In this document: positions 1-64,000 of the stretch, one piece after another
How the letters are laid out: each line of letters starts with the position of its first letter
Numbering within the stretch: position 1 is the first letter of the stretch
NCBI GenBank assembly: GCA_021296255.1
Contig: JAGWAU010000025.1
Coordinates: 1-64,000, forward strand
Direction: 5' to 3'
Length of the DNA: 64,000 nucleotides
From: Alphaproteobacteria bacterium
GTDB taxonomy: Bacteria; Pseudomonadota; Alphaproteobacteria; UBA2966
Translations under genes and position numbers: made by a program
The notes under the pieces: model-generated
What the model was told of the DNA's origin: nothing
What the model saw: the letters and a program-made list of their open reading frames with translations, nothing else
Databases searched by the model: none

Positions 1-78
1 CCGGAGCAGCCCCGCCACGAGCCCCACCATGAGCGTCGCGAAGGCGGGCAGGGTGAAGAGTTCCGCCGCGATGTCCAT
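1..78 (-). CDS. N-terminal fragment of a membrane protein (partial)
   Basis: An ATG on the minus strand at 78 opens a reading frame that runs off the left edge after 26 codons. The visible residues are MDIAAELFTLPAFATLMVGL and a few more hydrophobic ones, which look like a first transmembrane helix. The family cannot be told from so short a piece; a permease subunit is possible. No clear ribosome binding site is needed to support the frame, so confidence is moderate. Confidence 0.4.
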   Translation of the reverse strand, partial: MDIAAELFTLPAFATLMVGLVAGLLR

Positions 79-980
79 TGCGGCTACCTATCACAGCGCG
101 AGAACTCCGGACCACTGGAGGGTGGCGATCGGCCCATGACTTCCTGCTCCAATCCGTTCTCCGCATCATCGCTCCGGCACCAATTCGCCGGGCTCGGCCC
201 TCGTTCACGGCCACGGCTTTGCCTCCGGGCCCTCGGGCTCCTGGCCGCCGGTGCCATTTCCGCCGGCCTGGCTCCTCCCGGCCCCGGCCGCGCCCGTTCC
301 ACCCGACATGACCTCTCTGGCGTCGGCCAGACGCTGGAGCGTGATCTCGGGCCTGTTGATCGGCGCGTGAATTGGAGGCCGATCGGCGCGCTAACCGTTT
401 GATTTTACTTGACCTGGGGGGTCATATTTGTATGCCGATCAACACGCTGGGCGCCGTTCAAGCCTCTGGCTATGAGGAGATCCCGGATGCTCATGTGGCC
501 GCGGCCGTATTCGGGCGTTCTGCCCGAGAAGGAGCAGTTCGACCCCAGCGCGAGTCGCTCTGCAGCATGCCTTGCACGACCCGCTCTTGGGCTGGTCGGG
601 CACGATGGCGACAATGTCGAGGCGGTCGAGCTATATTTCTTCTGGGATCGAGGTTGCCAACGTACTAGACGCCGCCAAACTTGACGTGGTCCGAGCCGTT
701 TGAGCCAAGCCGCGCCGTGACTGCATCGAACCCGTTCGCGGCGACGTATCTCCCGAAGCGCGCCATCCAGCCTCTCGGCACGTCGCCGGAATTCTACAAT
801 GCCCAGAGTACGCGCGACTTCGCGTCCCTTGGTCGGTGCTCGGAAAGATCAGCGGCAAGGACTGCTTTACATTCCGTCGCCGCCTGACCAACTGCTTCTG
901 GGTGTGTCGACGGTGTTCAATCGCAGCTCACGCTTTGCGCTTCCGACAGCGGTCCGTCCCCGCTCGCGCCACCGGCCGTA
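79..980. other. Gene-poor stretch with no convincing coding sequence
   Basis: Several short frames occur on both strands, but none has a recognisable motif, a good ribosome binding site or coding-like composition. Two imperfect copies of an ATTxGxATGCCGATC-like motif lie at about 369-388 and 426-445. The second follows GACCTGGGGGGTCA, which is reminiscent of the ends of IS21-family elements. No transposase reading frame survives nearby, so a decayed insertion-sequence end is only a weak possibility. Confidence 0.35.
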
Positions 981-1550
981 CTAGCCGCCATTCTGCCGGG
1001 CGCGTATCCAGCCGGCAAATGCGGTCAGCAATGCGCCGATCCGCTCCCGAGTGCCCTCATCCGTCAGATTGGCGTCGTCGTCGAACAGCGCTCGGGCGCC
1101 GGAAATCATCAATTCGGGCCGGTTCATGATGAGGCCGTTGAGGAATATGAAGGCTTGGCGCAAGTGGTACTGGCACCTCGTCGTACCGCCGCCGCCCGGG
1201 CTCGCCCCCATGATGGCCATCGGCTTGCCGTCGAAAGGTTGGTCCGGGGGGCGCGAGGCCCAGTCGATCGCGTTCTTGAGGACGCCCGGAATGGAGTAGT
1301 TGTACTCCGGAGTCACGATAAGCAATCCATCCGCTGCCGCGATCTGCGCGCGAAGTCGGAGGACCGCCTCGGGCATCCCTTCCGCCTCGACGTCACCGTC
1401 GTAGAGGGGGATCCCGGAGATATCGGCGATGTCGATCGACATGCCGTCGGGGGCTAGGTCGCGGGCGGCGCGAAGAGCGCCTGAATTGAAGGATTTCGCG
1501 CGCAGACTGCCCGAGATTCCAAGCACGTCCAATCGGCCACCGTTCGTCAT
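981..1550 (-). CDS. NADPH-dependent FMN reductase family protein
   Basis: The 189-residue product has the flavodoxin-like fold signature of the NADPH:FMN reductase/chromate reductase (ChrR/YieF) family. It has the phosphate-binding segment GISGSLRAKSFNSGAL near residues 11-26, and the PEYNYSIPGVLKNAIDWAS segment in the middle that contacts the flavin and is highly characteristic. A glycine-rich GASPGGGG loop follows. The ATG at 1550 is chosen because homologues begin just before the GISGS strand; an in-frame start 19 codons upstream adds an atypical tail. Such enzymes reduce quinones, FMN or metals in the cytosol. It is monocistronic and points toward the left edge. The physiological substrate cannot be read from the sequence. 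Confidence 0.85.
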   Translation of the reverse strand: MTNGGRLDVLGISGSLRAKSFNSGALRAARDLAPDGMSIDIADISGIPLYDGDVEAEGMPEAVLRLRAQIAAADGLLIVTPEYNYSIPGVLKNAIDWASRPPDQPFDGKPMAIMGASPGGGGTTRCQYHLRQAFIFLNGLIMNRPELMISGARALFDDDANLTDEGTRERIGALLTAFAGWIRARQNGG

Positions 1551-1789
1551 AATCGTTCCACTCTCAAGGACAATGTGCCAGCCGTGCCCTGGCGCGTTCC
1601 ACGGCATTCATGCGGGGCCACAGAGGTCATGCGAGATACACTTTTTGGGTATTTCTCAATGGCTTAATCATTTATCCACATCACACCCGGCGGGTATCGG
1701 CGGCCCCAGGCGCTACGGGGCCGGCCTGGCTCGCGCCGGAGCGGCCCCGCTACCCACCCGAAGCGTTTCGGCGGACAGGGTTCCTCCGC

Positions 1790-2494
1790 CTAGCGTTTCG
1801 ATTTCGCCCGCTGTTCCCGCGCCAAGGCATTCGCGAGCGTGGCGAGATTGGGGACGGTATAGGTCGGCGTGACGCCGATCGGCAGGGCCGGATGCCGGGC
1901 ACGGTTGGTCCACGCGGTATCGAGGCCGCACGTGTCGGCGCCGGTGATCTCCCAGAAGTGACCGGTAACCCACAGGATCTCGCTCTTCTTGCAGCCGGCC
2001 TTGCGGACGCCAAGATTGAAAACCTTGGGTGACGGCTTGAACGCGCGGACCTCCTCGCCGCTCGAGATGATGTCGTCGAAATACTCCTGGATACCGGCAT
2101 ACTCGGTGTGATCGAGCAGCATCTGTTTGGTGGGGTTCGCGACGATCTTCAGCTTGAGGCCGAGGCTCTTGAGCTTGCGAAGCGCGTCCGGAACATCGGG
2201 GTACGCCCGCAGTTTGTGATACTGGGACATCACGTCCCCGATGGCCTTCTCCGACAACTTGACGTGGTGATGGTCGAGAGCCCAGCGAAGCGCCGCCTCC
2301 GTCAAACCCGGATGCGGCACGAAGCGGTCGCAGAGCGTGACGTAGAACATCGCCCACTTCTGTTGGAAGCGCCAGTCGCGTGAAATCTCGTTCGACAGAT
2401 TGCTCTCGCCGACATAAGGCTCGAGCACCTCGGAAATCGAGTAGTTGTCGACGAGGGTTCCCCAGCTGTCGAAAAGCAGAACTTTGTACTTCAT
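1790..2494 (-). CDS. HAD-superfamily hydrolase, haloacid dehalogenase-like
   Basis: This 234-residue protein carries HAD motif I as LFDSWGTLVD, with the nucleophile Asp at residue 9. The residue two places on is Trp, where phosphatases have Asp; this resembles the DxYGT of type II haloacid dehalogenases. A four-helix cap follows, then motif II as VANPT (usually S/TN) and motif III with Lys in FKPSP. The acidic motif IV is not obvious: the region near residues 175-185 reads VTGHFWEITGADTCG. The missing second Asp argues against a classical phosphatase. It stands alone and is transcribed divergently from the PanB-like gene. Whether it dehalogenates or acts on another small acid is open. Confidence 0.8.
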   Translation of the reverse strand: MKYKVLLFDSWGTLVDNYSISEVLEPYVGESNLSNEISRDWRFQQKWAMFYVTLCDRFVPHPGLTEAALRWALDHHHVKLSEKAIGDVMSQYHKLRAYPDVPDALRKLKSLGLKLKIVANPTKQMLLDHTEYAGIQEYFDDIISSGEEVRAFKPSPKVFNLGVRKAGCKKSEILWVTGHFWEITGADTCGLDTAWTNRARHPALPIGVTPTYTVPNLATLANALAREQRAKSKR

Positions 2495-2768
2495 CAGAGT
2501 CTCCCTAGTGCCGTGGTATGGCTATAGATGGGTTCGATTGCGCGGAATCCGGCCCGGCAACGACGCCCGTTTCGGCCCCGAAGTCTGCACGCCGATCTGA
2601 AGAATGTCTGCAATCTTCGGGGTAAACCTGTTCAAAATCCTACACCACACGGATATCTTGGACACAACCTGCGCGAAACGGCCGTCGTTGCCGGGCCGGA
2701 TTCCTCGAATGCCACACGGAACCCATTTTCGCTTAACATTGAGAAACCATAGAGAGGGAGGCCTCATC

Positions 2769-3758
2769 ATGATGGATCGCCAAGCGCGGCGGCGCAAAGT
2801 CACCATTCCCATGCTGCAGCGCAAGATGCGCGAGGGCGAAGGGATCGTTCAACTCGCCGTCTACGACTACCGCAATGCCGTGATCGCCGACCGTCTCGGC
2901 GTCGACATCCTCTGCGTATCGGATACGGGTGGCATGATCCTGTTCGGCCACGGCAGCACCGTTAGCGTCACCTTCGACGAGGTGATGATGATGGCGAAGG
3001 CAATCGATCGCGGCACGCAATACGGACTACGCATGGTCGACATGCCCTACTGGAGCTTTCACGTTTCGCCCGAACAGGCCGTCGACAATGCGGGCCGATT
3101 CGTCGCCGAAGCCAACGCCGAGGTGATGAAGTGCGAGGGCAATCAGCATCATGCCAAACACATGGAAGCGATCATCAAGGCCGGCATCCCCGTCCAGGGC
3201 CATGTCGGCATCACGCCCATGCGAATGCCGCAGCTCGGCGGTTTCACGGCTCAGGGGAAGACGGCCGACCGCGCCAAAGAGCTGATCGATGACGCCTGGG
3301 CGATGGTCGACGCCGGCTGTTTTTCGATTCTCTGCGAGGTGACCACGGAAGAGGTCTGCCAGTACTTGACGGAAACGCTGCCGGTGCCCGTGATCAGCCT
3401 GGGGGCGGGGAACAAGGCGCACGGGGTGCACATCATCGGCTCGGATCTGTTCCACCTGTATGAGGAGCATGTGCCCCGCCACTCCAAGATTTACACGGAC
3501 CTCATCCCCATCATCGAGGACGTGTATCTGCGTTACATGGACGACGTGCGGAGCCGTACCTACCCGGGACCCGAGCACACCGCCTATATGGCGGACGCCG
3601 AGCTCAAGCAGCTCATGAAGATGCTCGACTGGAAACCCAAGATGAAGAAGACCAAGGCGGAGCAAGAGGCGGCCAAACGCGTCACCCGGCCGGCCGCGGC
3701 AGCCAAGAAGCCAGGCACGAAGAAGCCGGCCCGAGCCGCCGCCAGCAAGAAGAAATAG
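2769..3758 (+). CDS. PanB-like ketopantoate hydroxymethyltransferase homologue with basic C-terminal tail
   Basis: The 329-residue product follows the PanB barrel from end to end. VYDYRNAVIADRLGVDILCV replaces the usual TAYDY...AGVD segment, and the presumed metal ligands are kept in SDTGG and VDMPYW. KCEGN stands for KLEGG, GHVGITP for GHLGLTP and LGGF is kept. The catalytic Glu region reads LCEVTTEEVCQYLTETLPVPVISLGAG. The last 40 or so residues are Lys/Ala/Pro-rich and resemble the tail of histone H1 or AlgP, which PanB does not have. The start is the ATG at 2769, eight bases after GGGAGG. There is no panC nearby, so the role may not be pantothenate synthesis; a related aldol or lyase reaction is possible. 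Confidence 0.75.
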   Translation: MMDRQARRRKVTIPMLQRKMREGEGIVQLAVYDYRNAVIADRLGVDILCVSDTGGMILFGHGSTVSVTFDEVMMMAKAIDRGTQYGLRMVDMPYWSFHVSPEQAVDNAGRFVAEANAEVMKCEGNQHHAKHMEAIIKAGIPVQGHVGITPMRMPQLGGFTAQGKTADRAKELIDDAWAMVDAGCFSILCEVTTEEVCQYLTETLPVPVISLGAGNKAHGVHIIGSDLFHLYEEHVPRHSKIYTDLIPIIEDVYLRYMDDVRSRTYPGPEHTAYMADAELKQLMKMLDWKPKMKKTKAEQEAAKRVTRPAAAAKKPGTKKPARAAASKKK

Positions 3759-3763
3759 CGCCT

Positions 3764-3798
3764 CTGGAGCGCTTTCGGTTTGACCGGAAGCGCTCCAG
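3764..3798. terminator. Hairpin after the PanB-like gene
   Basis: Two 15-base arms, CTGGAGCGCTTTCGG and CCGGAAGCGCTCCAG, flank a five-base loop. The single mismatch is a G-U-compatible position. The hairpin starts six bases after the stop codon. No run of T follows, so it may be a factor-assisted terminator, an mRNA 3'-end stabiliser or a dispersed palindromic repeat. Confidence 0.6.
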
Positions 3799-3846
3799 CG
3801 TTCCTCGTCGTCACCAATTTCGCTGCCCGGCCGCGTCGCGGTCTCC

Positions 3847-3877
3847 ATGGCGGTTCAAGTCCGACTTGAACCGCCAT
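3847..3877. repeat. Perfect 14-bp inverted repeat
   Basis: ATGGCGGTTCAAGT and ACTTGAACCGCCAT form a perfect palindrome around a three-base CCG loop, 45 bases before the TauE-type gene. It is the second strong hairpin in this 160-base gap. It could act as a terminator or an operator; nothing in the sequence decides between them. Confidence 0.6.
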
Positions 3878-3921
3878 GTCGCTGCGCCCGCCGCCTAGCC
3901 CGATGAACGGGTGCCAGCCAG

Positions 3922-4659
3922 TTGCCCCTTACAGACTTCCTCGATCTCAGGTTTCTCGCCGCCGCAATCGTCACGGCGGTGTCCGGCATCATGCGCGGGT
4001 TCATAGGTACCGGATCGGCGCTGATCACCGCGCCGTTGTTCACGCTTCTGTTCGGTCCTCAGGCCGCCATCGGCACGATCGCTCTCTTGAAGATCGGCAT
4101 CGCCCTTCAACTCATGCCCAATGCCGTACGGCTGACGCCCTGGCGGGTGGTGGCGCCTATGACGGTCGTGGGTTCTCTGGTCGTGCCGCTGGGTGCCTGG
4201 GCGCTGATCGTCGCCGACGAGACGCTCATGAGGCGCCTCATAGCGCTCGTCGTCCTGGCGTTTTCGTTGATCTTGTTGTCGGGCTGGCGCTATCCGGGCC
4301 AACCCGCACCGGCGAGTTCCATCGCCATCGGAGGACTGAGCGGCATCCTGAATGGCGCCACCGGGATGGGCGGCCCGCCGGTAACCCTCTACATCCTTGC
4401 CGCGCCGTGGGCGATGGAGGTCGCCCGTGCCGCGCTCATCAGTCACGCCTGTCTGATCATGGTGCCGACGTTCGGCTCCCTTGCGGTTGGCAGCGTCGTC
4501 ACCGGGACTATCGTCTGGCGCGCCTTCCTCCTGCTCCCCGTGTACGTCGTGACGACCTGGATCGGAAGCCGCACGTTCCGGACCGCAGACGAGGCCGCGT
4601 TCCGACGGGCCGCGCTATGGTTGCTGGTCGTCGTCGCGGTCGCTACGTTGGTTGTTTGA
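3922..4659 (+). CDS. TauE/SafE-family membrane exporter
   Basis: This 245-residue polytopic membrane protein has about seven or eight hydrophobic helices and the two-repeat pattern of the TauE/SafE (DUF81) family. The glycine-rich GFIGTGSALITAPLF occurs near residue 27 and GGLSGILNGATGMGGPPVTL in the second half, both typical family signatures. The family exports sulfite, sulfoacetate or other organic anions across the inner membrane. The frame is closed upstream by a TGA at 3904, so the TTG at 3922 is the only reasonable start. It precedes the aldolase by about 20 bases, so co-transcription with the sugar-acid-type genes is likely. Confidence 0.8.
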   Translation: MPLTDFLDLRFLAAAIVTAVSGIMRGFIGTGSALITAPLFTLLFGPQAAIGTIALLKIGIALQLMPNAVRLTPWRVVAPMTVVGSLVVPLGAWALIVADETLMRRLIALVVLAFSLILLSGWRYPGQPAPASSIAIGGLSGILNGATGMGGPPVTLYILAAPWAMEVARAALISHACLIMVPTFGSLAVGSVVTGTIVWRAFLLLPVYVVTTWIGSRTFRTADEAAFRRAALWLLVVVAVATLVV

Positions 4660-4681
4660 CAGGACAGTGCGGGGAGCCTCC

Positions 4682-5485
4682 ATGAAGGAAAATCCACTCA
4701 GGGCGCTGTGGCGCGAAGGCAAGACGGCCGTCAACGGCTGGTTGACCATTCCCAGCGGCCATTCCGCGGAAGTCATGGCGCATCAGGGATTCGACTCCGT
4801 CACGGTCGACACCCAGCACGGGATGATCCACTACGACACGGCCCTGGAGTGTCTGAGAGCAATATCGACGACCGACGCCGTACCCTTGGTGCGCGTGCCG
4901 TGGAACGAGCCCGGAATCATCACGAAAATGCTGGATTCCGGCGCCTTGGGTATCATCTGTCCGATGATCAACTCGCCGGAAGAAGCCGCGGAACTCGTCG
5001 CCAACTGCCGCTACGCGCCGGACGGCAACCGCAGTTTCGGTCCGACGCGAATCCTGATGAGCATCGGGCCGGATTACGTAACGAACTCGAAAGACCTGGT
5101 GCTCGTGATCGGCATGATCGAGACGCAGGAAGCTTTGGACAATGTGGAGGCGATTGCGGCGACCCCCGGATTGGATGGCCTGTATATCGGTCCTTCCGAC
5201 CTCTCGCTGTCGCTCGGCCTGACACCGCATCAGGATTCGCGGGAGCCCGTCATGGTCAAAGCCATAGGCCGAATTCTCGCCGCCGCGAAGGACAACGGCA
5301 TTATTGCCGGAATCCACAACGCGAGCGGCGTATACGCGCGTGAAATGGGCGAAAAAGGGTTCGATCTGGTGTCGGTCAGCAACGACACCCGCTTGCTGGC
5401 CGATGCCGCGAGTGCCGCGGTGTCGGGCGCTCGGGGAAACGCCGTGCCGGGAGAGGCCGCGACGGGGTCCGGCGGCGGATACTGA
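4682..5485 (+). CDS. HpcH/HpaI-family aldolase (2-keto-3-deoxy acid aldolase type)
   Basis: The 267-residue protein is a class II (metal-dependent) pyruvate aldolase of the HpaI/GarL/RhmA type. It shows VNGWLTIPSGHSAEVMAHQGFDSV at the N-terminus, the DTQHGMIHYD segment carrying the catalytic His, and RVPWNEPG. The metal-binding Glu lies in IGMIETQEAL, and GLYIGPSDLSLSLG forms the end of the barrel. These enzymes cleave 2-keto-3-deoxy sugar acids or 2,4-dihydroxy-heptenedioate into pyruvate plus an aldehyde. The ATG at 4682 follows GGGGAGCC. It sits 12 bases before a hydroxyacid dehydrogenase and then an aldo/keto reductase, an arrangement suiting sugar-acid breakdown. The specific substrate is unknown. 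Confidence 0.85.
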   Translation: MKENPLRALWREGKTAVNGWLTIPSGHSAEVMAHQGFDSVTVDTQHGMIHYDTALECLRAISTTDAVPLVRVPWNEPGIITKMLDSGALGIICPMINSPEEAAELVANCRYAPDGNRSFGPTRILMSIGPDYVTNSKDLVLVIGMIETQEALDNVEAIAATPGLDGLYIGPSDLSLSLGLTPHQDSREPVMVKAIGRILAAAKDNGIIAGIHNASGVYAREMGEKGFDLVSVSNDTRLLADAASAAVSGARGNAVPGEAATGSGGGY

Positions 5486-5497
5486 TCGTCCGTCGAA

Positions 5498-6487
5498 ATG
5501 AGCAAGAAGAAAATCCTGATCTGTGCCTGGCAACTGGACAAGCGACGGGGCCCATGGTTGCGGAAGCTGGAAGCTGCCGGCTTTGACGTCCGGTTCAATC
5601 CGCTCGGGCGCAAGTACACGCAGGAAGAGCTGACCCAGCATCTGCCCGGAACCTACGCTACCATCGCGAGCAGCGAGCCCTATAACGACCACACGCTTTC
5701 GGTGGCTCCGGAGCTGCGGATCATCGCGCGCTGGGGAGTCGGATACGACCAGGTCGACGTCGACGCCGCGACCCGCCACGAAGTCGCGGTTGCCATGGCA
5801 TTCGGCGCCAACCACGAGGCGGTCGCGGACGCCGCTTTCGCGCTGATATCGGGCCTGGCAAACGATGTGCTTCAGTACCACCGTCTGGTCGCGGGCGGCG
5901 GCTGGGGCGGGCGGTATCATGTCGGTCTCCACAAGAAAACGGTGGGAATCGTCGGCCTTGGCCGGATCGGCCGCGCCGTCGCGCGGCGGTGCCGGGGATT
6001 CGGGACGCGGATCCTCGGCTACGACCCTCCCCTCTCCGACGACGCGATACGTGGCTTCGGCGTCGAGCCGGCCTCGCTCGAGGCGCTGCTCAGAGAGTCG
6101 GACTTCGTCTCCCTTCACGCGCCGCGCTCACCGGAAACGGAGCGACTCATCAATCGCGAGACGCTCGCCCTCATGAAGCCGAGCGCGTACCTCATCAACA
6201 CGTCGCGCGGCAGCGTCGTGGACGAGGCCGCCTTGATCGAGGCCTTGACCGGCGGCGTCATCGCCGGCGCGGGGCTCGACGTGTTCGAGACCGAGCCCCC
6301 GGTGGGGTCACCCCTGCTCAAGCTCGATAACGTGCTTCTCATGCCGCATTCGGCCGGCGCCAGCTCCGATGCCGTCGAGGGTGTGTCGGAGCGGTGCGTC
6401 GATTCGATCATCGCCATCCACCAGGGCCGAGACCCCGGCGGCGGCCTGGTGCTGAACCCCGAGGTTCTGTCGGGCGCAGGCACCTGA
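5498..6487 (+). CDS. D-isomer-specific 2-hydroxyacid dehydrogenase (SerA-like)
   Basis: The 329-residue NAD-dependent dehydrogenase has the split catalytic domain and central Rossmann domain of the D-2-hydroxyacid dehydrogenase family. The nucleotide loop is GIVGLGRIGRAVARRCRGFG, about residue 149. The substrate Arg lies in LINTSRGSVVDEAALIEAL, the Glu in AGLDVFETEPP, and the catalytic His in LLMPHSAGAS. Length equals that of phosphoglycerate or hydroxypyruvate reductases without an ACT domain. It lies between the aldolase and the aldo/keto reductase with gaps of only 12 and 8 bases, so the three form one operon. A role in sugar-acid or serine-like metabolism is inferred. Confidence 0.88.
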   Translation: MSKKKILICAWQLDKRRGPWLRKLEAAGFDVRFNPLGRKYTQEELTQHLPGTYATIASSEPYNDHTLSVAPELRIIARWGVGYDQVDVDAATRHEVAVAMAFGANHEAVADAAFALISGLANDVLQYHRLVAGGGWGGRYHVGLHKKTVGIVGLGRIGRAVARRCRGFGTRILGYDPPLSDDAIRGFGVEPASLEALLRESDFVSLHAPRSPETERLINRETLALMKPSAYLINTSRGSVVDEAALIEALTGGVIAGAGLDVFETEPPVGSPLLKLDNVLLMPHSAGASSDAVEGVSERCVDSIIAIHQGRDPGGGLVLNPEVLSGAGT

Positions 6488-6495
6488 CGACCTCG

Positions 6496-7521
6496 ATGGA
6501 TCCGACCGCGCAGCGCAGACTGGGCCGAACCGACGTCGAATTGACGCTTGTGGGCCTGGGCAGCGCTCCGCTGGGAGGGTTTCGTGGAACCATCCCGGAG
6601 GATGTCGCTTTAGCAACGGTCTGGTCCGCCTACAACGCGGGGATCACATACTTCGACACGTCTCCGTACTATGGCTACGGCCGGTCCGAACACCGGTTCG
6701 GTCAGGTTCTGCGTCAGGTGGACCGCGGGTCCTTCGTGCTGTCGACCAAGGTCGGGCGGACGCTCAGCCCGCTGCCGCCGGGCGCTCCGCGGCCCGGCGG
6801 GTATCGCGACGGCGGCCTCCCCTTCGCGCCGACCTACGACTACAGCTACGACGGCACGATGCGGTCGATCGAGGACTCGTACCAGCGGCTCGGGCTTCCC
6901 AACATCGACGTCGTCTTCATTCACGACGTCGATCTCTACACCCATGAAGACCAGGACCTGGTGGATCGCTATTTCGGCGAAGCCATGGAGGGCGCCTATG
7001 TCGCATTGGATGAGCTGCGAAGGGCTGGTGACATTCGCGCCATCGGCGGCGGCCTCAACGACGCGGTTTCCTGTGCCCGTTTTCTCCGCGCCGGGGATTT
7101 CGACTGCATGATGCTGGCCGGGCGTTACACCCTCCTCGACCAGCGTGCCCTCGACGACCTGCTGCCGTTGTGCCAGGAGCGAGACGCCGGACTCCTGATC
7201 GCGGGGCCCTTCAATTCCGGAATCCTCGCGACGGGGCCCGTGGACGGCGCCAAATACGACTACAGTGACGCAGCACCGGAGGTCCTCCACAAGGTACGGG
7301 CCATCGACGCCGTGTGCCGCAATCACGACGTGGCCCTGCAGGCCGCCGCACTCCAATTTCCGTTAGGCCATCCGTGCGTGTGCGCCGTGGTTCCGGGCGC
7401 CATGAAACCGGAAGAGGTCGAGGCAAACCTGACCCACTTCAGGGCCCCGATTCCTGCTGAGCTGTGGCTGGAGCTCAAGCACGAAAGGTTGATAGCCGAA
7501 GCCGCGCCCCTACCCACGTAG
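6496..7521 (+). CDS. Aldo/keto reductase (D-threo-aldose dehydrogenase-like)
   Basis: The 341-residue TIM-barrel oxidoreductase carries the AKR tetrad: Asp and Tyr in YFDTSPYYGYGRSEHRFG, Lys in STKVGR, and His in FIHDVD. The overall pattern, with a long loop after STKVGR and the segment GGGLND, resembles the D-threo-aldose 1-dehydrogenase/L-fucose dehydrogenase/pyridoxal dehydrogenase branch rather than the classic xylose reductases. The ATG at 6496 is preferred because upstream codons overlap the dehydrogenase gene and read out of family. As the last gene of the sugar-acid operon it may oxidise an aldose to the lactone that feeds the aldolase. Confidence 0.85.
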   Translation: MDPTAQRRLGRTDVELTLVGLGSAPLGGFRGTIPEDVALATVWSAYNAGITYFDTSPYYGYGRSEHRFGQVLRQVDRGSFVLSTKVGRTLSPLPPGAPRPGGYRDGGLPFAPTYDYSYDGTMRSIEDSYQRLGLPNIDVVFIHDVDLYTHEDQDLVDRYFGEAMEGAYVALDELRRAGDIRAIGGGLNDAVSCARFLRAGDFDCMMLAGRYTLLDQRALDDLLPLCQERDAGLLIAGPFNSGILATGPVDGAKYDYSDAAPEVLHKVRAIDAVCRNHDVALQAAALQFPLGHPCVCAVVPGAMKPEEVEANLTHFRAPIPAELWLELKHERLIAEAAPLPT

Positions 7522-7577
7522 AACCGACCGAGGACGCGCCGTGAGAAGGCCGCCGACCGGAACGGCCGCGCTGAACG

Positions 7578-7769
7578 TCAAAAGTCCTTGGCGATCCCCT
7601 TTCTTTCCCAGTCTCCGTAGCGCGTCGGTTCGGGGCCGCCAGGACCGCCCTGTTCTTCGCGCGGTGCGTCGCTCCGTGCCCGCTTCGGCGTTCTGGCTTG
7701 GTCTGCCGCCGCGGCATCGGCATCGGGCTGCGTGGATGCGCCCTCGTCCGACTTGATATCCGTTTCCAT
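7578..7769 (-). CDS. SDHAF4/DUF1674 succinate dehydrogenase assembly factor
   Basis: This 63-residue protein has a variable polar N-terminus and ends in GPEPTRYGDWERKGIAKDF, the hallmark of DUF1674/SDHAF4. In eukaryotes and alphaproteobacteria this short protein binds the flavinylated SdhA subunit and helps succinate dehydrogenase assembly. The gene is divergent from rsmB, a recurrent neighbourhood in alphaproteobacteria. It converges on the aldo/keto reductase, from which it is separated by about 56 bases. It is small but the C-terminal match is nearly diagnostic. Confidence 0.88.
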   Translation of the reverse strand: METDIKSDEGASTQPDADAAAADQARTPKRARSDAPREEQGGPGGPEPTRYGDWERKGIAKDF

Positions 7770-7929
7770 GGGCTAGAACCTCGGTTCAGTCACGGGGTCT
7801 TCGGCACCTGTCACCGAGGCCCTGACATGCATGAACGAGCGGCCTTCCGTCAATGGGCCGACAATAAACGCGAAGAGATGTCTGCAGACCGCAATCGACA
7901 GAACGATGGGCGTGCGCTAAAGCCATGCC

Positions 7930-9243
7930 ATGGCCACCGCATCGGATTCACGCTTGGCGGCATCAGAATTCCTCGCAGCAGTGCTCGACGGGCACGAGCG
8001 ACTCGACGATGTGCTTGAAAACGCATTCGCCGAGGGTGGGAGGCACGCACAGCTCGATCGCCGCGACCGGGCGTTTGCGCGGCTCCTGGTGTCGACGGTA
8101 CTTCGCCGTCTCGGCCAGATCGATCGGGCGGTCGACGCGCTATTGGACCGCCCCCTCCCCGAACGACTGACACGCGTCAGAAACGCATTGCGGCTGGGCG
8201 CCGCCCAACTGCTGTTTCTGGAGACACCGCCCCACGCCGCGGTAGACCGGACGGTAGGCCTCGTCGGACGTAACAGCCCGTTCAAGGGATTGGTAAACGC
8301 GGTGCTGAGGCGGCTGTCGCGCGAACGCGACCAGCTTCACCGTGAGCAAGATCTCGGCCACCTCAACACGCCTCCATGGCTTTGGGCGTCGTGGTGCACA
8401 GCGTTCGGCGAGTCGCAGTCCCAGGCGATCGCGAACATACACGCGATGGAGCCGCCCCTGGATCTGTCCGTCAAATCGGATGCCGACGAATGGGCGCGTC
8501 GATTGAATGCCGAGATCCTTCCGACGGGTTCCCTCAGACGTACCGGGGGCGGTCCGATCGAAGACCTTCCCGGCTATTCCGATGGGAATTGGTGGGTCCA
8601 AGATGCCGCGGCCGCCGTCCCGGCACGCATTCTGCTCTCATCACTGCAGGGCAACCCCGCGGAGGTCAGAATTCTGGACGCCTGCGCGGCGCCCGGCGGC
8701 AAGACAGCGCAGTTGGCCGCTGCAGGCGCCGCGGTCGACGCGCTGGATGTTTCCGCCGCTCGACTGCGGACATTGCGCACGAACCTGCAACGGCTGAATC
8801 TGAAAGCCAGGGTCGTGGAGAGCGACCTTCGCGCCTGGACGCCGGACCACCCGTACGAGGCGATTCTCGTCGATGCGCCCTGCACGGCTACAGGAACCGT
8901 ACGCCGCCATCCGGATATACTGCACTCGCGACAACCGGCCGACGTGACGCGTCTAGCGAGGCTGCAGGGCCAACTGCTCCAAGCCGCGGCCGGCATGCTG
9001 GCTCCCGGCGGCGTCCTCATCTATTGCATTTGCTCGTTGCAGCCGGAGGAAGGTACGGAACAGATCGAGCGCGTTCTGTCGTCTCGTCGCGATCTGAAGC
9101 GATGGCCAATCGAAGGCGCGGACGTCGCGGGACTCGAGCAATCCATTCTGCCGGCAGGAGACGTCCTAACCCTTCCCTGCCACCTGGCCGAGGCCGGGGG
9201 AATCGACGGATTCTTCGTCGCACGCCTGACACGAACGGCGTAG
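7930..9243 (+). CDS. rsmB: 16S rRNA (cytosine-967-C5)-methyltransferase RsmB
   Basis: The 437-residue protein has an N-terminal NusB-like RNA-binding helical domain (about residues 5-135, with RVRNALRLGAAQLLFLETPPHAAVD) and a C-terminal SAM-dependent m5C methyltransferase domain. The SAM loop reads DACAAPGGKTAQLAA. The two cysteines needed for m5C chemistry lie in DAPCTATGTVRRHPD and YCICSLQPEEG. It methylates C967 of 16S rRNA during ribosome maturation. The ATG at 7930 gives the normal N-terminus. It is followed after 50 bases by rpe, as in many alphaproteobacteria. Confidence 0.93.
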   Translation: MATASDSRLAASEFLAAVLDGHERLDDVLENAFAEGGRHAQLDRRDRAFARLLVSTVLRRLGQIDRAVDALLDRPLPERLTRVRNALRLGAAQLLFLETPPHAAVDRTVGLVGRNSPFKGLVNAVLRRLSRERDQLHREQDLGHLNTPPWLWASWCTAFGESQSQAIANIHAMEPPLDLSVKSDADEWARRLNAEILPTGSLRRTGGGPIEDLPGYSDGNWWVQDAAAAVPARILLSSLQGNPAEVRILDACAAPGGKTAQLAAAGAAVDALDVSAARLRTLRTNLQRLNLKARVVESDLRAWTPDHPYEAILVDAPCTATGTVRRHPDILHSRQPADVTRLARLQGQLLQAAAGMLAPGGVLIYCICSLQPEEGTEQIERVLSSRRDLKRWPIEGADVAGLEQSILPAGDVLTLPCHLAEAGGIDGFFVARLTRTA

Positions 9244-9293
9244 CCGTCCCGGCTTCTTGCGGCCGTTCGGGTAAGCTGGTAGGACAGCGCGAC

Positions 9294-9962
9294 ATGAAAA
9301 AGGACGTGCGGGTGGCCCCTTCAATCCTGGCCAGCGACTTTTCACGCCTGGGCGAAGAGGTACAAGCAGTCAGCAAGGCCGGGGCCGACTTCATTCACAT
9401 CGACGTCATGGACGGTCATTTCGTGCCCAACATCACGGTGGGGCCGTCCGTCATCAAGGCGATCAGAAGTCACAGCGACCTGCCGTTCGACGTTCATCTC
9501 ATGATCTCTCCGGTCGACCCCTATGTGGAGGCGTTCGCCGAGGCCGGATCGGATATGCTCACCGCACATCCGGAGGCGGGGCCTCATCTTCATCGCACGA
9601 TCCAGTTGATCAAGAAGCATGAGTCACGGGCCGGGGTGTCGCTGAATCCCTCCACGCCCGCAGAAGCCATCGGGCCGGTCCTCGGTGACGTCGATCTCAT
9701 CCTGGTGATGAGCGTGAATCCGGGATTCGGCGGCCAGATGTTTCTGCATAGCTCGCTGGCGAAGATTGCGGCCGTTCGTAAGATGATCGACGCCGGCGAC
9801 CGCGATATCGATCTCGCGGTGGACGGCGGGATCACCACCGAAACCGCACCTCTTGTGGCTGAGGCGGGCGCGGACATGCTGGTCGCCGGCACCGCGGTTT
9901 TCCAGGGGGGACCGGAAAAGTACCAGGAGAACATCAAGGCCCTGCGCGAGAGTGCCCGATAG
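9294..9962 (+). CDS. rpe: Ribulose-phosphate 3-epimerase
   Basis: The 222-residue TIM barrel opens with VAPSILASDFSRLGEEV and carries the metal and catalytic residues in HIDVMDGHFVPNITVG and DVHLMI. MSVNPGFGGQMF and LAVDGGI, with the second catalytic Asp, follow. All are standard for Rpe, which interconverts ribulose 5-phosphate and xylulose 5-phosphate in the pentose phosphate and Calvin pathways. The start at 9294 matches family length. It lies between rsmB and the heparinase-like gene. Confidence 0.95.
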   Translation: MKKDVRVAPSILASDFSRLGEEVQAVSKAGADFIHIDVMDGHFVPNITVGPSVIKAIRSHSDLPFDVHLMISPVDPYVEAFAEAGSDMLTAHPEAGPHLHRTIQLIKKHESRAGVSLNPSTPAEAIGPVLGDVDLILVMSVNPGFGGQMFLHSSLAKIAAVRKMIDAGDRDIDLAVDGGITTETAPLVAEAGADMLVAGTAVFQGGPEKYQENIKALRESAR

Positions 9963-10024
9963 ATACCAGGTATGCCGTGTAGTGCGGCGATGGTAGTGAG
10001 CGGCGAATTGCGGATACGGATTCG

Positions 10025-11671
10025 GTGAGTTCGGGAGGCTCATCATCGACCATTGCCGGGCGTCCGGCACGGTCTCTGATCGAACGAGCATTGGCAACCA
10101 AGCTGTACGCTCGGACCTTGCGGGTCGAGGCACCGTCTTCTCTTCGCTGTCATCCCGTGGATCCCACGCCCGGCGATCCGGATTTCGCGAACGCGCTGTT
10201 CCAGGGACGGTACGTATTCCTGGGCGAGCAGCAAACGGCCCTTAACGAACCTCCCTGGTCTCTCCAGGGAGCGAGTGATACGTGGCACGCCGAAGTCAAC
10301 GCGTTCGAGTGGCTTGCCGACTTCCGAGCGACGGAAGCGGAAACGGCGCGTCTTCGGGCTCGCGAACTCGTGAGGTCCTGGATCGACCTGAACGGTCAAT
10401 GGCACGCCCTGTCCTGGCGACCGGACGTCCTGGGTCGGCGCCTCGCCTCCTGGGCGTGCCACACGGAATACATTTGCCATGGCGCCGACCCGACGTTCCG
10501 CCGGGGGTTCCTGGCCAGCTTCTGCGCTCAGGCCCGCCATCTCTCTCGCGCCACGGGAATTCTGTCGACCGATTGCTGGGCCCTGCCGGCAACCGCAGGC
10601 CGGTTGGTGGCCCAGGCAGCGCTGACGGAAGAAGACGGGCGGCTCTCGAACGAGCTTCAGGACCTCCAGCGGCTGATCGTCCAGGAAGTGTTGCCCGACG
10701 GCACTCACGCGTCCCGAAATCCCGACCAGGCGCTCGCCGCGTTGCGACTTCTCCTGATTGTCCGCACCGCTTTGGAAAGCATCGGTCGGGACTCACCGGA
10801 CGCCTTGACGGACGCGATCAAGCGGGTCGCCCTCGGTACGAGATCGTTCCGGCACGGCGACGGGGGCTTCGGCAACTTCAACGGCGGCGCCGAGAACGAT
10901 CGCGGGTGCATCGACGGCGTTCTCGCTGTTGCAAGGGCGCGCGGCGCGACGCCGTCGATACTGTCCGACGGCGGATACCACCGGATGTCGGCGGGCAAGA
11001 CATTGGTGTTGTTCGACGTCGGTACGGCCCAGCGCGACACAGCCACCACGTGTGCCGGGCTCTTGAGCTTCGAACTCAGCGTGGGCCGCGACCGAGTCAT
11101 CGTGAACTGCGGTACCCACGGCGGGCCCCGATGGCGCGAGGCGGGTAGAACAACCGCGGCGCATTCCACCTTGGTCGTCGCCGACACGAACTCCCGTGAC
11201 ATCTCCGGTTCACGCTCCCGGCGCCCCGCGCCACCGACGGTTCAGGCTCAGCGACGCGAGGACGGCGGCAACGTTTTGGTCGAGGCGAGCCATGACGGTT
11301 ACGCCAATCGATTTGGTCTGAGGCATGACCGGGCGATCTACATGTCACCCGGGGGAGACGATGTGAAAGGAGAGGACATCATCGCCGCCGTAGGATCGAA
11401 GGGAGATCGAGCGCGGCGCTTCGCCCTTCGCTTCCACCTCCATCCGCAAGTGCACGCCTCCCCGGCGGCCGACGGCGTGACCGTGCTGTTGCGACTGGCG
11501 CACGGCGCCGGGATACGCTTTCGGTCCAGTCACGGTGTCGCGCTGGAGGAAAGTGCTTATCTCGGGGGTGCCGCAGGGGTCCGTGCCACACGGCAAATCG
11601 TCATTCACGGTCGCACCAACCCGGATGGGATCGAGACGGTGAAATGGGCTCTGACGGTGTTTCGGCGCTGA
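10025..11671 (+). CDS. Heparinase II/III-like protein
   Basis: This 548-residue protein has the two-part build of heparinase II/III-like proteins. An alpha-helical toroid comes first (segments such as WHAEVNAFEWLADFRA and HALSWRPDVLGRRLASW). A beta-sandwich part follows, beginning with GGYHRMSAGKTLVLFDVG and containing NCGTHGGPRWREAGRTTAAHSTLVV, the conserved region with a His. No signal peptide is apparent. This gene is regularly found between rsmB/rpe and purH in alphaproteobacteria, and its real substrate there is unknown; a role in envelope polysaccharide handling is usually assumed. The GTG at 10025 is the first start in the frame after rpe. Confidence 0.85.
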   Translation: MSSGGSSSTIAGRPARSLIERALATKLYARTLRVEAPSSLRCHPVDPTPGDPDFANALFQGRYVFLGEQQTALNEPPWSLQGASDTWHAEVNAFEWLADFRATEAETARLRARELVRSWIDLNGQWHALSWRPDVLGRRLASWACHTEYICHGADPTFRRGFLASFCAQARHLSRATGILSTDCWALPATAGRLVAQAALTEEDGRLSNELQDLQRLIVQEVLPDGTHASRNPDQALAALRLLLIVRTALESIGRDSPDALTDAIKRVALGTRSFRHGDGGFGNFNGGAENDRGCIDGVLAVARARGATPSILSDGGYHRMSAGKTLVLFDVGTAQRDTATTCAGLLSFELSVGRDRVIVNCGTHGGPRWREAGRTTAAHSTLVVADTNSRDISGSRSRRPAPPTVQAQRREDGGNVLVEASHDGYANRFGLRHDRAIYMSPGGDDVKGEDIIAAVGSKGDRARRFALRFHLHPQVHASPAADGVTVLLRLAHGAGIRFRSSHGVALEESAYLGGAAGVRATRQIVIHGRTNPDGIETVKWALTVFRR

Positions 11672-11702
11672 TTCGGATCGCCGATCGACAGGAGGGCTGC
11701 GG

Positions 11703-12968
11703 CTACAACAGCCAGTACCGTATCTCGGCGGGAAACGACAGATCGCGCCACAGACCCTTGATATCTGCGACGAGTCCGCCGCCGCCGAGAAACCCTGCGA
11801 TCGCAATCGCGTCCAGCTCGAGGTAAGCGTCGTGCGGCACGGCACCCACCACAGCTCCGTAGCCGTTGCCCGAAAGTTCCGGCAAGAGACGTAACCCGTA
11901 TCGCTCGAAGGCATCCTCGGGCGCCGCCATGCTGTCGTGGACGTCGACCGAATGTCCGCGCGCCCGGAGGCGGTGCACCAGGTCGATCACCTTGCTGTTC
12001 CGGAGATCGGAAACGTTCTCCTTGAACGTCAAACCGAGCACGAGGATGTGGCTTGGCTCGCCAAGGCGGTCGGCGATGCAGTCGGCGACGAATGCGCCCA
12101 TGTCGTCGTTGATCCGTCGCCCGGCAAGAATCACTCGCGGATCGTGGCCGATCTCCTGAGCGCGATGGGCGAGGTAATAGGGATCGACGCCGATGCAGTG
12201 CCCCCCCACGAGGCCGGGTTTGAACGGTAGGAAGTTCCATTTGGTCCCCGCGGTCTCGAGGACATCGTGGGTGGAAATGCCAAGTTTGTGGAATATCTCG
12301 GCGATCTCGTTGATGAAGGCGATGTTGATGTCGCGCTGGGCGTTTTCGATCACCTTGGCGGCCTCCGCGGTGCGGATGTTCCGGGCCCGAAACACGTTTC
12401 CATGCGTGACCCGCCCGTAAATTTCCACGAGGCGATCGGCGACCGCAGCGGTCTGGCCCGATACGACCTTCGTGATGCGCTCGATGGTGTGCTCCTTGTC
12501 TCCCGGATTGATGCGCTCGGGCGAGTATCCCAAGAAGAATTCCTCCCCGCACTTCAAGCCGGACGCCTCAGCCAACACCGGGCCACAGACCTCCTCCGTG
12601 GCACCCGGGTAGACGGTACTTTCGAGCACGACGATGTCGCCCGAGGCGAGATGCCGGCCGACCAGCGTGCAAGCATCCTTCACGGCGGACAGGTCGGGAA
12701 CATTGTCCTCGTCGACGGCGGTCGGGACCGTGATGATATGGACCGACGCCCGCGAGATGTCGTCGGCCTCGCCGGTGAGGTGCAATCCAGGAGAGGCCAG
12801 CGCCTCGGGCTCCATTTCTCCCGTTCGGTCAAACCGTCGGCGGAGTTCGGAGATGCGCGATGGGTCGATGTCGAATGCGTGGACCGAAAAGCAACGGGAC
12901 AACGCGATGGCAAGCGGCAATCCGACGTAACCCAAGCCGATCACCGAGATCGTTATGTCTGATGCCAT
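11703..12968 (-). CDS. Nucleotide-sugar dehydrogenase (UDP-HexNAc 6-dehydrogenase type)
   Basis: The 421-residue NAD-dependent four-electron dehydrogenase has ISVIGLGYVGLPLAIALS as Rossmann loop, and STVYPGATEEV, FFLGYSPERINPGD and KVIENAQRDINIAFINE follow. The catalytic Cys lies in GGHCIGVDPYYLA. The C-terminal UDP-binding domain starts at LVLGLTFKENVSDLRNSK. The SPERINPGD form points to the WbpA/TviB/VipA group that acts on UDP-N-acetyl-hexosamines rather than UDP-glucose. It makes uronic acids for surface polysaccharide. The ATG at 12968 precedes the first beta strand directly. The gene stands alone on the minus strand, with the WecA/MraY-type transferase 2.3 kb away as the only related neighbour. 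Confidence 0.88.
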   Translation of the reverse strand: MASDITISVIGLGYVGLPLAIALSRCFSVHAFDIDPSRISELRRRFDRTGEMEPEALASPGLHLTGEADDISRASVHIITVPTAVDEDNVPDLSAVKDACTLVGRHLASGDIVVLESTVYPGATEEVCGPVLAEASGLKCGEEFFLGYSPERINPGDKEHTIERITKVVSGQTAAVADRLVEIYGRVTHGNVFRARNIRTAEAAKVIENAQRDINIAFINEIAEIFHKLGISTHDVLETAGTKWNFLPFKPGLVGGHCIGVDPYYLAHRAQEIGHDPRVILAGRRINDDMGAFVADCIADRLGEPSHILVLGLTFKENVSDLRNSKVIDLVHRLRARGHSVDVHDSMAAPEDAFERYGLRLLPELSGNGYGAVVGAVPHDAYLELDAIAIAGFLGGGGLVADIKGLWRDLSFPAEIRYWLL

Positions 12969-13079
12969 GGTCCAGCTCTGATGGAGACCGGTTTCACAGC
13001 CGGCCGTACCGTGCCGGAGCGGGCGCATACTGAGGCGGGGATTCGTCGCTTGTCAACGATGGCGAATCGTCTGAAAACC

Positions 13080-13101
13080 GCAGAAATCGGCAAATTTCTG
13101 C
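13080..13101. repeat. 8-bp inverted repeat upstream of the dehydrogenase gene
   Basis: GCAGAAAT and ATTTCTGC flank a six-base spacer, about 111 bases before the start of the nucleotide-sugar dehydrogenase and 142 bases after the bioY stop. It is a candidate operator or hairpin in the otherwise empty 275-base gap. Confidence 0.4.
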
Positions 13102-13243
13102 CTGGCGTTCACAACCGGCTTGAGGTCAACGCGCGCCCAGACCCGGCCCGCGCGGACCCGGAGGAAACGGGGCTCAAATCAAGGTGATGCACCGCCCGGT
13201 GTTCCGACGCGGCGATATACCCGACGCGTCGTCGACGTTGCCT

Positions 13244-13786
13244 CTACGCGTGAACCAACGGGTAAGAGCGCTTGACGATCATGGCCACGGCCGCCGCGAC
13301 AGCCGCCTTGATGACGTCACCGGGAATGAAGATCGTCGAACCGGCCAGGGCCTTCCCGAACTCCATGTTGGCTACCACGGCAAGCCATGGAATGCCGATG
13401 ACGTAGACGACGATCACGCCGCCGATCACGTTGAACAACAGCAAGTTCCAGAAGTTCAGGCGATGCCAATACTTCTCCACGAACCATCCAACGACGAAGG
13501 CGGCGGGTATCCACGAAAGGATGAAGCCCCCGGTGGGACCCAAAATCACGCCGAAGCCGCCTTTCCAGCCCGTGAGCAGGGGTAGGCCAAGCGCCACCAG
13601 CACGACGAACAGCAACAAGGACAAGCCACCCCGTTTGGCGCCGAGAATCGAGCCCGCCAACATCACGCCGATGTTTTGCACGATGATGGGTGCCGGAACG
13701 AACGGCGCCTGAAACGGCGGAAAGACAGCGCATGCCGCGGTGAGCGCGGCGAACAGCGCGACAAAAACCATATCTCGTGTGGTCAT
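13244..13786 (-). CDS. bioY: BioY, substrate-specific component of biotin ECF transporter
   Basis: The 180-residue protein has six hydrophobic segments typical of BioY. It has the N-terminal FVALFAALTAACAVFPPFQ, then APIIVQNIGVMLAGSILG (the conserved QxxGV region) and LGPTGGFILSW with the conserved GPTGG. The C-terminal STIFIPGDVIKAAVAA contains the family IPGDxxK motif. BioY captures biotin in the inner membrane. It is the third gene of bioM-bioN-bioY, separated from bioN by 124 bases. No convincing BioR box is visible in that gap, though TTATAG occurs once. Confidence 0.94.
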   Translation of the reverse strand: MTTRDMVFVALFAALTAACAVFPPFQAPFVPAPIIVQNIGVMLAGSILGAKRGGLSLLLFVVLVALGLPLLTGWKGGFGVILGPTGGFILSWIPAAFVVGWFVEKYWHRLNFWNLLLFNVIGGVIVVYVIGIPWLAVVANMEFGKALAGSTIFIPGDVIKAAVAAAVAMIVKRSYPLVHA

Positions 13787-13910
13787 GTTGCCCCCAGGGC
13801 GCGATGCGATCCGATTTCGGGAAATGCCGGGGGTGATACCGGCGGGATTGGCGCTTCCCTTATAGTCCGAGCGGGTCTATGGCATCAACACCGGGTTGAA
13901 GCAAGGATTC

Positions 13911-14540
13911 CTAACCTTTCTTTCGCCATACGGGAACGACCGGTTCGGGATCATATCCGCGGGCCTCGATGGCCTCGGAGAGGTCGTCCGCCATCTTCAA
14001 AGTCTTGATGAGGAGCGGCATCAGCAGGGCGATCGCGTTGCGATCGAGGCCGCGCGCGCGCTGGGCTTCGAGGATTTCCTGAGCTTCGCGCATCATCATG
14101 GGAATGAATCGAATGACCATCGACAGCATCATGCTGGCCTTGGACGGATTGACGCCGACGTGGCGAAGCGGCCGGGCAGCCGCTTCGAGAACATCGATCA
14201 TCTCCGTCGGTTTTGTCGTCAGGGTTACCAGCACCGCCAGCAGGAGAAGAACCAGAATCCTGAGGACGGTCTCCAGACCCAACACCCAATCCGTGATGAA
14301 TACGTGAAACAGAAAAATGGGGATCAGCAGAATCATTGCGGTCCGCAACTGGCGGACGGTGTCGCGCCAGGGCAGGCGGGCGGCGTGAAACAGGCCTGCG
14401 ATGAGCACGAGTTCGGCCGCGTGCACCGGGATGCTGGAGACCATGAAAAGGGCGGCGCTGCCGATCAGGAGGATCAAGAGCTTGACCGCCGCGGGCGCCC
14501 GATGAATGAACGAACCACCCGGAACGTACAGCGAGAGCAT
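13911..14540 (-). CDS. bioN: BioN, transmembrane component of biotin ECF transporter
   Basis: This 209-residue polytopic protein of the CbiQ/EcfT family opens with SLYVPGGSFIHRAPAAVKLL and has several hydrophobic helices. It carries the two Ala-Arg-Gly coupling motifs expected for EcfT near EAQRARGL and EAIEARGYD. These helices contact the ATPase BioM. The ATG at 14540 overlaps the bioM stop codon (TGATG), which indicates translational coupling; the GTG three bases upstream is an alternative start. Confidence 0.92.
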   Translation of the reverse strand: MLSLYVPGGSFIHRAPAAVKLLILLIGSAALFMVSSIPVHAAELVLIAGLFHAARLPWRDTVRQLRTAMILLIPIFLFHVFITDWVLGLETVLRILVLLLLAVLVTLTTKPTEMIDVLEAAARPLRHVGVNPSKASMMLSMVIRFIPMMMREAQEILEAQRARGLDRNAIALLMPLLIKTLKMADDLSEAIEARGYDPEPVVPVWRKKG

Positions 14541-15214
14541 CACGCCATCGCCTGCGTATAGCGGCGGGTCGCTTCCCGGGGCGGACCGTCGGCCACGACG
14601 CGCCCTTCGTCGAAAACGATGACTCGCTCGAAGTCCTGTAGGTGATCCAGATCATGGGTGATCAGTATGACGGGCTGCTCGATCGTGTGGATGGTGTCGA
14701 GGACCAGCTTCTTGTTCCGCAGATCAAGCAAGGTCATAGGCTCGTCGAGCACCACATACCGGGGCTCCATCACCAAAACCGCCGAAATCGCCAGCAGTTG
14801 CTTTTCGCCGCCCGACAGGAGATGGGCGGCTTGGTCCCGAAGATGAGTCAGACCGTACTTCGCGAGCACCGTATCGACCTTTTGCGCGATTTCGTGCTTT
14901 GGCAGTTTCAGGTTCTTCAAGCCAAAAGCGATGTCCTCTTCAACCACGGGAAACACGATCTGGTTGTCCGGGTTTTGGAATACGAAACCCACCCGCCGCC
15001 GGACCGCTTTCACGTCCTCGCGAGTGTCCAGGCCGTCCACGATAACGGTGCCGTTGTCGGGGATCAGAAGACCGTTCAGCAACCGCGCGAAGGTGCTCTT
15101 GCCCGATCCGTTGGCACCGATGACGCCAACGCGACGTTCCCGGATGCTCAAGTTTATGCCCGTGAGAACGGCGCGTTCGCCGAAGCGGTGATTGACGTTG
15201 GAAACCTGGATCAT
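14540..15214 (-). CDS. bioM: BioM, ATP-binding component of biotin ECF transporter
   Basis: The 224-residue ABC ATPase has Walker A GANGSGKST, Q-loop FVFQNPDNQIVFP (the FQNPDxQ form is typical of ECF/cobalt-type ATPases), signature LSGGEKQ, Walker B RYVVLDEP and switch His LITHD. It energises biotin uptake with BioN and BioY. The ATG at 15214 starts right before IQVSNVNHRFG; the long upstream extension of the frame is antisense to the next gene and is not coding. It is divergent from the glycosyl-phosphate transferase, with a 96-base promoter region between. Confidence 0.94.
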   Translation of the reverse strand: MIQVSNVNHRFGERAVLTGINLSIRERRVGVIGANGSGKSTFARLLNGLLIPDNGTVIVDGLDTREDVKAVRRRVGFVFQNPDNQIVFPVVEEDIAFGLKNLKLPKHEIAQKVDTVLAKYGLTHLRDQAAHLLSGGEKQLLAISAVLVMEPRYVVLDEPMTLLDLRNKKLVLDTIHTIEQPVILITHDLDHLQDFERVIVFDEGRVVADGPPREATRRYTQAMA

Positions 15215-15310
15215 GGTGCGCCTTGCTGTCGCCGCCGGCCGCGGTCGGGCGTATGCTAACGATCGACGCCCATGCGTGCGACCTCGTGATCGCTCGAACC
15301 CACTGAACAC

Positions 15311-16357
15311 GTGATCGACGGCTACCTCCTCAATTACCTGTTGTTGGCCTTCCTCGTGGCCTACCCGTTGTCGCGATTCGCGACGGGCCGGTTGATTGGA
15401 ATCCTTCGGCGGCACGCCGTGCTGGACCGCCCGAATGACCGCTCGAGTCACAGACGCCCCGTGCCGCGGGGTGGCGGTCTCGTGGTCATCGGATTGTTGG
15501 TCATAGCCTGGGGCCACTTCGGCGTCCTCGTGCCTTCGGTCGCGCCAAGCCTGTTCACCATTCTCGGTCTCGCCGTCGCGCTCGGCCTGGTGTCCTGGAT
15601 CGACGACCTGCACGGCCTTGACCCCTTTCTGCGGCTCCTGGCTCAAGCTGTTGCTGTCATGGGCGGTTTGTGGGCTCTCCCGCATGGTGCCGTGTTTCAA
15701 GGATTGCTGCCGGCCTGGCTCGAGTCCGCGGCCGTCGTCCTGCTCTGGCTATGGTTCGTCAACCTGTTCAATTTCATGGACGGGATCGACGGACTCACTG
15801 GAGCGCAGACCGTCGCCATCGGTCTCGGCATCGTCTTGGTCGCCGCCTTTGCCAACCTCGGGCCCGACATCGCGTTGTACGGTGCCACGCTGGCGGCGGT
15901 GACACTCGGTTTTCTGCGCTGGAACTGGCAACCCGCCAGGATTTTTCTCGGCGACGTCGGCAGCGTTCCGCTGGGCTATATGATCGGATGGGTATTGCTG
16001 ACCATGGCTGCGGAAGGGGAATGGGTGTCCGCGATTATTCTTCCCCTGTACTATCTCGCCGATGCCACGATCACGTTGTTTCGGCGCCTGTTGCGCGGTG
16101 AAAAGGTCTGGCGAGCGCATCGGTCGCATTTCTACCAACTCGCCACCCAAGCCAGCGGAACACACGCGGGGGCGGTTCGCCGAATCAATGCCACGAACGT
16201 GGCCCTGGTGTTGCTGGCGACCCTGGCCGCCGCGAATCCCGATGCTGCGCCCCTGCTTCTGTCGTTCGCCGTCGTGGCGGTCGCCCTGCTGCTCTGGTTG
16301 TCTGCCGCCCGTCCCATCGCGGCGCCCAACTCCGACATGCCATCTGACAGGGATTAG
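15311..16357 (+). CDS. WecA/MraY-family glycosyl-phosphate transferase
   Basis: The 348-residue integral membrane protein belongs to glycosyltransferase family 4. The cytosolic loop DRPNDRSSHRRPVPRGGG is near residues 38-55, and the metal-binding NFMDGIDGLTGAQ lies mid-protein. FLGDVGSVPLGYMIGW and the His motif RAHRSHFYQLA follow. These enzymes attach a UDP-activated amino sugar phosphate to undecaprenyl phosphate to start O-antigen, capsule or wall polymers. The DRPN..SSH form is closer to the WecA/WbpL/TagO group than to peptidoglycan MraY. The GTG at 15311 is the first codon that includes helix 1. Ten or so hydrophobic helices are visible. Confidence 0.88.
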   Translation: MIDGYLLNYLLLAFLVAYPLSRFATGRLIGILRRHAVLDRPNDRSSHRRPVPRGGGLVVIGLLVIAWGHFGVLVPSVAPSLFTILGLAVALGLVSWIDDLHGLDPFLRLLAQAVAVMGGLWALPHGAVFQGLLPAWLESAAVVLLWLWFVNLFNFMDGIDGLTGAQTVAIGLGIVLVAAFANLGPDIALYGATLAAVTLGFLRWNWQPARIFLGDVGSVPLGYMIGWVLLTMAAEGEWVSAIILPLYYLADATITLFRRLLRGEKVWRAHRSHFYQLATQASGTHAGAVRRINATNVALVLLATLAAANPDAAPLLLSFAVVAVALLLWLSAARPIAAPNSDMPSDRD

Positions 16358-16556
16358 CCGTAGAGCTTCGAGCCTGCGCCCGCGCTTCGTGATGACGTCC
16401 ACGGCGCGCCGCAAGAATTGTTCCCTCCTTCGGGAAGCACCCTCGTCTTCACTGTCGTCGGCGCCCTGACGGAACCCTCGCGACCGTGCTATAGCCGGGT
16501 CATGCGACCTTTAACCGCATCGCTCGTTCGATCGCCTGACAGACACGAGTAGCACC

Positions 16557-18131
16557 ATGATCCGTCGCGCCATCCTATCCGTGTCCGACAAATCCGGATT
16601 GGAGGAATTTGGAACCTTCCTCGCCAAGCGCGGCGTCGAGATTCTGTCGACGGGAGGGACCGCGAGGGCACTCCGTGACGCCGGAGTGATCGTCGGGGAC
16701 GTCTCGGATTACACCGGGTTTCCCGAAACGATGGACGGACGTGTGAAGACGCTGCACCCGAAAGTGCACGGGGGCATCCTCGCGCTGCGGGATGCGGCAA
16801 GCCATCGGGACGCCATGGACCGCCATGGAATCGCCGCTATCGACCTGGTCGTGGTCAACCTCTATCCCTTCGAGGAAACCGTCGCCAAGGGCGCGCCCTT
16901 CGAAGAGTGCGTCGAGAACGTAGATATCGGCGGGCCCGCCATGATTCGCTCCGCCGCGAAGAATCACGCCCACGTTACGGTCGTTGTCGATCCGAGCGAC
17001 TATCGGGCCGTCATGGATGACATGGGAGCGAACGGCGGGGCCGTGGGCGAGGATCTTCGGCGACGCCTCGCGGCCAAAGCCTACGCCCGAACGGGCGCCT
17101 ACGACGCCGCGATATCAAGCTGGTTCGCCGGGGAACTTGAAGATCCCTTTCCGGAGCGGCTCGTCCTTTCCGGCAAACGCCGGGACGTTCTTCGCTATGG
17201 CGAGAACCCGCATCAGGAAGCTGCGTTCTATTTTGGCGGCACCCCCCGTCCGGGCATCGCCACGGCGAATCAGATCCAGGGCAAGGCGCTTTCGTTCAAC
17301 AACCTGAACGACACGGATGCGGCCTACGAACTGGTCGCCGAATTCGATCCGGGACATCACGGCCCTGCGGTTGCCATCATCAAGCACGCGAACCCCTGCG
17401 GCGTCGCGCTCGGCGACTCCCTTGTCGACGCGTACAGAAAGGCGCTGGCGTGCGATCCGGTCAGCGCTTTCGGCGGCATCATCGCCCTCAACAGCGCTCT
17501 CGACCGCGAGACGGCGGAAGGGATCTCCGGGATATTCACGGAAGCCATAATCGCGCCGGATGCCGACAATGCTGCGAGAGAAGTCCTGGCCGGGAAGGAG
17601 AATCTGAGGCTCCTGCTAGCCGGATCGCTTCCCGACCCGACCTCGCGAGGAATGACCGTTCGATCTCTTGCAGGAGGATATCTCGTACAAACGCGGGATG
17701 ATCAACTGACCAGCGGCGAGCTCGAGGTGGTTACCAAGAGGAAGCCGAGCAGTTCGGAAACCTCGGACCTGATCTTCGCGTTCACAGTCGCCAAACACGT
17801 CAAATCCAACACGATCGTGTACGCGAAGAACGGCGCCACCGTGGGGATCGGAGCGGGGCAAATGAGTCGGGTGGACTCCGCGCGTCTGGCCGTGCGTAAA
17901 GCCGAAGAGGCGGCGCGCGAAGCCGGACACGCCGAGCCCGCCACCAGGGGATCCGTGGCCGCCTCCGATGCGTTCTTTCCTTTCGCCGACGGGCTGCTGG
18001 CAGCCGCCGAGGCCGGTGTGACCGCCGTGATCCAGCCGGGCGGCTCGATGCGCGACGATGAAGTGATCGCCGCCGCCGACGGGGCTGGAATCGCGATGGT
18101 GTTCGCAGGGCTGCGTCACTTCCGTCACTAG
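16557..18131 (+). CDS. purH: Bifunctional AICAR formyltransferase/IMP cyclohydrolase PurH
   Basis: The 524-residue protein has an N-terminal IMP cyclohydrolase (MGS-like) domain, with [26 protein letters not shown] and [16 protein letters not shown]. The C-terminal AICAR transformylase domain has [35 protein letters not shown] and the closing [10 protein letters not shown] and [14 protein letters not shown]. It catalyses the last two steps of purine synthesis. Start and length are standard. It follows the transferase by about 200 bases with no gene between. Confidence 0.96.
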
Positions 18132-18287
18132 CTGGAACCGCTCTCAGCCTCTTTCGTCGCACGCGTCGCTGCTTTCTGGCCTGCCGTAGCCGGGTTCCGC
18201 CGTGCCTGTGCGAGTTCGTGGCTCGCCCGCATCGGCACCCAGTGCGGCCGAGCCCCGGCCGATGCCTTTCAGCGCTCGGAAACCGCG

Positions 18288-19640
18288 TCAACTCCAGGGG
18301 AAGGGACTGTTGGATACGGGAAGCTGCCGTCCCTCGGCATACCGCGACATGCGGAAGGGTTCCAGCAGATCACTGGGGGTGCCGAGCAGTTCACCCGCCA
18401 CCAGGGCCCCGACGCCGATCATCTTGAAACCGTGATTCGAATCGGCGATGACATAGACATTGTCGTGGAAGCGGTCGAAGACAGGAAAGCTGTCGGGCGT
18501 GAAGCAGCCGATGCCCCCCGACGGCTCGTTTTTATACTTCGAGATCTGCCCCGAGAAGCGGGACTGGCAGAAGGCCAGCGCCGAGCACCACATGTGGGTG
18601 AAATCATCGCCGACCACGAAATCCGGGGACTCGGGACCGTAGGGGTCGACGGCGACGTCCCCCGCGTCCGCCTCGACCCTGTAAGGCATGGCCCCGCCTT
18701 GGATGCCGCCGAAATTGAGATCCGGCTTGTAGTAGATGCCCCACATCTCTTCGGTGATCAGGGAGCCGTCGACGTCCGAGACGAGGGGCGCGTCCGTGTC
18801 CACGTGAATCACCGGCGGGGCGCCGCCGTCGTTGGTCTTCTGGAGGCCGGGGTCGACGCCGAGAGTCCCTTCCTGGAGGCTCCAGTAGACCCACATGGGC
18901 ACGTCCTCGTGGACCACGCCGTCGGACCCCCTGACGGGAATGGCAGCCGGCAGCTCGAGCATGTCCCAGATGGTCTTGACCCAGGGCCCGGCCGCGACGA
19001 TGACCTGTTCGGCTTGGATCACGCCGCGGTCGGTCTCGACTGCCGCCGCCGCGCCGCCGTCCACCCGGAAGCCCGTGACCGTGACGCCGGAGAGAATCCG
19101 CGCGCCGACGGCCTCGGCCTTGCCGGCGAGACCGTGGATGGAGGCCGCGTTGTTGGCATAGCCGCCCTTCTTCTCGTGCAGCACCGAGGTGATGCCTTCC
19201 GCCTGCCAGTCGCTGAACAAGTCCTTCATGTACCTGTCGCTGTGCGCGGCGCCCTCGATGAAGGTCGACTCGTATCCGATCGCCGCCTGCTCCTGCGCGA
19301 TCGTGGCGACGTCCTCGAACATGCCTTCCGGGCTGATCTGCATGTAGCCCACAGGGTGATAGCTGAATGCTTCGGGGTCGCTCTCCCAGACGGCGACACT
19401 GTGGGCCATCAGCTCCCGCATGGCCGACTGGGCGTAGTTGTTGCGCACGACGCCGCAGGCGATGCCGCTCGCGCCGGCCGCGATGCCGGTCTTGTCGAGA
19501 ACGAGAATGTCGACCGCCGAGCCGTCGTTGCGCGGCGTCTGGCCGCGCGCGGCGAGGGCCTCGCCCAGATGCCAGGCGGTACTCAGGCCGTGGATGCCGG
19601 CACCGATGATCAGGTAGGTGGCTTGGGTGGGAATTGTCAT
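18288..19640 (-). CDS. FAD-dependent oxidoreductase of the DAO / sarcosine oxidase beta type
   Basis: The 450-residue flavoprotein has the dinucleotide loop YLIIGAGIHGLSTAWHLGEA at its N-terminus. GIAAGASGIACGVVRNNY follows and recalls the GxGxSGRN..x(I/V)RxNY stretch of heterotetrameric sarcosine oxidase beta and N-methylglutamate dehydrogenase A. AEQVIVAAGPW and the C-terminal FAD-binding VIADSNHGFKMIGVGALVAGELL are also typical of the DAO fold. Such enzymes oxidise N-methyl amino acids or other secondary or primary amino acids. No SoxA, SoxG or SoxD-type partner gene is adjacent. It ends a gntR-amidase-oxidoreductase operon (gap to the amidase 6 bases) divergent from the first glutamate-synthase-like cluster. 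A methylated glutamate derivative as substrate is inference. Confidence 0.82.
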   Translation of the reverse strand: MTIPTQATYLIIGAGIHGLSTAWHLGEALAARGQTPRNDGSAVDILVLDKTGIAAGASGIACGVVRNNYAQSAMRELMAHSVAVWESDPEAFSYHPVGYMQISPEGMFEDVATIAQEQAAIGYESTFIEGAAHSDRYMKDLFSDWQAEGITSVLHEKKGGYANNAASIHGLAGKAEAVGARILSGVTVTGFRVDGGAAAAVETDRGVIQAEQVIVAAGPWVKTIWDMLELPAAIPVRGSDGVVHEDVPMWVYWSLQEGTLGVDPGLQKTNDGGAPPVIHVDTDAPLVSDVDGSLITEEMWGIYYKPDLNFGGIQGGAMPYRVEADAGDVAVDPYGPESPDFVVGDDFTHMWCSALAFCQSRFSGQISKYKNEPSGGIGCFTPDSFPVFDRFHDNVYVIADSNHGFKMIGVGALVAGELLGTPSDLLEPFRMSRYAEGRQLPVSNSPFPWS

Positions 19641-19646
19641 GGGGCT

Positions 19647-20507
19647 CTACTCTCCTGCGGCCAGTTTGATCCCCGGAACGTCCGGGTCCGGCACCGAGAA
19701 TTCGCGGTCGTGAGTCAACGCCGGAATCATGCGCCGCACCTCCGCGACCTTGGCGGGGTCGATGTCGGAGACGATCACACCGGGTTCCTCGCCGCCTTCC
19801 GCGAGGATGCAGCCCCAGGGATCGATGATGAGCGAGTGGCCATAGCTCTCGGCCTCGCCGTGGGTTCCGCACTGACAGGCTGCCAGCACATAGGACCCGG
19901 TCTCGATGGCGCGGGCCCGCAGCAGCACGTGCCAGTGGGCTTGACCGGTGGTCTTGGTGAAGGCCGCGGGCACGACAACGAACTCGGCGCCGGCATGGGC
20001 GAGTGCCCGGTAAAGCTGTGCGAACCTGAGATCATAGCAGACGCTGAGCCCGAGCCTGCCCCACGGCGTCTCGGTGACGACCGCGGAGGCACCGGGCTCC
20101 ACGCTCCTGGATTCGCGATAGCTCTGGCCACCCGCCAGGTCGACGTCAGAAAGGTGGATCTTGTCGTAGAAGGCGACGATGCCTCCCCGGTCGTCGATCA
20201 TGTAAGCGCGATTGCGGATCTTGCCGGTGGGAGAGCGGATCGCGAGCGATCCCATCTGGATCCAGACCCCGAGCTCGTCGGCCATCCCCCGGAACAAGGA
20301 AAGACCGGGGTGTTCTTCTTCCGCGCGATCACCGACGTCGAAGGCGCCATCGCGGAAATCGAGGCAGGAGAAGAATTCCGGCAGGCAGATCAGGGAGGCG
20401 CCTTGGCCCGCCGCGTGCCGCACCAGGGACTCCGCCTCTGCGAGGTTGGCGGCCATGTCGGGGCCGGCGCAGTTCTGCACGCAAGCCGCTTTGAAAGACT
20501 CTCTCAT
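19647..20507 (-). CDS. Nitrilase-superfamily carbon-nitrogen hydrolase (NIT/omega-amidase-like)
   Basis: The 286-residue protein has the Glu-Lys-Cys triad of the nitrilase superfamily: Glu in ICLPEFFSCLDF, Lys in FYDKIHLSDVDLAGG, and Cys in GLSVCYDLRFAQLYRAL. The C-terminal ARAIETGSYVLAACQCGTHG is also typical. The combination resembles the Nit1/Nit2 group, which contains omega-amidases and deaminated-glutathione amidases. The ATG at 20507 is chosen because upstream codons are antisense-like and Arg-rich. It lies 28 bases after the GntR regulator and 6 before the FAD oxidoreductase. In this context hydrolysis of a glutaramate-like amide is plausible but not shown. Confidence 0.85.
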   Translation of the reverse strand: MRESFKAACVQNCAGPDMAANLAEAESLVRHAAGQGASLICLPEFFSCLDFRDGAFDVGDRAEEEHPGLSLFRGMADELGVWIQMGSLAIRSPTGKIRNRAYMIDDRGGIVAFYDKIHLSDVDLAGGQSYRESRSVEPGASAVVTETPWGRLGLSVCYDLRFAQLYRALAHAGAEFVVVPAAFTKTTGQAHWHVLLRARAIETGSYVLAACQCGTHGEAESYGHSLIIDPWGCILAEGGEEPGVIVSDIDPAKVAEVRRMIPALTHDREFSVPDPDVPGIKLAAGE

Positions 20508-20535
20508 CGCCTCTTCACCCCGACCGGCACGTCGC

Positions 20536-21255
20536 CTACGCCTTGGTGGCGCGGACAAGCGCGTCGCGAGCCTTCTGCAGATGCCCCTGCATGGCGCCGG
20601 CCGCCGCCTCCGCATCGCGCCGGACGATCGCCTCAAAGATGGCGCGGTGCTGCCGATTGTAGCCGGCGATTTCCGGCGGTGTGAGGGTCAGCCGTTTCAT
20701 GGTCTCCCACTGATTGTGGCGCCGCACTTCGTTCACGCGTTCGTACATCCAGATCATCAGGGAATTCTGCGTACAGTTGGCGAGTCCCCGATGGAACTCC
20801 TCGTCCGCAGCGGAAAATGCCCGATAGTCCTCGTCAATGTTCTCCACCGCCTCCATCGTCAGCTGAAGCTGGTCGAGGTCGTGGCCAGTGGCATTGAGGA
20901 CCGCGAGACGCACCATCTGGGGTTCGAGCGCAAATCGCGTATCCACGAGCTCCAGAGGGCTGGTCGACTGGATGATGGTCTGGGTCTGATCGGCCGCGGA
21001 ATAGGTGACGTAGGTGCCGCTGCCCATGCGGCGTTCGACCAGCCCTGCGTCCTCCAGGCGATGCAGGGCTTTGCGTACCGTCCCCCGGGCTACCCCGAAC
21101 TGTCTGGCAAGCTCTCGTTCCGGAGGAAGCCGGTCATCCTGCATCAGTCCCATGGATACGATCCGGGAGCGCAGCGATGCAACGATGTCGCTCGAGTTCG
21201 GTTGTCTGGCCTCGCGCTCCGAACCCGCCACCCATCCTGGCGTTGCGTCACTCAT
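20536..21255 (-). CDS. GntR-family transcriptional regulator (FadR/FCD subgroup)
   Basis: The 239-residue protein has an N-terminal winged helix with RLPPERELARQFGVARGTVRKALHRLEDAGLVERRMGSGTYV (about residues 42-84). A C-terminal all-helical FCD ligand domain follows, where FHRGLANCTQNSLM and NRQHRAIFEAIVRRD carry the usual metal/ligand His positions. It is the first gene of the minus-strand operon and faces the glutamine-synthetase-like gene across 274 bases. It probably controls both directions in response to a small acid. A candidate operator lies just upstream. Confidence 0.9.
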   Translation of the reverse strand: MSDATPGWVAGSEREARQPNSSDIVASLRSRIVSMGLMQDDRLPPERELARQFGVARGTVRKALHRLEDAGLVERRMGSGTYVTYSAADQTQTIIQSTSPLELVDTRFALEPQMVRLAVLNATGHDLDQLQLTMEAVENIDEDYRAFSAADEEFHRGLANCTQNSLMIWMYERVNEVRRHNQWETMKRLTLTPPEIAGYNRQHRAIFEAIVRRDAEAAAGAMQGHLQKARDALVRATKA

Positions 21256-21267
21256 GATCCCGGCTCA

Positions 21268-21283
21268 TGGATCGATTGGTCCA
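21268..21283. promoter_or_regulatory. Candidate operator of the GntR regulator
   Basis: TGGATCGATTGGTCCA is an imperfect palindrome (12 of 16 positions symmetric) centred about 20 bases upstream of the gntR start. GntR/FCD proteins commonly bind TGGTNNNACCA-like palindromes in such positions. Further into the gap, CAATGTTGAT (21358-21367) and CAATGTTGGT (21376-21385) form a direct repeat 18 bases apart that could be an activator site for the plus-strand operon. Assignment is by position only. Confidence 0.35.
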
Positions 21284-21529
21284 TAATTGGATCTCTAAAG
21301 ATGCGGCCACCACGCATTCAAAGGAATTCTGCACCAGAACGGGTCCAAAATACAAGCCAATGTTGATCTTAGGTACAATGTTGGTTAACCTGAACTATAC
21401 AGATGGATGCACATTCGCTACGGTTTCTGAAATTGGCCTGACCGCAAAATCCGAAAAAGATCAACAGGTCTCACGGGCGGACAGACGCCGGTGAACACGG
21501 ACGGCAAGGGACATTACGGGAGGTAGCAG

Positions 21530-23011
21530 ATGTCCGAGACGGATCTTGAGAAATACGTCAATGCGGAGGGCCGCTCTGACCTGGTCAGGCAGGTTCGCGA
21601 AAAGATCGATGAACTGGATATTCGATATATCTACTACCAGTTCATTTCGGTCACGGGACGCATCGTCGGCAAGGGCATCCCGGCGGATCATTGGGAGACC
21701 ATCGCGGAACGCGGGTTCCAACTGGTCTACGGCGCCACGGCCAACCTCTACACGGACCGACACGCCAATTACATCGGCTACGGCCCGGAGGCGTCGGAGC
21801 TGGTCGGCATTCCCGATCCGGAGACCTTCGCCCAGTTGCCCTGGGACAAGCGCGTCGGCCGCGTCTTCTGCACCTGTTTCCGGAACCGCGAGGAGCTCGA
21901 GAATCCCGGGGGATTCCTGACCTCGGACTGCCGCGGCAACCTGCGCCGCATCCACGACGAATTCAAGGACAAGCACGACGGCCTGCACCTGCGGCACGGC
22001 ACCGAGCCGGAGATGATGTGGCTGAAGAAGGGCGAGGACGGGCTTCCGGACGGCGGCGTTTCGAAGCCCAACTGCTACCACCTGGACCAGTTCGAGATCT
22101 TGCGTCCGGTATTCCTCAAGGTCGTCGAATACGCCCAGGCCATGGGCCTCGACATGATCCAGGGAGACCATGAGGACGCTCCCGGTCAGCTCGAGCTCAA
22201 CTTCAACTTCGACGACGCGCTGCGCACCTGCGACCGGTTGACCACCTACCGTCAGATCTGCGCCGCCGTGGCCCGCGAGTTCGACATCATCGCCTGCTTC
22301 ATGTCGAAGCCGTTCATGGGCGTCTCGGCCTCGGGCTGCCACCACAACATTTCGCTGTGGCGCGGCGGCGCCGAACAGCTCGTCAACACCGCGCACGCCG
22401 AATCCAGGCCCGGGGCCGACGGCGTCTACGCGTACTTGAAGGGCGGCGAGAACACGTTCCTGCCCGACCCCGCCATCGACGAGCGCAAGCCGGGACCGAC
22501 CGGCCTGCAATGCATCGGCGGTGTGATGGAGCACGTCGGCGCCCTGACGGCGCTCGGTTCGTCGACGGTCAATTCCTACCGCCGGCTGTGGGACACCGGG
22601 TTCTGGGCGCCGGTCTTCGCCGATTGGGGCTATCAGAACCGCACCTGCGCCCTGCGCATCTCGGCGCCGGGGCGCTTCGAGTACCGCTCCGTCGACTCGA
22701 TGGTGAACCCCTACTTGATGGCGGCGGGTCTGTTGAAGGCGTTCGATGACGGGATGGCGCGCGGTCTCGATCCGGGCGAGCCCGAGGAACGCAACATCTA
22801 CGAGGCCATGGAAGCCGGAAAGCTGGTCAAGAAACTTCCCATGTCCTTGGGTGAAGCCCTGGAGCGCCTCGACGACGACGAGGTCATCAAATCCGCCTTA
22901 CCCGACGAGATGTACCGGGTGTTCACTCACTACAAAGGCGACGAATGGGCCAAATTCAACGCCACGGTCACCAACTGGGATCTCGAATCCTATTGGGACT
23001 GCCTGCCATAA
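21530..23011 (+). CDS. Glutamine-synthetase-like ligase, first cluster
   Basis: The 493-residue enzyme belongs to the glutamine synthetase superfamily. The metal/glutamate motif reads GDHEDAPGQLELNFNF (canonical NHEVGPGQ.E) and the ATP-binding segment KPFMGVSASGCHHNISLW. The R-E closing segment reads RISAPGRFEYRSVDSMVNPY. The beta-grasp N-terminal domain is compact. It differs from GlnA in lacking the adenylylation Tyr region and is nearer to gamma-glutamylmethylamide/gamma-glutamyl-amine type ligases. It heads an operon with three glutamate-synthase-like subunits and amtB. The start at 21530 follows ACGGGAGGTAGCAG. Whether it uses ammonium or an amine cannot be decided by eye. Confidence 0.82.
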   Translation: MSETDLEKYVNAEGRSDLVRQVREKIDELDIRYIYYQFISVTGRIVGKGIPADHWETIAERGFQLVYGATANLYTDRHANYIGYGPEASELVGIPDPETFAQLPWDKRVGRVFCTCFRNREELENPGGFLTSDCRGNLRRIHDEFKDKHDGLHLRHGTEPEMMWLKKGEDGLPDGGVSKPNCYHLDQFEILRPVFLKVVEYAQAMGLDMIQGDHEDAPGQLELNFNFDDALRTCDRLTTYRQICAAVAREFDIIACFMSKPFMGVSASGCHHNISLWRGGAEQLVNTAHAESRPGADGVYAYLKGGENTFLPDPAIDERKPGPTGLQCIGGVMEHVGALTALGSSTVNSYRRLWDTGFWAPVFADWGYQNRTCALRISAPGRFEYRSVDSMVNPYLMAAGLLKAFDDGMARGLDPGEPEERNIYEAMEAGKLVKKLPMSLGEALERLDDDEVIKSALPDEMYRVFTHYKGDEWAKFNATVTNWDLESYWDCLP

Positions 23012-23050
23012 CGAACAAGCGGTACTGAACGGCCGGAGGAGACAAGATCC

Positions 23051-23986
23051 ATGTGCGGCATAGCTGGTCTCATTCATCGCGGCACGACCGCAGACATCGG
23101 CACCGAAGTGACGAACATGCTGCAGTCGTTGAAGCATCGCGGTCCCGATTCCACGGGCTTTGCGATTTACGGCCAACCGGTCGCCGACGAATACGTCATG
23201 CGCTTCAAGGTCGCCGAACAGGAGGACATGGCGACCGGATTCCGGATCCACGACGAGATCAAGGAGCGGCGGGCGATCGTGGATTCCCGTTTCGATGAAA
23301 AGGGTGCGGTCATGCTGTCGCAGGAGGATGCCACGGAGTACGCCTACCGCTACCGCTTCACGTTCGACGGCGATCTCGAACAGCTGGCCCGTTACATCGA
23401 GGATGTGGAAGGGGCGGAGATCCTCTCCCTTGGCAGTGGCCTGGAATTGATCAAGGATCTCGGCGACGCAACGACCGTGTCCGGCCAATACGGACTAAAC
23501 GGCTTTCAGGGCACGCACGCGATCGGGCATACGCGCATGGCGACGGAGTCGGACGTCGATATCCGCTCGGCCCACCCCTACTGGGCGTATCCGTATAACG
23601 ACATCTCCGTGGTCCATAACGGCCAGATCACCAACTACTGGCTCATGCGCCGCGAGATGGAGCGGCGCGGACACCGCTTCATGTCCAACTGCGATTCCGA
23701 ATTGCTGGCGGTCTACACCGCGGACAAACTGAACAACGGATACACCCTGGAGGAATCGCTCGCCCAATCGATCGAGGAAATCGACGGCGTGTTCACCTAC
23801 GTCGTCGCCACGGCCGACTGTCTGGGGATGGCCAAGGATACCATGGCGGCCAAGCCCATGGTGCTCTATGAGAGCGAGGACACGGTGGCGCTCGCTTCTG
23901 AGGAAGTCGCTATCCGCGCACTCATCCCGGAGGAGATCGAGACCTACGACCCGTATGACGAGGAGGTGCGGGTATGGCAGGCCTAA
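23051..23986 (+). CDS. Class II glutamine amidotransferase subunit (MgsA/GlxB-like)
   Basis: The 311-residue Ntn-type amidotransferase begins MCGIAGLIHRG, so Cys2 becomes the N-terminal nucleophile. It keeps KHRGPDSTGFAIYG, HTRMATESDVDIRSAHPY and VHNGQITNYW for glutamine binding, and CDSELLAVY. It corresponds to the amidotransferase domain of glutamate synthase as a separate subunit, as in MgsA of N-methylglutamate synthase and rhizobial GlxB. It ends in a segment that overlaps the next gene by 13 bases, with AGGAGGTGCGGGT as ribosome binding site inside it. A second paralogue lies at 30797. Confidence 0.88.
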   Translation: MCGIAGLIHRGTTADIGTEVTNMLQSLKHRGPDSTGFAIYGQPVADEYVMRFKVAEQEDMATGFRIHDEIKERRAIVDSRFDEKGAVMLSQEDATEYAYRYRFTFDGDLEQLARYIEDVEGAEILSLGSGLELIKDLGDATTVSGQYGLNGFQGTHAIGHTRMATESDVDIRSAHPYWAYPYNDISVVHNGQITNYWLMRREMERRGHRFMSNCDSELLAVYTADKLNNGYTLEESLAQSIEEIDGVFTYVVATADCLGMAKDTMAAKPMVLYESEDTVALASEEVAIRALIPEEIETYDPYDEEVRVWQA

Positions 23987-24822
23987 GCGATCAGGACAAC
24001 GAGTCCTACGAGATGGGGATGCACACCGAGCAGCTCGCCGGACGCACTCAAGAGATCTTCTTCTCGCCCCGGGAGGGGGAGAACTTCGTCCACCCGGACT
24101 CCTTCGACGTCGACTTCGACAAACGCGCCGAGTTCGACGCCGCCGGGTTGGAGATCGCCGAAATCAACCTCAAAATCCGCGAGCTCATGGAGTCCGGACA
24201 CGGTACCATCGTGGTTAGGAACCCGGGCGCGCGGCACTCCATCGGCGTCGGCATTCTCAACCGTCTCAACCTGATCATCGATGGCAGTCTGGGATACTTC
24301 GGCGTCGGCCTCATCGATGGACCCAACGTGCGTATCAGCGGTCGCGTCGGCTGGTCCTGCGCCGAGAACATGATGGCTGGGACCGTGGTGGTCGAAAAGA
24401 ACGGGGGCTCGACCTTCGGTGCCGCGCTGCGGGGCGGGGACCTCGTCTGCCGCGGCGCCGTGGGCTCGCGTACCGGCATAGACATGAAGGGAGGCACCAT
24501 CATCGTCGGTGGCGACACGGGCGCGTACTCCGGATTCATGATGCAAAGGGGCCGCATGGTGGTTTGCGGCAACGCCGGCAAGAACCTGGGCGACTCCATG
24601 TATGACGGCACCATCTTCGTGGGTGGCGAGATCCGGAGCCTCGGCGTCGATGCGGTTCCGGGCGAAATGACGGACCTGGATCGGGCTTGGCTCGAACGAA
24701 AGCTCGCCATGTACGAACTGCTGCCATCGCGGGGGGTCGGCCACTTCCAGAAGATCGTCGCCGGCAAGCAGCTATGGAACTATGACAATCTCGAACCCAC
24801 CGAAAAGAAGATCGTCCTCTGA
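23974..24822 (+). CDS. GXGXG-domain glutamate synthase-like subunit (MgsB/GlxC-like)
   Basis: The 282-residue protein corresponds to the C-terminal right-handed beta-helix (GXGXG) domain of glutamate synthase. The repeating GXXXGXG pattern is seen in GVGLIDGPNVRISGRVGWS, GGDLVCRGAVGSRTGIDM, GGTIIVGGDTGAYSGFMMQ and GRMVVCGNAGKNLGDSMYDG. In the family this domain is structural and links the ammonia tunnel to the FMN domain. It is a free subunit here, while the second cluster has it fused to the FMN domain. It overlaps the amidotransferase gene and is 13 bases before the FMN subunit. Confidence 0.88.
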   Translation: MAGLSDQDNESYEMGMHTEQLAGRTQEIFFSPREGENFVHPDSFDVDFDKRAEFDAAGLEIAEINLKIRELMESGHGTIVVRNPGARHSIGVGILNRLNLIIDGSLGYFGVGLIDGPNVRISGRVGWSCAENMMAGTVVVEKNGGSTFGAALRGGDLVCRGAVGSRTGIDMKGGTIIVGGDTGAYSGFMMQRGRMVVCGNAGKNLGDSMYDGTIFVGGEIRSLGVDAVPGEMTDLDRAWLERKLAMYELLPSRGVGHFQKIVAGKQLWNYDNLEPTEKKIVL

Positions 24823-24835
24823 GAGGGAACGAACG

Positions 24836-26218
24836 ATGTCAGATTCACAATCCCTCGCCCCCATGCCGAATGGTGGTTCACGGAAACCGTCCCGCAGCAA
24901 AGACGTGCTGGGGCGCAGTCAGATCTACACGCGCGAGGTCATCGACGACATCCATATCAAGGCGGAGCTTGGACGCTACCGGATGCGCGGGTTCTCCTTG
25001 TTTAAGAAAATTCCGCACTGGGACGATCTGACGTTCCTTCCGGGCACGCTGACGCGCTTCGTCATCGAGGGTTACCGCGAGAAGTGCCTGACCGAGACGG
25101 TCATCGGCCCGCGGGCGAAAAAGCCGATCGTGCTCGACATTCCCGTCTACATCACGGGCATGAGCTTCGGCGCGCTTTCCTACGAGGCCAAGACCGCGCT
25201 GGCCCGCGGGGCGACGATGGCGGGTACGGCGACGTGCTCGGGCGAGGGCGGCATGATCCCCGATGAGCGCCGCTATTCGACCAAATGGTTCTACCAGTGC
25301 ATTCAGTCGCGCTATGGCTTCAACCCGCACCACCTGAGGTTGGCGGACGGCTGCGAGTTCTTTATCGGCCAGGGCTGCAAGGTCGGGCTCGGGGGCCACC
25401 TGATGGGCCAGAAGGTCACCGACCAGGTGGCGGAGATGCGCTCGCTCCCCGCGGGTATCGACCAGCGCTCGCCTGCCCGCCATCCCGACTGGCTGGGGCC
25501 CGACGACTTGGCGCTGAAGATCCAGGAGGTCCGGGAAGCCACCGACGGCCAGATTCCCATCCAACTCAAGCTCGGCGCGGCGCGCGTCTACGACGACGTG
25601 CGCATGGCGGTCAAAACCGACCCCGACAGCATCTACATCGACGGTATGGAGGGGAGCACCGGCGCCGGGCCGCACCTGGCGACGGAAGACACCGGTGTGC
25701 CGGGCATGGCCGCGATCCGCCAGGCGCGTCGGGCGATCGACGATCTCGGCAAGCGCGGCGAGATCACCCTGATCTATGCCGGCGGTATCCGTAATGGCGG
25801 CGATATCGCCAAGGCGCTGGCGCTCGGGGCCGACGCCGTAGCCATCGGTCATTCGGCGATGATGGCCCTCAACTGCAACAAGGACATTCCGGAAGCGGAC
25901 TTCGAGTCCGAGATCGGGGTCGAGGCAGGGTACTGCTATCACTGCCATACGGGCCGCTGTCCGGTCGGGGTGGCGACCCAGGACCCCGTCCTGCGTCGGC
26001 GTCTCGATCCCGACGCGGCAGCGGAGCGCGTCTACAACTTTCTTCACACGCTCGCCATCGAGTGCCAGATGATGGCGCGGGCTTGCGGCAAGACCAATGT
26101 CCACAGCCTGGAGCCCGAAGATCTGGCGGCGCTGACCATGGAGGCCTCCGCCATGGCCGGTGTGCCGCTGGCGGGGACCGAGTACACGGTAGGCGTGGAC
26201 GATTATCACCACCTTTAG
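24836..26218 (+). CDS. FMN/Fe-S glutamate synthase-like subunit (MgsC/GlxD-like)
   Basis: The 460-residue protein is the FMN-binding TIM barrel of glutamate synthase as a separate subunit. Seen in order are ITGMSFGALSYEAKTALARG (residues 107-125), the GEGGM loop at 136, IQLKLGAARVYDD near 243, DGMEGSTGAGP near 269 and the flavin phosphate loop AGGIRNGGDIAKALALGADA at 315. The Fe-S site reads C367-x2-C370-x4-C375 in YCYHCHTGRCPVGVATQDP. The start at 24836 follows GAGAGGGAAC. With the two preceding genes it would form a glutamate- or N-methylglutamate-forming synthase; no reductase (GltD) subunit is in this operon. Confidence 0.88.
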   Translation: MSDSQSLAPMPNGGSRKPSRSKDVLGRSQIYTREVIDDIHIKAELGRYRMRGFSLFKKIPHWDDLTFLPGTLTRFVIEGYREKCLTETVIGPRAKKPIVLDIPVYITGMSFGALSYEAKTALARGATMAGTATCSGEGGMIPDERRYSTKWFYQCIQSRYGFNPHHLRLADGCEFFIGQGCKVGLGGHLMGQKVTDQVAEMRSLPAGIDQRSPARHPDWLGPDDLALKIQEVREATDGQIPIQLKLGAARVYDDVRMAVKTDPDSIYIDGMEGSTGAGPHLATEDTGVPGMAAIRQARRAIDDLGKRGEITLIYAGGIRNGGDIAKALALGADAVAIGHSAMMALNCNKDIPEADFESEIGVEAGYCYHCHTGRCPVGVATQDPVLRRRLDPDAAAERVYNFLHTLAIECQMMARACGKTNVHSLEPEDLAALTMEASAMAGVPLAGTEYTVGVDDYHHL

Positions 26219-26233
26219 GGAGGGTACGGATCA

Positions 26234-26644
26234 ATGGCCGGAGGCACCTACAAGGGCTCCGAACTCGGCCATGTCGATCACTTCATCGACGGCGACGGCC
26301 TCGACTCGGAACGCGAAATCGAGATCGGTCAGCACATCGGCTACCGTTATGACGTCAATCTTCTGCCGGATTACGACCGCCTGACCCCCTTTCTCACGAC
26401 CTACATCGAGACGATGGGTTGGGACGACCTCAACTGGCTTGAAGACGTGCACATGGGCTACGAGGAAGGCCGCCCGGCGGTATTCGACCGCAACATCAAC
26501 GGCTGGGTCTCCATCCCGGAAGACACCGAACTGCCCGACAACCAGCAGGATCGCGACATGCTGGCGCGCGAGCTGTTGATCAAGTTTCAGATGTCCAGGC
26601 GTCACCCTTTGGTGGAGTTGAACAAGGCGTACCGGAAATTCTGA
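26234..26644 (+). CDS. Unrecognised acidic protein in the first glutamate-synthase-like operon
   Basis: I do not recognise this 136-residue family. It is soluble, strongly acidic in its first half (DGDGLDSEREIEIGQHIGYRYD) and rich in Asp and Trp in the middle (ETMGWDDLNWLEDVHMGYEEG). It ends with a basic helix, RDMLARELLIKFQMSRRHPL. No signal peptide, membrane helix or cofactor motif is visible. It starts 15 bases after the FMN subunit stop with a good AGGGAGGGTACGG site, so it is certainly translated with the operon. A role as an extra subunit, chaperone or regulator of the synthase is possible. The second cluster has no copy. Confidence 0.8.
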   Translation: MAGGTYKGSELGHVDHFIDGDGLDSEREIEIGQHIGYRYDVNLLPDYDRLTPFLTTYIETMGWDDLNWLEDVHMGYEEGRPAVFDRNINGWVSIPEDTELPDNQQDRDMLARELLIKFQMSRRHPLVELNKAYRKF

Positions 26645-26683
26645 CCGATCTCGCGCCGTCCATCTGGAGGGGCGGAACGGACC

Positions 26684-27301
26684 TTGACGGAGAGATCCTT
26701 GGAGCCATCGCGTTCGAACGGGGATCAGGTCATCCGGCTCGACAGCGCCAACCGGGAGCTCGCCCTGGCCTTTCTGGGTTGGCAGTGTCGGCTGCGCCAG
26801 ATCGCCTTCCGCCAGAACGGCGGTCGACCCAGCGATGGCATGTCTCCGAAGGTTTTTGTGGGCGATGAATGTCAGGTGGCAGGTCGGATCGTCTCAATCC
26901 TCAACAAGGCCGAATCCGACTCCGTGCTCGTGGAATTTCAGCATTTCTATCGCCGCACGCGCGATCCCGCCCAGCGCCGAGCCGATGTCACTCGGTTTTT
27001 GTCGGAAACCTATTTCCAAAGGCCGCAGACCTTCACGGATCGACTGACCACGGTGTTCCCACCCGGGTCCCGGGTGGCCGAATTGCTCGAGTCGGCCGAA
27101 TCCTGCCGACTCGTGTTTGAGCACTTCAATCAGCGTTACGACCTGACGTGCGAAGCGATACCGCTTCGGGAAGACGATCCCCTGTATCAGTCGACGTTCT
27201 GGCACAACGCGCTGTTCAATCCGGATTTGTCGAAGGATTGCAGGATCCTGGCGCTTGTTCCCAATTGGTCGCGTTGCGCCGCGGATCCGGCACCCGCATG
27301 A
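26684..27301 (+). CDS. Unrecognised 205-residue protein between the synthase genes and amtB
   Basis: The product is soluble, of mixed alpha/beta appearance, and carries no motif I can name. Segments such as DECQVAGRIVSILNKAESDS and VEFQHFYRRTRDPAQRRADV suggest a small beta-barrel followed by helices. It has four Cys scattered late in the chain without a spacing pattern. The likely start is the TTG at 26684, preceded at some distance by GGAGGGG; this makes the exact N-terminus uncertain. It lies in the same direction as the operon, 39 bases after the previous gene and 193 before amtB. No copy is seen in the second cluster. Confidence 0.65.
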   Translation: MTERSLEPSRSNGDQVIRLDSANRELALAFLGWQCRLRQIAFRQNGGRPSDGMSPKVFVGDECQVAGRIVSILNKAESDSVLVEFQHFYRRTRDPAQRRADVTRFLSETYFQRPQTFTDRLTTVFPPGSRVAELLESAESCRLVFEHFNQRYDLTCEAIPLREDDPLYQSTFWHNALFNPDLSKDCRILALVPNWSRCAADPAPA

Positions 27302-27494
27302 GAGTCGGGTTCAGAGGTTTGCTGGAACAAATACTTGTTTCGGAAAGCAGAATCGGTGAACATACCGGTTAATGCTGATGCGAGACTTGGCGATCGTGGC
27401 AGAACTCTCAATCTGATCTTGAACGCCGAACCGGCCGTGTGTACGGGGTGCACGGTGGTCGGTGATTCTATTTGCACCCCGCGGAGAAACCTTC

Positions 27495-28865
27495 ATGGAT
27501 ACAGATGTTGCTGCACTAACAACAGTATTCACTGAATTTTATTACTGGATAACTGTTGCACTGATGTTCCTGATCCACGTTGGCTTCTGCATGTACGAAG
27601 TGGGGGCAAGCAGGCGCAGGAACCACATGCACACCCTGATGAAGAATTCCATGCTGATCCCGTTGGTCACGGTGACATGGTTCTTCTTCGGCTGGTGGAT
27701 TTACTGGGCATTCGCTGGCGGGCCGGGCATCACGGGTCCGCTCGGCCATCCCGATCCAGCCGTTGCGGCGGCGTACACACCGTGGGGCGAAAGCATGGGC
27801 CCCCGCCTCGACGACCGTATCAGCGGCGTCTTCTGGGCAGCGTTCCTGCTGTTCGCCTGGACGGCCGCGTCCATCGTCTCGGGTGCCGTGATCGAACGGA
27901 TTCGCCACTTCGCGTTCTGGATATTCGCCGTCCTGATCGGATCTGTCACCTGGTCGATCGACGCCGCCTGGGGCTGGCACTTCAACGGCTGGATGGTCGA
28001 GCTCCTCGGGTACCATGACGCGTACGCGTCCGGTGTGATTCACGGAATCGCCGGCGGTACGGCCTTGGGCGTTCTGGTCGTCCTTGGGCCGCGCCTCGGC
28101 AAGTTCGCAGCGGACGGCACGCCGCGCGACATCGTGCCTCACAACACCTGGCTGGTGTGTATCGGGTTGTTCCTGATCTATACGGGCTTCTGGGGGTTCT
28201 ACGTGGCCTGCAACGTGCCGCTGGCGACGACCGCTTACATCGACGGCCAGCTCACCGGCGCGACCCAGACCGCGACCACGATTTACCTCACGCCGACCAC
28301 GCTCGGCGCCATCACGGTAAACTTCCTGATGTCGTTGGCCGGCGGGATGTTGGTCGGTTACATGGTGTCGAAGGGCGACGCCTTCTGGACCTACTCGGGT
28401 GGCCTTGCCGGCATCATCACGGCGTCCGCCGGCAACGACCTCTATCATCCGATCCAGGCGATGATCATCGCCGGCATCGGCACCTTCCTCATGTACAAGA
28501 TCCACTATTGGGTCGAACGGAGGTTCAAGGTCGACGACGCGGTCGGCGCCGTGGCGGTCCACGGCTACGCCGGCGTCATCGGTCTGGTCCTTGCGGGTTT
28601 CGTGCTTTGGGGACACCCCTCGTCACCCTATGAGGGCTTCGCCGCCATCAATCCACTCGGCCAATTGGTCGGCGCGGTCATCATGTTCGGGGTGCTTGGT
28701 TTCCTCCCCGCCTGGATCATCGCCAAGATCCTTCACTCGCAGGGCCTGCTTCGCATTCCGCGTGAGATCGAGGTGCTCGGTCTCGACTTCCTCAGCAACA
28801 AGGAAGCCGAGGCGGCGCGCGCGGACGTGGTGGCTGGGGTTCGCTCCGAGTCCGCGGGCGCCTGA
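27495..28865 (+). CDS. amt: Ammonium transporter (Amt family)
   Basis: This 456-residue membrane protein has about eleven hydrophobic helices in Amt order. The Asp and first pore His are spaced as in AmtB (D-x7-H in HDAYASGVIHGIAGG), and the second pore His lies in AVHGYAGVIG. The family helix SIVSGAVIERIRHFAFW is also present. N-terminal helix FTEFYYWITVALMFLIHVGFCMYEVGASRRRN is characteristic of a branch found beside glutamate-synthase-like genes. It moves ammonium, or methylammonium, into the cell. The ATG at 27495 gives the usual N-terminus. No separate PII gene is adjacent. It probably supplies the synthase and ligase encoded upstream. Confidence 0.9.
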   Translation: MDTDVAALTTVFTEFYYWITVALMFLIHVGFCMYEVGASRRRNHMHTLMKNSMLIPLVTVTWFFFGWWIYWAFAGGPGITGPLGHPDPAVAAAYTPWGESMGPRLDDRISGVFWAAFLLFAWTAASIVSGAVIERIRHFAFWIFAVLIGSVTWSIDAAWGWHFNGWMVELLGYHDAYASGVIHGIAGGTALGVLVVLGPRLGKFAADGTPRDIVPHNTWLVCIGLFLIYTGFWGFYVACNVPLATTAYIDGQLTGATQTATTIYLTPTTLGAITVNFLMSLAGGMLVGYMVSKGDAFWTYSGGLAGIITASAGNDLYHPIQAMIIAGIGTFLMYKIHYWVERRFKVDDAVGAVAVHGYAGVIGLVLAGFVLWGHPSSPYEGFAAINPLGQLVGAVIMFGVLGFLPAWIIAKILHSQGLLRIPREIEVLGLDFLSNKEAEAARADVVAGVRSESAGA

Positions 28866-28895
28866 GGAACGGATGGAGAAGAGAGGAGCACTATC

Positions 28896-29117
28896 ATGTC
28901 AACCACACCAATTGATTCCTGGGCGGTCGATCTGGCGAACGTGACACATATCTATCCGTTTGCCGGAGCCGAAGGTCTGATGGCGCTGATCGGAATCGTC
29001 CTGTGGCTTGCCTGGCATGTTTGGCAGGTCAGGCACGAGAACGAGATCCTCAAGGACAGCGTCCAGAAGTACGGCGACGAAGCGACATTGCAGAACGCCA
29101 TCGACGATCACCACTGA
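28896..29117 (+). CDS. Small single-helix membrane protein downstream of amt
   Basis: The 73-residue product has one transmembrane segment (AEGLMALIGIVLWLAWHVWQ) followed by a charged tail, RHENEILKDSVQKYG, that may form a short coiled coil. It follows amt by 30 bases with a GAAGAGAGGAGC ribosome binding site and is followed by a strong terminator. That marks it as the last gene of the operon. I do not know its family; association with the transporter is inferred from position. Confidence 0.72.
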   Translation: MSTTPIDSWAVDLANVTHIYPFAGAEGLMALIGIVLWLAWHVWQVRHENEILKDSVQKYGDEATLQNAIDDHH

Positions 29118-29140
29118 GTGGTCTCATCGGCTATGTTCGT

Positions 29141-29165
29141 GGGGCACCGGAATTCCCGGTGCCCC
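29141..29165 (+). terminator. Intrinsic terminator at the end of the first cluster
   Basis: GGGGCACCGG and CCGGTGCCCC form a perfect 10-base GC-rich stem with a five-base loop, followed directly by TTTCCTCTT. It lies 24 bases after the stop of the small membrane protein gene and fits a rho-independent terminator for the amt operon. Confidence 0.85.
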
Positions 29166-29228
29166 TTTCCTCTTGATAATCGTCGTGCGTCCGTGGCGGT
29201 CTCCCGTCGACGAAAGGAAGGGTCGAGG

Positions 29229-29744
29229 TTGACCGGGCAGACACCCGGCGAACGCCGCGAGGAATATGCCTTCGGGGTCTCCGCGTCGCGTCGCGTGCAC
29301 GCCTCGGTCATCGCAGGACTGCTGGCGGCGATCGGAATCGGGACCATGTTGTTCGGCGACGGCTACGTGCGGGACCATAGGCTGATCGCCGTCGTCTGCT
29401 GGGGGCTCGCGGCGACCGCTCTCTATGTCTCGCGGGGTGCCTGGTCGCGCGGGACGGCGATGATCATCGACGATACGGGTCTCTGGTACCGCGATTGGCA
29501 CCTTCCCCCGGTGCCTTGGCGGCACGTGGCCGGGGCACGTGCCGTGGGCATCAGGTTGCGGCCTTTGCTGCGTATCGACCTCAAGGACACGGAGTCGTTT
29601 TTCGCCATGCTCGACACCGCCGCACGCCGGCGAAGTCGCGGCAATGCCCTGGTCAAGGGCGATCATCTCCTGATTCCCAACAACGCCGTCGAGAAATCAA
29701 TTCCGGAGATAGCAGTCCTGATCCGCGAACGTGCGTCGGGTTGA
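29229..29744 (+). CDS. Predicted membrane protein with PH-like C-terminal part (STM3941-like)
   Basis: The 171-residue protein has two hydrophobic helices near residues 24-70 (VIAGLLAAIGIGTMLFG and LIAVVCWGLAATALYVS). A PH-like beta domain follows with MIIDDTGLWYRDWHLPPVPW and RHVAGARAVGIRLRPLLRIDLKD. This resembles the STM3941-like family of unknown function. The TTG at 29229, after GGAAGGGTCGAGG, is the likely start; longer forms would cross the terminator hairpin. It lies between the two glutamate-synthase-like clusters and shares their direction, but the terminator upstream suggests its own promoter. Confidence 0.6.
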   Translation: MTGQTPGERREEYAFGVSASRRVHASVIAGLLAAIGIGTMLFGDGYVRDHRLIAVVCWGLAATALYVSRGAWSRGTAMIIDDTGLWYRDWHLPPVPWRHVAGARAVGIRLRPLLRIDLKDTESFFAMLDTAARRRSRGNALVKGDHLLIPNNAVEKSIPEIAVLIRERASG

Positions 29745-30047
29745 CGGTACGGACTCCTTCCAGGTTCTCGCTGCATCCGCGGAAAGTCGAAACGGGGCTT
29801 GTCCTGCTGGGCCCGTCGGACATCCGGCGGGCCGCGTCGTGGCCTCCATGACGGTTGGGGAATCGATTGTCAGACCACGGACAAGCGGCGAATGCGGGGT
29901 CCGACGCAGACGATTCCCGCCGTAGACTTCGTCGTATTCCGGACTTCCCGGATGGCTGGACAAGGTCGTGTGCAGCCATCATCGTTGCGAGTGGTTCATA
30001 CGTGATGCGCCGCGAGAGTTCTTGCCGGCGCGAGGCAAAGCGGGCAG
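29745..30047. other. Intergenic region before the XRE-cupin regulator
   Basis: About 300 bases without a convincing gene on either strand. A few short frames exist but none carries a motif or a ribosome binding site. It presumably holds the promoter of the XRE-cupin gene, though I cannot point to clear -35 and -10 elements. Confidence 0.4.
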
Positions 30048-30680
30048 ATGATGACGGAGGCTGAGCGGCTGGACTATCAGCACCCTCACGCGACCGAGGT
30101 CGACGACAGCAGTCTCGAGGTGTCGATCGGCGGGGAGGTGCGGGAATTCCGCAAGAAGCTCGACATGACGGTGGCGGAGCTCGCCAAGGCGTCCGGACTG
30201 TCGGCGGGTATGCTGTCCAAGATCGAGAACGGCATGACGTCGCCCTCCCTGGCCACGCTGCGAGCTCTGTCGCGGGCCCTGCACGTTCCCGTCACGGCGT
30301 TCTTCCGGAAGTTCGAGGAGGAATTGGACGCTACCTACGTACGGGCGGGACAGGGTCTGGCCATCGAGCGGCGAGGGACCCGCGCCGGCCATCAGTATCA
30401 GCTTCTGGGCCACAGCGTCGGCAAGAGCGTGGCCGTCGAGCCGTACCTGATCAGCCTGACGGAAGAGTCGGACGTCTTTCCTCTCTTCCAGCATGCGGGA
30501 CAGGAGTTCATCTACATGCTGGAAGGCGAACTGAACTACCGGCACGGGGACAAGACCTACGCATTGCTCCCCGGTGATTCGCTGTTTTTTGACGCGAATG
30601 CGCCCCACGGACCGGAAGAGCTGCGCAAACTGCCGATTCGCTTCCTCTCCGTCATCGCGTACTCCAGGGACTCGGAGTGA
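30048..30680 (+). CDS. XRE-family regulator with cupin sensor domain
   Basis: The 210-residue protein has an N-terminal helix-turn-helix, REFRKKLDMTVAELAKASGL followed by SAGMLSKIENGMTSPSLATL, and then the RALHVPVTAFF linker. A C-terminal cupin domain follows, with GQEFIYMLEGELNYRHGDKTY and LLPGDSLFFDANAPHGPEEL. The cupin His residues are partly kept. Such regulators often sense a small amine or amino acid and control neighbouring catabolic genes. The gene lies just upstream of the second glutamate-synthase-like operon, separated by an inverted repeat and a promoter, so it is the obvious candidate controller. Confidence 0.88.
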   Translation: MMTEAERLDYQHPHATEVDDSSLEVSIGGEVREFRKKLDMTVAELAKASGLSAGMLSKIENGMTSPSLATLRALSRALHVPVTAFFRKFEEELDATYVRAGQGLAIERRGTRAGHQYQLLGHSVGKSVAVEPYLISLTEESDVFPLFQHAGQEFIYMLEGELNYRHGDKTYALLPGDSLFFDANAPHGPEELRKLPIRFLSVIAYSRDSE

Positions 30681-30687
30681 AGGAATT

Positions 30688-30718
30688 TCATGAGAGGAAA
30701 CTTTTTTTCCTCTCATGA
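30688..30718. promoter_or_regulatory. 13-bp perfect inverted repeat, candidate operator or attenuator
   Basis: TCATGAGAGGAAA and TTTCCTCTCATGA are perfect reverse complements around a five-base CTTTT loop. The element starts seven bases after the regulator stop and ends one base before a candidate -35 box. It could be the binding site of the XRE-cupin regulator or a terminator of its gene. Position beside the promoter and lack of a T-run after the stem favour the operator reading. Confidence 0.6.
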
Positions 30719-30719
30719 C

Positions 30720-30748
30720 TTGATTCTATCGATCCCGTTTCATACTCT
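30720..30748 (+). promoter_or_regulatory. Candidate sigma-70-type promoter of the second cluster
   Basis: TTGATT (30720-30725), a 17-base spacer and TACTCT (30743-30748) form a plausible -35/-10 pair about 49 bases before the amidotransferase start. The -10 is weak (three of six consensus bases). It directly abuts the inverted repeat, which makes repression by occlusion plausible. Confidence 0.4.
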
Positions 30749-30796
30749 TTAGCTGTGCCCACGCGGGCTCGAAAACGACTGCACGCGAGGTGTGCG

Positions 30797-31705
30797 ATGT
30801 GCGGAATCGCTGGCGTCCTCTTCAAGAATCCTGGACTCAACGCGAAGCTCGGCGAGACCCTGATCGAAATGCTCGACGGGTGTCAGCACCGCGGGCCCGA
30901 TTCGACGGGATTCGCGCTGTACGGAGGCGACTCGGACACCTCGGAGTTCGTCTTGCGGTTCCATGTCGGCACGGGGGACGAAGGTTCCGAGAACGTGGAT
31001 CGCGTGGTACGGGCGCTGAAGGAGTTCGAAGCCCAAATCATCGACGGCGAACACGTCGGCAGCACCTACCGGGTAACGGTGTGCTACGAAGGCGACGTCC
31101 AGAAATTCGCCTACGCCATGGAGCATGCGGCGAAGCTGTTCTCCATCGGTAGCACCCTCGACATCGTCAAGGACATCGGCGGCGCCCACGACGTCGACGA
31201 GGTTTACGACGTCCATTCCGTGGACGGCAGCCACGGTCTCGGACACGTGCGTCTCGCCACGGAGTCCGACGTCAAGCCGGAAGCGGCGCACCCGTTCTGG
31301 GCCACCGGCTTCTCCGATGTGGCGATCGTCCACAACGGTCAGATCACCAACTACTGGAAGATGCGCCGGCTGTTGGAACAGCGCGACTACGAGTTCCATA
31401 CGGACAACGATTCCGAGCTCATCGCGGTCTACCTTGCCGACAAGCTCAAGCACGGAGATACTCTGAAGCAGGCCCTTGAGACCTCGATCGACGACCTCGA
31501 CGGCACGTTCTCGTTTCTCGTGTCGACCAAGGACGAGATGGGCTACGCCAAAGACCGTCTCGCCGCCAAACCGATGGTGCTCTACGAAAACCATGATCTC
31601 ATCGCCATCGCCTCGGAAGAGGTCTCTCTCAACCGCCTGTTTCCGGGTCAGGCCCTTGATACGACCGAACCGCCGCCTGGGACCTGCGCGACATGGTCAC
31701 GGTAG
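30797..31705 (+). CDS. Class II glutamine amidotransferase subunit, second cluster (MgsA/GlxB-like)
   Basis: This 302-residue paralogue of the protein at 23051 begins MCGIAGVLFKNPGLN. It keeps QHRGPDSTGFALYG, HVRLATESDVKPEAAHPF, VHNGQITNYWKMRR and TDNDSELIAVY, all needed for Ntn glutaminase activity with Cys2 as nucleophile. The start at 30797 is fixed by the need for an N-terminal Cys after Met removal. It overlaps the next gene by 13 bases, exactly as in the first cluster, suggesting both clusters descend from one operon. Confidence 0.88.
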   Translation: MCGIAGVLFKNPGLNAKLGETLIEMLDGCQHRGPDSTGFALYGGDSDTSEFVLRFHVGTGDEGSENVDRVVRALKEFEAQIIDGEHVGSTYRVTVCYEGDVQKFAYAMEHAAKLFSIGSTLDIVKDIGGAHDVDEVYDVHSVDGSHGLGHVRLATESDVKPEAAHPFWATGFSDVAIVHNGQITNYWKMRRLLEQRDYEFHTDNDSELIAVYLADKLKHGDTLKQALETSIDDLDGTFSFLVSTKDEMGYAKDRLAAKPMVLYENHDLIAIASEEVSLNRLFPGQALDTTEPPPGTCATWSR

Positions 31706-33678
31706 ACCTGAGCGAGCTGCCGGTCCGCGAAGCCAATGACCTGATCCGGAAGGCGGGCGCGGACGGCGAGGACGTCGAAGTCCTCAACCCGGATGCGCGG
31801 CATCACATCGGGGTCGGTCTGGCCCATCCCATCACGGTGCGCATTCGAGGATCGGCCGGCTATTTCTGCGCCGGTCTGACCGACGGACCGCGCTTCGAGG
31901 TCGAGAGCAACGTCGGCTGGGGCCTCGCCGACAACATGTACCAGGGTTCTGTGGTCGTCGGCGGCAATGCCAGCGCCATTCCCGCCGTCGCCATCCGCGG
32001 CGCCGAGGTCGTGGTCAAAGGGAACATGGGTTCGCGCGCCGGCCAGGTCATGAAGGAGGGCACGCTGCTCTGCGGCAAGAACGCAAACTTCATGGCCGGC
32101 TACATGATGTACGGCGGGCGTATCGTAATTCTCGGCGATTCCGGCGAGCGCGTGGGCGAAGACATGACCGGCGGCGAGATCTTCGTCGGCGGCAAGATCC
32201 AGTCGCTGGGTGCCGCGGCCATGCAGACCGACATGGAGAGCGCCGAGGACAACGAACTGCGCGCGCTTCTCGACAGGTACGAAATCCCTTTCGCGGGGAC
32301 CTTCAGCAAAATCGTCAACGAAGGCGGCAATCTGCGCTATGCCAACCCGGAGCCGCGGCGCCGGGCCATCCCGTTCTTCACCTTCTCGGGTAAGTCGAGC
32401 TACTGGAACGAGAAGGTCCAGGAGGACATCTACGTCAAATCCAAGATCGGTCGTTACCGCATCCGGGGTTATGGCGGTGCGCGGGCGTTGCCGCATCTCA
32501 ACGACATAGCGTTCAAGAAAGACCTGAGCACCGCCGGCAGCGAGACAGACGCCGTCAGCAAGGTCAACCTGCACACCGAAGTCGGCGGGCGCCACGGGGC
32601 CAAACCGCTGAGACTTTCCATGCCGGTGATGATCTCGCCGATGAGCTTTGGGGCGCTGAGCAAGTCGACCAAGCTTGCCATGGCCAAGGCCGCGGCCATG
32701 GCCGGAATCTCGGAAAATACCGGCGAAGGCGGGATGATGGACGAGCAGCGCGAAGCCGCCGATCAGCTTATCTTCCAGATGCTGTCGGGGCGCTTGGGTT
32801 GGAACGTCCACGACATGCAGCGGGCCGATGGTCTTGAGATCTATATCAGCCAAGGCGCCAAGCCCGGGTTCGGCGGCCAGCTTATGGCGGCCAAGGTCAC
32901 CGAGGAGATCGCGCGGATCCGTGGCATTCCCCACGGCATCGATCTACGCTCGCCGTCACGCCACCCGGACATTCTCGGTGCCGACGATCTGGTCATCAAG
33001 ATCGAGGAGATGCGCGAAGCCACGGGCTATCGCATCCCGATCGCCGTCAAGCTCGGTGCCGGACGCGTGCGCGACGACATCAAGATTGCCGTGAAGGACG
33101 GCTTCGATTTCATCGAGCTCGACGGCATGCAAGGCTCCACCGGAGCGGCCGGCAATGAGGTGCTCGATTATTGCGGCATTCCGACCATCGCCGCCATCCA
33201 GGAGGCCGAGGAGGCGCTCGCGGACATCGGCCGCCGTCAAGACGTCGACATCGTGCTCATGGGCGGCATCAAGGACGGAATCGATACCGTGAAGGCCTTG
33301 GCGTTGGGGGCCGACGCCATCGGCATGGGAACCTCGGCGATCATCGCCGCGGGCTGTATCGCCTGTATGCAGTGCCACGTCGGTTCCTGCGTCGTCGGGA
33401 TCGCCACGCAGGACCCCGAACACGAGAAGCGCTACAACGTGGATATCGAGGCACGGAATGCGGCACGGTTCCTTGAGAGCGTCCGCTGGCAGATCGCGGC
33501 GCTGACTCATGCGCTCGGTTACGACGATATCCGCCAGCTCAATCGTGAGGACCTGGTGGCGCTGACGTCCGAGGCGGCGGCCATAACCAAGCTTCCCTAC
33601 GCGCCGGAGTATCGTTCCGGCGAACACCAGATTCAGGAGACCGTGGGCATTCAACGCTCCGGGTCACAGCTCCAGTGA
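31693..33678 (+). CDS. Fused GXGXG and FMN glutamate synthase-like protein (MgsB-MgsC fusion)
   Basis: In 661 residues this protein joins the two subunits that are separate in the first cluster. Residues 1 to about 215 form the GXGXG beta-helix (GCGLT-like turns in GYFCAGLTDGPRFEVESNVG and GRIVILGDSGERVGEDMTGG). The rest is the FMN barrel: MISPMSFGALSKSTKLAMAK, GEGGMM, AVKLGAGRVRDD, LDGMQGSTGAAG and MGGIKDGIDTVKALALGADA. The Fe-S site has four Cys at about 555, 558, 561 and 566 (CIACMQCHVGSC), one more than in the first cluster. Note the domain order, GXGXG before FMN, which is the reverse of canonical GltB. Confidence 0.88.
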   Translation: MVTVDLSELPVREANDLIRKAGADGEDVEVLNPDARHHIGVGLAHPITVRIRGSAGYFCAGLTDGPRFEVESNVGWGLADNMYQGSVVVGGNASAIPAVAIRGAEVVVKGNMGSRAGQVMKEGTLLCGKNANFMAGYMMYGGRIVILGDSGERVGEDMTGGEIFVGGKIQSLGAAAMQTDMESAEDNELRALLDRYEIPFAGTFSKIVNEGGNLRYANPEPRRRAIPFFTFSGKSSYWNEKVQEDIYVKSKIGRYRIRGYGGARALPHLNDIAFKKDLSTAGSETDAVSKVNLHTEVGGRHGAKPLRLSMPVMISPMSFGALSKSTKLAMAKAAAMAGISENTGEGGMMDEQREAADQLIFQMLSGRLGWNVHDMQRADGLEIYISQGAKPGFGGQLMAAKVTEEIARIRGIPHGIDLRSPSRHPDILGADDLVIKIEEMREATGYRIPIAVKLGAGRVRDDIKIAVKDGFDFIELDGMQGSTGAAGNEVLDYCGIPTIAAIQEAEEALADIGRRQDVDIVLMGGIKDGIDTVKALALGADAIGMGTSAIIAAGCIACMQCHVGSCVVGIATQDPEHEKRYNVDIEARNAARFLESVRWQIAALTHALGYDDIRQLNREDLVALTSEAAAITKLPYAPEYRSGEHQIQETVGIQRSGSQLQ

Positions 33679-36209
33679 GTGTTCAAGAAACGCCGCCGCG
33701 GGTGAACGTCGAGTGTCCTCCCGAACTCCTCGACGATACCGACGACGCCAACTTCGTGCCGGCGCCCTGTCAGGTCGCCTGCCCCATCGGTACGGACGCG
33801 CCGTCCTACATCGCCTACATCTGGGAAGACAAGGTCGAAGAGGCTTTCGAGGCAATCACCGCCACCAATCCGTTCAGTTCCATCTGCGGCCGGGTTTGCG
33901 ATGCCCCGTGCGAGCCGGCCTGCCGCCGCGCCGACTCCGACGGCCCCCTGGCGATTCGCAATCTCAAGCGCTTCGTCATGGATCAGCTCGGAAAGGATCA
34001 CCATCTGCCTCCCGTCGAAGTCACGAAGGACAAGACAGTGGGCATCGTCGGTTCGGGGCCGGCGGGTATGACCGCCGCGCAGGACCTGGCCGAGGCGGGC
34101 TACGAGGTGCACCTCTACGAGATGACCGACCGCCTCGGCGGCATGATGGTCTGGGGCATCCCGGCCTTTCGGCTTCCGGTGGGGATCATCCAGGAGGACA
34201 TGGACCGAATCCTCAATCACTGCCCGGGCATCAAGGTGCACCTCAACACCGGGCTCGGACATGAGGTAACCCTCGAAGAGCTCAAGGAGCGGCACGAGGC
34301 GGTGTTGCTCTGCATCGGCTCCTGGTGGGGCAAGACCATGGGCGTGCCAGGTGATGAGGACCCGCGCATCGTCGACGGCGTGTCCTTCCTGCGGCGCGTC
34401 AACGGCGGCGAACGGCCCGAACTGCCCGAGACCGTCGTGGTCGTCGGCGGCGGTGACGTCGCCATGGATGCCTGCCGCGTGGCCAAGCGTCTGCCCGGCT
34501 GCAAGCACGTCAAGGTCGTCTATCGTCGGGGGCCGGAGCAGATTCCCGCCCGCAAGGACGAACTCCATGGCGCCATCAGGGAAGGCGTCGAGTTCGTCTA
34601 CAACACACAGCAGGTCGCCGTAGTGAAGAGCGGCAACGAGATCGCGCTACGTTGCGTCATCACCAAGATGGGGGAGCCGGAAGAAGACGGCCGCCGAAGG
34701 GCCGTCCCGGTGAAAGGGACGGAGCACGACATTCCCTGCGGCATGGTGATCTCCGCGGTCGGCCAGAAGGCGGAGAGCGACCACCTCGATCAGCTCGGTT
34801 TCATGGACTGGGACCGTATCCACGCCGACTTCGACTCGATGCGTACGGCGGACCCCAACGTTTTCGCCGCTGGGGACGGTGCCTTCGGGGGTTCGACCAT
34901 CGTGGTCGCCATGAACCATGGCCATCGCGCGGCCTACTACGTGAAGGCCTATCTGGAAGGGAACGAGGTTCCTGCGTCCTACCGTACCCCCTATCGTACG
35001 CGCCGCGTGCCCGTCGCCCAGGACTCCAATTGGGAGCTTTTCCCGCGCCGGGAGCAAGAGTTCCACGGCCTCGGGGCGAACCCGGTGGCGTTTCCAGAGA
35101 TCGAGTCGCGCTACGACGCGCAGACGGCGCGCGACGAGGCGGCGCGCTGCTACCGCTGCGATGCGGAGAACGGATCGGCCGACTACACGGTGTGGAACCG
35201 GGAGGATATCTTCGCCATGGCGCGCATGGCGCCGTCCGACGAGGCCAAGCAGCAGGCCATGCTGTTCAAGCGGATGCAGAACCGCGAGAATCCGTTTCCG
35301 GAGGATCGCCCGCCGACGATCGACGATCTGGTTTTCCTGTCGGCCAACCTCTCGCGCCTCGTGATCGACCCCTACCGCGATTCCTGTGTCACGGAAACCG
35401 GCATGATGGGTGGGTCCCTGGTGATGAAGTACCCCATGATGGTGACCGGCTTCGACGGTGTGTCCGACGAGATCCGCGAGGGACTGGCCGCAGGCATAAC
35501 GGAACCCAATGTCGCCTACGTGGGCTTCCGCCGCCTGCACCGGGACGTGCCTTGGCTGCAGCTCGTCGTGCCGGGCGAGAGCGAGCCGGATCCGGACGCC
35601 ATCGGCGTCATCTACGTGACCGGAGAAACCTTTCGTCCCGTGCCGCCGGAACGAGCGAACGAGGGACAGGGCTTGGGCCTGGTGGTCCGCGCGTCCAACG
35701 TCGACGAGGCGGTGCCTTTCGCCCTCGACAGCGGTTTCGATCTTCTGTTCGTGGATTCGACGATCGGAATCGAGACCGCATGGCCGGAGCTCGAAGGCGC
35801 TCCCGATCTGTCGGCGGCACGCGACACGGTACGCAAGCTCCGCGCGCTGAAGCGCGAAGGCGACATCGAGATCGCCTACTTCGGCGGCATCCGGTCAGGG
35901 ACCGACCTCGCCAAGCTGCTCGGCCTCGGCAGCCACGCCGGCATCGTCGGCGTCTCGATGGGCCTCGCGCTCGGCGGCGAGATCGTGCCGTCGGGCAATC
36001 GTCAGGCCATCGTCTTCCCGCCCGACCTGACGCACGAGGATCTGAGCACGGGCGCCGCCAACTATCTCAAGGCGTCCAACAGCGAGTGCTCGATGATGGC
36101 GCGCTGCGCCGGCAAGACGAACGTCCACAACATCGAGCCTGAAGATCTGCGCTCCATCACCATCGCGACCGCGGAAGCCACCGGCATTCTGCTTGCCGGC
36201 ACGCAGTAG
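33675..36209 (+). CDS. GltD-type NAD(P)H oxidoreductase fused to a decayed FMN-barrel domain
   Basis: The 844-residue protein has two parts. Residues 1 to about 500 are a complete GltD/DPD-type module. It has an N-terminal Fe-S domain with Cys at 32, 36, 71, 75, 79 and 83, FAD loop GIVGSGPAGMTAAQDLAEAG at 123, second nucleotide loop VVVVGGGDVAMDACRVAKR near 256, and C-terminal FAD segment VFAAGDGAFGGSTIVVAM. Residues from about 543 align with the FMN subunits: TIDDLVFLSANLSRLVIDPY matches WDDLTFLPGTLTRFVIEGY, and the end SMMARCAGKTNVHNIEPEDL matches QMMARACGKTNVHSLEPEDL. The barrel has lost the SFGALS, GEGGM and Fe-S Cys motifs but keeps FGGIRSGTDLAKLLGLG. The GTG start overlaps the preceding stop. 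Confidence 0.85.
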   Translation: MSVQETPPRVNVECPPELLDDTDDANFVPAPCQVACPIGTDAPSYIAYIWEDKVEEAFEAITATNPFSSICGRVCDAPCEPACRRADSDGPLAIRNLKRFVMDQLGKDHHLPPVEVTKDKTVGIVGSGPAGMTAAQDLAEAGYEVHLYEMTDRLGGMMVWGIPAFRLPVGIIQEDMDRILNHCPGIKVHLNTGLGHEVTLEELKERHEAVLLCIGSWWGKTMGVPGDEDPRIVDGVSFLRRVNGGERPELPETVVVVGGGDVAMDACRVAKRLPGCKHVKVVYRRGPEQIPARKDELHGAIREGVEFVYNTQQVAVVKSGNEIALRCVITKMGEPEEDGRRRAVPVKGTEHDIPCGMVISAVGQKAESDHLDQLGFMDWDRIHADFDSMRTADPNVFAAGDGAFGGSTIVVAMNHGHRAAYYVKAYLEGNEVPASYRTPYRTRRVPVAQDSNWELFPRREQEFHGLGANPVAFPEIESRYDAQTARDEAARCYRCDAENGSADYTVWNREDIFAMARMAPSDEAKQQAMLFKRMQNRENPFPEDRPPTIDDLVFLSANLSRLVIDPYRDSCVTETGMMGGSLVMKYPMMVTGFDGVSDEIREGLAAGITEPNVAYVGFRRLHRDVPWLQLVVPGESEPDPDAIGVIYVTGETFRPVPPERANEGQGLGLVVRASNVDEAVPFALDSGFDLLFVDSTIGIETAWPELEGAPDLSAARDTVRKLRALKREGDIEIAYFGGIRSGTDLAKLLGLGSHAGIVGVSMGLALGGEIVPSGNRQAIVFPPDLTHEDLSTGAANYLKASNSECSMMARCAGKTNVHNIEPEDLRSITIATAEATGILLAGTQ

Positions 36210-36321
36210 GCAGTCGTCGCATTCGAGTCCGATGTAGACCCACCTCTATTTTCCTGCCGCGGCGAAGTTCCTAAACTGCGGCACATCACGAGACAGCGAA
36301 AACATCAGGGAGGGAGTTGAT

Positions 36322-37641
36322 ATGGCTGTCGATCTGGCCAAGGTCGCCAAAGACCGGAAGATCAAATATTTCCTCGTCAGTTTTGTCGATCTGTTTGGCG
36401 GCTTGAGGGCGAAGCTGGTGCCCGCCCGTGCGATCGGGGACATGCAGAAGGAAGGTGCCGGCTTCGCCGGCTTCGCGGCTTGGCTCGACATGACGCCCGC
36501 CGATCCGGACATGTTCGGCGTGCCCGATCCCGACAGCCTCATTCAGCTTCCCTGGAAGAAGGATGTCGCGTGGGTCGCGGCCGACCTCTGGATGAATCGC
36601 AAGGAGGTCGAGGCCTCGCCCCGCATCATCTTGAAGCGCCAGATCGAGAAGGCCGCCAAGAATGGCTACCGCCTCAAAACCGGCGTCGAATGCGAATACT
36701 TCCTGGTCATGCCTGATGGTACGGCGATCTCCGATCCCTTCGATACTCAGGAGAAACCTTGTTACGACCAGCAGGCACTGATGCGGCGCTACGACGTTAT
36801 CAGCGAGATCTGCGATGCGATGAACGAACTGGGCTGGGGGCCCTACCAGAACGACCACGAGGACGCGAATGGCCAGTTCGAGATGAACTGGGACTATTCG
36901 GACTGTCTGACCACGGCGGACCGGCACGCGTTCTTCAAGTTCATGGTCAAATCCGTCGCCGAGAAGCATGGCCTGCGGGCGACGTTCATGCCGAAGCCCT
37001 TTACCGGGCTGACGGGCAATGGCTGCCACTGCCACGCATCGCTTTGGGACAAGGCAGGCCGCAAGAACCTTTTCCTCGACAACAAGGACGAAATGGGGCT
37101 GTCGAAGCTCGCCTACAACTTCCTCGGCGGAGTTCTCAATTCGGCGGGTCCCTTGTGCGCCTTTTTCAATCCGACGGTGAACTCTTACAAGCGCATCAAC
37201 GCACCCACCACGTTGTCGGGTGCCAGCTGGTCGCCGAACTCGGTGACTTACGGCGGGAACAACCGGACCCATATGGTCCGAATTCCGGACGCCGGCCGCT
37301 TCGAATTCCGCCTCATGGATGGGTCGGCCAACCCGTATCTGCTCCAGGCCGGCCTGCTGGCCACGGGTCTCGACGGCATTCAGAACAAGCGGGATCCGGG
37401 CAAGCGGCTCGACGTCAACATGTACGAGTACAGGCGAGCCTCGGAGCTTCGCCGCCTGCGTATACGGAAGCTGCCGCTGAACCTCCTCGACGCCCTGCGT
37501 CTGCTCGACAAGAGCAAGATCATCCGCGCCGGGATCGGCGACGAGTCGGTCGACAGCTACGTCAAGCTGCGGATGAACGACTGGCTGAGCTACGCCAGCC
37601 ACCTTACCGACTGGGAGCGCGAGCACACGCTCGACTGCTAG
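36322..37641 (+). CDS. glnT: Type III glutamine synthetase GlnT / gamma-glutamylmethylamide synthetase-like
   Basis: The 439-residue enzyme matches the GlnT/GmaS branch very closely. The N-terminus is IKYFLVSFVDLFGGLRAKLV and GFAGFAAWLDMTPADPDMFG follows. TGVECEYFLVMPDG, QEKPCYDQQALMRRYDVISE and NDHEDANGQFEMNWDYSD carry the metal-binding Glu residues. MPKPFTGLTGNGCHCHASLW is the ATP/glutamate site, and RIPDAGRFEFRLMDGSANPY closes the protein. Members join glutamate with methylamine, or with ammonium, at the expense of ATP. It starts 112 bases after the GltD fusion, behind CAGGGAGGGAG. The palindromic hairpin downstream ends the operon. The choice between ammonium and methylamine needs assay. 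Confidence 0.88.
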   Translation: MAVDLAKVAKDRKIKYFLVSFVDLFGGLRAKLVPARAIGDMQKEGAGFAGFAAWLDMTPADPDMFGVPDPDSLIQLPWKKDVAWVAADLWMNRKEVEASPRIILKRQIEKAAKNGYRLKTGVECEYFLVMPDGTAISDPFDTQEKPCYDQQALMRRYDVISEICDAMNELGWGPYQNDHEDANGQFEMNWDYSDCLTTADRHAFFKFMVKSVAEKHGLRATFMPKPFTGLTGNGCHCHASLWDKAGRKNLFLDNKDEMGLSKLAYNFLGGVLNSAGPLCAFFNPTVNSYKRINAPTTLSGASWSPNSVTYGGNNRTHMVRIPDAGRFEFRLMDGSANPYLLQAGLLATGLDGIQNKRDPGKRLDVNMYEYRRASELRRLRIRKLPLNLLDALRLLDKSKIIRAGIGDESVDSYVKLRMNDWLSYASHLTDWEREHTLDC

Positions 37642-37659
37642 ACCGTCGAGCTTCGACAT

Positions 37660-37681
37660 GGAGAGCGGCCGGCCGCTCTCC
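37660..37681. terminator. 22-bp perfect palindrome after glnT
   Basis: GGAGAGCGGCC followed immediately by GGCCGCTCTCC is a perfect palindrome starting 18 bases after the glnT stop. It would fold into a GC-rich hairpin at the end of the transcript. There is no T-run, so termination may need help or also serve the convergent zur-like gene. Confidence 0.6.
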
Positions 37682-37788
37682 GTGTTCGGCGGTTTCGCTC
37701 GCCCGCGTCGAGTGTCACCTGGCCGTTACGCCGGATGTTCCCGCCGTGCACCTCGATCAACCGTTCGGGTGGGATTTTATGACGCGTG

Positions 37789-38289
37789 TCAGGTCTGCGC
37801 CCGTTCACGGCACTCGCCGCACAGCCCGGTCACCTCGATGGTCTGCTGGCTGATGCGGAATCCGAGAGCATTCGCCTTCTCGCGTATGAGTTTGCTGATG
37901 GCCGGGTCTTCCATCTCGGCCACCCGGCTGCAGTTCCCGCAGATGAGGAATTGCCCGTTGTGCGCGTGCTCGGGCTCGCCGCAACCGACATAGGCGTTGA
38001 GGGACTCGATGCGATGGACGAAACCGTTTTCGACGAGAAAGTCGAGTGCTCTGTACACCGTCGGCGGATCGGCACGGCGTCCGTCACCCCGCAGGGCATC
38101 CAAGAGATCGTAGGCGCCGACCGGCATGTGCTGCTGCCAGACCAGTTCCAGGACTCTCCGCCGCAGCGGAGTCAGGCGCAATTCCCGCTCCCGGCAAACA
38201 GCGGACGCGATTTCCAACGCCGCGGCGATACATGCTTCGTGGTTGTGATCGTTTGGCCTGAAATCGCTGAGCACGTTCTTGTCCGTCAC
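37789..38289 (-). CDS. zur: Fur-family regulator, Zur-like
   Basis: The 166-residue protein has the winged-helix ELRLTPLRRRVLELVWQQHMPVGAYDLLDALR and TVYRALDFLVENGFVHRIESLNAYVGC, which match Zur more than Fur. The second half contains HAHNGQFLICGNCSRVAEME and ends with CGEC, giving the two CxxC pairs of the structural zinc site. Zur represses zinc uptake genes when zinc is plentiful. The GTG start faces a relic of znuA and an AT-rich block with palindromes, a classic zur/znu arrangement that has decayed here. Confidence 0.85.
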   Translation of the reverse strand: MTDKNVLSDFRPNDHNHEACIAAALEIASAVCRERELRLTPLRRRVLELVWQQHMPVGAYDLLDALRGDGRRADPPTVYRALDFLVENGFVHRIESLNAYVGCGEPEHAHNGQFLICGNCSRVAEMEDPAISKLIREKANALGFRISQQTIEVTGLCGECRERAQT

Positions 38290-38330
38290 AATCTCTCTCC
38301 GGGATGAGTGAAGGGAGCTGACCGATCCAA

Positions 38331-38384
38331 GATATTACATTATATCCTCCACAATTTAAATTATGTTATATTGTATTATTACTG
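38331..38384. promoter_or_regulatory. AT-rich block with candidate Zur-box palindromes
   Basis: GATATTACATTATATC (38331-38346) is symmetric at 12 of 16 positions, and TTATGTTATATTGTATTATT (38361-38380) resembles the TGTTATAnnATAACA type of Zur site. The block is strikingly AT-rich in a GC-rich neighbourhood and lies between the Zur-like gene and the znuA relic. The exact box cannot be fixed by eye. Confidence 0.5.
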
Positions 38385-38410
38385 TGGGGTGCCGACCAGT
38401 GGGATGGACC

Positions 38411-38680
38411 ATGTTCATGCACGGCAGCGTCAAAGCATGGACGGTCACGCTCTCGATCTTCGCCTGCTTGTTCGCGATTCGCCGGGCTCATACGGATGTG
38501 CCGAGCGTTGTCGTGTCGGTCAAGTCGCTTTATTCGTAGATGCCGGGGTGTCGGCGCACCGCGCCTCCTGGTTCAGGGCGAGCCGTCACCCGGCGGCTGC
38601 TTCCTGCGGCCTTCGGACGCGCGCGAACGCCTCGCCATCACCAACACCGCGGCGTGAGTTCTCGCGGAGGCCCTGATCCG
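38411..38680 (+). pseudogene. znuA: Decayed znuA (zinc-binding protein) remnant
   Basis: An ATG at 38411 opens a signal-peptide-like sequence (VKAWTVTLSIFACLFAIRRA) followed by DVPSVVVSVKSLYS and a stop at 38537-38539. VVVSVKPIHSLVA is the hallmark start of mature ZnuA. Another frame then gives VDAGVSAHR (compare VMAGVG.P). From 38565 a third frame reads LLVQGEPSPGGCFLRPSDAR, which matches the ZnuA segment LLV.G..SPH...LRPSDAR. Homology fades after about 38660. At least two frameshifts and a stop within 150 bases mean no functional product. No znuB or znuC lies nearby. Confidence 0.75.
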
Positions 38681-38799
38681 CCTGATTTGCCTTGTCGCCT
38701 CCTTTGGGGCCAAGAGGGTCGGTTGCGAACCCGTGCCGAATTCGTCATAAGTTGAGGCACATCGCCGCCTCAGCCACACAATGATTGAGAGGGTACGAG

Positions 38800-39558
38800 A
38801 TGGAACTACAACTCAAAGACCGGCCATGCCTGGTGACTGGCGCGGGCACGGGCATTGGACGCGGCGTCGCCAAAATGCTCGCAGCCGAAGGCGCCAAGGT
38901 CGCCATCAACGGGAGGCGAGAGAACCTGTTGAACGACCTCGCCGATGAGATCGTGGCGGCCGGCGGAGAACGGCCCACGATCATCGCCGAGGACGTCACC
39001 ACGAAAGAGGCTCCCGAAGTCATCAGGAAGGCGGTGTATGACGCCTATGGCCGGCTCGACGTTTTGGTCAACAATGTGGGAGCTGCCGCGGCGTCGCCGA
39101 TGGATGCTCCCGACGAGGTTTGGGACGGCCTCTTCAACATGAATTTCGTCCCGACGCGGCGGCTGACCAGCGCTTTCCTTCCGGGCATGCAGGAACAGAA
39201 GTTCGGCCGCATCGTCAATCTGACAGGCACCCAGGAGCCTCCGGCGGCCAGTGCATCGACTGCCGCAAAGGCTGCCATTCAGGCTTGGTCCAAAGGGCTC
39301 GCCAACCAGGCAGGTGCCGATGGAATCACCTCCAACTGCGTTTGTCCCGGGCGGATCATGAGCGAGCAGGTCGTGGAACGGCTGTATCCTACCGAGGAAA
39401 GCCGTCAGCAGTTCGCGGAAGCGAACATTCCCATGGGATATTTCGGTGAACCGGAAGACATCGCCTGCATGATCGTGTTCCTGTGCTCGCCCATTGCGCG
39501 TTACGTCACGGGAACCGTGATCGAAGTGGATGGCGGCATGAAGCGCTATTCGCACTAG
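38800..39558 (+). CDS. SDR-family protein lacking the catalytic tyrosine
   Basis: The 252-residue protein has the short-chain dehydrogenase Rossmann fold. VTGAGTGIGRGVAKMLAAEG binds the nucleotide, LDVLVNNVGAA is the NNAG equivalent, and CPGRIMSEQV and GTVIEVDGGM close it. The active site should read YxxxK but is S-T-A-A-K in ASASTAAKAAIQAWSKGLA, so Tyr is replaced by Ser. The upstream Ser region reads VNLTGTQEP. It may be catalytically inactive or use a different mechanism. The ATG at 38800 follows GAGAGGGTACGAG. It is a single gene downstream of the znuA relic. Confidence 0.85.
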   Translation: MELQLKDRPCLVTGAGTGIGRGVAKMLAAEGAKVAINGRRENLLNDLADEIVAAGGERPTIIAEDVTTKEAPEVIRKAVYDAYGRLDVLVNNVGAAAASPMDAPDEVWDGLFNMNFVPTRRLTSAFLPGMQEQKFGRIVNLTGTQEPPAASASTAAKAAIQAWSKGLANQAGADGITSNCVCPGRIMSEQVVERLYPTEESRQQFAEANIPMGYFGEPEDIACMIVFLCSPIARYVTGTVIEVDGGMKRYSH

Positions 39559-39642
39559 TGTGGATGGATCGAAGTTCCTGCGTTTTGTGTGGTTGGGCCG
39601 TGAATCAGGTATAAGGACGGGTTTCGGAGGGCCGAAAACGTA

Positions 39643-40731
39643 GTGTCAGACGAGCATCCACAACCTAGGCGACGGTGGGGACGTGGGTTCGTCCGCCTCG
39701 TCCTGCTGCTGATCGTGCCGGTTGCGGCCGCGATCAGCGGTCTCTACTGGTATGCCCTCGGCGGCCGTTACGTCACGACCGAGAACGCATACGTCAAGAC
39801 CAACATGATCGCGGTCTCCCCGAATATTTCGGGCCGGGTCATCGACGTGAAGGCCGAAGACAATCAGTCCGTCGACGCAGGAGACGTCCTCTTCCAGATC
39901 GACCCGGAACCGCTGCACATCGCCGTCGACCGCGCGGAAGCCCGAATCCTTGCGGTGCGCAACGAGATCGAATCGAAACAGGCTGAATATGCCCAGATCG
40001 AGGCGGAGATCGGTGAAGTTCTCGAACGTCAGAAGTTCCTGAAGCGGCAGTACGAACGCCAACAGCAATTGCAGAAGCGAGGCGTGGCGACGGCCGTCAG
40101 ACTTGACGAGGCGGAGAACCTGCTTGCCACGTCTCGGCAGACCGTGCGAGTGCTGCGCCAGAAGATCCGCCGGGTGGTCGCGGACCTGGGCGGCGATCTG
40201 CTGACGCCCGTGGAGCGGCACCCCGACTATCTCGAGGCCGAGGCCGAACGGGATCAGGCCAGGCTGATGCTCAGCTACTCTATGGTGTCGGCACCGGCGA
40301 GCGGCATCGTCAGCCGCATGCAGCTGCAAGCCGGCGAGTGGGTTGAAGACGGTGAACCCGTCTTCAGCATCATCGAAAGCAAGGACTACTGGATCGAAGC
40401 GAATCTCAAGGAAACGCAACTCACGCACGTGGTGGTTGGACAAAAGGTGACGGTAGAGGCCGATGCCTATCCGGACGTCCTGTGGGAGGGTCGGGTCGAC
40501 TCGATCAGTGCCGCGACCGGTGCCGAATTTTCGATTCTGCCCCCACAAAACGCCACCGGGAACTGGGTCAAGGTCGTTCAGCGGCTGCCCGTCCGGATCG
40601 CCGTCGCACGAAGCGACGGCAAACCACCCCTGCGCGCCGGCATGACGGTCACCGTCTCCATCGACACGGGACGTGAACGTGAGATGCTGAGCATCGCGCG
40701 CGAGACATGGGAATCGATCCGAGGCGGATAG
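39643..40731 (+). CDS. HlyD/EmrA-type membrane fusion protein
   Basis: The 362-residue protein has a single N-terminal membrane helix (VRLVLLLIVPVAAAISGLYWY). A biotinyl-lipoyl-like half follows (YVTTENAYVKTNMIAVSPNI, SGRVIDVKAEDNQSVDAGDV), then a coiled-coil hairpin rich in Gln, Glu and Arg (about residues 105-180). The second half-motif is APASGIVSRMQLQAGEWVEDGE and a beta-barrel ends the protein. This is EmrA-like and bridges the inner-membrane pump to the outer membrane. The GTG at 39643 is preceded by CGGAGGGCCG. The EmrB-type partner follows after 115 bases; no TolC gene is present. Confidence 0.88.
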   Translation: MSDEHPQPRRRWGRGFVRLVLLLIVPVAAAISGLYWYALGGRYVTTENAYVKTNMIAVSPNISGRVIDVKAEDNQSVDAGDVLFQIDPEPLHIAVDRAEARILAVRNEIESKQAEYAQIEAEIGEVLERQKFLKRQYERQQQLQKRGVATAVRLDEAENLLATSRQTVRVLRQKIRRVVADLGGDLLTPVERHPDYLEAEAERDQARLMLSYSMVSAPASGIVSRMQLQAGEWVEDGEPVFSIIESKDYWIEANLKETQLTHVVVGQKVTVEADAYPDVLWEGRVDSISAATGAEFSILPPQNATGNWVKVVQRLPVRIAVARSDGKPPLRAGMTVTVSIDTGREREMLSIARETWESIRGG

Positions 40732-40766
40732 ACTCGTTCGGGAGAGGTCGGCGGCGCTCGAAACCG

Positions 40767-40793
40767 ATTCAACCTGTTGATATGGGGTTGAAT
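40767..40793. repeat. 8-bp inverted repeat between efflux genes
   Basis: ATTCAACC and GGTTGAAT are perfect complements separated by 11 bases, in the gap between the EmrA-type and EmrB-type genes. It lies just before a second, longer inverted repeat and may be an operator half or a hairpin. Confidence 0.5.
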
Positions 40794-40800
40794 GATACTA

Positions 40801-40832
40801 TTGAGTTGGAAATATTCATGACTCCAACTCAA
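40801..40832. promoter_or_regulatory. 10-bp inverted repeat just before the EmrB-type gene
   Basis: TTGAGTTGGA and TCCAACTCAA are perfect complements around a 12-base AT-rich spacer, ending 14 bases before the GTG start of the pump gene. The layout suits a MarR/TetR-type operator or a translational hairpin that masks the ribosome binding region. No regulator gene is adjacent. Confidence 0.5.
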
Positions 40833-40846
40833 CAGAATGCGCGCCA

Positions 40847-42367
40847 GTGGTCACGCCCGAAGTTGCGGACTCTCATTCTTCCTTTGAACGCGCACTGATC
40901 CTGGCGATCGTCGTCTTTGCGGGCGCGGTCTATGCCAGCACGCAGACGATCATTCTCGTTTCCCTGCCGCAAATGCAGGGCGACCTGTCGGCCAGCATCG
41001 ACCAGATCGCCTGGGTCGTGACCGGCAACATCGTTGCCTCGGCGATCGGGATCCCGCCGACTGCTTGGCTTTCTGCGCGGTTCGGGCGCAAGCGCCTGTT
41101 CCTGTTCTGCATCGGATGTTTCATCGCCTCGTGCCTGCTGCTCAGCGTCTCGACCAGCCTCGAGGAAGTCGTGATATGGCGCATCATGCAGGGCCTGACC
41201 GGCGCACCCCTGATCGCGATCACGCAGGCCATCTCGTTGGACATCTACCCCAGGGAAAGGCAGGGCATGGCCATGGCGGTATGGTCCGTCGGATTGATCG
41301 TGGGACCCGTCGTCGCGCCGACAGTAGGTGGCTATCTGACCGAAATCGGCGACTGGCGGCTGGTGTTCCTGGCCATGGTGCCGCTCGCCGTTTTCTCGTT
41401 CTTTGCGAGCTTGGCGGTCGTGCCCGAGTGGGCCTCGGAGCGTGGCCTGCGGTTCGATTGGTTCGGATTCGTCGCCGTGACCTTCGGCATCGGCGCCGCC
41501 CAGCTCACCATAGACCAGGGACAGCGGCTGGATTGGTTCGAGTCGACCGAGATCATCGTTCTGGCCGTGGTCGCCGGATTCGGGCTCTACACATTCGTTG
41601 CCCACATCCTGACCGCCCGAAATCCCTTCCTCGATCCGGGCATTTTTCGGGACCGGAACTTCTCCGTCGGGCTGTTCACGATGTTCGTTTACAGCCCGCT
41701 GATCTATATCCCCATGGTACTGCTTCCGAACATGCTGGAGGACTTGAGGGACTTTCCGGCCGTGACCATCGGTCTGCTCCTGCTGCCGCGTGGACTAGGG
41801 CAGATCGTCGGACTGTCAATCGCGGGCCGCTTCGTCGGCAAGATGGATTGCCGGAAACTGCTGGTAGCGAGCCTGCTGCTGCAGGCCTTCACGACTTGGG
41901 TCATGTCACGATGGAATCTCGGCATTGGTATCTGGGACATCGTCTGGCCGAGCTTCCTCCAGGGGATCGCCATGGGGTTCATCTTCATGTCCATCATCAC
42001 CATCACCTATTCCACCCTGGAGCGGGAACGTCGTACGGAAGGGGCGGCGCTGTTTTCACTGGTGCGCAACTTCGGAACCTCCATCGGCATCTCGGTCGCC
42101 GTGACCTTGTTCGTCCGGTTTGCCACCAAGAGCCAAGCGTCGTTGACCGAGCATGCCGAGCCCTTCAACGAGCTCTTCCGCCTGCCGGAAAACCTGAGTC
42201 TGTGGGACCTCGAAAGCCTATCCAGCGTCGCGACGCTGGAATCCCAGATCGTGCGGCACGCCGAGATGGTGGGCTACGCCAACGACTTCTTCGTCATGAC
42301 CGTATGGGCGCTGTTGCTGATCCCCATCACGGCACTGGCGCGGAACACGGTAAGCGCGCCGCGCTGA
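40847..42367 (+). CDS. DHA2-family drug efflux MFS transporter (EmrB-like)
   Basis: The 506-residue protein has fourteen predicted helices and the DHA2 motifs. IILVSLPQMQGDLSASIDQIAWVVTGN is helix 1-2, LSARFGRKRLFLFCIGCF is motif A, and VVIWRIMQGLTGAPLIAITQ is motif B. GLIVGPVVAPTVGGYLTEIGDWRLVF is motif C/D2. It would export hydrophobic compounds by proton antiport with the EmrA-type protein upstream. The GTG at 40847 is the only start that includes the first helix and the hydrophilic leader; its ribosome binding site is poor and lies in an inverted repeat. It converges on the solute-binding protein gene. Confidence 0.88.
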   Translation: MVTPEVADSHSSFERALILAIVVFAGAVYASTQTIILVSLPQMQGDLSASIDQIAWVVTGNIVASAIGIPPTAWLSARFGRKRLFLFCIGCFIASCLLLSVSTSLEEVVIWRIMQGLTGAPLIAITQAISLDIYPRERQGMAMAVWSVGLIVGPVVAPTVGGYLTEIGDWRLVFLAMVPLAVFSFFASLAVVPEWASERGLRFDWFGFVAVTFGIGAAQLTIDQGQRLDWFESTEIIVLAVVAGFGLYTFVAHILTARNPFLDPGIFRDRNFSVGLFTMFVYSPLIYIPMVLLPNMLEDLRDFPAVTIGLLLLPRGLGQIVGLSIAGRFVGKMDCRKLLVASLLLQAFTTWVMSRWNLGIGIWDIVWPSFLQGIAMGFIFMSIITITYSTLERERRTEGAALFSLVRNFGTSIGISVAVTLFVRFATKSQASLTEHAEPFNELFRLPENLSLWDLESLSSVATLESQIVRHAEMVGYANDFFVMTVWALLLIPITALARNTVSAPR

Positions 42368-42383
42368 GCAAGTTCAAGAAATT

Positions 42384-42415
42384 CGGGCGAACCCCTCCCG
42401 AGAGAGAGGTCCGCC
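42384..42415. terminator. Hairpin between convergent genes
   Basis: GGGCGAACCCCTC and GAGAGGTCCGCCC pair with two mismatches around a short loop, midway between the convergent efflux and solute-binding protein genes. It is suitably placed to end transcription from both sides. Confidence 0.5.
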
Positions 42416-42452
42416 CCAAGCATCGACCTGGAAATGCCGTCGTTCGACGAAC

Positions 42453-43532
42453 TCAGTTGCCGATGGTCCTCGACCATTGATCGGTCCAGTCACTGATGTC
42501 GATCCGGCTGAAGTCGAACGTGAGGATGCGTTCCATATCGGCGCTGTCCAAGATCATCATCTCCTGGAGCAGCGGCTCCTTTTGCATGCGGGCGATGGCG
42601 TTCTTGTTGACGGGTACGACTCCCGTCTTCTTGGCCAATTGGAATTGGAACTCCTCGCCGATGTACTCGTTGAGATAGGCGGTCGCGGCCTTGGGAACCT
42701 CGGTGCCGTTGACCACCATCATCAGCGTGTACGTCGCCGCACCCGTGTGATCGTCGGTGATCTTAGGATAGGCCATCGACACGTTTAGACCGGCGTTTTT
42801 CATGCGGACGCACCAGCCCGCGTGCACCATCGCGGCGTAAATGTCCCCGGTTTCCAGATGCGTCACGTTGGCGCTGCCGCGCTTCCAATAGGTAAACGGA
42901 TCGATCTGCTTGATCAGATCGAGACCCGGCTTGATGTTGTCGATACCGCCGCCCGCTGCGTAGGCCACCATCGCCACGTTGCTCAAACCGGGGCCCGCGG
43001 TGATATCGGGCCACGAGAGTTTTCTCTTGAGATTGGGGTGCACGAGATCCTGGAAGGTCTGCGGCACCGGGATGCCGTTGTCGGCGAACTTCTGTTTCTC
43101 GTAACAGACACCGTATTGAGACGTCAGCGTCACGAACATGTCGTCTTCATAAAGCGATGCAGGCATGTTTGCCTTATTGGGGACGAGGTCGTGGTCGATC
43201 TTCGCGGCAAAATTGCCCTCGGCGATCGACGGCAGCAACGGTTCTCCCACTTCCATGACGTCGATGGGAACGTCCCGTCCCCGTGCGGCCACAAGCTTGG
43301 CCAAGTTGTCGTGCGGGCTGGCTGTTACGAATTCGATCTTCAACCCCTTGGCGACAAGCTGCGGCACGATGTGGTCCTCCTGGACCTTGCGCCAGGAGCC
43401 TCCCCAAGTGCCGACGCGAAGTGTCACGCCGTCGAATTCGCCGGCGGCCACGGCACCCGGGAACAGCACGATCGCCATGGCGCCTGCAGATGCACCAACG
43501 ATGGCCGCCTTCACGTAGTTCGTTATTTGCAT
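42453..43532 (-). CDS. Periplasmic solute-binding protein of an ABC transporter (PotD/ThiB-like)
   Basis: The 359-residue protein has a Sec signal peptide (VKAAIVGASAGAMAIVLFPG, cleaved near AVAAG). A cluster D type binding fold follows: TLRVGTWGGSWRKVQEDHIV at the start, PIDVMEVGEPLLPSIAEGNF, and KLSWPDITAGPGLSNVAMVA. The LRVGTWGGSW opening is typical of binding proteins for polyamines, opines or other amines. No permease or ATPase genes are next to it in the window, so it is an orphan whose partners lie elsewhere. The ATG at 43532 directly precedes the signal peptide. Confidence 0.82.
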   Translation of the reverse strand: MQITNYVKAAIVGASAGAMAIVLFPGAVAAGEFDGVTLRVGTWGGSWRKVQEDHIVPQLVAKGLKIEFVTASPHDNLAKLVAARGRDVPIDVMEVGEPLLPSIAEGNFAAKIDHDLVPNKANMPASLYEDDMFVTLTSQYGVCYEKQKFADNGIPVPQTFQDLVHPNLKRKLSWPDITAGPGLSNVAMVAYAAGGGIDNIKPGLDLIKQIDPFTYWKRGSANVTHLETGDIYAAMVHAGWCVRMKNAGLNVSMAYPKITDDHTGAATYTLMMVVNGTEVPKAATAYLNEYIGEEFQFQLAKKTGVVPVNKNAIARMQKEPLLQEMMILDSADMERILTFDFSRIDISDWTDQWSRTIGN

Positions 43533-43711
43533 GATGTTGTCTCCTTGCGAGACGAATGAATTGAAAAAGACCGCCGCCCCTTCCGGCCGGCTGGCCAAAT
43601 CTCACCACGCTGTTTACCGACCAATCGACAATCGATGCACCGACCTTCAAATCCCTGGCTGGTAGAGTCGCCGCCTGTGTCCGTTGACGCGCCTTCTTCC
43701 GATTCCTTCGA

Positions 43712-44563
43712 TCAGAACGGCCGATCTCCCTTGAGGGTGACCCGCTGGAGATGCCTGCGTCCGGAGCTGAAGTCCCGTTCGGAATAAAAATAGTCGGCGC
43801 TGACCCGATGCAGGGTGCAGCGGTTATCCCACATGGCGATTGAGTTGACGCGCCAGTGAAAGCGGCACGAGAAATCGGGGTTCTCCGCGTGACCATACAG
43901 AAAATCGAGGATGGCTGCGCTTTCCTTCGGACTCATGCCCTCAAGGGAAGCGCAGTTCTTGCGGTGAAGATAGAGCGCCTTTCTGCCTGTGACCGGATGG
44001 GTTCGCACCACGGGATGGGTGGCGACGAAGTCGCCGGCGTCCTCGACCGCGGTCATGCCCTGGAACCGGCTGTAGTTCGCGACCCCCCCCTTGAAAACGC
44101 ATTTCAGACCATCCAGCAGGCCCCTCATGGTATCGGAGAGCGTTTCATAGGCCAGATACATATTGGCGAAATGCGTATCGCCGCTGAACGGGGGAACGTC
44201 ACGCGCGTAGAGCACGGAACCCAAGGGCGGTTCTTCGAGAAACGGCAGGTCGGTATGCCAGCCGTCTCCCCAGTTGTGATGTTCCTCCGACTCCTTGATG
44301 ACCTCGACGATTTCCGGGTGTCCCGGCATGCTCCGCGTCAGCGGATGGACGTGCAGGTCGCCGAAACGGCGGGCGAACGCCTTGTGCTGGCCGGGTGTGA
44401 GTTCCTGGTTGTGGAAGAACAGGACGAGATGGTCGAGAAACGCGTCGTAGATCTCTGAGAAGGTTTCGTTGTCGAGCGTTTCGGAGAGATCGATGCCGGC
44501 AATTTCTGCGCCCAGCGCGCCGGTCACGGGATGGACTTCGATCCTGTCATAGTTCTCGCGCAT
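43712..44563 (-). CDS. TauD/TfdA-family Fe(II)/2-oxoglutarate dioxygenase
   Basis: The 283-residue enzyme opens with IEVHPVTGALGAEIAGIDLS as in taurine dioxygenase. It has the metal-binding His-x-Asp in GDGWHTDLPF (His103, Asp105), the distal His252 in NRCTLHRVSADY and the 2-oxoglutarate-binding Arg near residue 269 (SGRRHLQRVTL). It hydroxylates a small substrate, often releasing sulfite or an aldehyde, with CO2 and succinate as co-products. The ATG at 44563 is chosen on family length; the frame continues far upstream without homology. It is not adjacent to taurine uptake genes, so the substrate is unknown. Confidence 0.87.
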   Translation of the reverse strand: MRENYDRIEVHPVTGALGAEIAGIDLSETLDNETFSEIYDAFLDHLVLFFHNQELTPGQHKAFARRFGDLHVHPLTRSMPGHPEIVEVIKESEEHHNWGDGWHTDLPFLEEPPLGSVLYARDVPPFSGDTHFANMYLAYETLSDTMRGLLDGLKCVFKGGVANYSRFQGMTAVEDAGDFVATHPVVRTHPVTGRKALYLHRKNCASLEGMSPKESAAILDFLYGHAENPDFSCRFHWRVNSIAMWDNRCTLHRVSADYFYSERDFSSGRRHLQRVTLKGDRPF

Positions 44564-44838
44564 CGATACCTCGTGCGCGGCGCTCCTGGCCGCAAGCGCC
44601 TTTGGACAATTCGGCTCGAACGCCTCTCCCGACACCCGAGACCGCCCCGCACGGCATGTTAGACCTGCGCTCCCAGAGCCACAAGTGAGCCCAGGCGCGC
44701 GTCTCGAAAACGGGGTGATCGGCGCGACGGCGCCACGATTTCCCGCTCGTCGAGTGTCTCGAGATGTTGCACGGGAACGCGCCCGGCGATGCCGGAATCG
44801 CCTCCGACGAATGCCTTTCGTTGGGCTACCCGGACAAC

Positions 44839-45783
44839 CTAGTAGTCGATCGACGTCGTCCACTCCGGGTCGTCGTGCTTCGCCCAGTACAGGTCGCGGA
44901 TCTGCTCGGTCTTGGGACCGGGTTGGCCGCCGTTGAGCGGTTCACCGTCGATCGCCGTGACCGGCATGATCCCGCCCGCCGTCGACGTAATGAACACCTC
45001 GTCCGCGCCTTTGAGGTCCGCCGTCGGCACCGGGGCGACATGGGTCTTGATTTGCAACTCCTCGCAGAGCTTGAAGGTGACCGTTCGGGTGATGCCCTCC
45101 AGCATGCCGCGGTGCGGCGTGACCGCTTCGCCATCCCTGACGACGAAGACGTTGAACCCGGGTCCTTCGGTTATATTGCCGTCCTCGTCGGGCATGAGTA
45201 CGTTGTCGCCGCCCCGGTCGAAGGCCTCGAACAGTCCGGCAACGAAATCGAGCCGGTTGTAGTTCTTGATCTTCGGATCGACCGCGTCGGGCGAGATCCG
45301 CGGTGCCGAGGCGACGATCATGTTGAGCCCCCGGTCCTGGACTTCTTTCTTGATGGTGTCGGAATAGGGTTGGGCGTAAGCGAAGAAGTTGGGTGTCGCG
45401 TCCCGGGGGTCTCGCGATCCCGGCACCGCCACGCCGCGGGTGCAGATCGGCTTCACCAGGGCGCGCCGCAGACCGGAGCGGCGTACGCATTCGTCCTGAA
45501 TCTCGATCAGCTCCTTGCGCGTCACCGGCAGATCCAGCCGCAGCGTCTCGCACGAGGTCAGGAACCGGTCCAGGTGGAGATCACGGCAGAAGTACTTGCC
45601 GTCCCACACCTTGAGGGTATCGAAGGTGCAGTCGGACCGCGTGAACCCGAAGTCGAGGACGGAGATCTTCGCCTCGCGGAGCGGCCGGTAGTCACCGTCT
45701 ATGAAGGCGATACCCTCCGCCGGATCGATATCCGGGCGGGGCGCCTCCGGCACCGGTATGGGGGATTCGTTCAAGGCACTCAT
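44839..45783 (-). CDS. Class IV PLP aminotransferase (branched-chain/D-amino acid type)
   Basis: The 314-residue enzyme carries VLDFGFTRSDCTFDTLKVWDGKYF at the N-terminus, which matches the fold type IV start. The PLP Lys lies in DPKIKNYNRLDFVAG, the cofactor Glu in NITEGPGFNVFVV, and TPHRGMLEGITRTVTFKLC and FITSTAGGIMPVTAIDG follow. It would transfer amino groups between a branched-chain or D-amino acid and a keto acid. GGAGGTCGCG just before the ATG at 45783 fixes this start over the one 12 bases earlier. It faces the hydantoinase-type operon across about 210 bases. Confidence 0.86.
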   Translation of the reverse strand: MSALNESPIPVPEAPRPDIDPAEGIAFIDGDYRPLREAKISVLDFGFTRSDCTFDTLKVWDGKYFCRDLHLDRFLTSCETLRLDLPVTRKELIEIQDECVRRSGLRRALVKPICTRGVAVPGSRDPRDATPNFFAYAQPYSDTIKKEVQDRGLNMIVASAPRISPDAVDPKIKNYNRLDFVAGLFEAFDRGGDNVLMPDEDGNITEGPGFNVFVVRDGEAVTPHRGMLEGITRTVTFKLCEELQIKTHVAPVPTADLKGADEVFITSTAGGIMPVTAIDGEPLNGGQPGPKTEQIRDLYWAKHDDPEWTTSIDY

Positions 45784-45995
45784 CGCGACCTCCATCCGCT
45801 GTCCCGCGTCGCCCGTCTAGCGTATCACGGACGGTACATACCGGCCATGCGGACATCGTGCTCGTATCGGCATTGAGCTTGGCGCGGACCGACGCTTTTG
45901 TGGCATCCTTCACGTCAACGTCTCCAATAAAACGACGACGCGGGAGTCTTCGTCCCGCACCGGACTTCAGGATTGCTTCGGACTAGGGGTAGGGG

Positions 45996-48014
45996 ATGGA
46001 CCAACTCGGTCTTCTGGAGCTGATACGCGAGGCCTTGATCGCAGTGGTGCACGAAATGCGCGCCAATGTGATTCACTCGTCGTATTCCTCCGTCATCTAT
46101 GAGGGTCACGACTTTTCCTGTGCTCTGTTGACGGCCGATGGTCGTCATGTCGCGCAATCGGATGGCGATACGCCCATCCACATCATCGCCGTGCCCTATT
46201 CGACTCGGGTCGTGATCGAAACCTTCGAGGACGACATCCACGAAGGCGACGTATTCCTGCACAACGACCCTTATACGGGCGGCACCCACCTCAACGACAT
46301 CCTGATGCTGCACCCCGTCTTCAGCGGGGGAAAACTCGTCCTCTTCGCGGCCATTCGCTATCACTGGGCCGACGTCGGCGGTATGACCGCGGGGTCGCTG
46401 TCGGGTCAGGCCAGGGAGATCTATCAGGAAGGGATGCGCATCACGCCGACCCGCATTTGCGAAAAGGGCGAGATGAACGAGACGTTTCTGCGTCTTCTGG
46501 TCGAGAACATGCGCCTGCCGGCCGAGCGCATGGGTGATTTCAACGCCATGCACGGCACGGGCCGCAAGGCCGAGGAACACGTCCAGCGCCTCCTCGGGCG
46601 CTTCGGGGCGGACAATCTGCTCGAGGCCGTCGAGGAGATTCTTCAACGCTCCGAAGACGTCATGCGGCGGCGCATCCGGGAACTCGAGGACGGTGATTAC
46701 TATGCGGAAGGCTATATCGAATCGGACGGCGTGAGTTCCGCGCCCTTGGTGGGCCGCCTCAAACTGACGATCGAGGGCGAGGAGATGATCGCCGATTTCT
46801 CCGGAACGTCCGCGCAGGCCGCGGGGCCGACCAACGTGGGCCCGTCGATGACGCTGACCTCCCTCGGCGCCATCACGAAGGCGTTTCTCGACCCCCATAC
46901 GCCGATCAATCACGGCTCGTTCGAGCCGATCACCATCATCGCGCCGGAAGGGACCATCGTGAACGCCCGGCACCCGGCGCCCTGCGGCGGCATGGTCGAG
47001 GTGAAGGCCCTCATGGACACCCTGGTGGCCACGGTCCTCGGTCAGGCCGTTCCGGAGATGAAGGTCGGCGATCTCAAGGGCGGCGCGAACCATATCTACA
47101 CGACGGGCCGGTATCCGGATCGGGACGGCATCTTCATCCTCTACGAATGGCCGTCCGGCGGTACCGGTGCGTCGGACGGCGTCGATGGCAACAACTGTGT
47201 GCGCCAGTACAACGAGGGCGATTTCAATTCGATCCACGCCATCGAGGTGGTGGAGAGCCAATACCCCTTGCGCGTCGAGCGTTCGGAACTGCGCGTCGGT
47301 TCCTGCGGTGACGGCAAGTTTCGAGGGGGACTGGGGCTGCGAAGGGATCTTCGCCTGCTGACTCCGTCCGGCGCTCTCTCCGTCCTGACCGACAAGTGCA
47401 CCATTCCGCCGATCGGCGTTCACGGCGCCGCGAACGGAGCCGCCAACAACTTCGTCGTGGTTCGCGGCGACGAAATCGTCCAACCGTCTCCCATTCCGGG
47501 GAAGGTCTCCGGGTTTCCGCTGCGCGAAGGCGATATCGTGCGCTACGAATCGGCGGGCGGCGGAGGCTATGGAGACCCGCTCGAGCGGGACCCGCGGCAG
47601 GTCGCCCGCGACGTCCGTTTAGGCTACATCACGGCGCACATCGCCGATATCCGCTACGGCGTCGTGCTGGACGGCGGCGGCGCGGTGGACGACGCGGCGA
47701 CAAGCCGCCGTCGCAAGGAGCTGCGGGACGCCCGCCTCCATCTGACGCTGGAGGCGGCGAACGAGGATCACTATGCGGAGGACCGGCGCATCTTCCAGAT
47801 GCCTTCCGCGATCGCGAAGCGGGCCGGAGCGGCCGAGGGCGATCTGGTGGAGATATTCGCGGGCACGGGCCCGCTGGTGCGCGGCTGGGTCGAGCTCGAC
47901 GACTCGAACGGCGAGTCGGCCATGCGTATCGGCCCGGACGCATTTCATCTTCTCGCGGCTGTGCCGGGCGATTCGGTCGAGATTCGTCCCGTATGTCGCG
48001 AACCGTTGGCCTGA
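45996..48014 (+). CDS. hyuB: Hydantoinase/oxoprolinase subunit B (HyuB-like)
   Basis: The 672-residue protein is the B subunit of the ATP-dependent N-methylhydantoinase/5-oxoprolinase/acetone carboxylase family. It has VHEMRANVIHSSYSSVIYEG, DFSCALLTADGRHVAQSDGD, VFLHNDPYTGGTHLNDILM, the HWADVGGMTAGS stretch and the C-terminal YESAGGGGYGDPLERDP. It is about 150 residues longer than typical HyuB owing to a C-terminal extension after residue about 540. The start has AGGGGTAGGGG before it. The A subunit follows after 23 bases, so the two form one enzyme that opens a cyclic amide with ATP. Confidence 0.86.
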   Translation: MDQLGLLELIREALIAVVHEMRANVIHSSYSSVIYEGHDFSCALLTADGRHVAQSDGDTPIHIIAVPYSTRVVIETFEDDIHEGDVFLHNDPYTGGTHLNDILMLHPVFSGGKLVLFAAIRYHWADVGGMTAGSLSGQAREIYQEGMRITPTRICEKGEMNETFLRLLVENMRLPAERMGDFNAMHGTGRKAEEHVQRLLGRFGADNLLEAVEEILQRSEDVMRRRIRELEDGDYYAEGYIESDGVSSAPLVGRLKLTIEGEEMIADFSGTSAQAAGPTNVGPSMTLTSLGAITKAFLDPHTPINHGSFEPITIIAPEGTIVNARHPAPCGGMVEVKALMDTLVATVLGQAVPEMKVGDLKGGANHIYTTGRYPDRDGIFILYEWPSGGTGASDGVDGNNCVRQYNEGDFNSIHAIEVVESQYPLRVERSELRVGSCGDGKFRGGLGLRRDLRLLTPSGALSVLTDKCTIPPIGVHGAANGAANNFVVVRGDEIVQPSPIPGKVSGFPLREGDIVRYESAGGGGYGDPLERDPRQVARDVRLGYITAHIADIRYGVVLDGGGAVDDAATSRRRKELRDARLHLTLEAANEDHYAEDRRIFQMPSAIAKRAGAAEGDLVEIFAGTGPLVRGWVELDDSNGESAMRIGPDAFHLLAAVPGDSVEIRPVCREPLA

Positions 48015-48037
48015 GCGTGGTCGGGGAGGAGGATCGT

Positions 48038-50086
48038 GTGACCGTTCAAAACTATCTCGTCGGGATCGACGTCGGTGGAACCTTCACCGACGTTCTTTGC
48101 TATGACCTCGCGGAGGAGCGGTTTCTGTCCGCCAAAGTGCCTTCACTCCCCGGTGAGCAATGGCGTGGCGTACTGGATGCGCTCGAAGCGCTCGGCATCA
48201 AGCACGGAGCCATCGTCGCGTTCGTGCACGGCACCACCATCGCCACGAACGCGCTGCTTGAACGCAAGGGTGCGAAGACCGGATTGGTCACCACCGAGGG
48301 ATTTCGCGACGTGCTCGAGATCGGCAAATGCCGGCGCCTGATCGGCGGGCTGTTCAACATCAAGTTCGTCCGTCCCGCGCCACTGGTGAGCCGCGACATT
48401 CGCCTCGAGGTTCCGGAGCGGATCACGGCCGACGGCGAAATCTTGCGGCCGGTCGCGGGCATCGACTTCTCCGAGGTCGTCGAAAAATTCAACGCGGAAG
48501 AGGTTGAGGCGGTCGCGGTCTGTTTCCTGAACTCCTACGTGAACGAGGAGAACGAACGGGCGGCGGAGGCGGCGTTGTCGAAGCTGATGAACGGCACGCA
48601 TATTTGCACGTCTTCGGGAGTGGTGCGCGAGCGTGGAGAGTTCGAGCGTTTCTCCACCGCCGTGCTGAACGCCTATCTGACCCCCAATTTCATCGACTAT
48701 CTCGATACCCTCGCCAATGAGCTCGAAGGGCGCGGCGTTTCGGCGCCCGTCAACATCATGGGGTCGAACGGCGGCGCCATGACCCTCGAGAAGGCGCGCG
48801 AGTTCGTGGCCAACACGTTCCTGTCGGGCCCGGTGGGCGGCGTCAGCGGCGCGGTGCGGGTTTCCGAGCTCGCAGACCAGCACAATGTCATCACCTTCGA
48901 CATGGGAGGCACCAGCACCGACGTGGCGCTGGTCTCCGATCTCAGCCCGCGCATCTCGCACGCCAACCAGATCGACGCCTACCCGCTCCAGGTCCCGCAG
49001 CTCGACATGCACTCCATCGGTGCCGGCGGAGGCAGCATCATCTGGGTGCGGCCGGACGGCACTCTCGAAGTCGGCCCCCAAAGCGCCGGCGCGGTCCCCG
49101 GCCCGGCCTGCTATCAGCGGGGCGGCACCGATCCCACGATCTCGGACGCCAATCTGTTGATGGGACGACTGCCGACCGAGCGTAAGCTGTCGGGTGGACT
49201 CGTGCTGTCCTACGAGCTGGCGAAAAAGGCCTTCGAGGACGTCGCGGAGAAGCTCGGGGCCGCCGACGCCGATCCGGTCAGGCTCGCCGACTCGGTCCTG
49301 CGCATCGCCGTCGCGAAGATGGCGGGCGCCGTGCGCGAAGTGTCCGTGCACCGGGGCTACGACCCCCGCGACTTCACCATGGTCGGATTCGGCGGCGCCG
49401 GTCCGATGCATGTCTTCCTCGTCGCCGAGGAGCTCGGCATCACCAATGTGATCGTGCCGCGTTTCCCGGGTCACCTCTCGGCGCTCGGCCAATTGCTGGC
49501 CGACCAGCGCCGCGACTACGCCGACCCCTTCAAGGGGCGGCTTCGCGAGATCGATCCGAACGAACTGCGGGACCGTTTCGAGGCGCTGCGCAAGACCGGT
49601 GCGAGCGAGCTCGACGGCAACGGGTTCGGCCCCGACCGTCAGGAGTTCGAATATGTCTGCGACATACGGTATGTCGGCCAGTCGTTCACCCTGCGCATCC
49701 CCTGGCGGCCGGATTGGACGTCGAACGAGCCGCTTCGCGATGCCTTCAACGAACGTCACGAGCGGACGTTTGGCTACGCCGACGAGGAGAACGACGCCGA
49801 AATCACCACCATCCGATTGACGGCGACCGGTGTGGTCGACAAGACCGAGCTCAGCTTCGAACCCGAGTCCACCGGCGACCCGCTGCTCGAGAAACGCCGG
49901 GCCTGGTTCAACGGCGAGTGGATCGATTGCCCGATCTACGACCGGGCGTGCATGCGGTCCGGATACGAGTTCGCGGGTCCCGGCATCGTCGAAGAGGCGG
50001 GAGGAACGTCGATCGTGCCGCCCGGTTGGCACGTACGCCTCCATGACTCGGGCGCCCTGGTCTGTGAATATAGGGATGAAGGCTGA
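48038..50086 (+). CDS. hyuA: Hydantoinase/oxoprolinase subunit A (HyuA-like)
   Basis: The 682-residue protein has the actin-like ATPase domain of HyuA. GIDVGGTFTDVLCYDLAEER is at the start, and HGTTIATNALLERKGAKTGLVTTEGF follows. FDMGGTSTDVALVSD is the second phosphate loop, and SIGAGGGSIIWVRPDGTLEVGP and VGFGGAGPMHVFLVAEELGI come after. It activates the substrate carbonyl with ATP for the B subunit. The GTG at 48038 is preceded by GGGGAGGAGGATC and begins just before the first beta strand; the longer frame reading back into hyuB is not coding. An aminotransferase follows after 47 bases. Confidence 0.88.
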   Translation: MTVQNYLVGIDVGGTFTDVLCYDLAEERFLSAKVPSLPGEQWRGVLDALEALGIKHGAIVAFVHGTTIATNALLERKGAKTGLVTTEGFRDVLEIGKCRRLIGGLFNIKFVRPAPLVSRDIRLEVPERITADGEILRPVAGIDFSEVVEKFNAEEVEAVAVCFLNSYVNEENERAAEAALSKLMNGTHICTSSGVVRERGEFERFSTAVLNAYLTPNFIDYLDTLANELEGRGVSAPVNIMGSNGGAMTLEKAREFVANTFLSGPVGGVSGAVRVSELADQHNVITFDMGGTSTDVALVSDLSPRISHANQIDAYPLQVPQLDMHSIGAGGGSIIWVRPDGTLEVGPQSAGAVPGPACYQRGGTDPTISDANLLMGRLPTERKLSGGLVLSYELAKKAFEDVAEKLGAADADPVRLADSVLRIAVAKMAGAVREVSVHRGYDPRDFTMVGFGGAGPMHVFLVAEELGITNVIVPRFPGHLSALGQLLADQRRDYADPFKGRLREIDPNELRDRFEALRKTGASELDGNGFGPDRQEFEYVCDIRYVGQSFTLRIPWRPDWTSNEPLRDAFNERHERTFGYADEENDAEITTIRLTATGVVDKTELSFEPESTGDPLLEKRRAWFNGEWIDCPIYDRACMRSGYEFAGPGIVEEAGGTSIVPPGWHVRLHDSGALVCEYRDEG

Positions 50087-50133
50087 ACCGCGCCTGTTCA
50101 CCGTTGCCGCCGGCGACGGGAAGGAGTGAACCG

Positions 50134-51495
50134 ATGAGCCAATCCGAAACGACCGCCGGGCGAGCCACGGACCAGCCCGATCCACGCAGCATGAAGGAGT
50201 ACTACGAGATCGCCGAGCAGGTGCTGCCCGGCGCGGGTCTTGCCATCTACTCCAATCCGGACGACATCCGTTTCGTCGTCCACAAAGGGGAGGGCGCCAG
50301 ACTCCAGGACGTCGACGGGAAGTGGTACGTCGACTATTCGATGGCGGCGTCCGTCAACATCCTGGGCCACGCCCACCCGGCGATCGCGAGTGCGATGAGC
50401 GATCAGCTTACGCGGGGGCACCTCCACTTCGGCAACCTCAATGTCCCGGTGATCGAACTCGCCAAGGAGCTCGTCGATGCCATCCCCTGCGCCGAGATGG
50501 TGGTGTTCGGCTCCACGGGTTCCGAGGCGAACGCCTATGCGCTGCGGCTCGCACGTGCCTTCACGGGTCGCGACAAGGTCATGAAGTTCGAAGGCGCCTA
50601 CCACGGAGCCCACGACTATTCGGCGATCAGCACGTTCGGCGGTGGGACCACCGACATGCCCCACATCGCCAACTTCCCCCAGGGCGTCCCCGACGGTGCC
50701 GGGATCCCGCAGGCCGTGCAGGACACGGTTCTCGTCGCACCCTTCAACGATCTCGAAGCGGTGCGCAAGATCATGGAGGAGCACGCCGGCGAGATCGCGG
50801 CCCTGACCACGGAACCCGTGCAGCGCAACATTCCGCCGCATCCCGACTTCCACCAAGGTCTGCGCGACCTCTGCGACGAGTTCGACATTCTGCTCATCTA
50901 CGACGAGGTGGTCTCGGGCTTCCGCATGTCCTATGGCGGCGGCCAGCAGTACTACGGGGTGACGCCCGATCTCGCGGCGTACGGCAAGATCATTGGCGGG
51001 GGCGCGGCCCTGGCCGCGGTCGCCGGGCGGGCGGAGATCATCGATCAGGCGAACCCGCGCCGCCGCGGCGAGGACGACTACGTGTTCGTCAACGGCACCC
51101 ACTGCGGCAATCCTCTGGCCGCGGCTGCCGGTCTCGCCTGTCTGCGCGAGCTCAAGAAGCCCGGCACCTACGACTGGTTGAACGGCCAGGCCGAGAAGAT
51201 GCGCCGGGAGGCCCAGAAGGTGTTCGACCGGCACGACATGCCGGTCCTCTCCTACGGGGTCGCTTCCTACTGGAACATCCTGTTCCGCGATGCCCCGCCC
51301 CGGAATCAGGCGGACATGGACGCCACCGGCGACATGAAGGCGAGCAAGGAGTTTGATCTCGAACTCGTCCGTCAGGGCGTCTACGTTCTGCCCATCAACC
51401 GGCGCTATTTCTCGCTCGCCCACGACGACGGGATTCTGGAAGAGAGCCTGCGGCGGCTCGACGCGGCCTGCCGCGTCTGGACGGCCAGGCACTAG
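50134..51495 (+). CDS. Class III aminotransferase, glutamate-1-semialdehyde aminomutase-like
   Basis: The 453-residue PLP enzyme resembles HemL-type aminomutases. VLPGAGLAIYSNPDDIRFVVHKGEG is near the start and WYVDYSMAASVNILGHAHPA follows. GSTGSEANAYALRLARAFTG, KFEGAYHGAHDYSA, LLIYDEVVSGFRMSYGG and the PLP Lys in AAYGKIIGGGAALAAVAG are all in order. Variation from HemL and the catabolic neighbourhood suggest transamination of an omega-amino or amino-keto acid rather than haem synthesis. The ATG at 50134 follows GGGAAGGAG. It sits between hyuA and the PyrF-like gene in one operon. Confidence 0.86.
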   Translation: MSQSETTAGRATDQPDPRSMKEYYEIAEQVLPGAGLAIYSNPDDIRFVVHKGEGARLQDVDGKWYVDYSMAASVNILGHAHPAIASAMSDQLTRGHLHFGNLNVPVIELAKELVDAIPCAEMVVFGSTGSEANAYALRLARAFTGRDKVMKFEGAYHGAHDYSAISTFGGGTTDMPHIANFPQGVPDGAGIPQAVQDTVLVAPFNDLEAVRKIMEEHAGEIAALTTEPVQRNIPPHPDFHQGLRDLCDEFDILLIYDEVVSGFRMSYGGGQQYYGVTPDLAAYGKIIGGGAALAAVAGRAEIIDQANPRRRGEDDYVFVNGTHCGNPLAAAAGLACLRELKKPGTYDWLNGQAEKMRREAQKVFDRHDMPVLSYGVASYWNILFRDAPPRNQADMDATGDMKASKEFDLELVRQGVYVLPINRRYFSLAHDDGILEESLRRLDAACRVWTARH

Positions 51496-51507
51496 AGGAC
51501 TTCACCG

Positions 51508-52245
51508 ATGGCCGGACCGCCGATCGATGCGGCCGGCCGCCTCATCGTCGCGCTCGACGTTCCCACCGTCGCGGAAGCGTGCGAGATCGTGCGCACGCTC
51601 GACGGCGCCGTCACGTTCTACAAGGTCGGCCTGCACCTCCAGTGGGACGGCGACGTCCAGCCCTTCATCCGGGAACTGCTCGGGGCCGGGCGACGGGTCT
51701 TCGTCGACTACAAGTACGCCGACATCGGAGCGACCATGCGGGGCGGCGTGGCTGGCGCGAGCCGGATTGGGGCGACCTTCCTGACCATTCAGGGCAGCGG
51801 CGAGGCGACCGGCGAGGCGATCGACGCCGCCCTGAAGGGGCGCGGCGACAGGGCGTACCCGAAGCTCCTGCTCGTGACGGTCTTGACCAGTGTCGACGAT
51901 TCCGACGTGGCGGCCCTCGGCCGTCACCGGACGGTGGCCGGCCTCGCCGTGGAACGGGCCGAGCGCGCCGCGGACGCCGGTCTGGATGGCGTCGTCGCGT
52001 CCGGGCACGAGGCGGCGGCGATCCGGGCGGTGGTGCCCGAAGGCTTCATCGTCGTCACCCCGGGCGTGCGGCCGGCGTCAGCGGCTAGTAACGATCAGAA
52101 GCGCATCGTGACCCCTGCCGCGGCCATTTCCGCGGGGGCCGACTACCTCGTGGTCGGGCGGCCGATCATCGCCCACGACGACCGGCGCGCTGCCGCCGAA
52201 GCCATCATCGCCGAGATGCGGTCGGCCTTCGACGCGCCCACCTGA
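51508..52245 (+). CDS. pyrF: Orotidine 5'-phosphate decarboxylase-family protein (PyrF-like)
   Basis: The 245-residue barrel follows type I PyrF along its length: RLIVALDVPTVAEACEIVR, FYKVGLHLQ with the first catalytic Lys, VDYKYADIGAT for the DxKxxDI motif, and LLVTVLTSVDDSDVAALG. VVTPGVRPAS and GADYLVVGRPI with the phosphate-binding Arg close it. Two usually conserved His positions differ (KLHDI is KYADI, TVHAS is TIQGS). The Lys-Asp-Lys-Asp set is kept, so UMP formation is likely, yet the setting among catabolic genes is unusual and a related decarboxylase activity cannot be excluded. It starts 12 bases after the aminotransferase. Confidence 0.8.
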   Translation: MAGPPIDAAGRLIVALDVPTVAEACEIVRTLDGAVTFYKVGLHLQWDGDVQPFIRELLGAGRRVFVDYKYADIGATMRGGVAGASRIGATFLTIQGSGEATGEAIDAALKGRGDRAYPKLLLVTVLTSVDDSDVAALGRHRTVAGLAVERAERAADAGLDGVVASGHEAAAIRAVVPEGFIVVTPGVRPASAASNDQKRIVTPAAAISAGADYLVVGRPIIAHDDRRAAAEAIIAEMRSAFDAPT

Positions 52246-52338
52246 AATCGGTGGAGAACGGTATTGCTTTGGGCAATCGCGCCACTATGATGCCGCCGCG
52301 CTCTCCGTGTGCGGTGGGCAGGTCACGCCGGCAGTCTC

Positions 52339-53562
52339 ATGAACCGTATTCTCGAAGGCCTCCGCATCGTCGAAGGCTCCGCTTTCGTCGCGGCCCCGCT
52401 CGGCGGCATGACCCTGGCCCAGATGGGCGCCGACGTGATTCGCTTCGACCCCATCGGCGGCGGACTCGACTGGAATCGCTGGCCGGTCACCGACGACGGG
52501 GTCTCGCTCTACTGGGTCGGACTGAACAAGGGCAAACGCTCGGTCTCCATCAACCTGCGGGAGGAGGAAGGGCGAGAGTTGGCACGCTCGTTGATCACGG
52601 CGCCCGGCGAGAACGGCGGGCTGTTTCTGACGAATTTCCCGCCCTCAGGCTGGCTCGCCTATGACAAGCTCAAAGAGGAGCGCGACGACCTCATCGTCAT
52701 GAACATCCTGGGTCACAACGACGGATCGTCCGCCGTCGACTATACCGTCAACTGCGCCGTCGGATACCCGTATGCCACGGGAAGCGCCCATCGCGACGCG
52801 CCGGTCAATCACGTCTTTCCAGGCTGGGACGCGGTGTGCGGCGTCACCGCGGCCGCCGGCCTCCTCGCCGCCGAGCGGCATCGCCGCCTGACCGGAGAGG
52901 GCCAATACGTCGGTTTGGCGCTCTCCGACGTGGCCTATGGGATGGTCGGAAATTTCGGGCACATCGCGGAAGCCCAGATCAAGAAGGAGGTCCGTCCGCC
53001 CTATGGCAACGACCTCTACGGCGCCTACGGGCGCGACTTCGGGACGCGCGACGGCAAACGCATCATGATCGTCGCAATCACTCCTCGGCAATGGACCGAG
53101 TTGGTGAAGGTCGTGGGCATCCAGGAGAAGGTGGCGCACATCGAGGCCCTCATGGACCGGGACCTGAGCAGGGAGGGGCACCGGTTCGAGGCGCGCGACG
53201 CCATCACCGCCGTGGTTCGGCCATGGGTCGAGGCACGCACCCTGGCAGAGGTCGAAGCGGCCTTCGACGGCACCGGCGTCTGTTGGGGGCTCTATCAGGA
53301 TTTCGTCGAGATGGTGGAGAACGATCCGCGATGCTCGCCGGCCAACCCCATGTTCGAGGAGCTCGAGCAGCCGGGAGTCGGGCGTTATCTCGTACCGGGC
53401 TCGCCGCTATGTTTCGGGGCATCGCCCCGCGTGCCCGTCAAGCCCGCGCCGCGGCTCGGCGAAAACACCGACGAGGTTCTGGCCTCGATTCTGGGACTCG
53501 GCGACGGCCAGATCGGCGATCTGCACGATCGCGGAATAGTCGCCGGCCCGACCAGCGAGTAG
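52339..53562 (+). CDS. Family III CoA transferase, 2-methylfumaryl-CoA isomerase (Mct)-like
   Basis: The 407-residue protein belongs to the CaiB/BaiF family and within it looks most like 2-methylfumaryl-CoA (mesaconyl-CoA C1-C4) isomerase. The N-terminus runs LEGLRIVEGSAFVAAPLGGM, then ADVIRFDPIGGGLDWNRWPV and LNKGKRSVSINLR. The family catalytic Asp is at about 164 in VFPGWDAVCGVTAAAGLL. Mct moves CoA within mesaconate from C1 to C4 in the second cycle of the 3-hydroxypropionate bicycle. The next gene, a hydratase-like protein, supports this. No citramalyl-CoA lyase gene is in the window. The ATG at 52339 gives the expected N-terminus. Confidence 0.82.
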   Translation: MNRILEGLRIVEGSAFVAAPLGGMTLAQMGADVIRFDPIGGGLDWNRWPVTDDGVSLYWVGLNKGKRSVSINLREEEGRELARSLITAPGENGGLFLTNFPPSGWLAYDKLKEERDDLIVMNILGHNDGSSAVDYTVNCAVGYPYATGSAHRDAPVNHVFPGWDAVCGVTAAAGLLAAERHRRLTGEGQYVGLALSDVAYGMVGNFGHIAEAQIKKEVRPPYGNDLYGAYGRDFGTRDGKRIMIVAITPRQWTELVKVVGIQEKVAHIEALMDRDLSREGHRFEARDAITAVVRPWVEARTLAEVEAAFDGTGVCWGLYQDFVEMVENDPRCSPANPMFEELEQPGVGRYLVPGSPLCFGASPRVPVKPAPRLGENTDEVLASILGLGDGQIGDLHDRGIVAGPTSE

Positions 53563-53571
53563 GAGTTGGCC

Positions 53572-54423
53572 ATGGGCGTAGCGGAAAAGCCCTATACCGA
53601 TTGGATCGGGAACACCCAGGCGATCGAGGACTACATCTCACCCACCCCGATCCGCCTCCTGCAGATGACCCTCGACGATACGGAGGCCACGCTCCGGGAC
53701 GGGGATTCGCTGCCGCCGATCTGGCACTGGTGCTATTTTCTCGAGGCCGCGCCCCAATCGACCCTTGGTCCGGACGGCCACGCGCCCCGTGGCGGCTTTC
53801 TGCCGCCCGTGGCGCTGCCCCGCCGCATGTTCGCCGGCGGGCGGTTGAAATTCCCGGCCCCGCTTCGCATCGGCGCATCGGCGCGCCAGACCGCCGAGAT
53901 CAAGAGTGTCGTCGAGAAGGAGGGCCGGTCGGGACGACTCTGCTTCGTCACAGTGCTCTACACCACGGAACAGGATGGCACGGTCTGCATCGAGGAGGAG
54001 CGCGACTTCGTCTACCGCGAGGAGGGCGCGCCGCTGTCCGCACCGGAGCCGGTCGAGCTGCCCGGCGTGCCCGAAGGGGCGTGGTCGCGCACCGTGACGC
54101 CGGATCCGGTGATGCTGTTCCGCTATTCGGCGCTGACCTTCAACGGACATCGCATCCATTACGACCAGCCCTATGTCACGCAGGTCGAGCATTACCCCGG
54201 CCTGATCGTCCACGGTCCCTTGATCGCGACCCTGCTGCTCGAGGTCGTGCGCCTCAATCAGGACCGGCCTGTGGCGGCCTTCTCCTTCCAGGCGCGGGCG
54301 CCCCTCTTCGACCTGGCGCCGTTCCGTGTCGTCGCGACGCCGGGCGCAGGCGACGATGTCGACCTCAAGGCCGAAGGACCGGATGGCACGCTCAGCATGC
54401 AGGCCACCGCGACGCTGGGGTAA
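53572..54423 (+). CDS. Mesaconyl-C4-CoA hydratase (Meh)-like double hot-dog protein
   Basis: The 283-residue protein has the tandem hot-dog build of the HTD2/MaoC N-terminal family. PIRLLQMTLDDTEATLRDGD, IWHWCYFLEAAPQSTLGPDG and GGFLPPVALPRRMFAGG lie in the first half, and VMLFRYSALTFNGHRIHYDQ with VEHYPGLIVHGPLIATLLLE in the second. The FNGHRIHYD segment carries the catalytic Asp/His of R-hydratases. The match is to 3-methylfumaryl-CoA hydratase, which makes citramalyl-CoA. The ATG at 53572, six bases after AGGAG, is preferred over the TTG at 53566. It is tightly linked to the isomerase-like gene. Confidence 0.82.
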   Translation: MGVAEKPYTDWIGNTQAIEDYISPTPIRLLQMTLDDTEATLRDGDSLPPIWHWCYFLEAAPQSTLGPDGHAPRGGFLPPVALPRRMFAGGRLKFPAPLRIGASARQTAEIKSVVEKEGRSGRLCFVTVLYTTEQDGTVCIEEERDFVYREEGAPLSAPEPVELPGVPEGAWSRTVTPDPVMLFRYSALTFNGHRIHYDQPYVTQVEHYPGLIVHGPLIATLLLEVVRLNQDRPVAAFSFQARAPLFDLAPFRVVATPGAGDDVDLKAEGPDGTLSMQATATLG

Positions 54424-54426
54424 ACG

Positions 54427-55314
54427 CTACTTCTCGTGACTCTTCGACACCGGGTCGCCGAGCGGGATCTCCATGAGATCCTCGCCGTAATAGAGACTCC
54501 CTTCGTAGATCGCGCCGATCTCCCGCAGCACCTTCTCACGGACCCCCGGCTTGTCGATCTGCGGCAGCACGTGGGTGACCACGAGGCTCTTGGCCTTCGC
54601 CTCCTTGGCCATGCGGGCGATCTCGAGGTGGCCGGCGGCGCCGCGGGCATATTCCTTCGACCGCTCGGTGCCGCTGTAGTACGGGCACATGTAGACCAGC
54701 ACGTCGGCATTTCGGGCAAGCTCGACCATGGCTTTGCACGGCCCGCAATCGCCTGAATAGGCGAACACCCCCTCCGCGGTCTCCATCCGGAAACCATAGG
54801 AGATCAGATAGGGCTGAACGTGCGGCACCGATCGTGCCGTGACCCTCCAGCCATCGCCCGTGATGGTCTGGCCGGAGCGGATTTCCGTGACCACGGGCCT
54901 GGGCTTTTTGCGGACGCCCGTCCCGCCCCGGGACTGGTAGACGTCGATCGAGCCCCGATGCCTGGTCCGTGCCTCGAGGTCGGGTCCGAAGGCGCCGTTC
55001 TTGCCGATGAGCGCCTGGGTCATCCGCTTGGTGTGGGGCGGACCGTAGACCACGAGTTCCGGGATCTTCCCGGCTCCCTGGTCCCAACGCGTGAGCAGCA
55101 GGCGGGCGTAGTCGAGACAATGGTCGTAGTGCAGATGGCTGAAGAAGACGTGGGTGATGTCGACGGCCCGCTTGCCCGCTTCCATCATGCGGTGATAGGT
55201 GCCGGGTCCCTGGTCGAACAGAATGATGTCGTCGCCCACCTCCACCATGTAGCCGGAGCTCGCCCGGTGAAGCTGCGGCTTGGGCACGCCGGTGCCCAGC
55301 AGGGTGATCTTCAT
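54427..55314 (-). CDS. RNase Z-like metallo-beta-lactamase-fold hydrolase, copy 1
   Basis: The 295-residue protein begins MKITLLGTGVPKPQLHRASS and carries the HxHxDH zinc motif in SHLHYDHCLDY. A second His is in VPHVQPYLISYGFR, and the Asp-containing YSGDCGPCKAM and a late His in HVLPQ follow. The build resembles the RNase Z/arylsulfatase-like branch of the fold. The substrate is not evident; tRNA processing is unlikely because two copies exist and the exosite is absent. It converges on the hydratase gene with a three-base gap. The ATG at 55314 abuts the family start. Confidence 0.85.
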   Translation of the reverse strand: MKITLLGTGVPKPQLHRASSGYMVEVGDDIILFDQGPGTYHRMMEAGKRAVDITHVFFSHLHYDHCLDYARLLLTRWDQGAGKIPELVVYGPPHTKRMTQALIGKNGAFGPDLEARTRHRGSIDVYQSRGGTGVRKKPRPVVTEIRSGQTITGDGWRVTARSVPHVQPYLISYGFRMETAEGVFAYSGDCGPCKAMVELARNADVLVYMCPYYSGTERSKEYARGAAGHLEIARMAKEAKAKSLVVTHVLPQIDKPGVREKVLREIGAIYEGSLYYGEDLMEIPLGDPVSKSHEK

Positions 55315-55324
55315 GGGGCGCGTC

Positions 55325-56212
55325 CTAACGTTCCCGGTCCGTTGCCATCGGCGCCTCAAGCGGGATTTCCATGAGGTCCTCGCCGAAGAAGAGATTCCCC
55401 TTGTAGACCTTGCCCATGTCGCGCAGCACCTTCTCGCGCAGGCCGGGCTCGTCCATCTGCTTCAGTACATGGCTGACGACGAGGTTTTTCACGCCGGCGG
55501 CCTGTCCGATCTCCGCGACCTCCATGTGGCCGGCCACGCCCTTGGCGAAGGCCTTGCTGGGTTCCGTACCCGACAAATAATGGGTCATGTAGACCATGAC
55601 GTCCGCGCCCTTCGCGAGTTTCTTCATGGCGTTGCAAGGACCGCAGTCGCCCGAGTACACGAACGAGCCGTCGTCGGTGTCGAGGCGGAAGCCGTAGGAG
55701 ATCAGATACGGCTGCACGTGCGGCACCGAGGTCGCGCGCACGGCCCAGCCGTTTCCCCTTATCACCTGACCGCTGCGGATCTCCGTGACCTCCGGACTGG
55801 GTTTCTTGCGCTTTCCCTTGCCGCCGCGCGACTCGTAGACGTCGATCGAGACCTGATGCTTGGTGCGGGCTTCGAGATCGGGGCCGAACACGCCGTTCCT
55901 GCCGATGATCGCCCGGGTCATGCGCTTCGTGTGCGGCGGGCCGTAGACCTTGAGCTCGGGAATCGTTCCCGCGCCCTGATCCCAGTGGGTCATCAGCAGG
56001 CGCATGTAGTCGAGGCAGTGGTCATAGTGGAGGTGGCTGAAGAACACGTGGGTCACGTCGACCGCGCGTTTGCCCGCCTCCATCATGCGGTGATAGGCCC
56101 CGGGTCCGTGGTCGAAGAGAATGAGGTCGTCGCCGACCTCGACCATGTAGCCGGAGCTCATGCGCTTGAGCGATGGCGCGGGCGTCCCCGTGCCGAGCAG
56201 TGTTATCTTCAT
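55325..56212 (-). CDS. RNase Z-like metallo-beta-lactamase-fold hydrolase, copy 2
   Basis: This 295-residue protein is a tandem paralogue of the previous one, of identical length and with long identical blocks (VFFSHLHYDHCLDY, GAFGPDLEART-like, VPHVQPYLISYGFR, YSGDCGPC). All zinc ligands are kept, so both copies should be active. It lies ten bases upstream of copy 1 in the same direction and is probably transcribed first. The pair must come from a duplication within this lineage or an older one; divergence is spread over the whole length. Its substrate is unknown. Confidence 0.85.
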   Translation of the reverse strand: MKITLLGTGTPAPSLKRMSSGYMVEVGDDLILFDHGPGAYHRMMEAGKRAVDVTHVFFSHLHYDHCLDYMRLLMTHWDQGAGTIPELKVYGPPHTKRMTRAIIGRNGVFGPDLEARTKHQVSIDVYESRGGKGKRKKPSPEVTEIRSGQVIRGNGWAVRATSVPHVQPYLISYGFRLDTDDGSFVYSGDCGPCNAMKKLAKGADVMVYMTHYLSGTEPSKAFAKGVAGHMEVAEIGQAAGVKNLVVSHVLKQMDEPGLREKVLRDMGKVYKGNLFFGEDLMEIPLEAPMATDRER

Positions 56213-56504
56213 CTCCCGTTGCCCTCCCGACGCGAAGCGGTCCGATTTGCGTCCACTATCCAAAGCCGGACGCAGGAGCGCAAGGTTTCGTCGCCGCGCG
56301 TGCCGCGCGGGAGAGGTGCGGGAAGAACAAGTTCGGACGCAGATGAGACGCGGCACTCGAAGGAGGCCTCTCGCTCCCCTGTCAAGGGGGAATGGGACCG
56401 TCGAGGGCCGACCGGTGCCCGGCTCAAGAGACCCCCGCCTCATATGTCCTGAACCGGGACGACCGGTTGACCGTCACGGGTGTCGCCGCCACGATGCCGC
56501 ACCC

Positions 56505-57668
56505 ATGACCGGAACCGCCGTTCCCATCCGCCGGACCATCGCCGACATTCCGACCTCGGCCATTCGCCGGATCGCCTCCATCGGGATGCAGATGGATGAC
56601 GTCATTCCGCTCTGGTTCGGCGAACCCGATGCGCCGACACCGGACTTCATCACCGAGGCCGGCGTGAGAGCCCTGCGGGAAGGCAGGACCCGGTACACCC
56701 TCAACCGGGGCATCCCGGAACTGCGCGCCGCCCTCGCCGCGTACATGGAAGGCCTCTACGGCAAGACGGTCGATGTCGAGCACGTCACCGTGACGGCGTC
56801 GGCCATGAACGCCATCGCCTTGATCATGCAGTGCCTCATCGATCCCGGGGACAACGCCGTGATGGTCGGGCCGCTGTGGCCGAACATTCCCGCGTGCGCC
56901 CGAATCATGGGCGGCGAGGTGCGGGAGATCGCCCTGACGCCCGGCGAGGAACGTTGGACCCTCGACCTGGACCGTCTGTTCGACGCCGCCGACGAGCGAA
57001 CCCGGGGCGTACTGGTGAATTCGCCGAGCAACCCGACGGGGTGGGTCATGTCGCGCGACGAGCAGAAAGCCGTCCTCGACTTCTGCCGCAAGCGGGGGAT
57101 CTGGGTCATCGCCGACGAGGTCTACGATCGGATCGTTTATGAAGGGACTTTCGCCCCGTCATTCCTGGAGATCGCGCAACCGGAGGATCTGGTCCTGCGC
57201 GTCAACTCGTTCTCGAAGTCCTGGGCCATGACGGGCTGGCGGCTCGGCTGGATCACCGCGCCGGCGGCATTCGGACCCGTCATCGAGAAGATGACGGAAT
57301 TCAATGTCGCCAATGCCCCGTCGGTGGCCCAGCACGCGGGCATCGCGGCGCTTGCCGAGGGCGAGTCCTTCATCCGCGACACGGTCGGCCGCTATCGCGC
57401 CGCCCGCGATCTGACCTATCAGCGGCTGGGCTCGATGCCGCGCGTGCGCCTCTCCCTGCCACGGGGTGCCTTCTATGCCTTCTTCGCGGTGGATGGCGTC
57501 ACCGATTCGCTCGCCTTTGCGGAGGACATGCTGCGCCGGACCCGCGTCGGCCTGGCGCCGGGAATCGCCTTCGGGCCACGAAGTGAAGGGTATCTCAGGC
57601 TATGTTTCGCGAGCGCTCTCGACACGTTGTCCGAGGGATTCGACAGGATCGAGCCGTTGATGGCGTAA
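56505..57668 (+). CDS. Class I PLP aminotransferase (aspartate aminotransferase fold)
   Basis: The 387-residue enzyme shows PLWFGEPDAPTPDFITEAGV, YTLNRGIPELRAALAAYM and the conserved NSPSNPTGWVMS. VIADEVYDRIVYEG and the PLP Lys in NSFSKSWAMTGWRLGW follow, and the substrate Arg lies in SEGYLRLCFA. It therefore transfers amino groups to or from a keto acid, probably with glutamate. The ATG at 56505 places the first conserved strand at the usual distance. It is divergent from the metallo-hydrolase pair and about 110 bases from the GYD gene. Confidence 0.88.
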   Translation: MTGTAVPIRRTIADIPTSAIRRIASIGMQMDDVIPLWFGEPDAPTPDFITEAGVRALREGRTRYTLNRGIPELRAALAAYMEGLYGKTVDVEHVTVTASAMNAIALIMQCLIDPGDNAVMVGPLWPNIPACARIMGGEVREIALTPGEERWTLDLDRLFDAADERTRGVLVNSPSNPTGWVMSRDEQKAVLDFCRKRGIWVIADEVYDRIVYEGTFAPSFLEIAQPEDLVLRVNSFSKSWAMTGWRLGWITAPAAFGPVIEKMTEFNVANAPSVAQHAGIAALAEGESFIRDTVGRYRAARDLTYQRLGSMPRVRLSLPRGAFYAFFAVDGVTDSLAFAEDMLRRTRVGLAPGIAFGPRSEGYLRLCFASALDTLSEGFDRIEPLMA

Positions 57669-57777
57669 GGTTTCCCGCCGGTTGTCGGCATTCACGGTCG
57701 TGACAGTCGGCAGAGCACGGCCATTCCGTGCCATGATGTAACTCTCAACAGTTTGCCGAGCGGCGGGGAGGACAGTC

Positions 57778-58074
57778 ATGGCTACCTACATCGTGTTGTC
57801 GAAGTTCACGCAGCAGGGCGTTCAGAACATCAAGGACTCGCCCAAACGGCTCGCCGCGGACAAACGGCTCGCCAAGAGCCTCGGAGGCCGAATCCGTTCG
57901 TTCTACATGACGATGGGGTCGTACGACGTGGTCGCCGTGCTCGAGTTGCCGGACGACGACGCGGCGGCGAGGTTCGCGCTCCAGATGGGACGGGCGGGGA
58001 ACGCCAGCACCGAGACGCTCAAAGCGTTTCCCGAAGCCGACTACCGGAAGATCATCGGCAGCCTGCCGGAGTAG
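57778..58074 (+). CDS. GYD-domain protein
   Basis: The 98-residue protein has the GYD family pattern: YIVLSKFTQQGVQNIKDSPK, GGRIRSFYMTMGSYDVVAVL with the GxYD core, and TETLKAFPEADYRKII. It is a small ferredoxin-like alpha/beta fold of unknown function, often found as a single gene. GGGGAGGACAGTC precedes the ATG. It converges on the class V aminotransferase gene. Confidence 0.85.
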   Translation: MATYIVLSKFTQQGVQNIKDSPKRLAADKRLAKSLGGRIRSFYMTMGSYDVVAVLELPDDDAAARFALQMGRAGNASTETLKAFPEADYRKIIGSLPE

Positions 58075-58143
58075 CCGTCCGGATCTTCTCGCTCCTGAGA
58101 GAAATGCGGAGCCGGGGCGGCAAGGCGCCGCGTCCCGGACGTC

Positions 58144-59346
58144 CTATCGGTGGGCGGCCAGCGGGAATTCCGCTTGTCCATCCTCTGCCGTGAGCGATGC
58201 GAGCGCGGCGGTAACGCCGCCCTTCCGATGAGGAACGCCGGCGGCGGAGAGGCCCATCTCGACGCCGGCCAGCGTGCCCGACAACATGAGCTCGTTGAAA
58301 TCACCCAGGTGTCCGACCCGGAATACCTTACGCGCAAGCCGGCCCAAGCCGTTGCCGAGTGACAGGTCGTAGCGGTCCAGAACCTGGGCGCGGAACTCGT
58401 CCGCATCGTGGCCGCCCGGCATGACCACCGCAGTCACCGTGCTGCTGGCCCGGTGTTCATCGGCGCACTGAAGCTCGAAACCCCAGTGCGCGACCGCCGC
58501 GCGAGTGGCGGTGGCCAGACGCCGGTGCCGGTCGAACACGTTGTCGAGTCCTTCCTCGTCGAGCATGGCCAACGCCTCCCGCAGGCCGAACAGGAGGTTC
58601 GTCGCCGGGGTATACGGAAACGCGCCCCGCATGTTGTCGGCGATGATCGGCTTCCAATCCCAGTAGGAACGAGGCAACCGGGCTTGCTCGGACGCCGCGA
58701 GGGCCTTCTCGCCGACGGCGTTGAACCCCAGTCCCGGGGGCAGCATCAGGCCCTTCTGGGACGCGCCGATCGTGACGTCGACCCCCCAGTCCTCGTGACG
58801 ATAGTCCATGGAGGCGAGGGACGAGATGGTATCGACCATCAACAGCGCCGGATGGCGGACTTCGTCGATCGCGCGGCGGATGGCGGGAATGTCCGTTGTC
58901 GCGCCGGTCGACGTTTCATTGTGCAGAACCGCGACGGCCTTGATCGTGTGATCGGCGTCGTCGCCCAGACGCGTGCCGATCGCCGCCGGGTCGGCACCGC
59001 CGCGCCAGTCTCCCGGAAGAAACGTCACGTCGAGGCCAAGGCGTTCGGCAAGCGCACGCCAAGCCGACGCAAAATGGCCGGTTTCGAACATGAGCACGCG
59101 GTCTCCGGGCGAAAGCACGTTCACCAGCGCCGCCTCCCAGGCGCCGGTCCCGGAGGACGGATAAACGACGACCGGAGCAGCGGTTCCAAAGATGCGCCTC
59201 AATCCGTCCAGCACCTCGCCGGCCAGCCGCGAAAATTCCGGTCCCCGGTGGTCGACGGTGGGTTGCGCAATGGCACGGAGGATCCGCTCCGGGACGTTGG
59301 TGGGTCCCGGGATCTGCAGGAAGTGTCGGCCGCCGCCGCGTGACAT
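58144..59346 (-). CDS. Class V aminotransferase (alanine/serine-glyoxylate type)
   Basis: The 400-residue enzyme opens with RHFLQIPGPTNVPERILRAI, a form typical of serine- or alanine-glyoxylate aminotransferases. It has VYPSSGTGAWEAALVNVLSP, VLHNETSTGATTDIPAIR and LLMVDTISSLASMDYRHEDW with the PLP Asp. The PLP Lys is in TIGASQKGLMLPPGLGFNAV. It would convert glyoxylate to glycine using alanine or serine. The ATG at 59346 is chosen by homology; another 14 codons upstream is possible. Divergent DctP suggests a link with an imported organic acid. Confidence 0.87.
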   Translation of the reverse strand: MSRGGGRHFLQIPGPTNVPERILRAIAQPTVDHRGPEFSRLAGEVLDGLRRIFGTAAPVVVYPSSGTGAWEAALVNVLSPGDRVLMFETGHFASAWRALAERLGLDVTFLPGDWRGGADPAAIGTRLGDDADHTIKAVAVLHNETSTGATTDIPAIRRAIDEVRHPALLMVDTISSLASMDYRHEDWGVDVTIGASQKGLMLPPGLGFNAVGEKALAASEQARLPRSYWDWKPIIADNMRGAFPYTPATNLLFGLREALAMLDEEGLDNVFDRHRRLATATRAAVAHWGFELQCADEHRASSTVTAVVMPGGHDADEFRAQVLDRYDLSLGNGLGRLARKVFRVGHLGDFNELMLSGTLAGVEMGLSAAGVPHRKGGVTAALASLTAEDGQAEFPLAAHR

Positions 59347-59648
59347 GGCGGCCCATTGTGCACCCACCGGGCTGGAGTTGCGAAACATTCCGTGACATTC
59401 CGTGGCGGTTCGACTCCGGCTTGTCCGCGTTTGCGCGAGCCCTGCGGCCGGCGGACTCCGTCCGGCAAGTGATTTTTTTGGAGTTTGGGGGTGCCAGAAG
59501 CGAAATAAGGACATAGAGTCGGCAGTTCAGCCAGAGTAGTCCGTCATCCGCCGGAAGAGCGGTCCGGATGACGGCGTTCAACACGGCGCAATGTGCGTTC
59601 ATCAGCCCCGGAGTCATCGCAGCCGGGTGCATGAGGGGAGGAGCAGAA
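59347..59648. other. Divergent control region between class V aminotransferase and TRAP genes
   Basis: About 300 bases with no convincing gene. A T-rich stretch (GTGATTTTTTTGGAG) and A-rich runs near 59470-59515 mark a likely promoter region for the TRAP operon. The ribosome binding site GGGGAGGAG at the right end serves dctP. I see no clear operator palindrome. Confidence 0.4.
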
Positions 59649-60824
59649 ATGCTGAAGTTCAAAGGTCTCCGGAAAGAGAAGAAAACGGCCCGGCCCGAAA
59701 GCGCGGGTCGGGATCGTCGTCGCTTTCTGAAGGGCGGCGCGACGGCCGCCGCCGCGGCAACCGCGGCCGTGGCGTTCCCGCAAGTCTCCAGGGCCCAGAC
59801 GGTGACCCTGAAGATGCAGTCCTCGTGGGGCGCGACCAGCCCGTTCCAGGAAATGGCCAAGCAGTACGTCAACCGCGTCGAGGCGATGGCCGGCGGGCGG
59901 CTTAAGATCGACCTGTTGCCGGCGGGCGCCGTCGTCAAGGCGTTTCAGGTGCAGGACGCCTGTCACAGCGGCGTGCTCGACGCCGCCCACACGGTGACGG
60001 CCTATTGGTACTCGAAGAACAAGGCCGCCTCGCTGTTCGGCACGGGCCCCGTGTTCGGCGCCAACGCCTCGCAGATAATGGCCTGGATTCACTTCGGCGG
60101 GGGCAAGGAGCTCCTGACCGAACTGCAGCAGGATATCCTCAAGCTCGACATCCTCAGCTTCTTCGCCATGCCCATGCCGACGCAACCGCTGGGCTGGTTC
60201 AAGGAGCACATCAAGAGCGTCGATCAGCTCAAGGGCCTCAAGTACCGCACGGTGGGCCTGGCGACCGACATCATGCAGGGCATGGGCCTCAAGGTGACCC
60301 AGCTCCCGGGCGGCGAGATCATGCCGGCCCTGGAGAAGGGCGTGATCGAGGCGTTCGAGTTCAACAACCCGACGGCCGACAGCCGGTTCGGGGCGCAGGA
60401 CGTCTCCAAGCACTACCACATGGGCAGCTACCACCAAGCGGCGGAGTTCTTCGAGATCATCTTCAGCAAGACGAAGTTCAACTCGCTGCCGAAGGAACAC
60501 CAGGCGATCCTCGAGTACGGTGCCGAGGCCGCGAACACGGCCAACTACGGCTGGGCCATGGACCAGTACTCCAAGGACCTCCAGTGGCTCATGGCCGATC
60601 CGCAGAACGTGAACGTCTACCGGACCGACCAGTCGATCATGGACGCCCAGCTCAAGTCCTGGGACAAAGTGCTCGAGAAGCTCATGGAGGCGGATCCCTT
60701 CTTCAAGAAGGTGGTCGAGAGCCAGAGGGCGTGGTCGGAGCGGGTGGCGTTTTACGATCTCGTGAATTCGGCCGACTACAAGCTGGCCTACGAGCACTAT
60801 TTCCCGGGCAGGCTGCCCTTCTAG
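59649..60824 (+). CDS. dctP: TRAP transporter solute-binding protein (DctP family)
   Basis: The 391-residue protein starts with a twin-arginine-type signal (RDRRRFLKGGATAAAAATAA), cleaved near SRAQT. A DctP fold follows: VTLKMQSSWGATSPFQEMAK, QYVNRVEAMAGGRLKIDLLP, LKGLKYRTVGLATDIMQGMG (the conserved Arg that binds the carboxylate) and LPGGEIMPALEKGVIEAFEF. It resembles the mannitol/chloroaromatic-type TRAP binding proteins. It would deliver an organic acid to the DctQM membrane unit. The start is set by GGGGAGGAGCAGAA. Confidence 0.92.
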   Translation: MLKFKGLRKEKKTARPESAGRDRRRFLKGGATAAAAATAAVAFPQVSRAQTVTLKMQSSWGATSPFQEMAKQYVNRVEAMAGGRLKIDLLPAGAVVKAFQVQDACHSGVLDAAHTVTAYWYSKNKAASLFGTGPVFGANASQIMAWIHFGGGKELLTELQQDILKLDILSFFAMPMPTQPLGWFKEHIKSVDQLKGLKYRTVGLATDIMQGMGLKVTQLPGGEIMPALEKGVIEAFEFNNPTADSRFGAQDVSKHYHMGSYHQAAEFFEIIFSKTKFNSLPKEHQAILEYGAEAANTANYGWAMDQYSKDLQWLMADPQNVNVYRTDQSIMDAQLKSWDKVLEKLMEADPFFKKVVESQRAWSERVAFYDLVNSADYKLAYEHYFPGRLPF

Positions 60825-60992
60825 CGCGGCGGCCGGGAAAGATTTGCGATAGGGTCTTCGACCGCGGGGCGGTGTCCATACGGCGCCGCCCCGTTCGCGT
60901 CCGGTCGTGATCCGCGGCAGGCGCGCCCGCTCCGGATCCCGCGGCGACTCGGAGCAAGAGAGCACGGGAGCAAGCGTCTCCAGTACTTCGGC

Positions 60993-61601
60993 ATGGACCG
61001 GTTCATCTTCTTCGTAGACAGCTTCACCACCTGGGTCGGCAAGACCTTCGCCTGGTGCATCCTCATCCTGACGTTCGGCGTCGCCTACGAAGTCTTTGTG
61101 CGTTACGCGCTGCGCGACCCGACGTCATGGGCCTTCGACCTCAGCTACATGATGTACGGGACCCTGTTCATGATCGGCGGCGCCTACACCCTGGCGCGTG
61201 ACGGTCACGTGCGGGGCGACGTTCTGTTCCGGCTGTGGAAACCGAAGGTCCAGGCAACCATCGAGCTCTCCCTTTATTTCCTGTTCTTCTTCCCGGGAAT
61301 CCTCGCGTTCATCATCGCCGGCGCCGATTACGCGAGCGAGTCCTGGTCCTACAACTACGGAAGGGGCGAGGTCAGCATCAACAGCCCGGCCAACGTGCCG
61401 ATCTCGCAGTTCAAGACGATCATCCCCGTCGCTGGCTCGCTGTTGCTCCTGCAGGGCGTCGCGCAGGTGTTCCGCTGCATCATCTGCCTGCGCACGGGGG
61501 CGTGGCCGGCCCACCTCGAGGACGTCGAGGAACTGGAGAAGGTGCTCCAGGGGCAGCACGAGGAGGGGCTGCGGGATGCGGCCGAAGGGGCCGCCCGATG
61601 A
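60993..61601 (+). CDS. dctQ: TRAP transporter small membrane subunit (DctQ family)
   Basis: The 202-residue protein has four hydrophobic helices and DctQ features: VGKTFAWCILILTFGVAYEV, FVRYALRDPTSWAFDLSYMM and GGAYTLARDGHVRGDVLFRL. It forms the small integral subunit that holds DctP near DctM. Its stop overlaps the dctM start (ATGA), so translation is coupled. About 170 bases separate it from dctP with no gene between. Confidence 0.92.
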   Translation: MDRFIFFVDSFTTWVGKTFAWCILILTFGVAYEVFVRYALRDPTSWAFDLSYMMYGTLFMIGGAYTLARDGHVRGDVLFRLWKPKVQATIELSLYFLFFFPGILAFIIAGADYASESWSYNYGRGEVSINSPANVPISQFKTIIPVAGSLLLLQGVAQVFRCIICLRTGAWPAHLEDVEELEKVLQGQHEEGLRDAAEGAAR

Positions 61602-63439
61602 GCAATCCGGAAGTCGCGGTGCTCATGCTGGGCATCTTCATCCTGACCATCATGTTGGGATTCCCGATCTGCTTCACCCTGATGGCGATGGGCATCTTCT
61701 TCGGCTACTACGCTTATTACGAGCCGGAGCGGATGCAGACCATCTTCGACAACCGGGTCTTCGATCTGCTCGTCAATCAGACCTACTCGGTCATGGCCAA
61801 CGACGTGCTCGTGGCCGTGCCTCTGTTCCTGTTCATGGGCTACATCGTCGAGCGGGCGAACCTCGTCGACCGATTGTTCTTCACCCTGCAGATCGCCGCC
61901 CGGCACATGCCGGGCTCCATGGCAATCGCGGCGCTCATCACCTGCACGCTGTTCGCGACGGCTTCGGGCATCATCGGCGCGGTCGTGACGCTGATGGGTC
62001 TGCTGGCCTTCCCCGCCATGCTGAAGGCCCGATACGATACCAGCTTTTCCTCCGGGGTGATCTGCGCGGGCGGCTGCCTCGGCATCCTCATCCCGCCGTC
62101 GATCATGCTGATCGTCTACGCGGCGGCCGCCAGCATGTCGGTGGTGCGGCTCTATGCGGGCGCCATCCTGCCGGGCCTGCTGCTGGCCGGGCTCTACATC
62201 CTCTACGTCTCGGGCCGGGCCATGCTGAACCCGAAGATCGCCCCCCCGCCGCGCCAGGAAGACGTCGAGGCCATGCGGACCGGAAACATCATCATCATGA
62301 TGATGACGTCGTTCTTTCCGCTGGCCTTTCTCATCCTCTCGGTGCTCGGCGCCATCCTGTTCGGATTGGCGACGCCGACCGAGGCCGCCTCCATGGGGGC
62401 GGCCGGCGGAATCGTTCTGGCGGCCGGGTATCGTATCGGCGAGATACGCACGGGAAAGACCAAGCCGGAATGGGTGAACGAGGACGACAGCGTGCAGCCC
62501 TACAACCCGTGGCACTACGCCCTCGGGGCCGGCGGGGTTCTGACCGTCATCCTGTACGTCGCCTATTTCCTGATCCGGTTCCTGGCCAATTGGATCGCCG
62601 ATGTGCCGCTGCCCACGGAGCGGACGCTGCCCTTCGCGCCCGGTGTCGCCGTCGGTATCGCGCTTGCGGTCGCCGCAGCCGTTCGCTACGGCGATGAGCG
62701 TTGGCCCCTGATCTCGCACCTGCAACCCCGAAGCACGGCGCTGAGGCCCCTCTACGCCTGTGGCGGGCGGGGCGCCTTGTTCGGGCTTGCGCTCGGCGCG
62801 GTCTACCTGTTCATGTTCCCGGTCCTGGGGCTGGGCGAGACTTTCGCCGAGCACGAGTACAGCAATTGGGCCTTCGACGTCGGCTTCTTCACGGCTCTGC
62901 TCGGCTACATGGCCTGGCACGGTATCGACAAGGGGGCGCTCAAGGAATCCGTCTATCTGACGGTCCGCACGTCGGCCATGGTGTGCTGGCTGTTCGTGGG
63001 TTCCTGGACCTTCTCCTCGGTGTTCTCATACCTCGGCGGACACGCCCTGATCGAGGAATTCGTGATCGGGATGAACCTCTCCCCGATTACCTTCCTGATC
63101 CTCGCCCAGATCATCATTTTCCTGCTCGGCTGGCCGCTCGAGTGGTCGGAGATCATCATCATCTTCGTTCCAATCTTCCTGCCCTTGCTGCCTCACTTCG
63201 GCATCGATCCGCTGTTCTTCGGCATCCTGGTGGCGCTCAACCTGCAGACGTCGTTCCTGACGCCGCCCATGGCGATGGCGGCGTACTACCTCAAGGGGGT
63301 GGCGCCCCCGCAGGTTCAGTTGATCCAGATCTTCAAGGGCTGCATGCCGTTCCTGTCGATGGTCTTCCTGGCGATGATCATTCTCTACGTGTTCCCGGAG
63401 ATCGCCCTGTGGCTGCCCAAGATCGTCTACGGAAGGTAA
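61598..63439 (+). CDS. dctM: TRAP transporter large membrane subunit (DctM family) with internal insertion
   Basis: The 613-residue permease has the DctM signatures MSNPEVAVLMLGIFILTIML, VPLFLFMGYIVERANLVDRL, SGIIGAVVTLMGLLAFPAML, GGCLGILIPPSIMLIVYAAA and LGWPLEWSEIIIIFVPIFLP. Typical DctM has about 430 residues. The extra material lies roughly between residues 285 and 450 and includes several additional hydrophobic helices, as seen in the mannitol/chloroaromatic-type subfamily. The start overlaps the dctQ stop. It couples uptake of the DctP ligand to sodium or proton flow. Confidence 0.9.
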   Translation: MSNPEVAVLMLGIFILTIMLGFPICFTLMAMGIFFGYYAYYEPERMQTIFDNRVFDLLVNQTYSVMANDVLVAVPLFLFMGYIVERANLVDRLFFTLQIAARHMPGSMAIAALITCTLFATASGIIGAVVTLMGLLAFPAMLKARYDTSFSSGVICAGGCLGILIPPSIMLIVYAAAASMSVVRLYAGAILPGLLLAGLYILYVSGRAMLNPKIAPPPRQEDVEAMRTGNIIIMMMTSFFPLAFLILSVLGAILFGLATPTEAASMGAAGGIVLAAGYRIGEIRTGKTKPEWVNEDDSVQPYNPWHYALGAGGVLTVILYVAYFLIRFLANWIADVPLPTERTLPFAPGVAVGIALAVAAAVRYGDERWPLISHLQPRSTALRPLYACGGRGALFGLALGAVYLFMFPVLGLGETFAEHEYSNWAFDVGFFTALLGYMAWHGIDKGALKESVYLTVRTSAMVCWLFVGSWTFSSVFSYLGGHALIEEFVIGMNLSPITFLILAQIIIFLLGWPLEWSEIIIIFVPIFLPLLPHFGIDPLFFGILVALNLQTSFLTPPMAMAAYYLKGVAPPQVQLIQIFKGCMPFLSMVFLAMIILYVFPEIALWLPKIVYGR

Positions 63440-63466
63440 TCGGCGGACCTCGGGACCGATGCTGAC

Positions 63467-64000
63467 ATGAGCTTGGCGGACTTGGATGCCGATGAAGCCG
63501 TCGCGGGTGTCGCGAGCGGCGAATTCAGTGCCGTCGATCTCGTCGAGGCCTGTCTCGGACGCGTAGCGGAGCGCGACGGCGACATCGAAGCCTGGGCCCA
63601 CCTCGATCCCGACTTTGCCATCGAGCAGGCTCGCGAGCGCGACGCCTCTCGGGCCACCGGCCAGGCATTGGGACCGCTCCACGGCGTTCCCGTCGGCATC
63701 AAGGACATTATCGACACCCGCGACGCGCCAACGGAAAACGGCACCGTCCTGGACTCCGGGCGGCGGCCATCGGCCGATGCACGCGTCGTAACCCTGCTCA
63801 AGGAAGCCGGCGCCGTGATCATGGGCAAGACCGTGACCACGGAACTGGCCGTTTACGAGCCGGGCAGGACCCGCAACCCGCATAACCGGAATCACACGCC
63901 GGGCGGCTCGTCCAGCGGCGCCGCGGCAGCGGTGTCCGCCGGCATGGTTCCGCTCGCCGTCGGCACGCAGACGAACGGTTCCGTCATCCGTCCGGCCGCG
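63467..64000 (+). CDS. Amidase-signature hydrolase, N-terminal part (runs off the right edge)
   Basis: The open frame codes for 178 residues of an amidase-signature enzyme. The catalytic Lys is in GVPVGIKDIIDTRDAPTENG, and the conserved GGSSSGAAAAVSAGMVPLAV holds the cis-Ser with the Gly/Ser-rich loop. GTQTNGSVIRPA carries the nucleophile Ser. It hydrolyses a carboxylic amide and may act on the solute carried by the adjacent TRAP system. It begins 27 bases after dctM, so co-transcription is likely. The C-terminal two thirds are outside the window. Confidence 0.87.
   Translation, partial: MSLADLDADEAVAGVASGEFSAVDLVEACLGRVAERDGDIEAWAHLDPDFAIEQARERDASRATGQALGPLHGVPVGIKDIIDTRDAPTENGTVLDSGRRPSADARVVTLLKEAGAVIMGKTVTTELAVYEPGRTRNPHNRNHTPGGSSSGAAAAVSAGMVPLAVGTQTNGSVIRPAA

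Follow-up and report, generated by a model that had tools for sequence, protein, structure and literature searches.

A conserved protein family linked to a variant N-methylglutamate synthase-type module that may replace dimethylamine monooxygenase in marine bacteria

Two genes between a synthase subunit and an ammonium transporter

The window analysed here is a stretch of 64,000 nucleotides from an alphaproteobacterium (contig JAGWAU010000025.1, assembly GCA_021296255.1). Between the FMN subunit of a glutamate-synthase-like enzyme and an ammonium transporter it carries two genes, ORF136 and ORF205 (Table 1). ORF136 begins 15 nt past the stop codon of the FMN subunit gene and has GGGAGGG upstream; ORF205 is preceded by GGAGGGG, a good ribosome-binding site. 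An earlier note on this DNA, made from the letters alone, had described both genes at these positions, with this spacing and a strong ribosome-binding site for ORF136, and its description is correct.

Table 1. Features of the module in the window
Feature	Position	Strand	Remarks
DAO-family FAD oxidoreductase (PF01266)	18291..19640	-	proposed oxidase of an N-methylated glutamate
Carbon-nitrogen hydrolase, omega-amidase-like (Nit)	19650..20636	-	
GntR/FCD regulator	20539..21255	-	in 57/80 named loci (best 80 of at least 543)
GS*, glutamine-synthetase-like ligase	21530..23011	+	GmaS catalytic residues D213, E222, W359
GAT*, class II glutamine amidotransferase-like subunit	23051..23986	+	
GXG*, GXGXG-domain subunit	23974..24822	+	
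FMN*, FMN/Fe-S glutamate-synthase-like subunit	24782..26218	+	own clade
ORF136	26234-26644	+	ATG start, 136 aa; new conserved family, proposed obligate FMN* partner subunit
ORF205	26684-27301	+	TTG start, 205 aa; predicted FMN-type split-barrel protein, module accessory
Ammonium transporter (amt)	27495..28865	+	open frame from GTG 27462; ATG 27495 start from homologues

Both are real, conserved, protein-coding genes, present in one copy each in the window's own genome. In six further genomes, which belong to the same class but to other genera, ORF136 is 70-81% identical; amino-acid identity is 76-84% in 80 named loci, which are the best 80 of at least 543 matching stretches and hence biased to near relatives. 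Across 40 ungapped pairs, codon positions 1, 2 and 3 differ 919, 567 and 2388 times, and this pattern together with the conservation marks ORF136 as protein-coding. Relatives of ORF205 are more varied, at 32-50% identity. No Pfam or NCBIfam model reached its cut-off for either protein, whether for the window proteins or for all members of the later alignments; sequence and profile searches of the PDB gave no credible match, and PLSDB searched with ORF136 and ORF205 gave none. The impression that neither belongs to a nameable family therefore survives searches of Pfam, NCBIfam and PDB sequences.

Structure prediction, which the earlier note had recommended, was informative for one protein of the two. 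The AlphaFold2 model of ORF205 (pLDDT 93.5) returned FMN-type split barrels or their relatives among the matches listed (best Foldseek probability 1.00, E 3e-4), and superposition on 3db0_B gave Z 10.9 and rmsd 2.5 over 118 aligned residues. The prediction that ORF205 is an FMN-type split barrel carries high confidence; the protein is probably of a type that binds a flavin, F420 or haem, and its sequence family is absent from the libraries searched. The suggestion that it might be an ammonia-channel partner or allosteric regulator finds no echo in this model, since the predicted fold is neither an ammonia channel nor a known allosteric domain. For ORF136 the model reaches moderate confidence (pLDDT 72) and shows no recognisable fold, and its comparison with solved structures by Foldseek and VIA-align gave no credible match.

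The wider module

The functional unit is larger than the two genes and spans about 18291-28865 of the window. In the named loci, which have flanks of up to 10 kb and are in many cases cut by contig ends, the gene order is GntR, DAO, GS*, GAT*, GXG*, FMN*, ORF136, Nit, ORF205 and often amt; in the window, the genes for DAO, Nit and GntR occupy 18291-21255 on the opposite strand, just before the rest. Not every named locus has DAO and Nit, many loci being cut: among the best 80 of at least 543, DAO is present at 55% identity or more in 20/80, and Nit is the next gene after ORF136 in 29/80. In all six other loci that hold both, the DAO gene is immediately upstream of the ligase gene. Upstream of GntR, 24 neighbourhood loci (for example L085:1817 and L071:3435) have a gene for a class I glutamine amidotransferase. 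One of these, L071, is a contig titled Oceanobacillus sp. (Bacillota) that bears a proteobacterial-type module together with genes for trimethylamine monooxygenase (Tmm), TMAO transport and TMAO demethylase (Tdm); its title or assembly is probably wrong.

The window holds a second GOGAT-like cluster (30755-37638), situated behind an XRE-cupin regulator and composed of an amidotransferase, a fused GXGXG-FMN protein, an 844-aa GltD-like fusion protein and a GmaS-type ligase. It contains no copy of ORF136 or ORF205, as the earlier note had said.

The ligase of the module, GS*, matches glutamine synthetases and is 32-33% identical to GmaS-type ligases. Against TIGR03105 (type III glutamate-ammonia ligase) it scores 296.4 bits, below the cut-off of 469.6, and the ligase of the second cluster scores 658.3 bits. 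In RhGmaS, the residues Asp177, Glu186 and Trp300 are reported as catalytic for methylamine or as a flap residue, and the enzyme accepts dimethylamine (PMC7948447; papers given by PMC number are represented here by excerpts of their text). Alignment, with the published numbering mapped by motif, places D213, E222 and W359 of GS* at these three positions, which in RhGmaS substitute for the ammonium site of glutamine synthetase (PMC7948447), and GS* does not have the flap glutamate of ammonium-using synthetases. Because the GmaS residues are kept and RhGmaS takes dimethylamine, GS* is probably an alkylamine ligase.

ORF136 is inherited with a distinct FMN subunit

The distribution of the two genes was followed in a class sample of 241 evenly drawn genomes of at least 90% completeness, in which the best FMN-subunit candidates of each genome were scored. 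The subunit falls into two clades: identity is 79-100% within the FMN* clade and 50-55% between it and the ordinary clade, and no value between 55 and 79% occurs among the 241 genomes. FMN* is present in 23/241 genomes, and 23 others have only the far, ordinary Mgs-like clade. ORF136 is in 23/23 FMN* genomes and in 0/218 others, including the 23 with ordinary Mgs only; ORF205 is in 20/23 (missing in 3/23) and likewise in 0/218 others. Both genes thus distinguish this operon from ordinary mgs/glx operons, as had been proposed, with 0/218 genomes outside the FMN* set carrying them. As to whether both always accompany this type of operon, a check that the earlier note had asked for, ORF136 does and ORF205 does not: besides its three absences, ORF205 is often on the opposite strand or unlinked (on another contig, or 163 kb off, in several genomes). 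No close relative has an otherwise identical operon from which ORF136 is missing. At closer range, among 61 relatives, ORF136, ORF205 and the FMN subunit (at least 81% identity) share the same 7 genomes, and in two genomes of the same genus the whole operon is absent.

Linkage and rate of change agree with this pattern. ORF136 lies downstream of FMN* in 80/80 named loci (the best 80 of at least 543), and the median distance between the two genes is 16 nt. One count puts both on the same strand in 79/80, since in L073 the contig ends within FMN* and a far paralogue scored best; the truncated FMN* there is on the same strand as well. Mean identity to the window across the named loci is 85.7% for FMN*, 78.7% for ORF136, 48.0% for Nit, 45.8% for GntR and 41.5% for ORF205. 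Given the strict co-occurrence, the 80/80 linkage and a conservation near that of FMN*, we take ORF136 to be a core partner of FMN* and assign ORF205 an accessory role, and of the roles that had been offered for ORF136, "new subunit" is the best guess from these sequence comparisons.

A methylamine context

Recurrent neighbours of the module are trimethylamine monooxygenase, TMAO demethylase and a TMAO-binding protein, all near matches to solved structures; Tdm is named in its structure entry, and we take some of the other matched entries to be Tmm and TmoX. DMA (dimethylamine) is the product of Tdm. Within the named loci (best 80 of at least 543), Tdm at 50% identity or more is found in 35/80, and in the window's own genome Tmm and Tdm are adjacent on another contig (C96). 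The association also appears in the class sample: Tmm is in 11/23 module genomes and 3/218 others (Fisher 1e-10, kinship ignored), and Tdm in 15/23 and 5/218 (Fisher 2e-14, kinship ignored). The module is not tied to TMAO, since 8/23 module genomes are without Tdm.

Exclusion of dimethylamine monooxygenase

The module contains no homologue of the HODM subunit DmmC, nor of DmmA, DmmB or DmmD. A true Dmm cluster was recognised by DmmC identity together with DmmA/B/D neighbours. The check took in the 24 PF11927 hits of the named module genomes, the hits of G044, G036 and G239, and class hits of at least 220 bits (G235 and G261 being read from L113 and L114); the other class hits score under 215 bits and all lie in genomes without the module. 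True DmmC hits in the class sample scored 221-242 bits against PF11927. PF11927 alone was tried as a Dmm marker and rejected: it hits 24/50 named module genomes, and these hits are distant paralogues, 21-32% identical to DmmC with some unmatched, in settings without DmmA or DmmB. Such proteins, distant from DmmC and lacking DmmA/DmmB, make PF11927 a poor sole marker of dimethylamine use. HODM alpha-like PF11927 proteins are common without a Dmm cluster (L117-L141, L143-L151, L168-L171), at no more than 32% identity to DmmC.

By this test the module and Dmm keep apart. True Dmm clusters occur in 7 class genomes, none with the module, and so in 0/23 module genomes; PF11927 is absent from the window's own genome. 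The 14 Tmm-positive class genomes have exactly one system each (11 the module, 3 Dmm), and the 20 Tdm-positive ones divide into 15 with the module, 3 with Dmm and 2 with neither (G036, where there is a partial 43% match, and G239). A Dmm cluster was found in 0/50 named module genomes, 35 of which have Tdm in the locus. In the family of Ruegeria arenilitoris (296 genomes), ORF136 was found in 26 genomes and DmmC in 41, with no overlap. The 81 Tdm-positive genomes of that family (a count that includes G492, G504 and G531 as Tdm by assumption) comprise 25 with the module only, 40 with Dmm only, 0 with both and 16 with neither (Fisher 2.7e-10 for the exclusion, not corrected for kinship).

On a FastTree tree of 92 Tdm proteins the module and Dmm labels are strongly clustered, and some joins lie on long branches and are unsure. 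The tree requires 6 changes between module and Dmm, at least 5 of them forced by starred branches, so the exchange has happened repeatedly; G321, G560 and G595 have Dmm with a Tdm type otherwise seen beside the module. The module thus excludes and replaces true Dmm across genomes, which is a new result. This replacement and the wider module go beyond what the earlier note had considered.

The numbering suggested that the module might correspond to SPO1554-1561 of Ruegeria pomeroyi; this was rejected, as SPO1557 is fhs-1 according to an excerpt of the source (PMC4744692). The TMA cluster of R. pomeroyi, which is itself a Dmm strain, is given as SPO1548-1588 (PMC13390433).

A variant arrangement is found in G499 and G514, which are Tdm-positive and have neither the module nor Dmm. 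They hold GS* without the FMN*/ORF136 synthase (L159:2-2097, L160:1479-7652), followed by a cytochrome P450, with a GMC oxidoreductase, an alpha/beta hydrolase and a class I amidotransferase on the opposite strand. The variant adjoins Tmm and Tdm, and ordinary Mgs subunits are nearby. It is a possible third dimethylamine route: if GS* makes gamma-glutamyl-dimethylamide, the P450 could demethylate it to the usual gamma-glutamylmethylamide. The variant would place GS* at the DMA step, and would tie ORF136 to FMN* and not to GS*. The class I amidotransferase beside the P450 recalls the gene recurring upstream of GntR.

A probable counterpart in SAR11

The small genome G198 (1.2 Mb, GC 33%) has the order TmoX, Tdm, DAO, GS*, GAT*, GXG*, FMN*, ORF136, amt, with 124 nt from ORF136 to the likely amt start. 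In the excerpts available for SAR11 strain HTCC1062, SAR11_1302 is a transporter, 1303 a GcvT-like protein and 1304 a monomeric sarcosine oxidase (PMC3160333), SAR11_1305 is glnT (PMC5069961), and SAR11_1309, a hypothetical protein, and 1310, amt, are encoded on one strand with 125 nt between them (PMC2704228). These published locus data fit the gene order of the module. Because both the locus order and the ORF136-amt spacing agree with G198, SAR11_1309 would be the homologue of ORF136, a reading drawn from locus numbers and names together with G198 rather than from SAR11 sequence. HTCC1062 can use TMAO as sole nitrogen source without dmmDABC, for which an excerpt of the report has the authors suggesting an unknown isoenzyme (PMC8918994). 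Lidbury et al. (2017) report that no SAR11 representative has dmmDABC and that other marine bacteria lack it too, and suggest that this amounts to a metabolic bottleneck (PMC5520151).

Proposed pathway and alternatives

From the protein families, the co-inheritance, the neighbourhood, the exclusion of Dmm, the GmaS-type residues and the fold predicted for ORF205, we infer the substrate, the intermediates and a physical contact between ORF136 and FMN*. We consider it on balance probable that the module is a glutamate-bound DMA route that replaces the haem monooxygenase DmmDABC, with ORF136 as a subunit of FMN*. GS* would join DMA to glutamate, giving gamma-glutamyl-dimethylamide; the GAT*/GXG*/FMN* complex would free and channel the DMA and join it to 2-oxoglutarate, giving N,N-dimethylglutamate; and the DAO flavoprotein (Mgd where DAO is absent) would remove methyl groups. 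Nit may clear amide by-products and Amt recover ammonium. ORF136 would serve the FMN* synthase as an obligate small subunit, with a structural role or one in shaping the site for a secondary amine, and ORF205 would be a flavin-type split-barrel accessory, e.g. a flavin handler or reductase. At the threshold used, 9/15 Tdm-positive module genomes in the class sample have no ordinary Mgs, an argument for a module that completes the pathway unaided; of all 23 module genomes 11 do have it, and there the module could end at monomethylamine.

The GmaS residues of GS* and the paralogy of the synthase with Mgs, an enzyme known to act on monomethylamine, would also suit a second pathway for monomethylamine (or another primary amine), in which Dmm is absent for other reasons and ORF136 is still a synthase subunit; the eight module genomes without Tdm point the same way. 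We think this unlikely: nearly half of the module genomes already have ordinary Mgs for that task, and the lack of any Dmm overlap in the family of 296 genomes and the six switches on the Tdm tree would go unexplained. It is harder still to credit that the module serves nitrogen scavenging tied to ammonium uptake and stands near Tmm and Tdm only because the cassettes are inherited together by descent. An ammonium transporter does adjoin the module in the window and elsewhere, and the labels are clustered on the Tdm tree, but GS* is without the Glu-flap glutamate of ammonium-using synthetases, the Tmm/Tdm association holds in an evenly drawn sample, and starred branches force most of the switches.

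The role of the two small proteins is a separate matter. Rather than subunits, they could be factors that mature or regulate the FMN* enzyme, by loading flavin or Fe-S or by allosteric control; we find this alternative doubtful, though less so than the two above. It suits ORF205, which is fast evolving and often unlinked and whose predicted fold is of flavin type, and ORF136 has no enzyme-family match; yet ORF136 evolves nearly as slowly as catalytic FMN* and stands behind its gene in every named locus, as would be expected of a core subunit sooner than of a factor.

Returning to the dimethylamine route, the combined claim reaches further and is put forward tentatively, as possible and short of probable: that the module is the missing monooxygenase-free DMA pathway of SAR11 and of many marine bacteria without dmmDABC, with gamma-glutamyl-dimethylamide and N,N-dimethylglutamate as intermediates; that ORF136, whose HTCC1062 counterpart is most likely SAR11_1309, is a dedicated subunit of the dimethylglutamate synthase and ORF205 its flavin partner; and that the oceanic "dimethylamine bottleneck" is partly an artefact of dmm-only searches.

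Implications

Dimethylamine is a marine nitrogen source and an aerosol precursor. The gene set with ORF136 and ORF205 may stand in for the known DMA enzyme in trimethylamine degraders, and may be the DMA route of many marine bacteria. Literature searches, with subscription papers outside their scope and judged by titles, abstract openings and excerpts, listed no paper that assigns the module to dimethylamine, and one aimed at gamma-glutamyl-dimethylamide or dimethylglutamate returned none. The module is a widespread, testable candidate for the missing marine dimethylamine use, and it brings two families that are unnamed in the curated libraries searched. If the proposal is true, dmm-only surveys underestimate dimethylamine use, many genomes carry misnamed synthase genes, labelled glutamate synthase or N-methylglutamate synthase (ORF136 being found in at least 543 stretches), and the open puzzle of how HTCC1062 grows on TMAO without dmmDABC would be answered.

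Comparison with known systems

The predicted fold of ORF205 resembles FMN-binding split-barrel (PNPOx-like) proteins, and ORF205 differs from them in its low identity (3-13%), in matching no PNPOx-type sequence family and in its long N-terminal helix. With DmmDABC the module shares a proposed place in the pathway, the consumption of DMA after Tdm; unlike DmmDABC, it would be independent of O2 at the first step. The closest likeness is to MgsABC (glxBCD) and GmaS: a three-part synthase of amidotransferase, GXGXG and FMN/Fe-S parts with a GmaS-like ligase adjoining, and, as in MgsABC, the GATase, GXGXG and FMN/Fe-S subunits are separate proteins encoded in one operon. In contrast to MgsABC, FMN* lies outside the ordinary MgsC clade (at most 55% identity, with no intermediates in 241 genomes), and the module always comes with ORF136 and mostly with ORF205. 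The module is a variant of the known gamma-glutamylmethylamide/N-methylglutamate pathway to which two new protein families have been added.

Follow-up and report, generated by a model that had tools for sequence, protein, structure and literature searches.

A GltD-type reductase fused to a decayed FMN barrel in a putative N-methylglutamate synthase variant of Alphaproteobacteria

The closest described systems are the N-methylglutamate synthase MgsABC, the glutamate synthase GltBD (2vdc, 6s6x, 7mfm) and the GlxBCD-type clusters. In M. extorquens DM4 the order mgsABC-gmaS is the same as at the locus described here (PMC6237917), and the redox cofactor of MgsABC was stated in 2018 to be unknown, the candidates being NADH, NADPH and ferredoxin (PMC6237917). 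The electron path of glutamate synthase has been reviewed (PMC8097209), and the central domain of its alpha subunit (GltS) is a duplicate of the FMN barrel that has lost three beta/alpha units, an example of fold decay in SCOP (PMC5011417). In gamma-glutamylmethylamide synthetase (GmaS), the residues that separate the enzyme from glutamine synthetase are Trp300 and Ala48, and the catalytic residues are Asp177, Glu186 and Arg312 (numbering of RhGmaS; PMC7948447).

The window, i.e. the whole stretch of 64,000 nucleotides of an alphaproteobacterial contig (JAGWAU010000025.1) that was analysed, contains a trio of overlapping genes (30797-36209) directly followed by gmaS (Table 1). Like MgsABC, the trio includes amidotransferase, GXGXG and FMN-barrel parts in the same order, with mgdABCD-like genes nearby in some genomes; it differs in that the MgsB and MgsC equivalents are fused, a GltD-type reductase is added, and a second, inactive mgsC-type barrel is attached to this reductase. 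The active barrels of the trio (P0002) do not fall into the clade of the mgsC genes that adjoin gmaS in other genomes: they form a clade of their own, 40-45% identical to the mgsC of L082. The trio shares with GltBD the amidotransferase, an FMN barrel with [3Fe-4S] cysteines (CIACMQCHVGSC in P0002, the active barrel of the trio), the GXGXG domain and a GltD-like reductase with two [4Fe-4S] sites, whereas its alpha subunit is split and reordered and its GltD carries the pseudo-barrel tail. The central domain PF04898, which marks the single-chain alpha subunit of canonical GltBD, had no match in P0001 or P0002, the alpha equivalent being spread over two genes. Besides the two split clusters in the window, the genome encodes two canonical GltB (glutamate synthase large subunits) on other contigs (C118 and C32; L001, L002).

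Table 1 Coordinates of the trio, its conserved segments and its neighbours in the window.
Feature	Position	Strand	Details
Ammonium-transporter-like gene	27462-28865	+	Upstream of the regulator; named from its sequence; L046 and L054 have orthologues at this position
HTH-cupin (PuuR-like) regulator	30048-30680	+	Weak NCBIfam PuuR match; recurrent upstream neighbour of the trio in several other genomes
Class-II glutamine amidotransferase-type subunit (MgsA-like)	30797-31705	+	N-terminal MCGIAG; GATase_6, GATase_7; first gene of the trio, conserved
GXGXG and intact FMN barrel fusion (MgsB-MgsC-like, P0002)	31693-33678	+	GXGXG 2e-14, Glu_synthase 4e-98
GltD-type NAD(P)H reductase part	33675-35165	+	Residues 1-497; N-terminal [4Fe-4S] cysteines, FAD- and NAD(P)H-binding domains, YRRG motif
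Pseudo-FMN barrel, decayed copy of an mgsC/GlxD-type FMN domain	35172-36206	+	Residues 500-844, 345 aa; hhalign
Conserved pre-barrel motif DDLVFLSANLSRLVIDPYRDSC	35322-35387	+	Residues ~550-571; mean majority frequency 0.92 (16 members); counterpart in P0003 DDLTFLPGTLTRFVIEGYREKC
Retained FMN-phosphate loop YFGGIRSGTDLAKL	35877-35918	+	Residues 735-748; GG.RSGTD.AK invariant in 16 members
Conserved C-terminal motif SECSMMARCAGKTNVHNIEPEDL	36081-36149	+	Residues ~803-825; mean majority frequency 0.85; also in mgsC-type barrels, not in P0002
gmaS, gamma-glutamylmethylamide synthetase	36322-37641	+	TIGR03105 658 bits, above cut-off; next gene after the trio

The ORF at 33675-36209 starts with GTG, shares 4 nt with the stop of the upstream gene and encodes 844 aa. 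Homology to reductases spans residues ~28-497, with Pfam and GltD family matches at 30-427 (Fer4_20, 2e-22; Pyr_redox_2, 5e-30; NCBIfam, GltD family), and the closest solved relatives in the PDB are GltD-like subunits or domains (GltD chains 2vdc_G and 6s6s_G, E ~4e-58). Both Rossmann domains, for FAD and for NAD(P)H, are found together with intact N-terminal [4Fe-4S] cysteines (C32, C36, C71, C75, C79, C83), whose motifs were seen in all 15 family members with the N-terminus present. In the most divergent member of the family (L053 7772-10303, genome G208), the YRRG motif of the NAD(P)H site is gone, and the reductase function is perhaps being lost; the G208 genome additionally has an ordinary mgsC adjoining gmaS.

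Homology of residues 500-844 to the glutamate synthase barrel (PF01645) was found in profile-profile comparison with the mgsC-type barrels (hhalign; probability 99.9%, E 8e-36). In a search within the same genome, three pieces of the tail aligned collinearly with P0003, the barrel of cluster 1 (E 1e-9 to 4e-6). In Pfam, the tail of the window protein matched FMN_dh alone (E 0.002 with the whole protein, 0.0005 with the tail alone); FMN_dh was matched by 15 of the 16 family members and PF01645 (Glu_synthase) by 12 of the 16 (best 7e-10), the window protein not being among the latter. Because of the P0003 pieces, the family matches and the profile-profile score, the homology of the pseudo-barrel to the mgsC-type FMN barrel, as judged from sequence, is far above chance. 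Together with the loss of the active-site loops described below, it confirms the proposal made when the DNA was first inspected (the sequence-only reading), namely a reductase fused to a degenerate copy of the glutamate synthase FMN barrel. The same reading had the tail aligning at its two ends with the FMN subunits of both clusters; this holds for cluster 1, where the end anchors match DDLTFLPGTLTRFVIEGY and MMARACGKTNVHSLEPEDL of P0003, but not for the fused barrel P0002, from which both motifs are absent.

The decay was assessed on the 39 alignment columns with at least 95% identity among 31 active barrels. Of these near-invariant columns, 9 are kept in the pseudo-barrels, mainly at the beta7-beta8 phosphate end (GG, D, LG) plus one C-terminal Gly, while 12 are deleted and 18 substituted. 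As had been noticed from the sequence, the SFGALS loop, the GEGGM loop and the Fe-S cysteines are missing; the catalytic Lys (K263 of P0003), QGxKxGxGG, much of the GxxGxTGA region and approximately the alpha2-alpha4 connections are lost as well, so that residues 500-844 retain neither the active-site loops nor the [3Fe-4S] loop (30 of the 39 columns lost). The statement that all Fe-S cysteines were gone is true of those of the barrel itself, while the reductase part still has its own. The flavin phosphate loop-like segment does remain: FGGIRSGTDLAK is the FMN-phosphate loop, by sequence the same loop as in the alpha-hydroxyacid oxidases, and is among the best-conserved segments of the pseudo-barrel, where conservation peaks at the pre-barrel motif, at this loop and at the C-terminal motif, with the conserved stretches lying mainly outside the barrel mouth. 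Alignment and model together suggest that all eight strand segments are still there and that the connections around alpha2-alpha4 have been cut. Structure prediction of residues 500-844, which had been proposed as a check, gave an AF2 domain model of low confidence (pLDDT 48.8, pTM 0.48) that is consistent with a TIM-barrel-like core and is no proof of it: the best structural matches of this model were barrels (VIA Z up to 9.2), but the top Foldseek matches had TM-scores of just ~0.15-0.25, too low to carry weight, with glutamate synthase not among the matches listed. A full-length AF2 model from three close sequences reached a pLDDT of 31, too low for use. In the fragmented assembly of genome G021, detached fragments with the pseudo-barrel's C-terminal motif (EASMMARCTGKT..HNLEPEDL) are encoded by three 175-nt direct repeats (L061 193-367, 1919-2093 and 2927-3101), close to a long subtilase-like ORF.

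In the tree, the pseudo-barrels join the cluster-1 type (UFBoot 99) on a branch of 1.6 substitutions per site, and long-branch effects on this placement are possible. Their nearest relatives are thus the barrels of the GlxBCD-type trio (cluster 1, 23051-26218), which differ in having the active site and the Fe-S loop intact and in belonging to a cluster without a reductase gene. Derivation from the operon partner P0002 is disfavoured by the end motifs and by the tree. By sequence, the pseudo-barrel comes from an mgsC/GlxD-type barrel, in an event separate from the decay of the GltS central domain. That domain is likewise a duplicated FMN barrel that decayed through large deletions and no longer has a catalytic role in the enzyme it belongs to; it sits inside the alpha subunit, whereas the pseudo-barrel sits on the reductase and is of the mgsC type. 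The pseudo-barrel is a second example of a decay already known in principle, in another place of the enzyme and from another type of barrel; that it might replace the GltS central domain position for position is an analogy only. The sequence-only reading knew of no glutamate synthase built in this way: literature searches, mainly of open-access papers, found no published description of a pseudo-barrel fused to the reductase, so the placement appears new, but a decayed FMN barrel as such had been described (PMC5011417).

Three further genes accompany cluster 1 in the window. A 136-aa protein without Pfam or NCBIfam match (26234-26644, + strand) is an uncharacterised partner of the GlxBCD-type cluster; it is conserved in L054, L080 and L081 (75-84% identity), where it immediately follows the cluster-1 FMN gene. 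A 205-aa ORF without Pfam match (26684-27301, + strand) has a recognisable counterpart in L085 (4801-5406), at the corresponding position beside the cluster but oriented opposite to its neighbours. The cluster-1 trio is headed by a divergent glutamine-synthetase-like protein (21530-23011, + strand), matched in two pieces and below the cut-off by TIGR03105, with orthologues in L049 and L080.

The fused reductase and pseudo-barrel was found in 16 genomes (the window genome, two congeners and 13 more of the class sample) from 12 genera and 8 families, as grouped by the search tool, the two named matches being uncultured Alphaproteobacteria. An assembly or frame error behind the fused ORF is ruled out, since the same ORF occurs in all 16. 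The class sample (n = 385) included 14 full-length fusions, counting the window's own genome, plus one fragment; in a phylum-wide sample of 398 genomes the fusion was found only in the window's own genome, and no plasmid relatives covering 80% of the query were found. The three overlapping genes occur in order at 14 loci including the window, two more being cut by contig ends. The fused active barrel (>900 bits) and the pseudo-barrel gene occur in exactly the same 14 of the 385 class genomes; no genome of this sample was found to pair the fused active barrel with an unfused reductase. Weaker matches to the fused active barrel in the class sample were separate GXGXG and FMN-barrel genes, and no reductase gene was found in the stretches fetched around them. 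The pairing with the active fused barrel encoded just upstream is thus supported, and its strictness fits a docking or scaffold role.

The product of the gene after the trio is far closer to the RhGmaS structure 7cql (Rhodovulum; E 1e-189) than to glutamine synthetases, and keeps all five RhGmaS residues given above (if the chain numbering of 7cql is taken to be shifted by a 20-residue tag). Orthologues of gmaS are present in 16 of the 16 fusion genomes and in three of 15 control genomes, where they adjoin mgsC (the controls were hand-picked and the counts are raw, regardless of relatedness). An mgdC orthologue occurs in 13 of the 16 (53-60% identity; the two further SoxA-like proteins in the comparison have ~38%), in the window genome on another contig, and in two genomes the trio is immediately preceded by SoxB/SoxA/SoxG-like (mgdABCD-like) genes. 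In L082, the same slot, between SoxA-/SoxG-like (mgd-like) genes plus an HTH-cupin regulator on one side and gmaS on the other, is occupied by an ordinary mgsABC trio without reductase. Ordinary mgsC was found in only three of the 16 fusion genomes, most of which also have a cluster-1-type barrel, and in five (G001, G002, G133, G135 and G324) the barrel of the trio is the only mgsC-type barrel found (E below 1e-80). In nine of the 16, the trio lies away from gmaS or the contig ends too soon to tell. Loss of the Fe-S cysteines was rejected as a mark of mgsC genes beside gmaS, because L082 and L083 keep them and G042 and G056 do not have them.

Given this gmaS/mgd context, and with mgsABC filling the same position in another genome, the trio most likely takes the place of N-methylglutamate synthase and, because of its GltD-type reductase, would draw on NAD(P)H; both the reaction and the donor are inferred. 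We slightly favour, on this basis, a reductase-equipped N-methylglutamate synthase variant as the identity of the trio, and consider the pseudo-barrel to be probably a docking or scaffold domain. The complete explanation, one enzyme of this kind with the dead barrel as its scaffold, is given a probability of about 50%. Points that weigh against it are the nine genomes in which the trio is not seen next to gmaS, the genomes that have an ordinary mgsC or a cluster-1-type barrel besides, and the YRR motif missing from G208. In such an enzyme, GmaS would form gamma-glutamylmethylamide, which the amidotransferase subunit would hydrolyse. In the FMN barrel of the GXGXG-FMN subunit, the methylamine passed on in this way would combine with 2-oxoglutarate to give an imine, reduced by FMN. 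By analogy with glutamate synthase, the FMN would be refilled from NAD(P)H through the FAD of the GltD-type subunit, two [4Fe-4S] clusters and the [3Fe-4S] cluster. The pseudo-barrel would take no part in the chemistry, and would hold the reductase on the synthase subunits as a scaffold; what it retains are its outer segments at the N- and C-termini and its phosphate-binding end.

It is rather unlikely that the trio is instead one more glutamate synthase, dependent on NADPH, split, provided with a docking domain by fusion and simply re-assimilating ammonia. The GltD-type reductase with its YRRG NADPH motif, the intact FMN and [3Fe-4S] barrel, the class-II amidotransferase and the Amt-like transporter gene upstream would all suit such an enzyme, but two canonical GltB are already present in the genome, gmaS and mgdC accompany the fusion in 16 and 13 of the 16 genomes, and the equivalent slot elsewhere holds ordinary mgsABC. 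What the sequence-only reading called a glutamate synthase is thus not simply one; that reading missed the N-methylglutamate-pathway context (gmaS, mgdABCD-like genes, mgsABC slot).

As to the pseudo-barrel, its decay by itself (30 of 39 active-barrel invariants lost, a long branch) might suggest a functionless, still degenerating leftover of a former second synthase barrel. This is hardly credible: length and motifs are kept across 12 genera, no genome was found that pairs the fused active barrel with an unfused reductase, and dN/dS among three congeners is 0.06-0.16 for the pseudo-barrel, similar to the values of its partners, the reductase part (0.05-0.14) and the active barrel subunit (0.05-0.11), so that the pseudo-barrel is under purifying selection as strong as theirs. 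A role as a relay or regulatory sensor, for which the pseudo-barrel would continue to bind FMN or some other phosphate ligand, seems improbable too. The invariant phosphate loop matches the FMN-phosphate element of the hydroxyacid oxidases, and the retained invariants cluster at it; however, the elements that should bind the isoalloxazine ring and work with it (the catalytic Lys, SFGALS, GEGGM and QGxK) are missing, there is no Fe-S cluster for onward electron transfer, and the conservation may be structural. The regulatory sensor put forward at first is therefore not upheld, the retained loop being the one feature in its favour. A scaffold or docking domain is the simplest reading, because there is no catalytic site, the outer segments are conserved, and the pseudo-barrel is fused to the subunit that would dock and is never found apart from the fused active barrel. 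The inactive docking module first proposed accordingly stands in its inactivity and its pairing, the docking itself being what these features would imply.

A more tentative proposal joins these points: an NAD(P)H-fed N-methylglutamate synthase, whose GltD-type subunit is held by a dead MgsC-type barrel, would represent an architecture that evolved twice (compare the GltS central domain). N-methylglutamate synthase is a key step in microbial methylamine use, and a variant with its own NAD(P)H reductase makes the question of its electron donor testable in one purification. The pseudo-barrel would be a second instance of a decayed FMN barrel with a structural role in an enzyme of the glutamate synthase type, and as such relevant to why dead copies persist in these enzymes.
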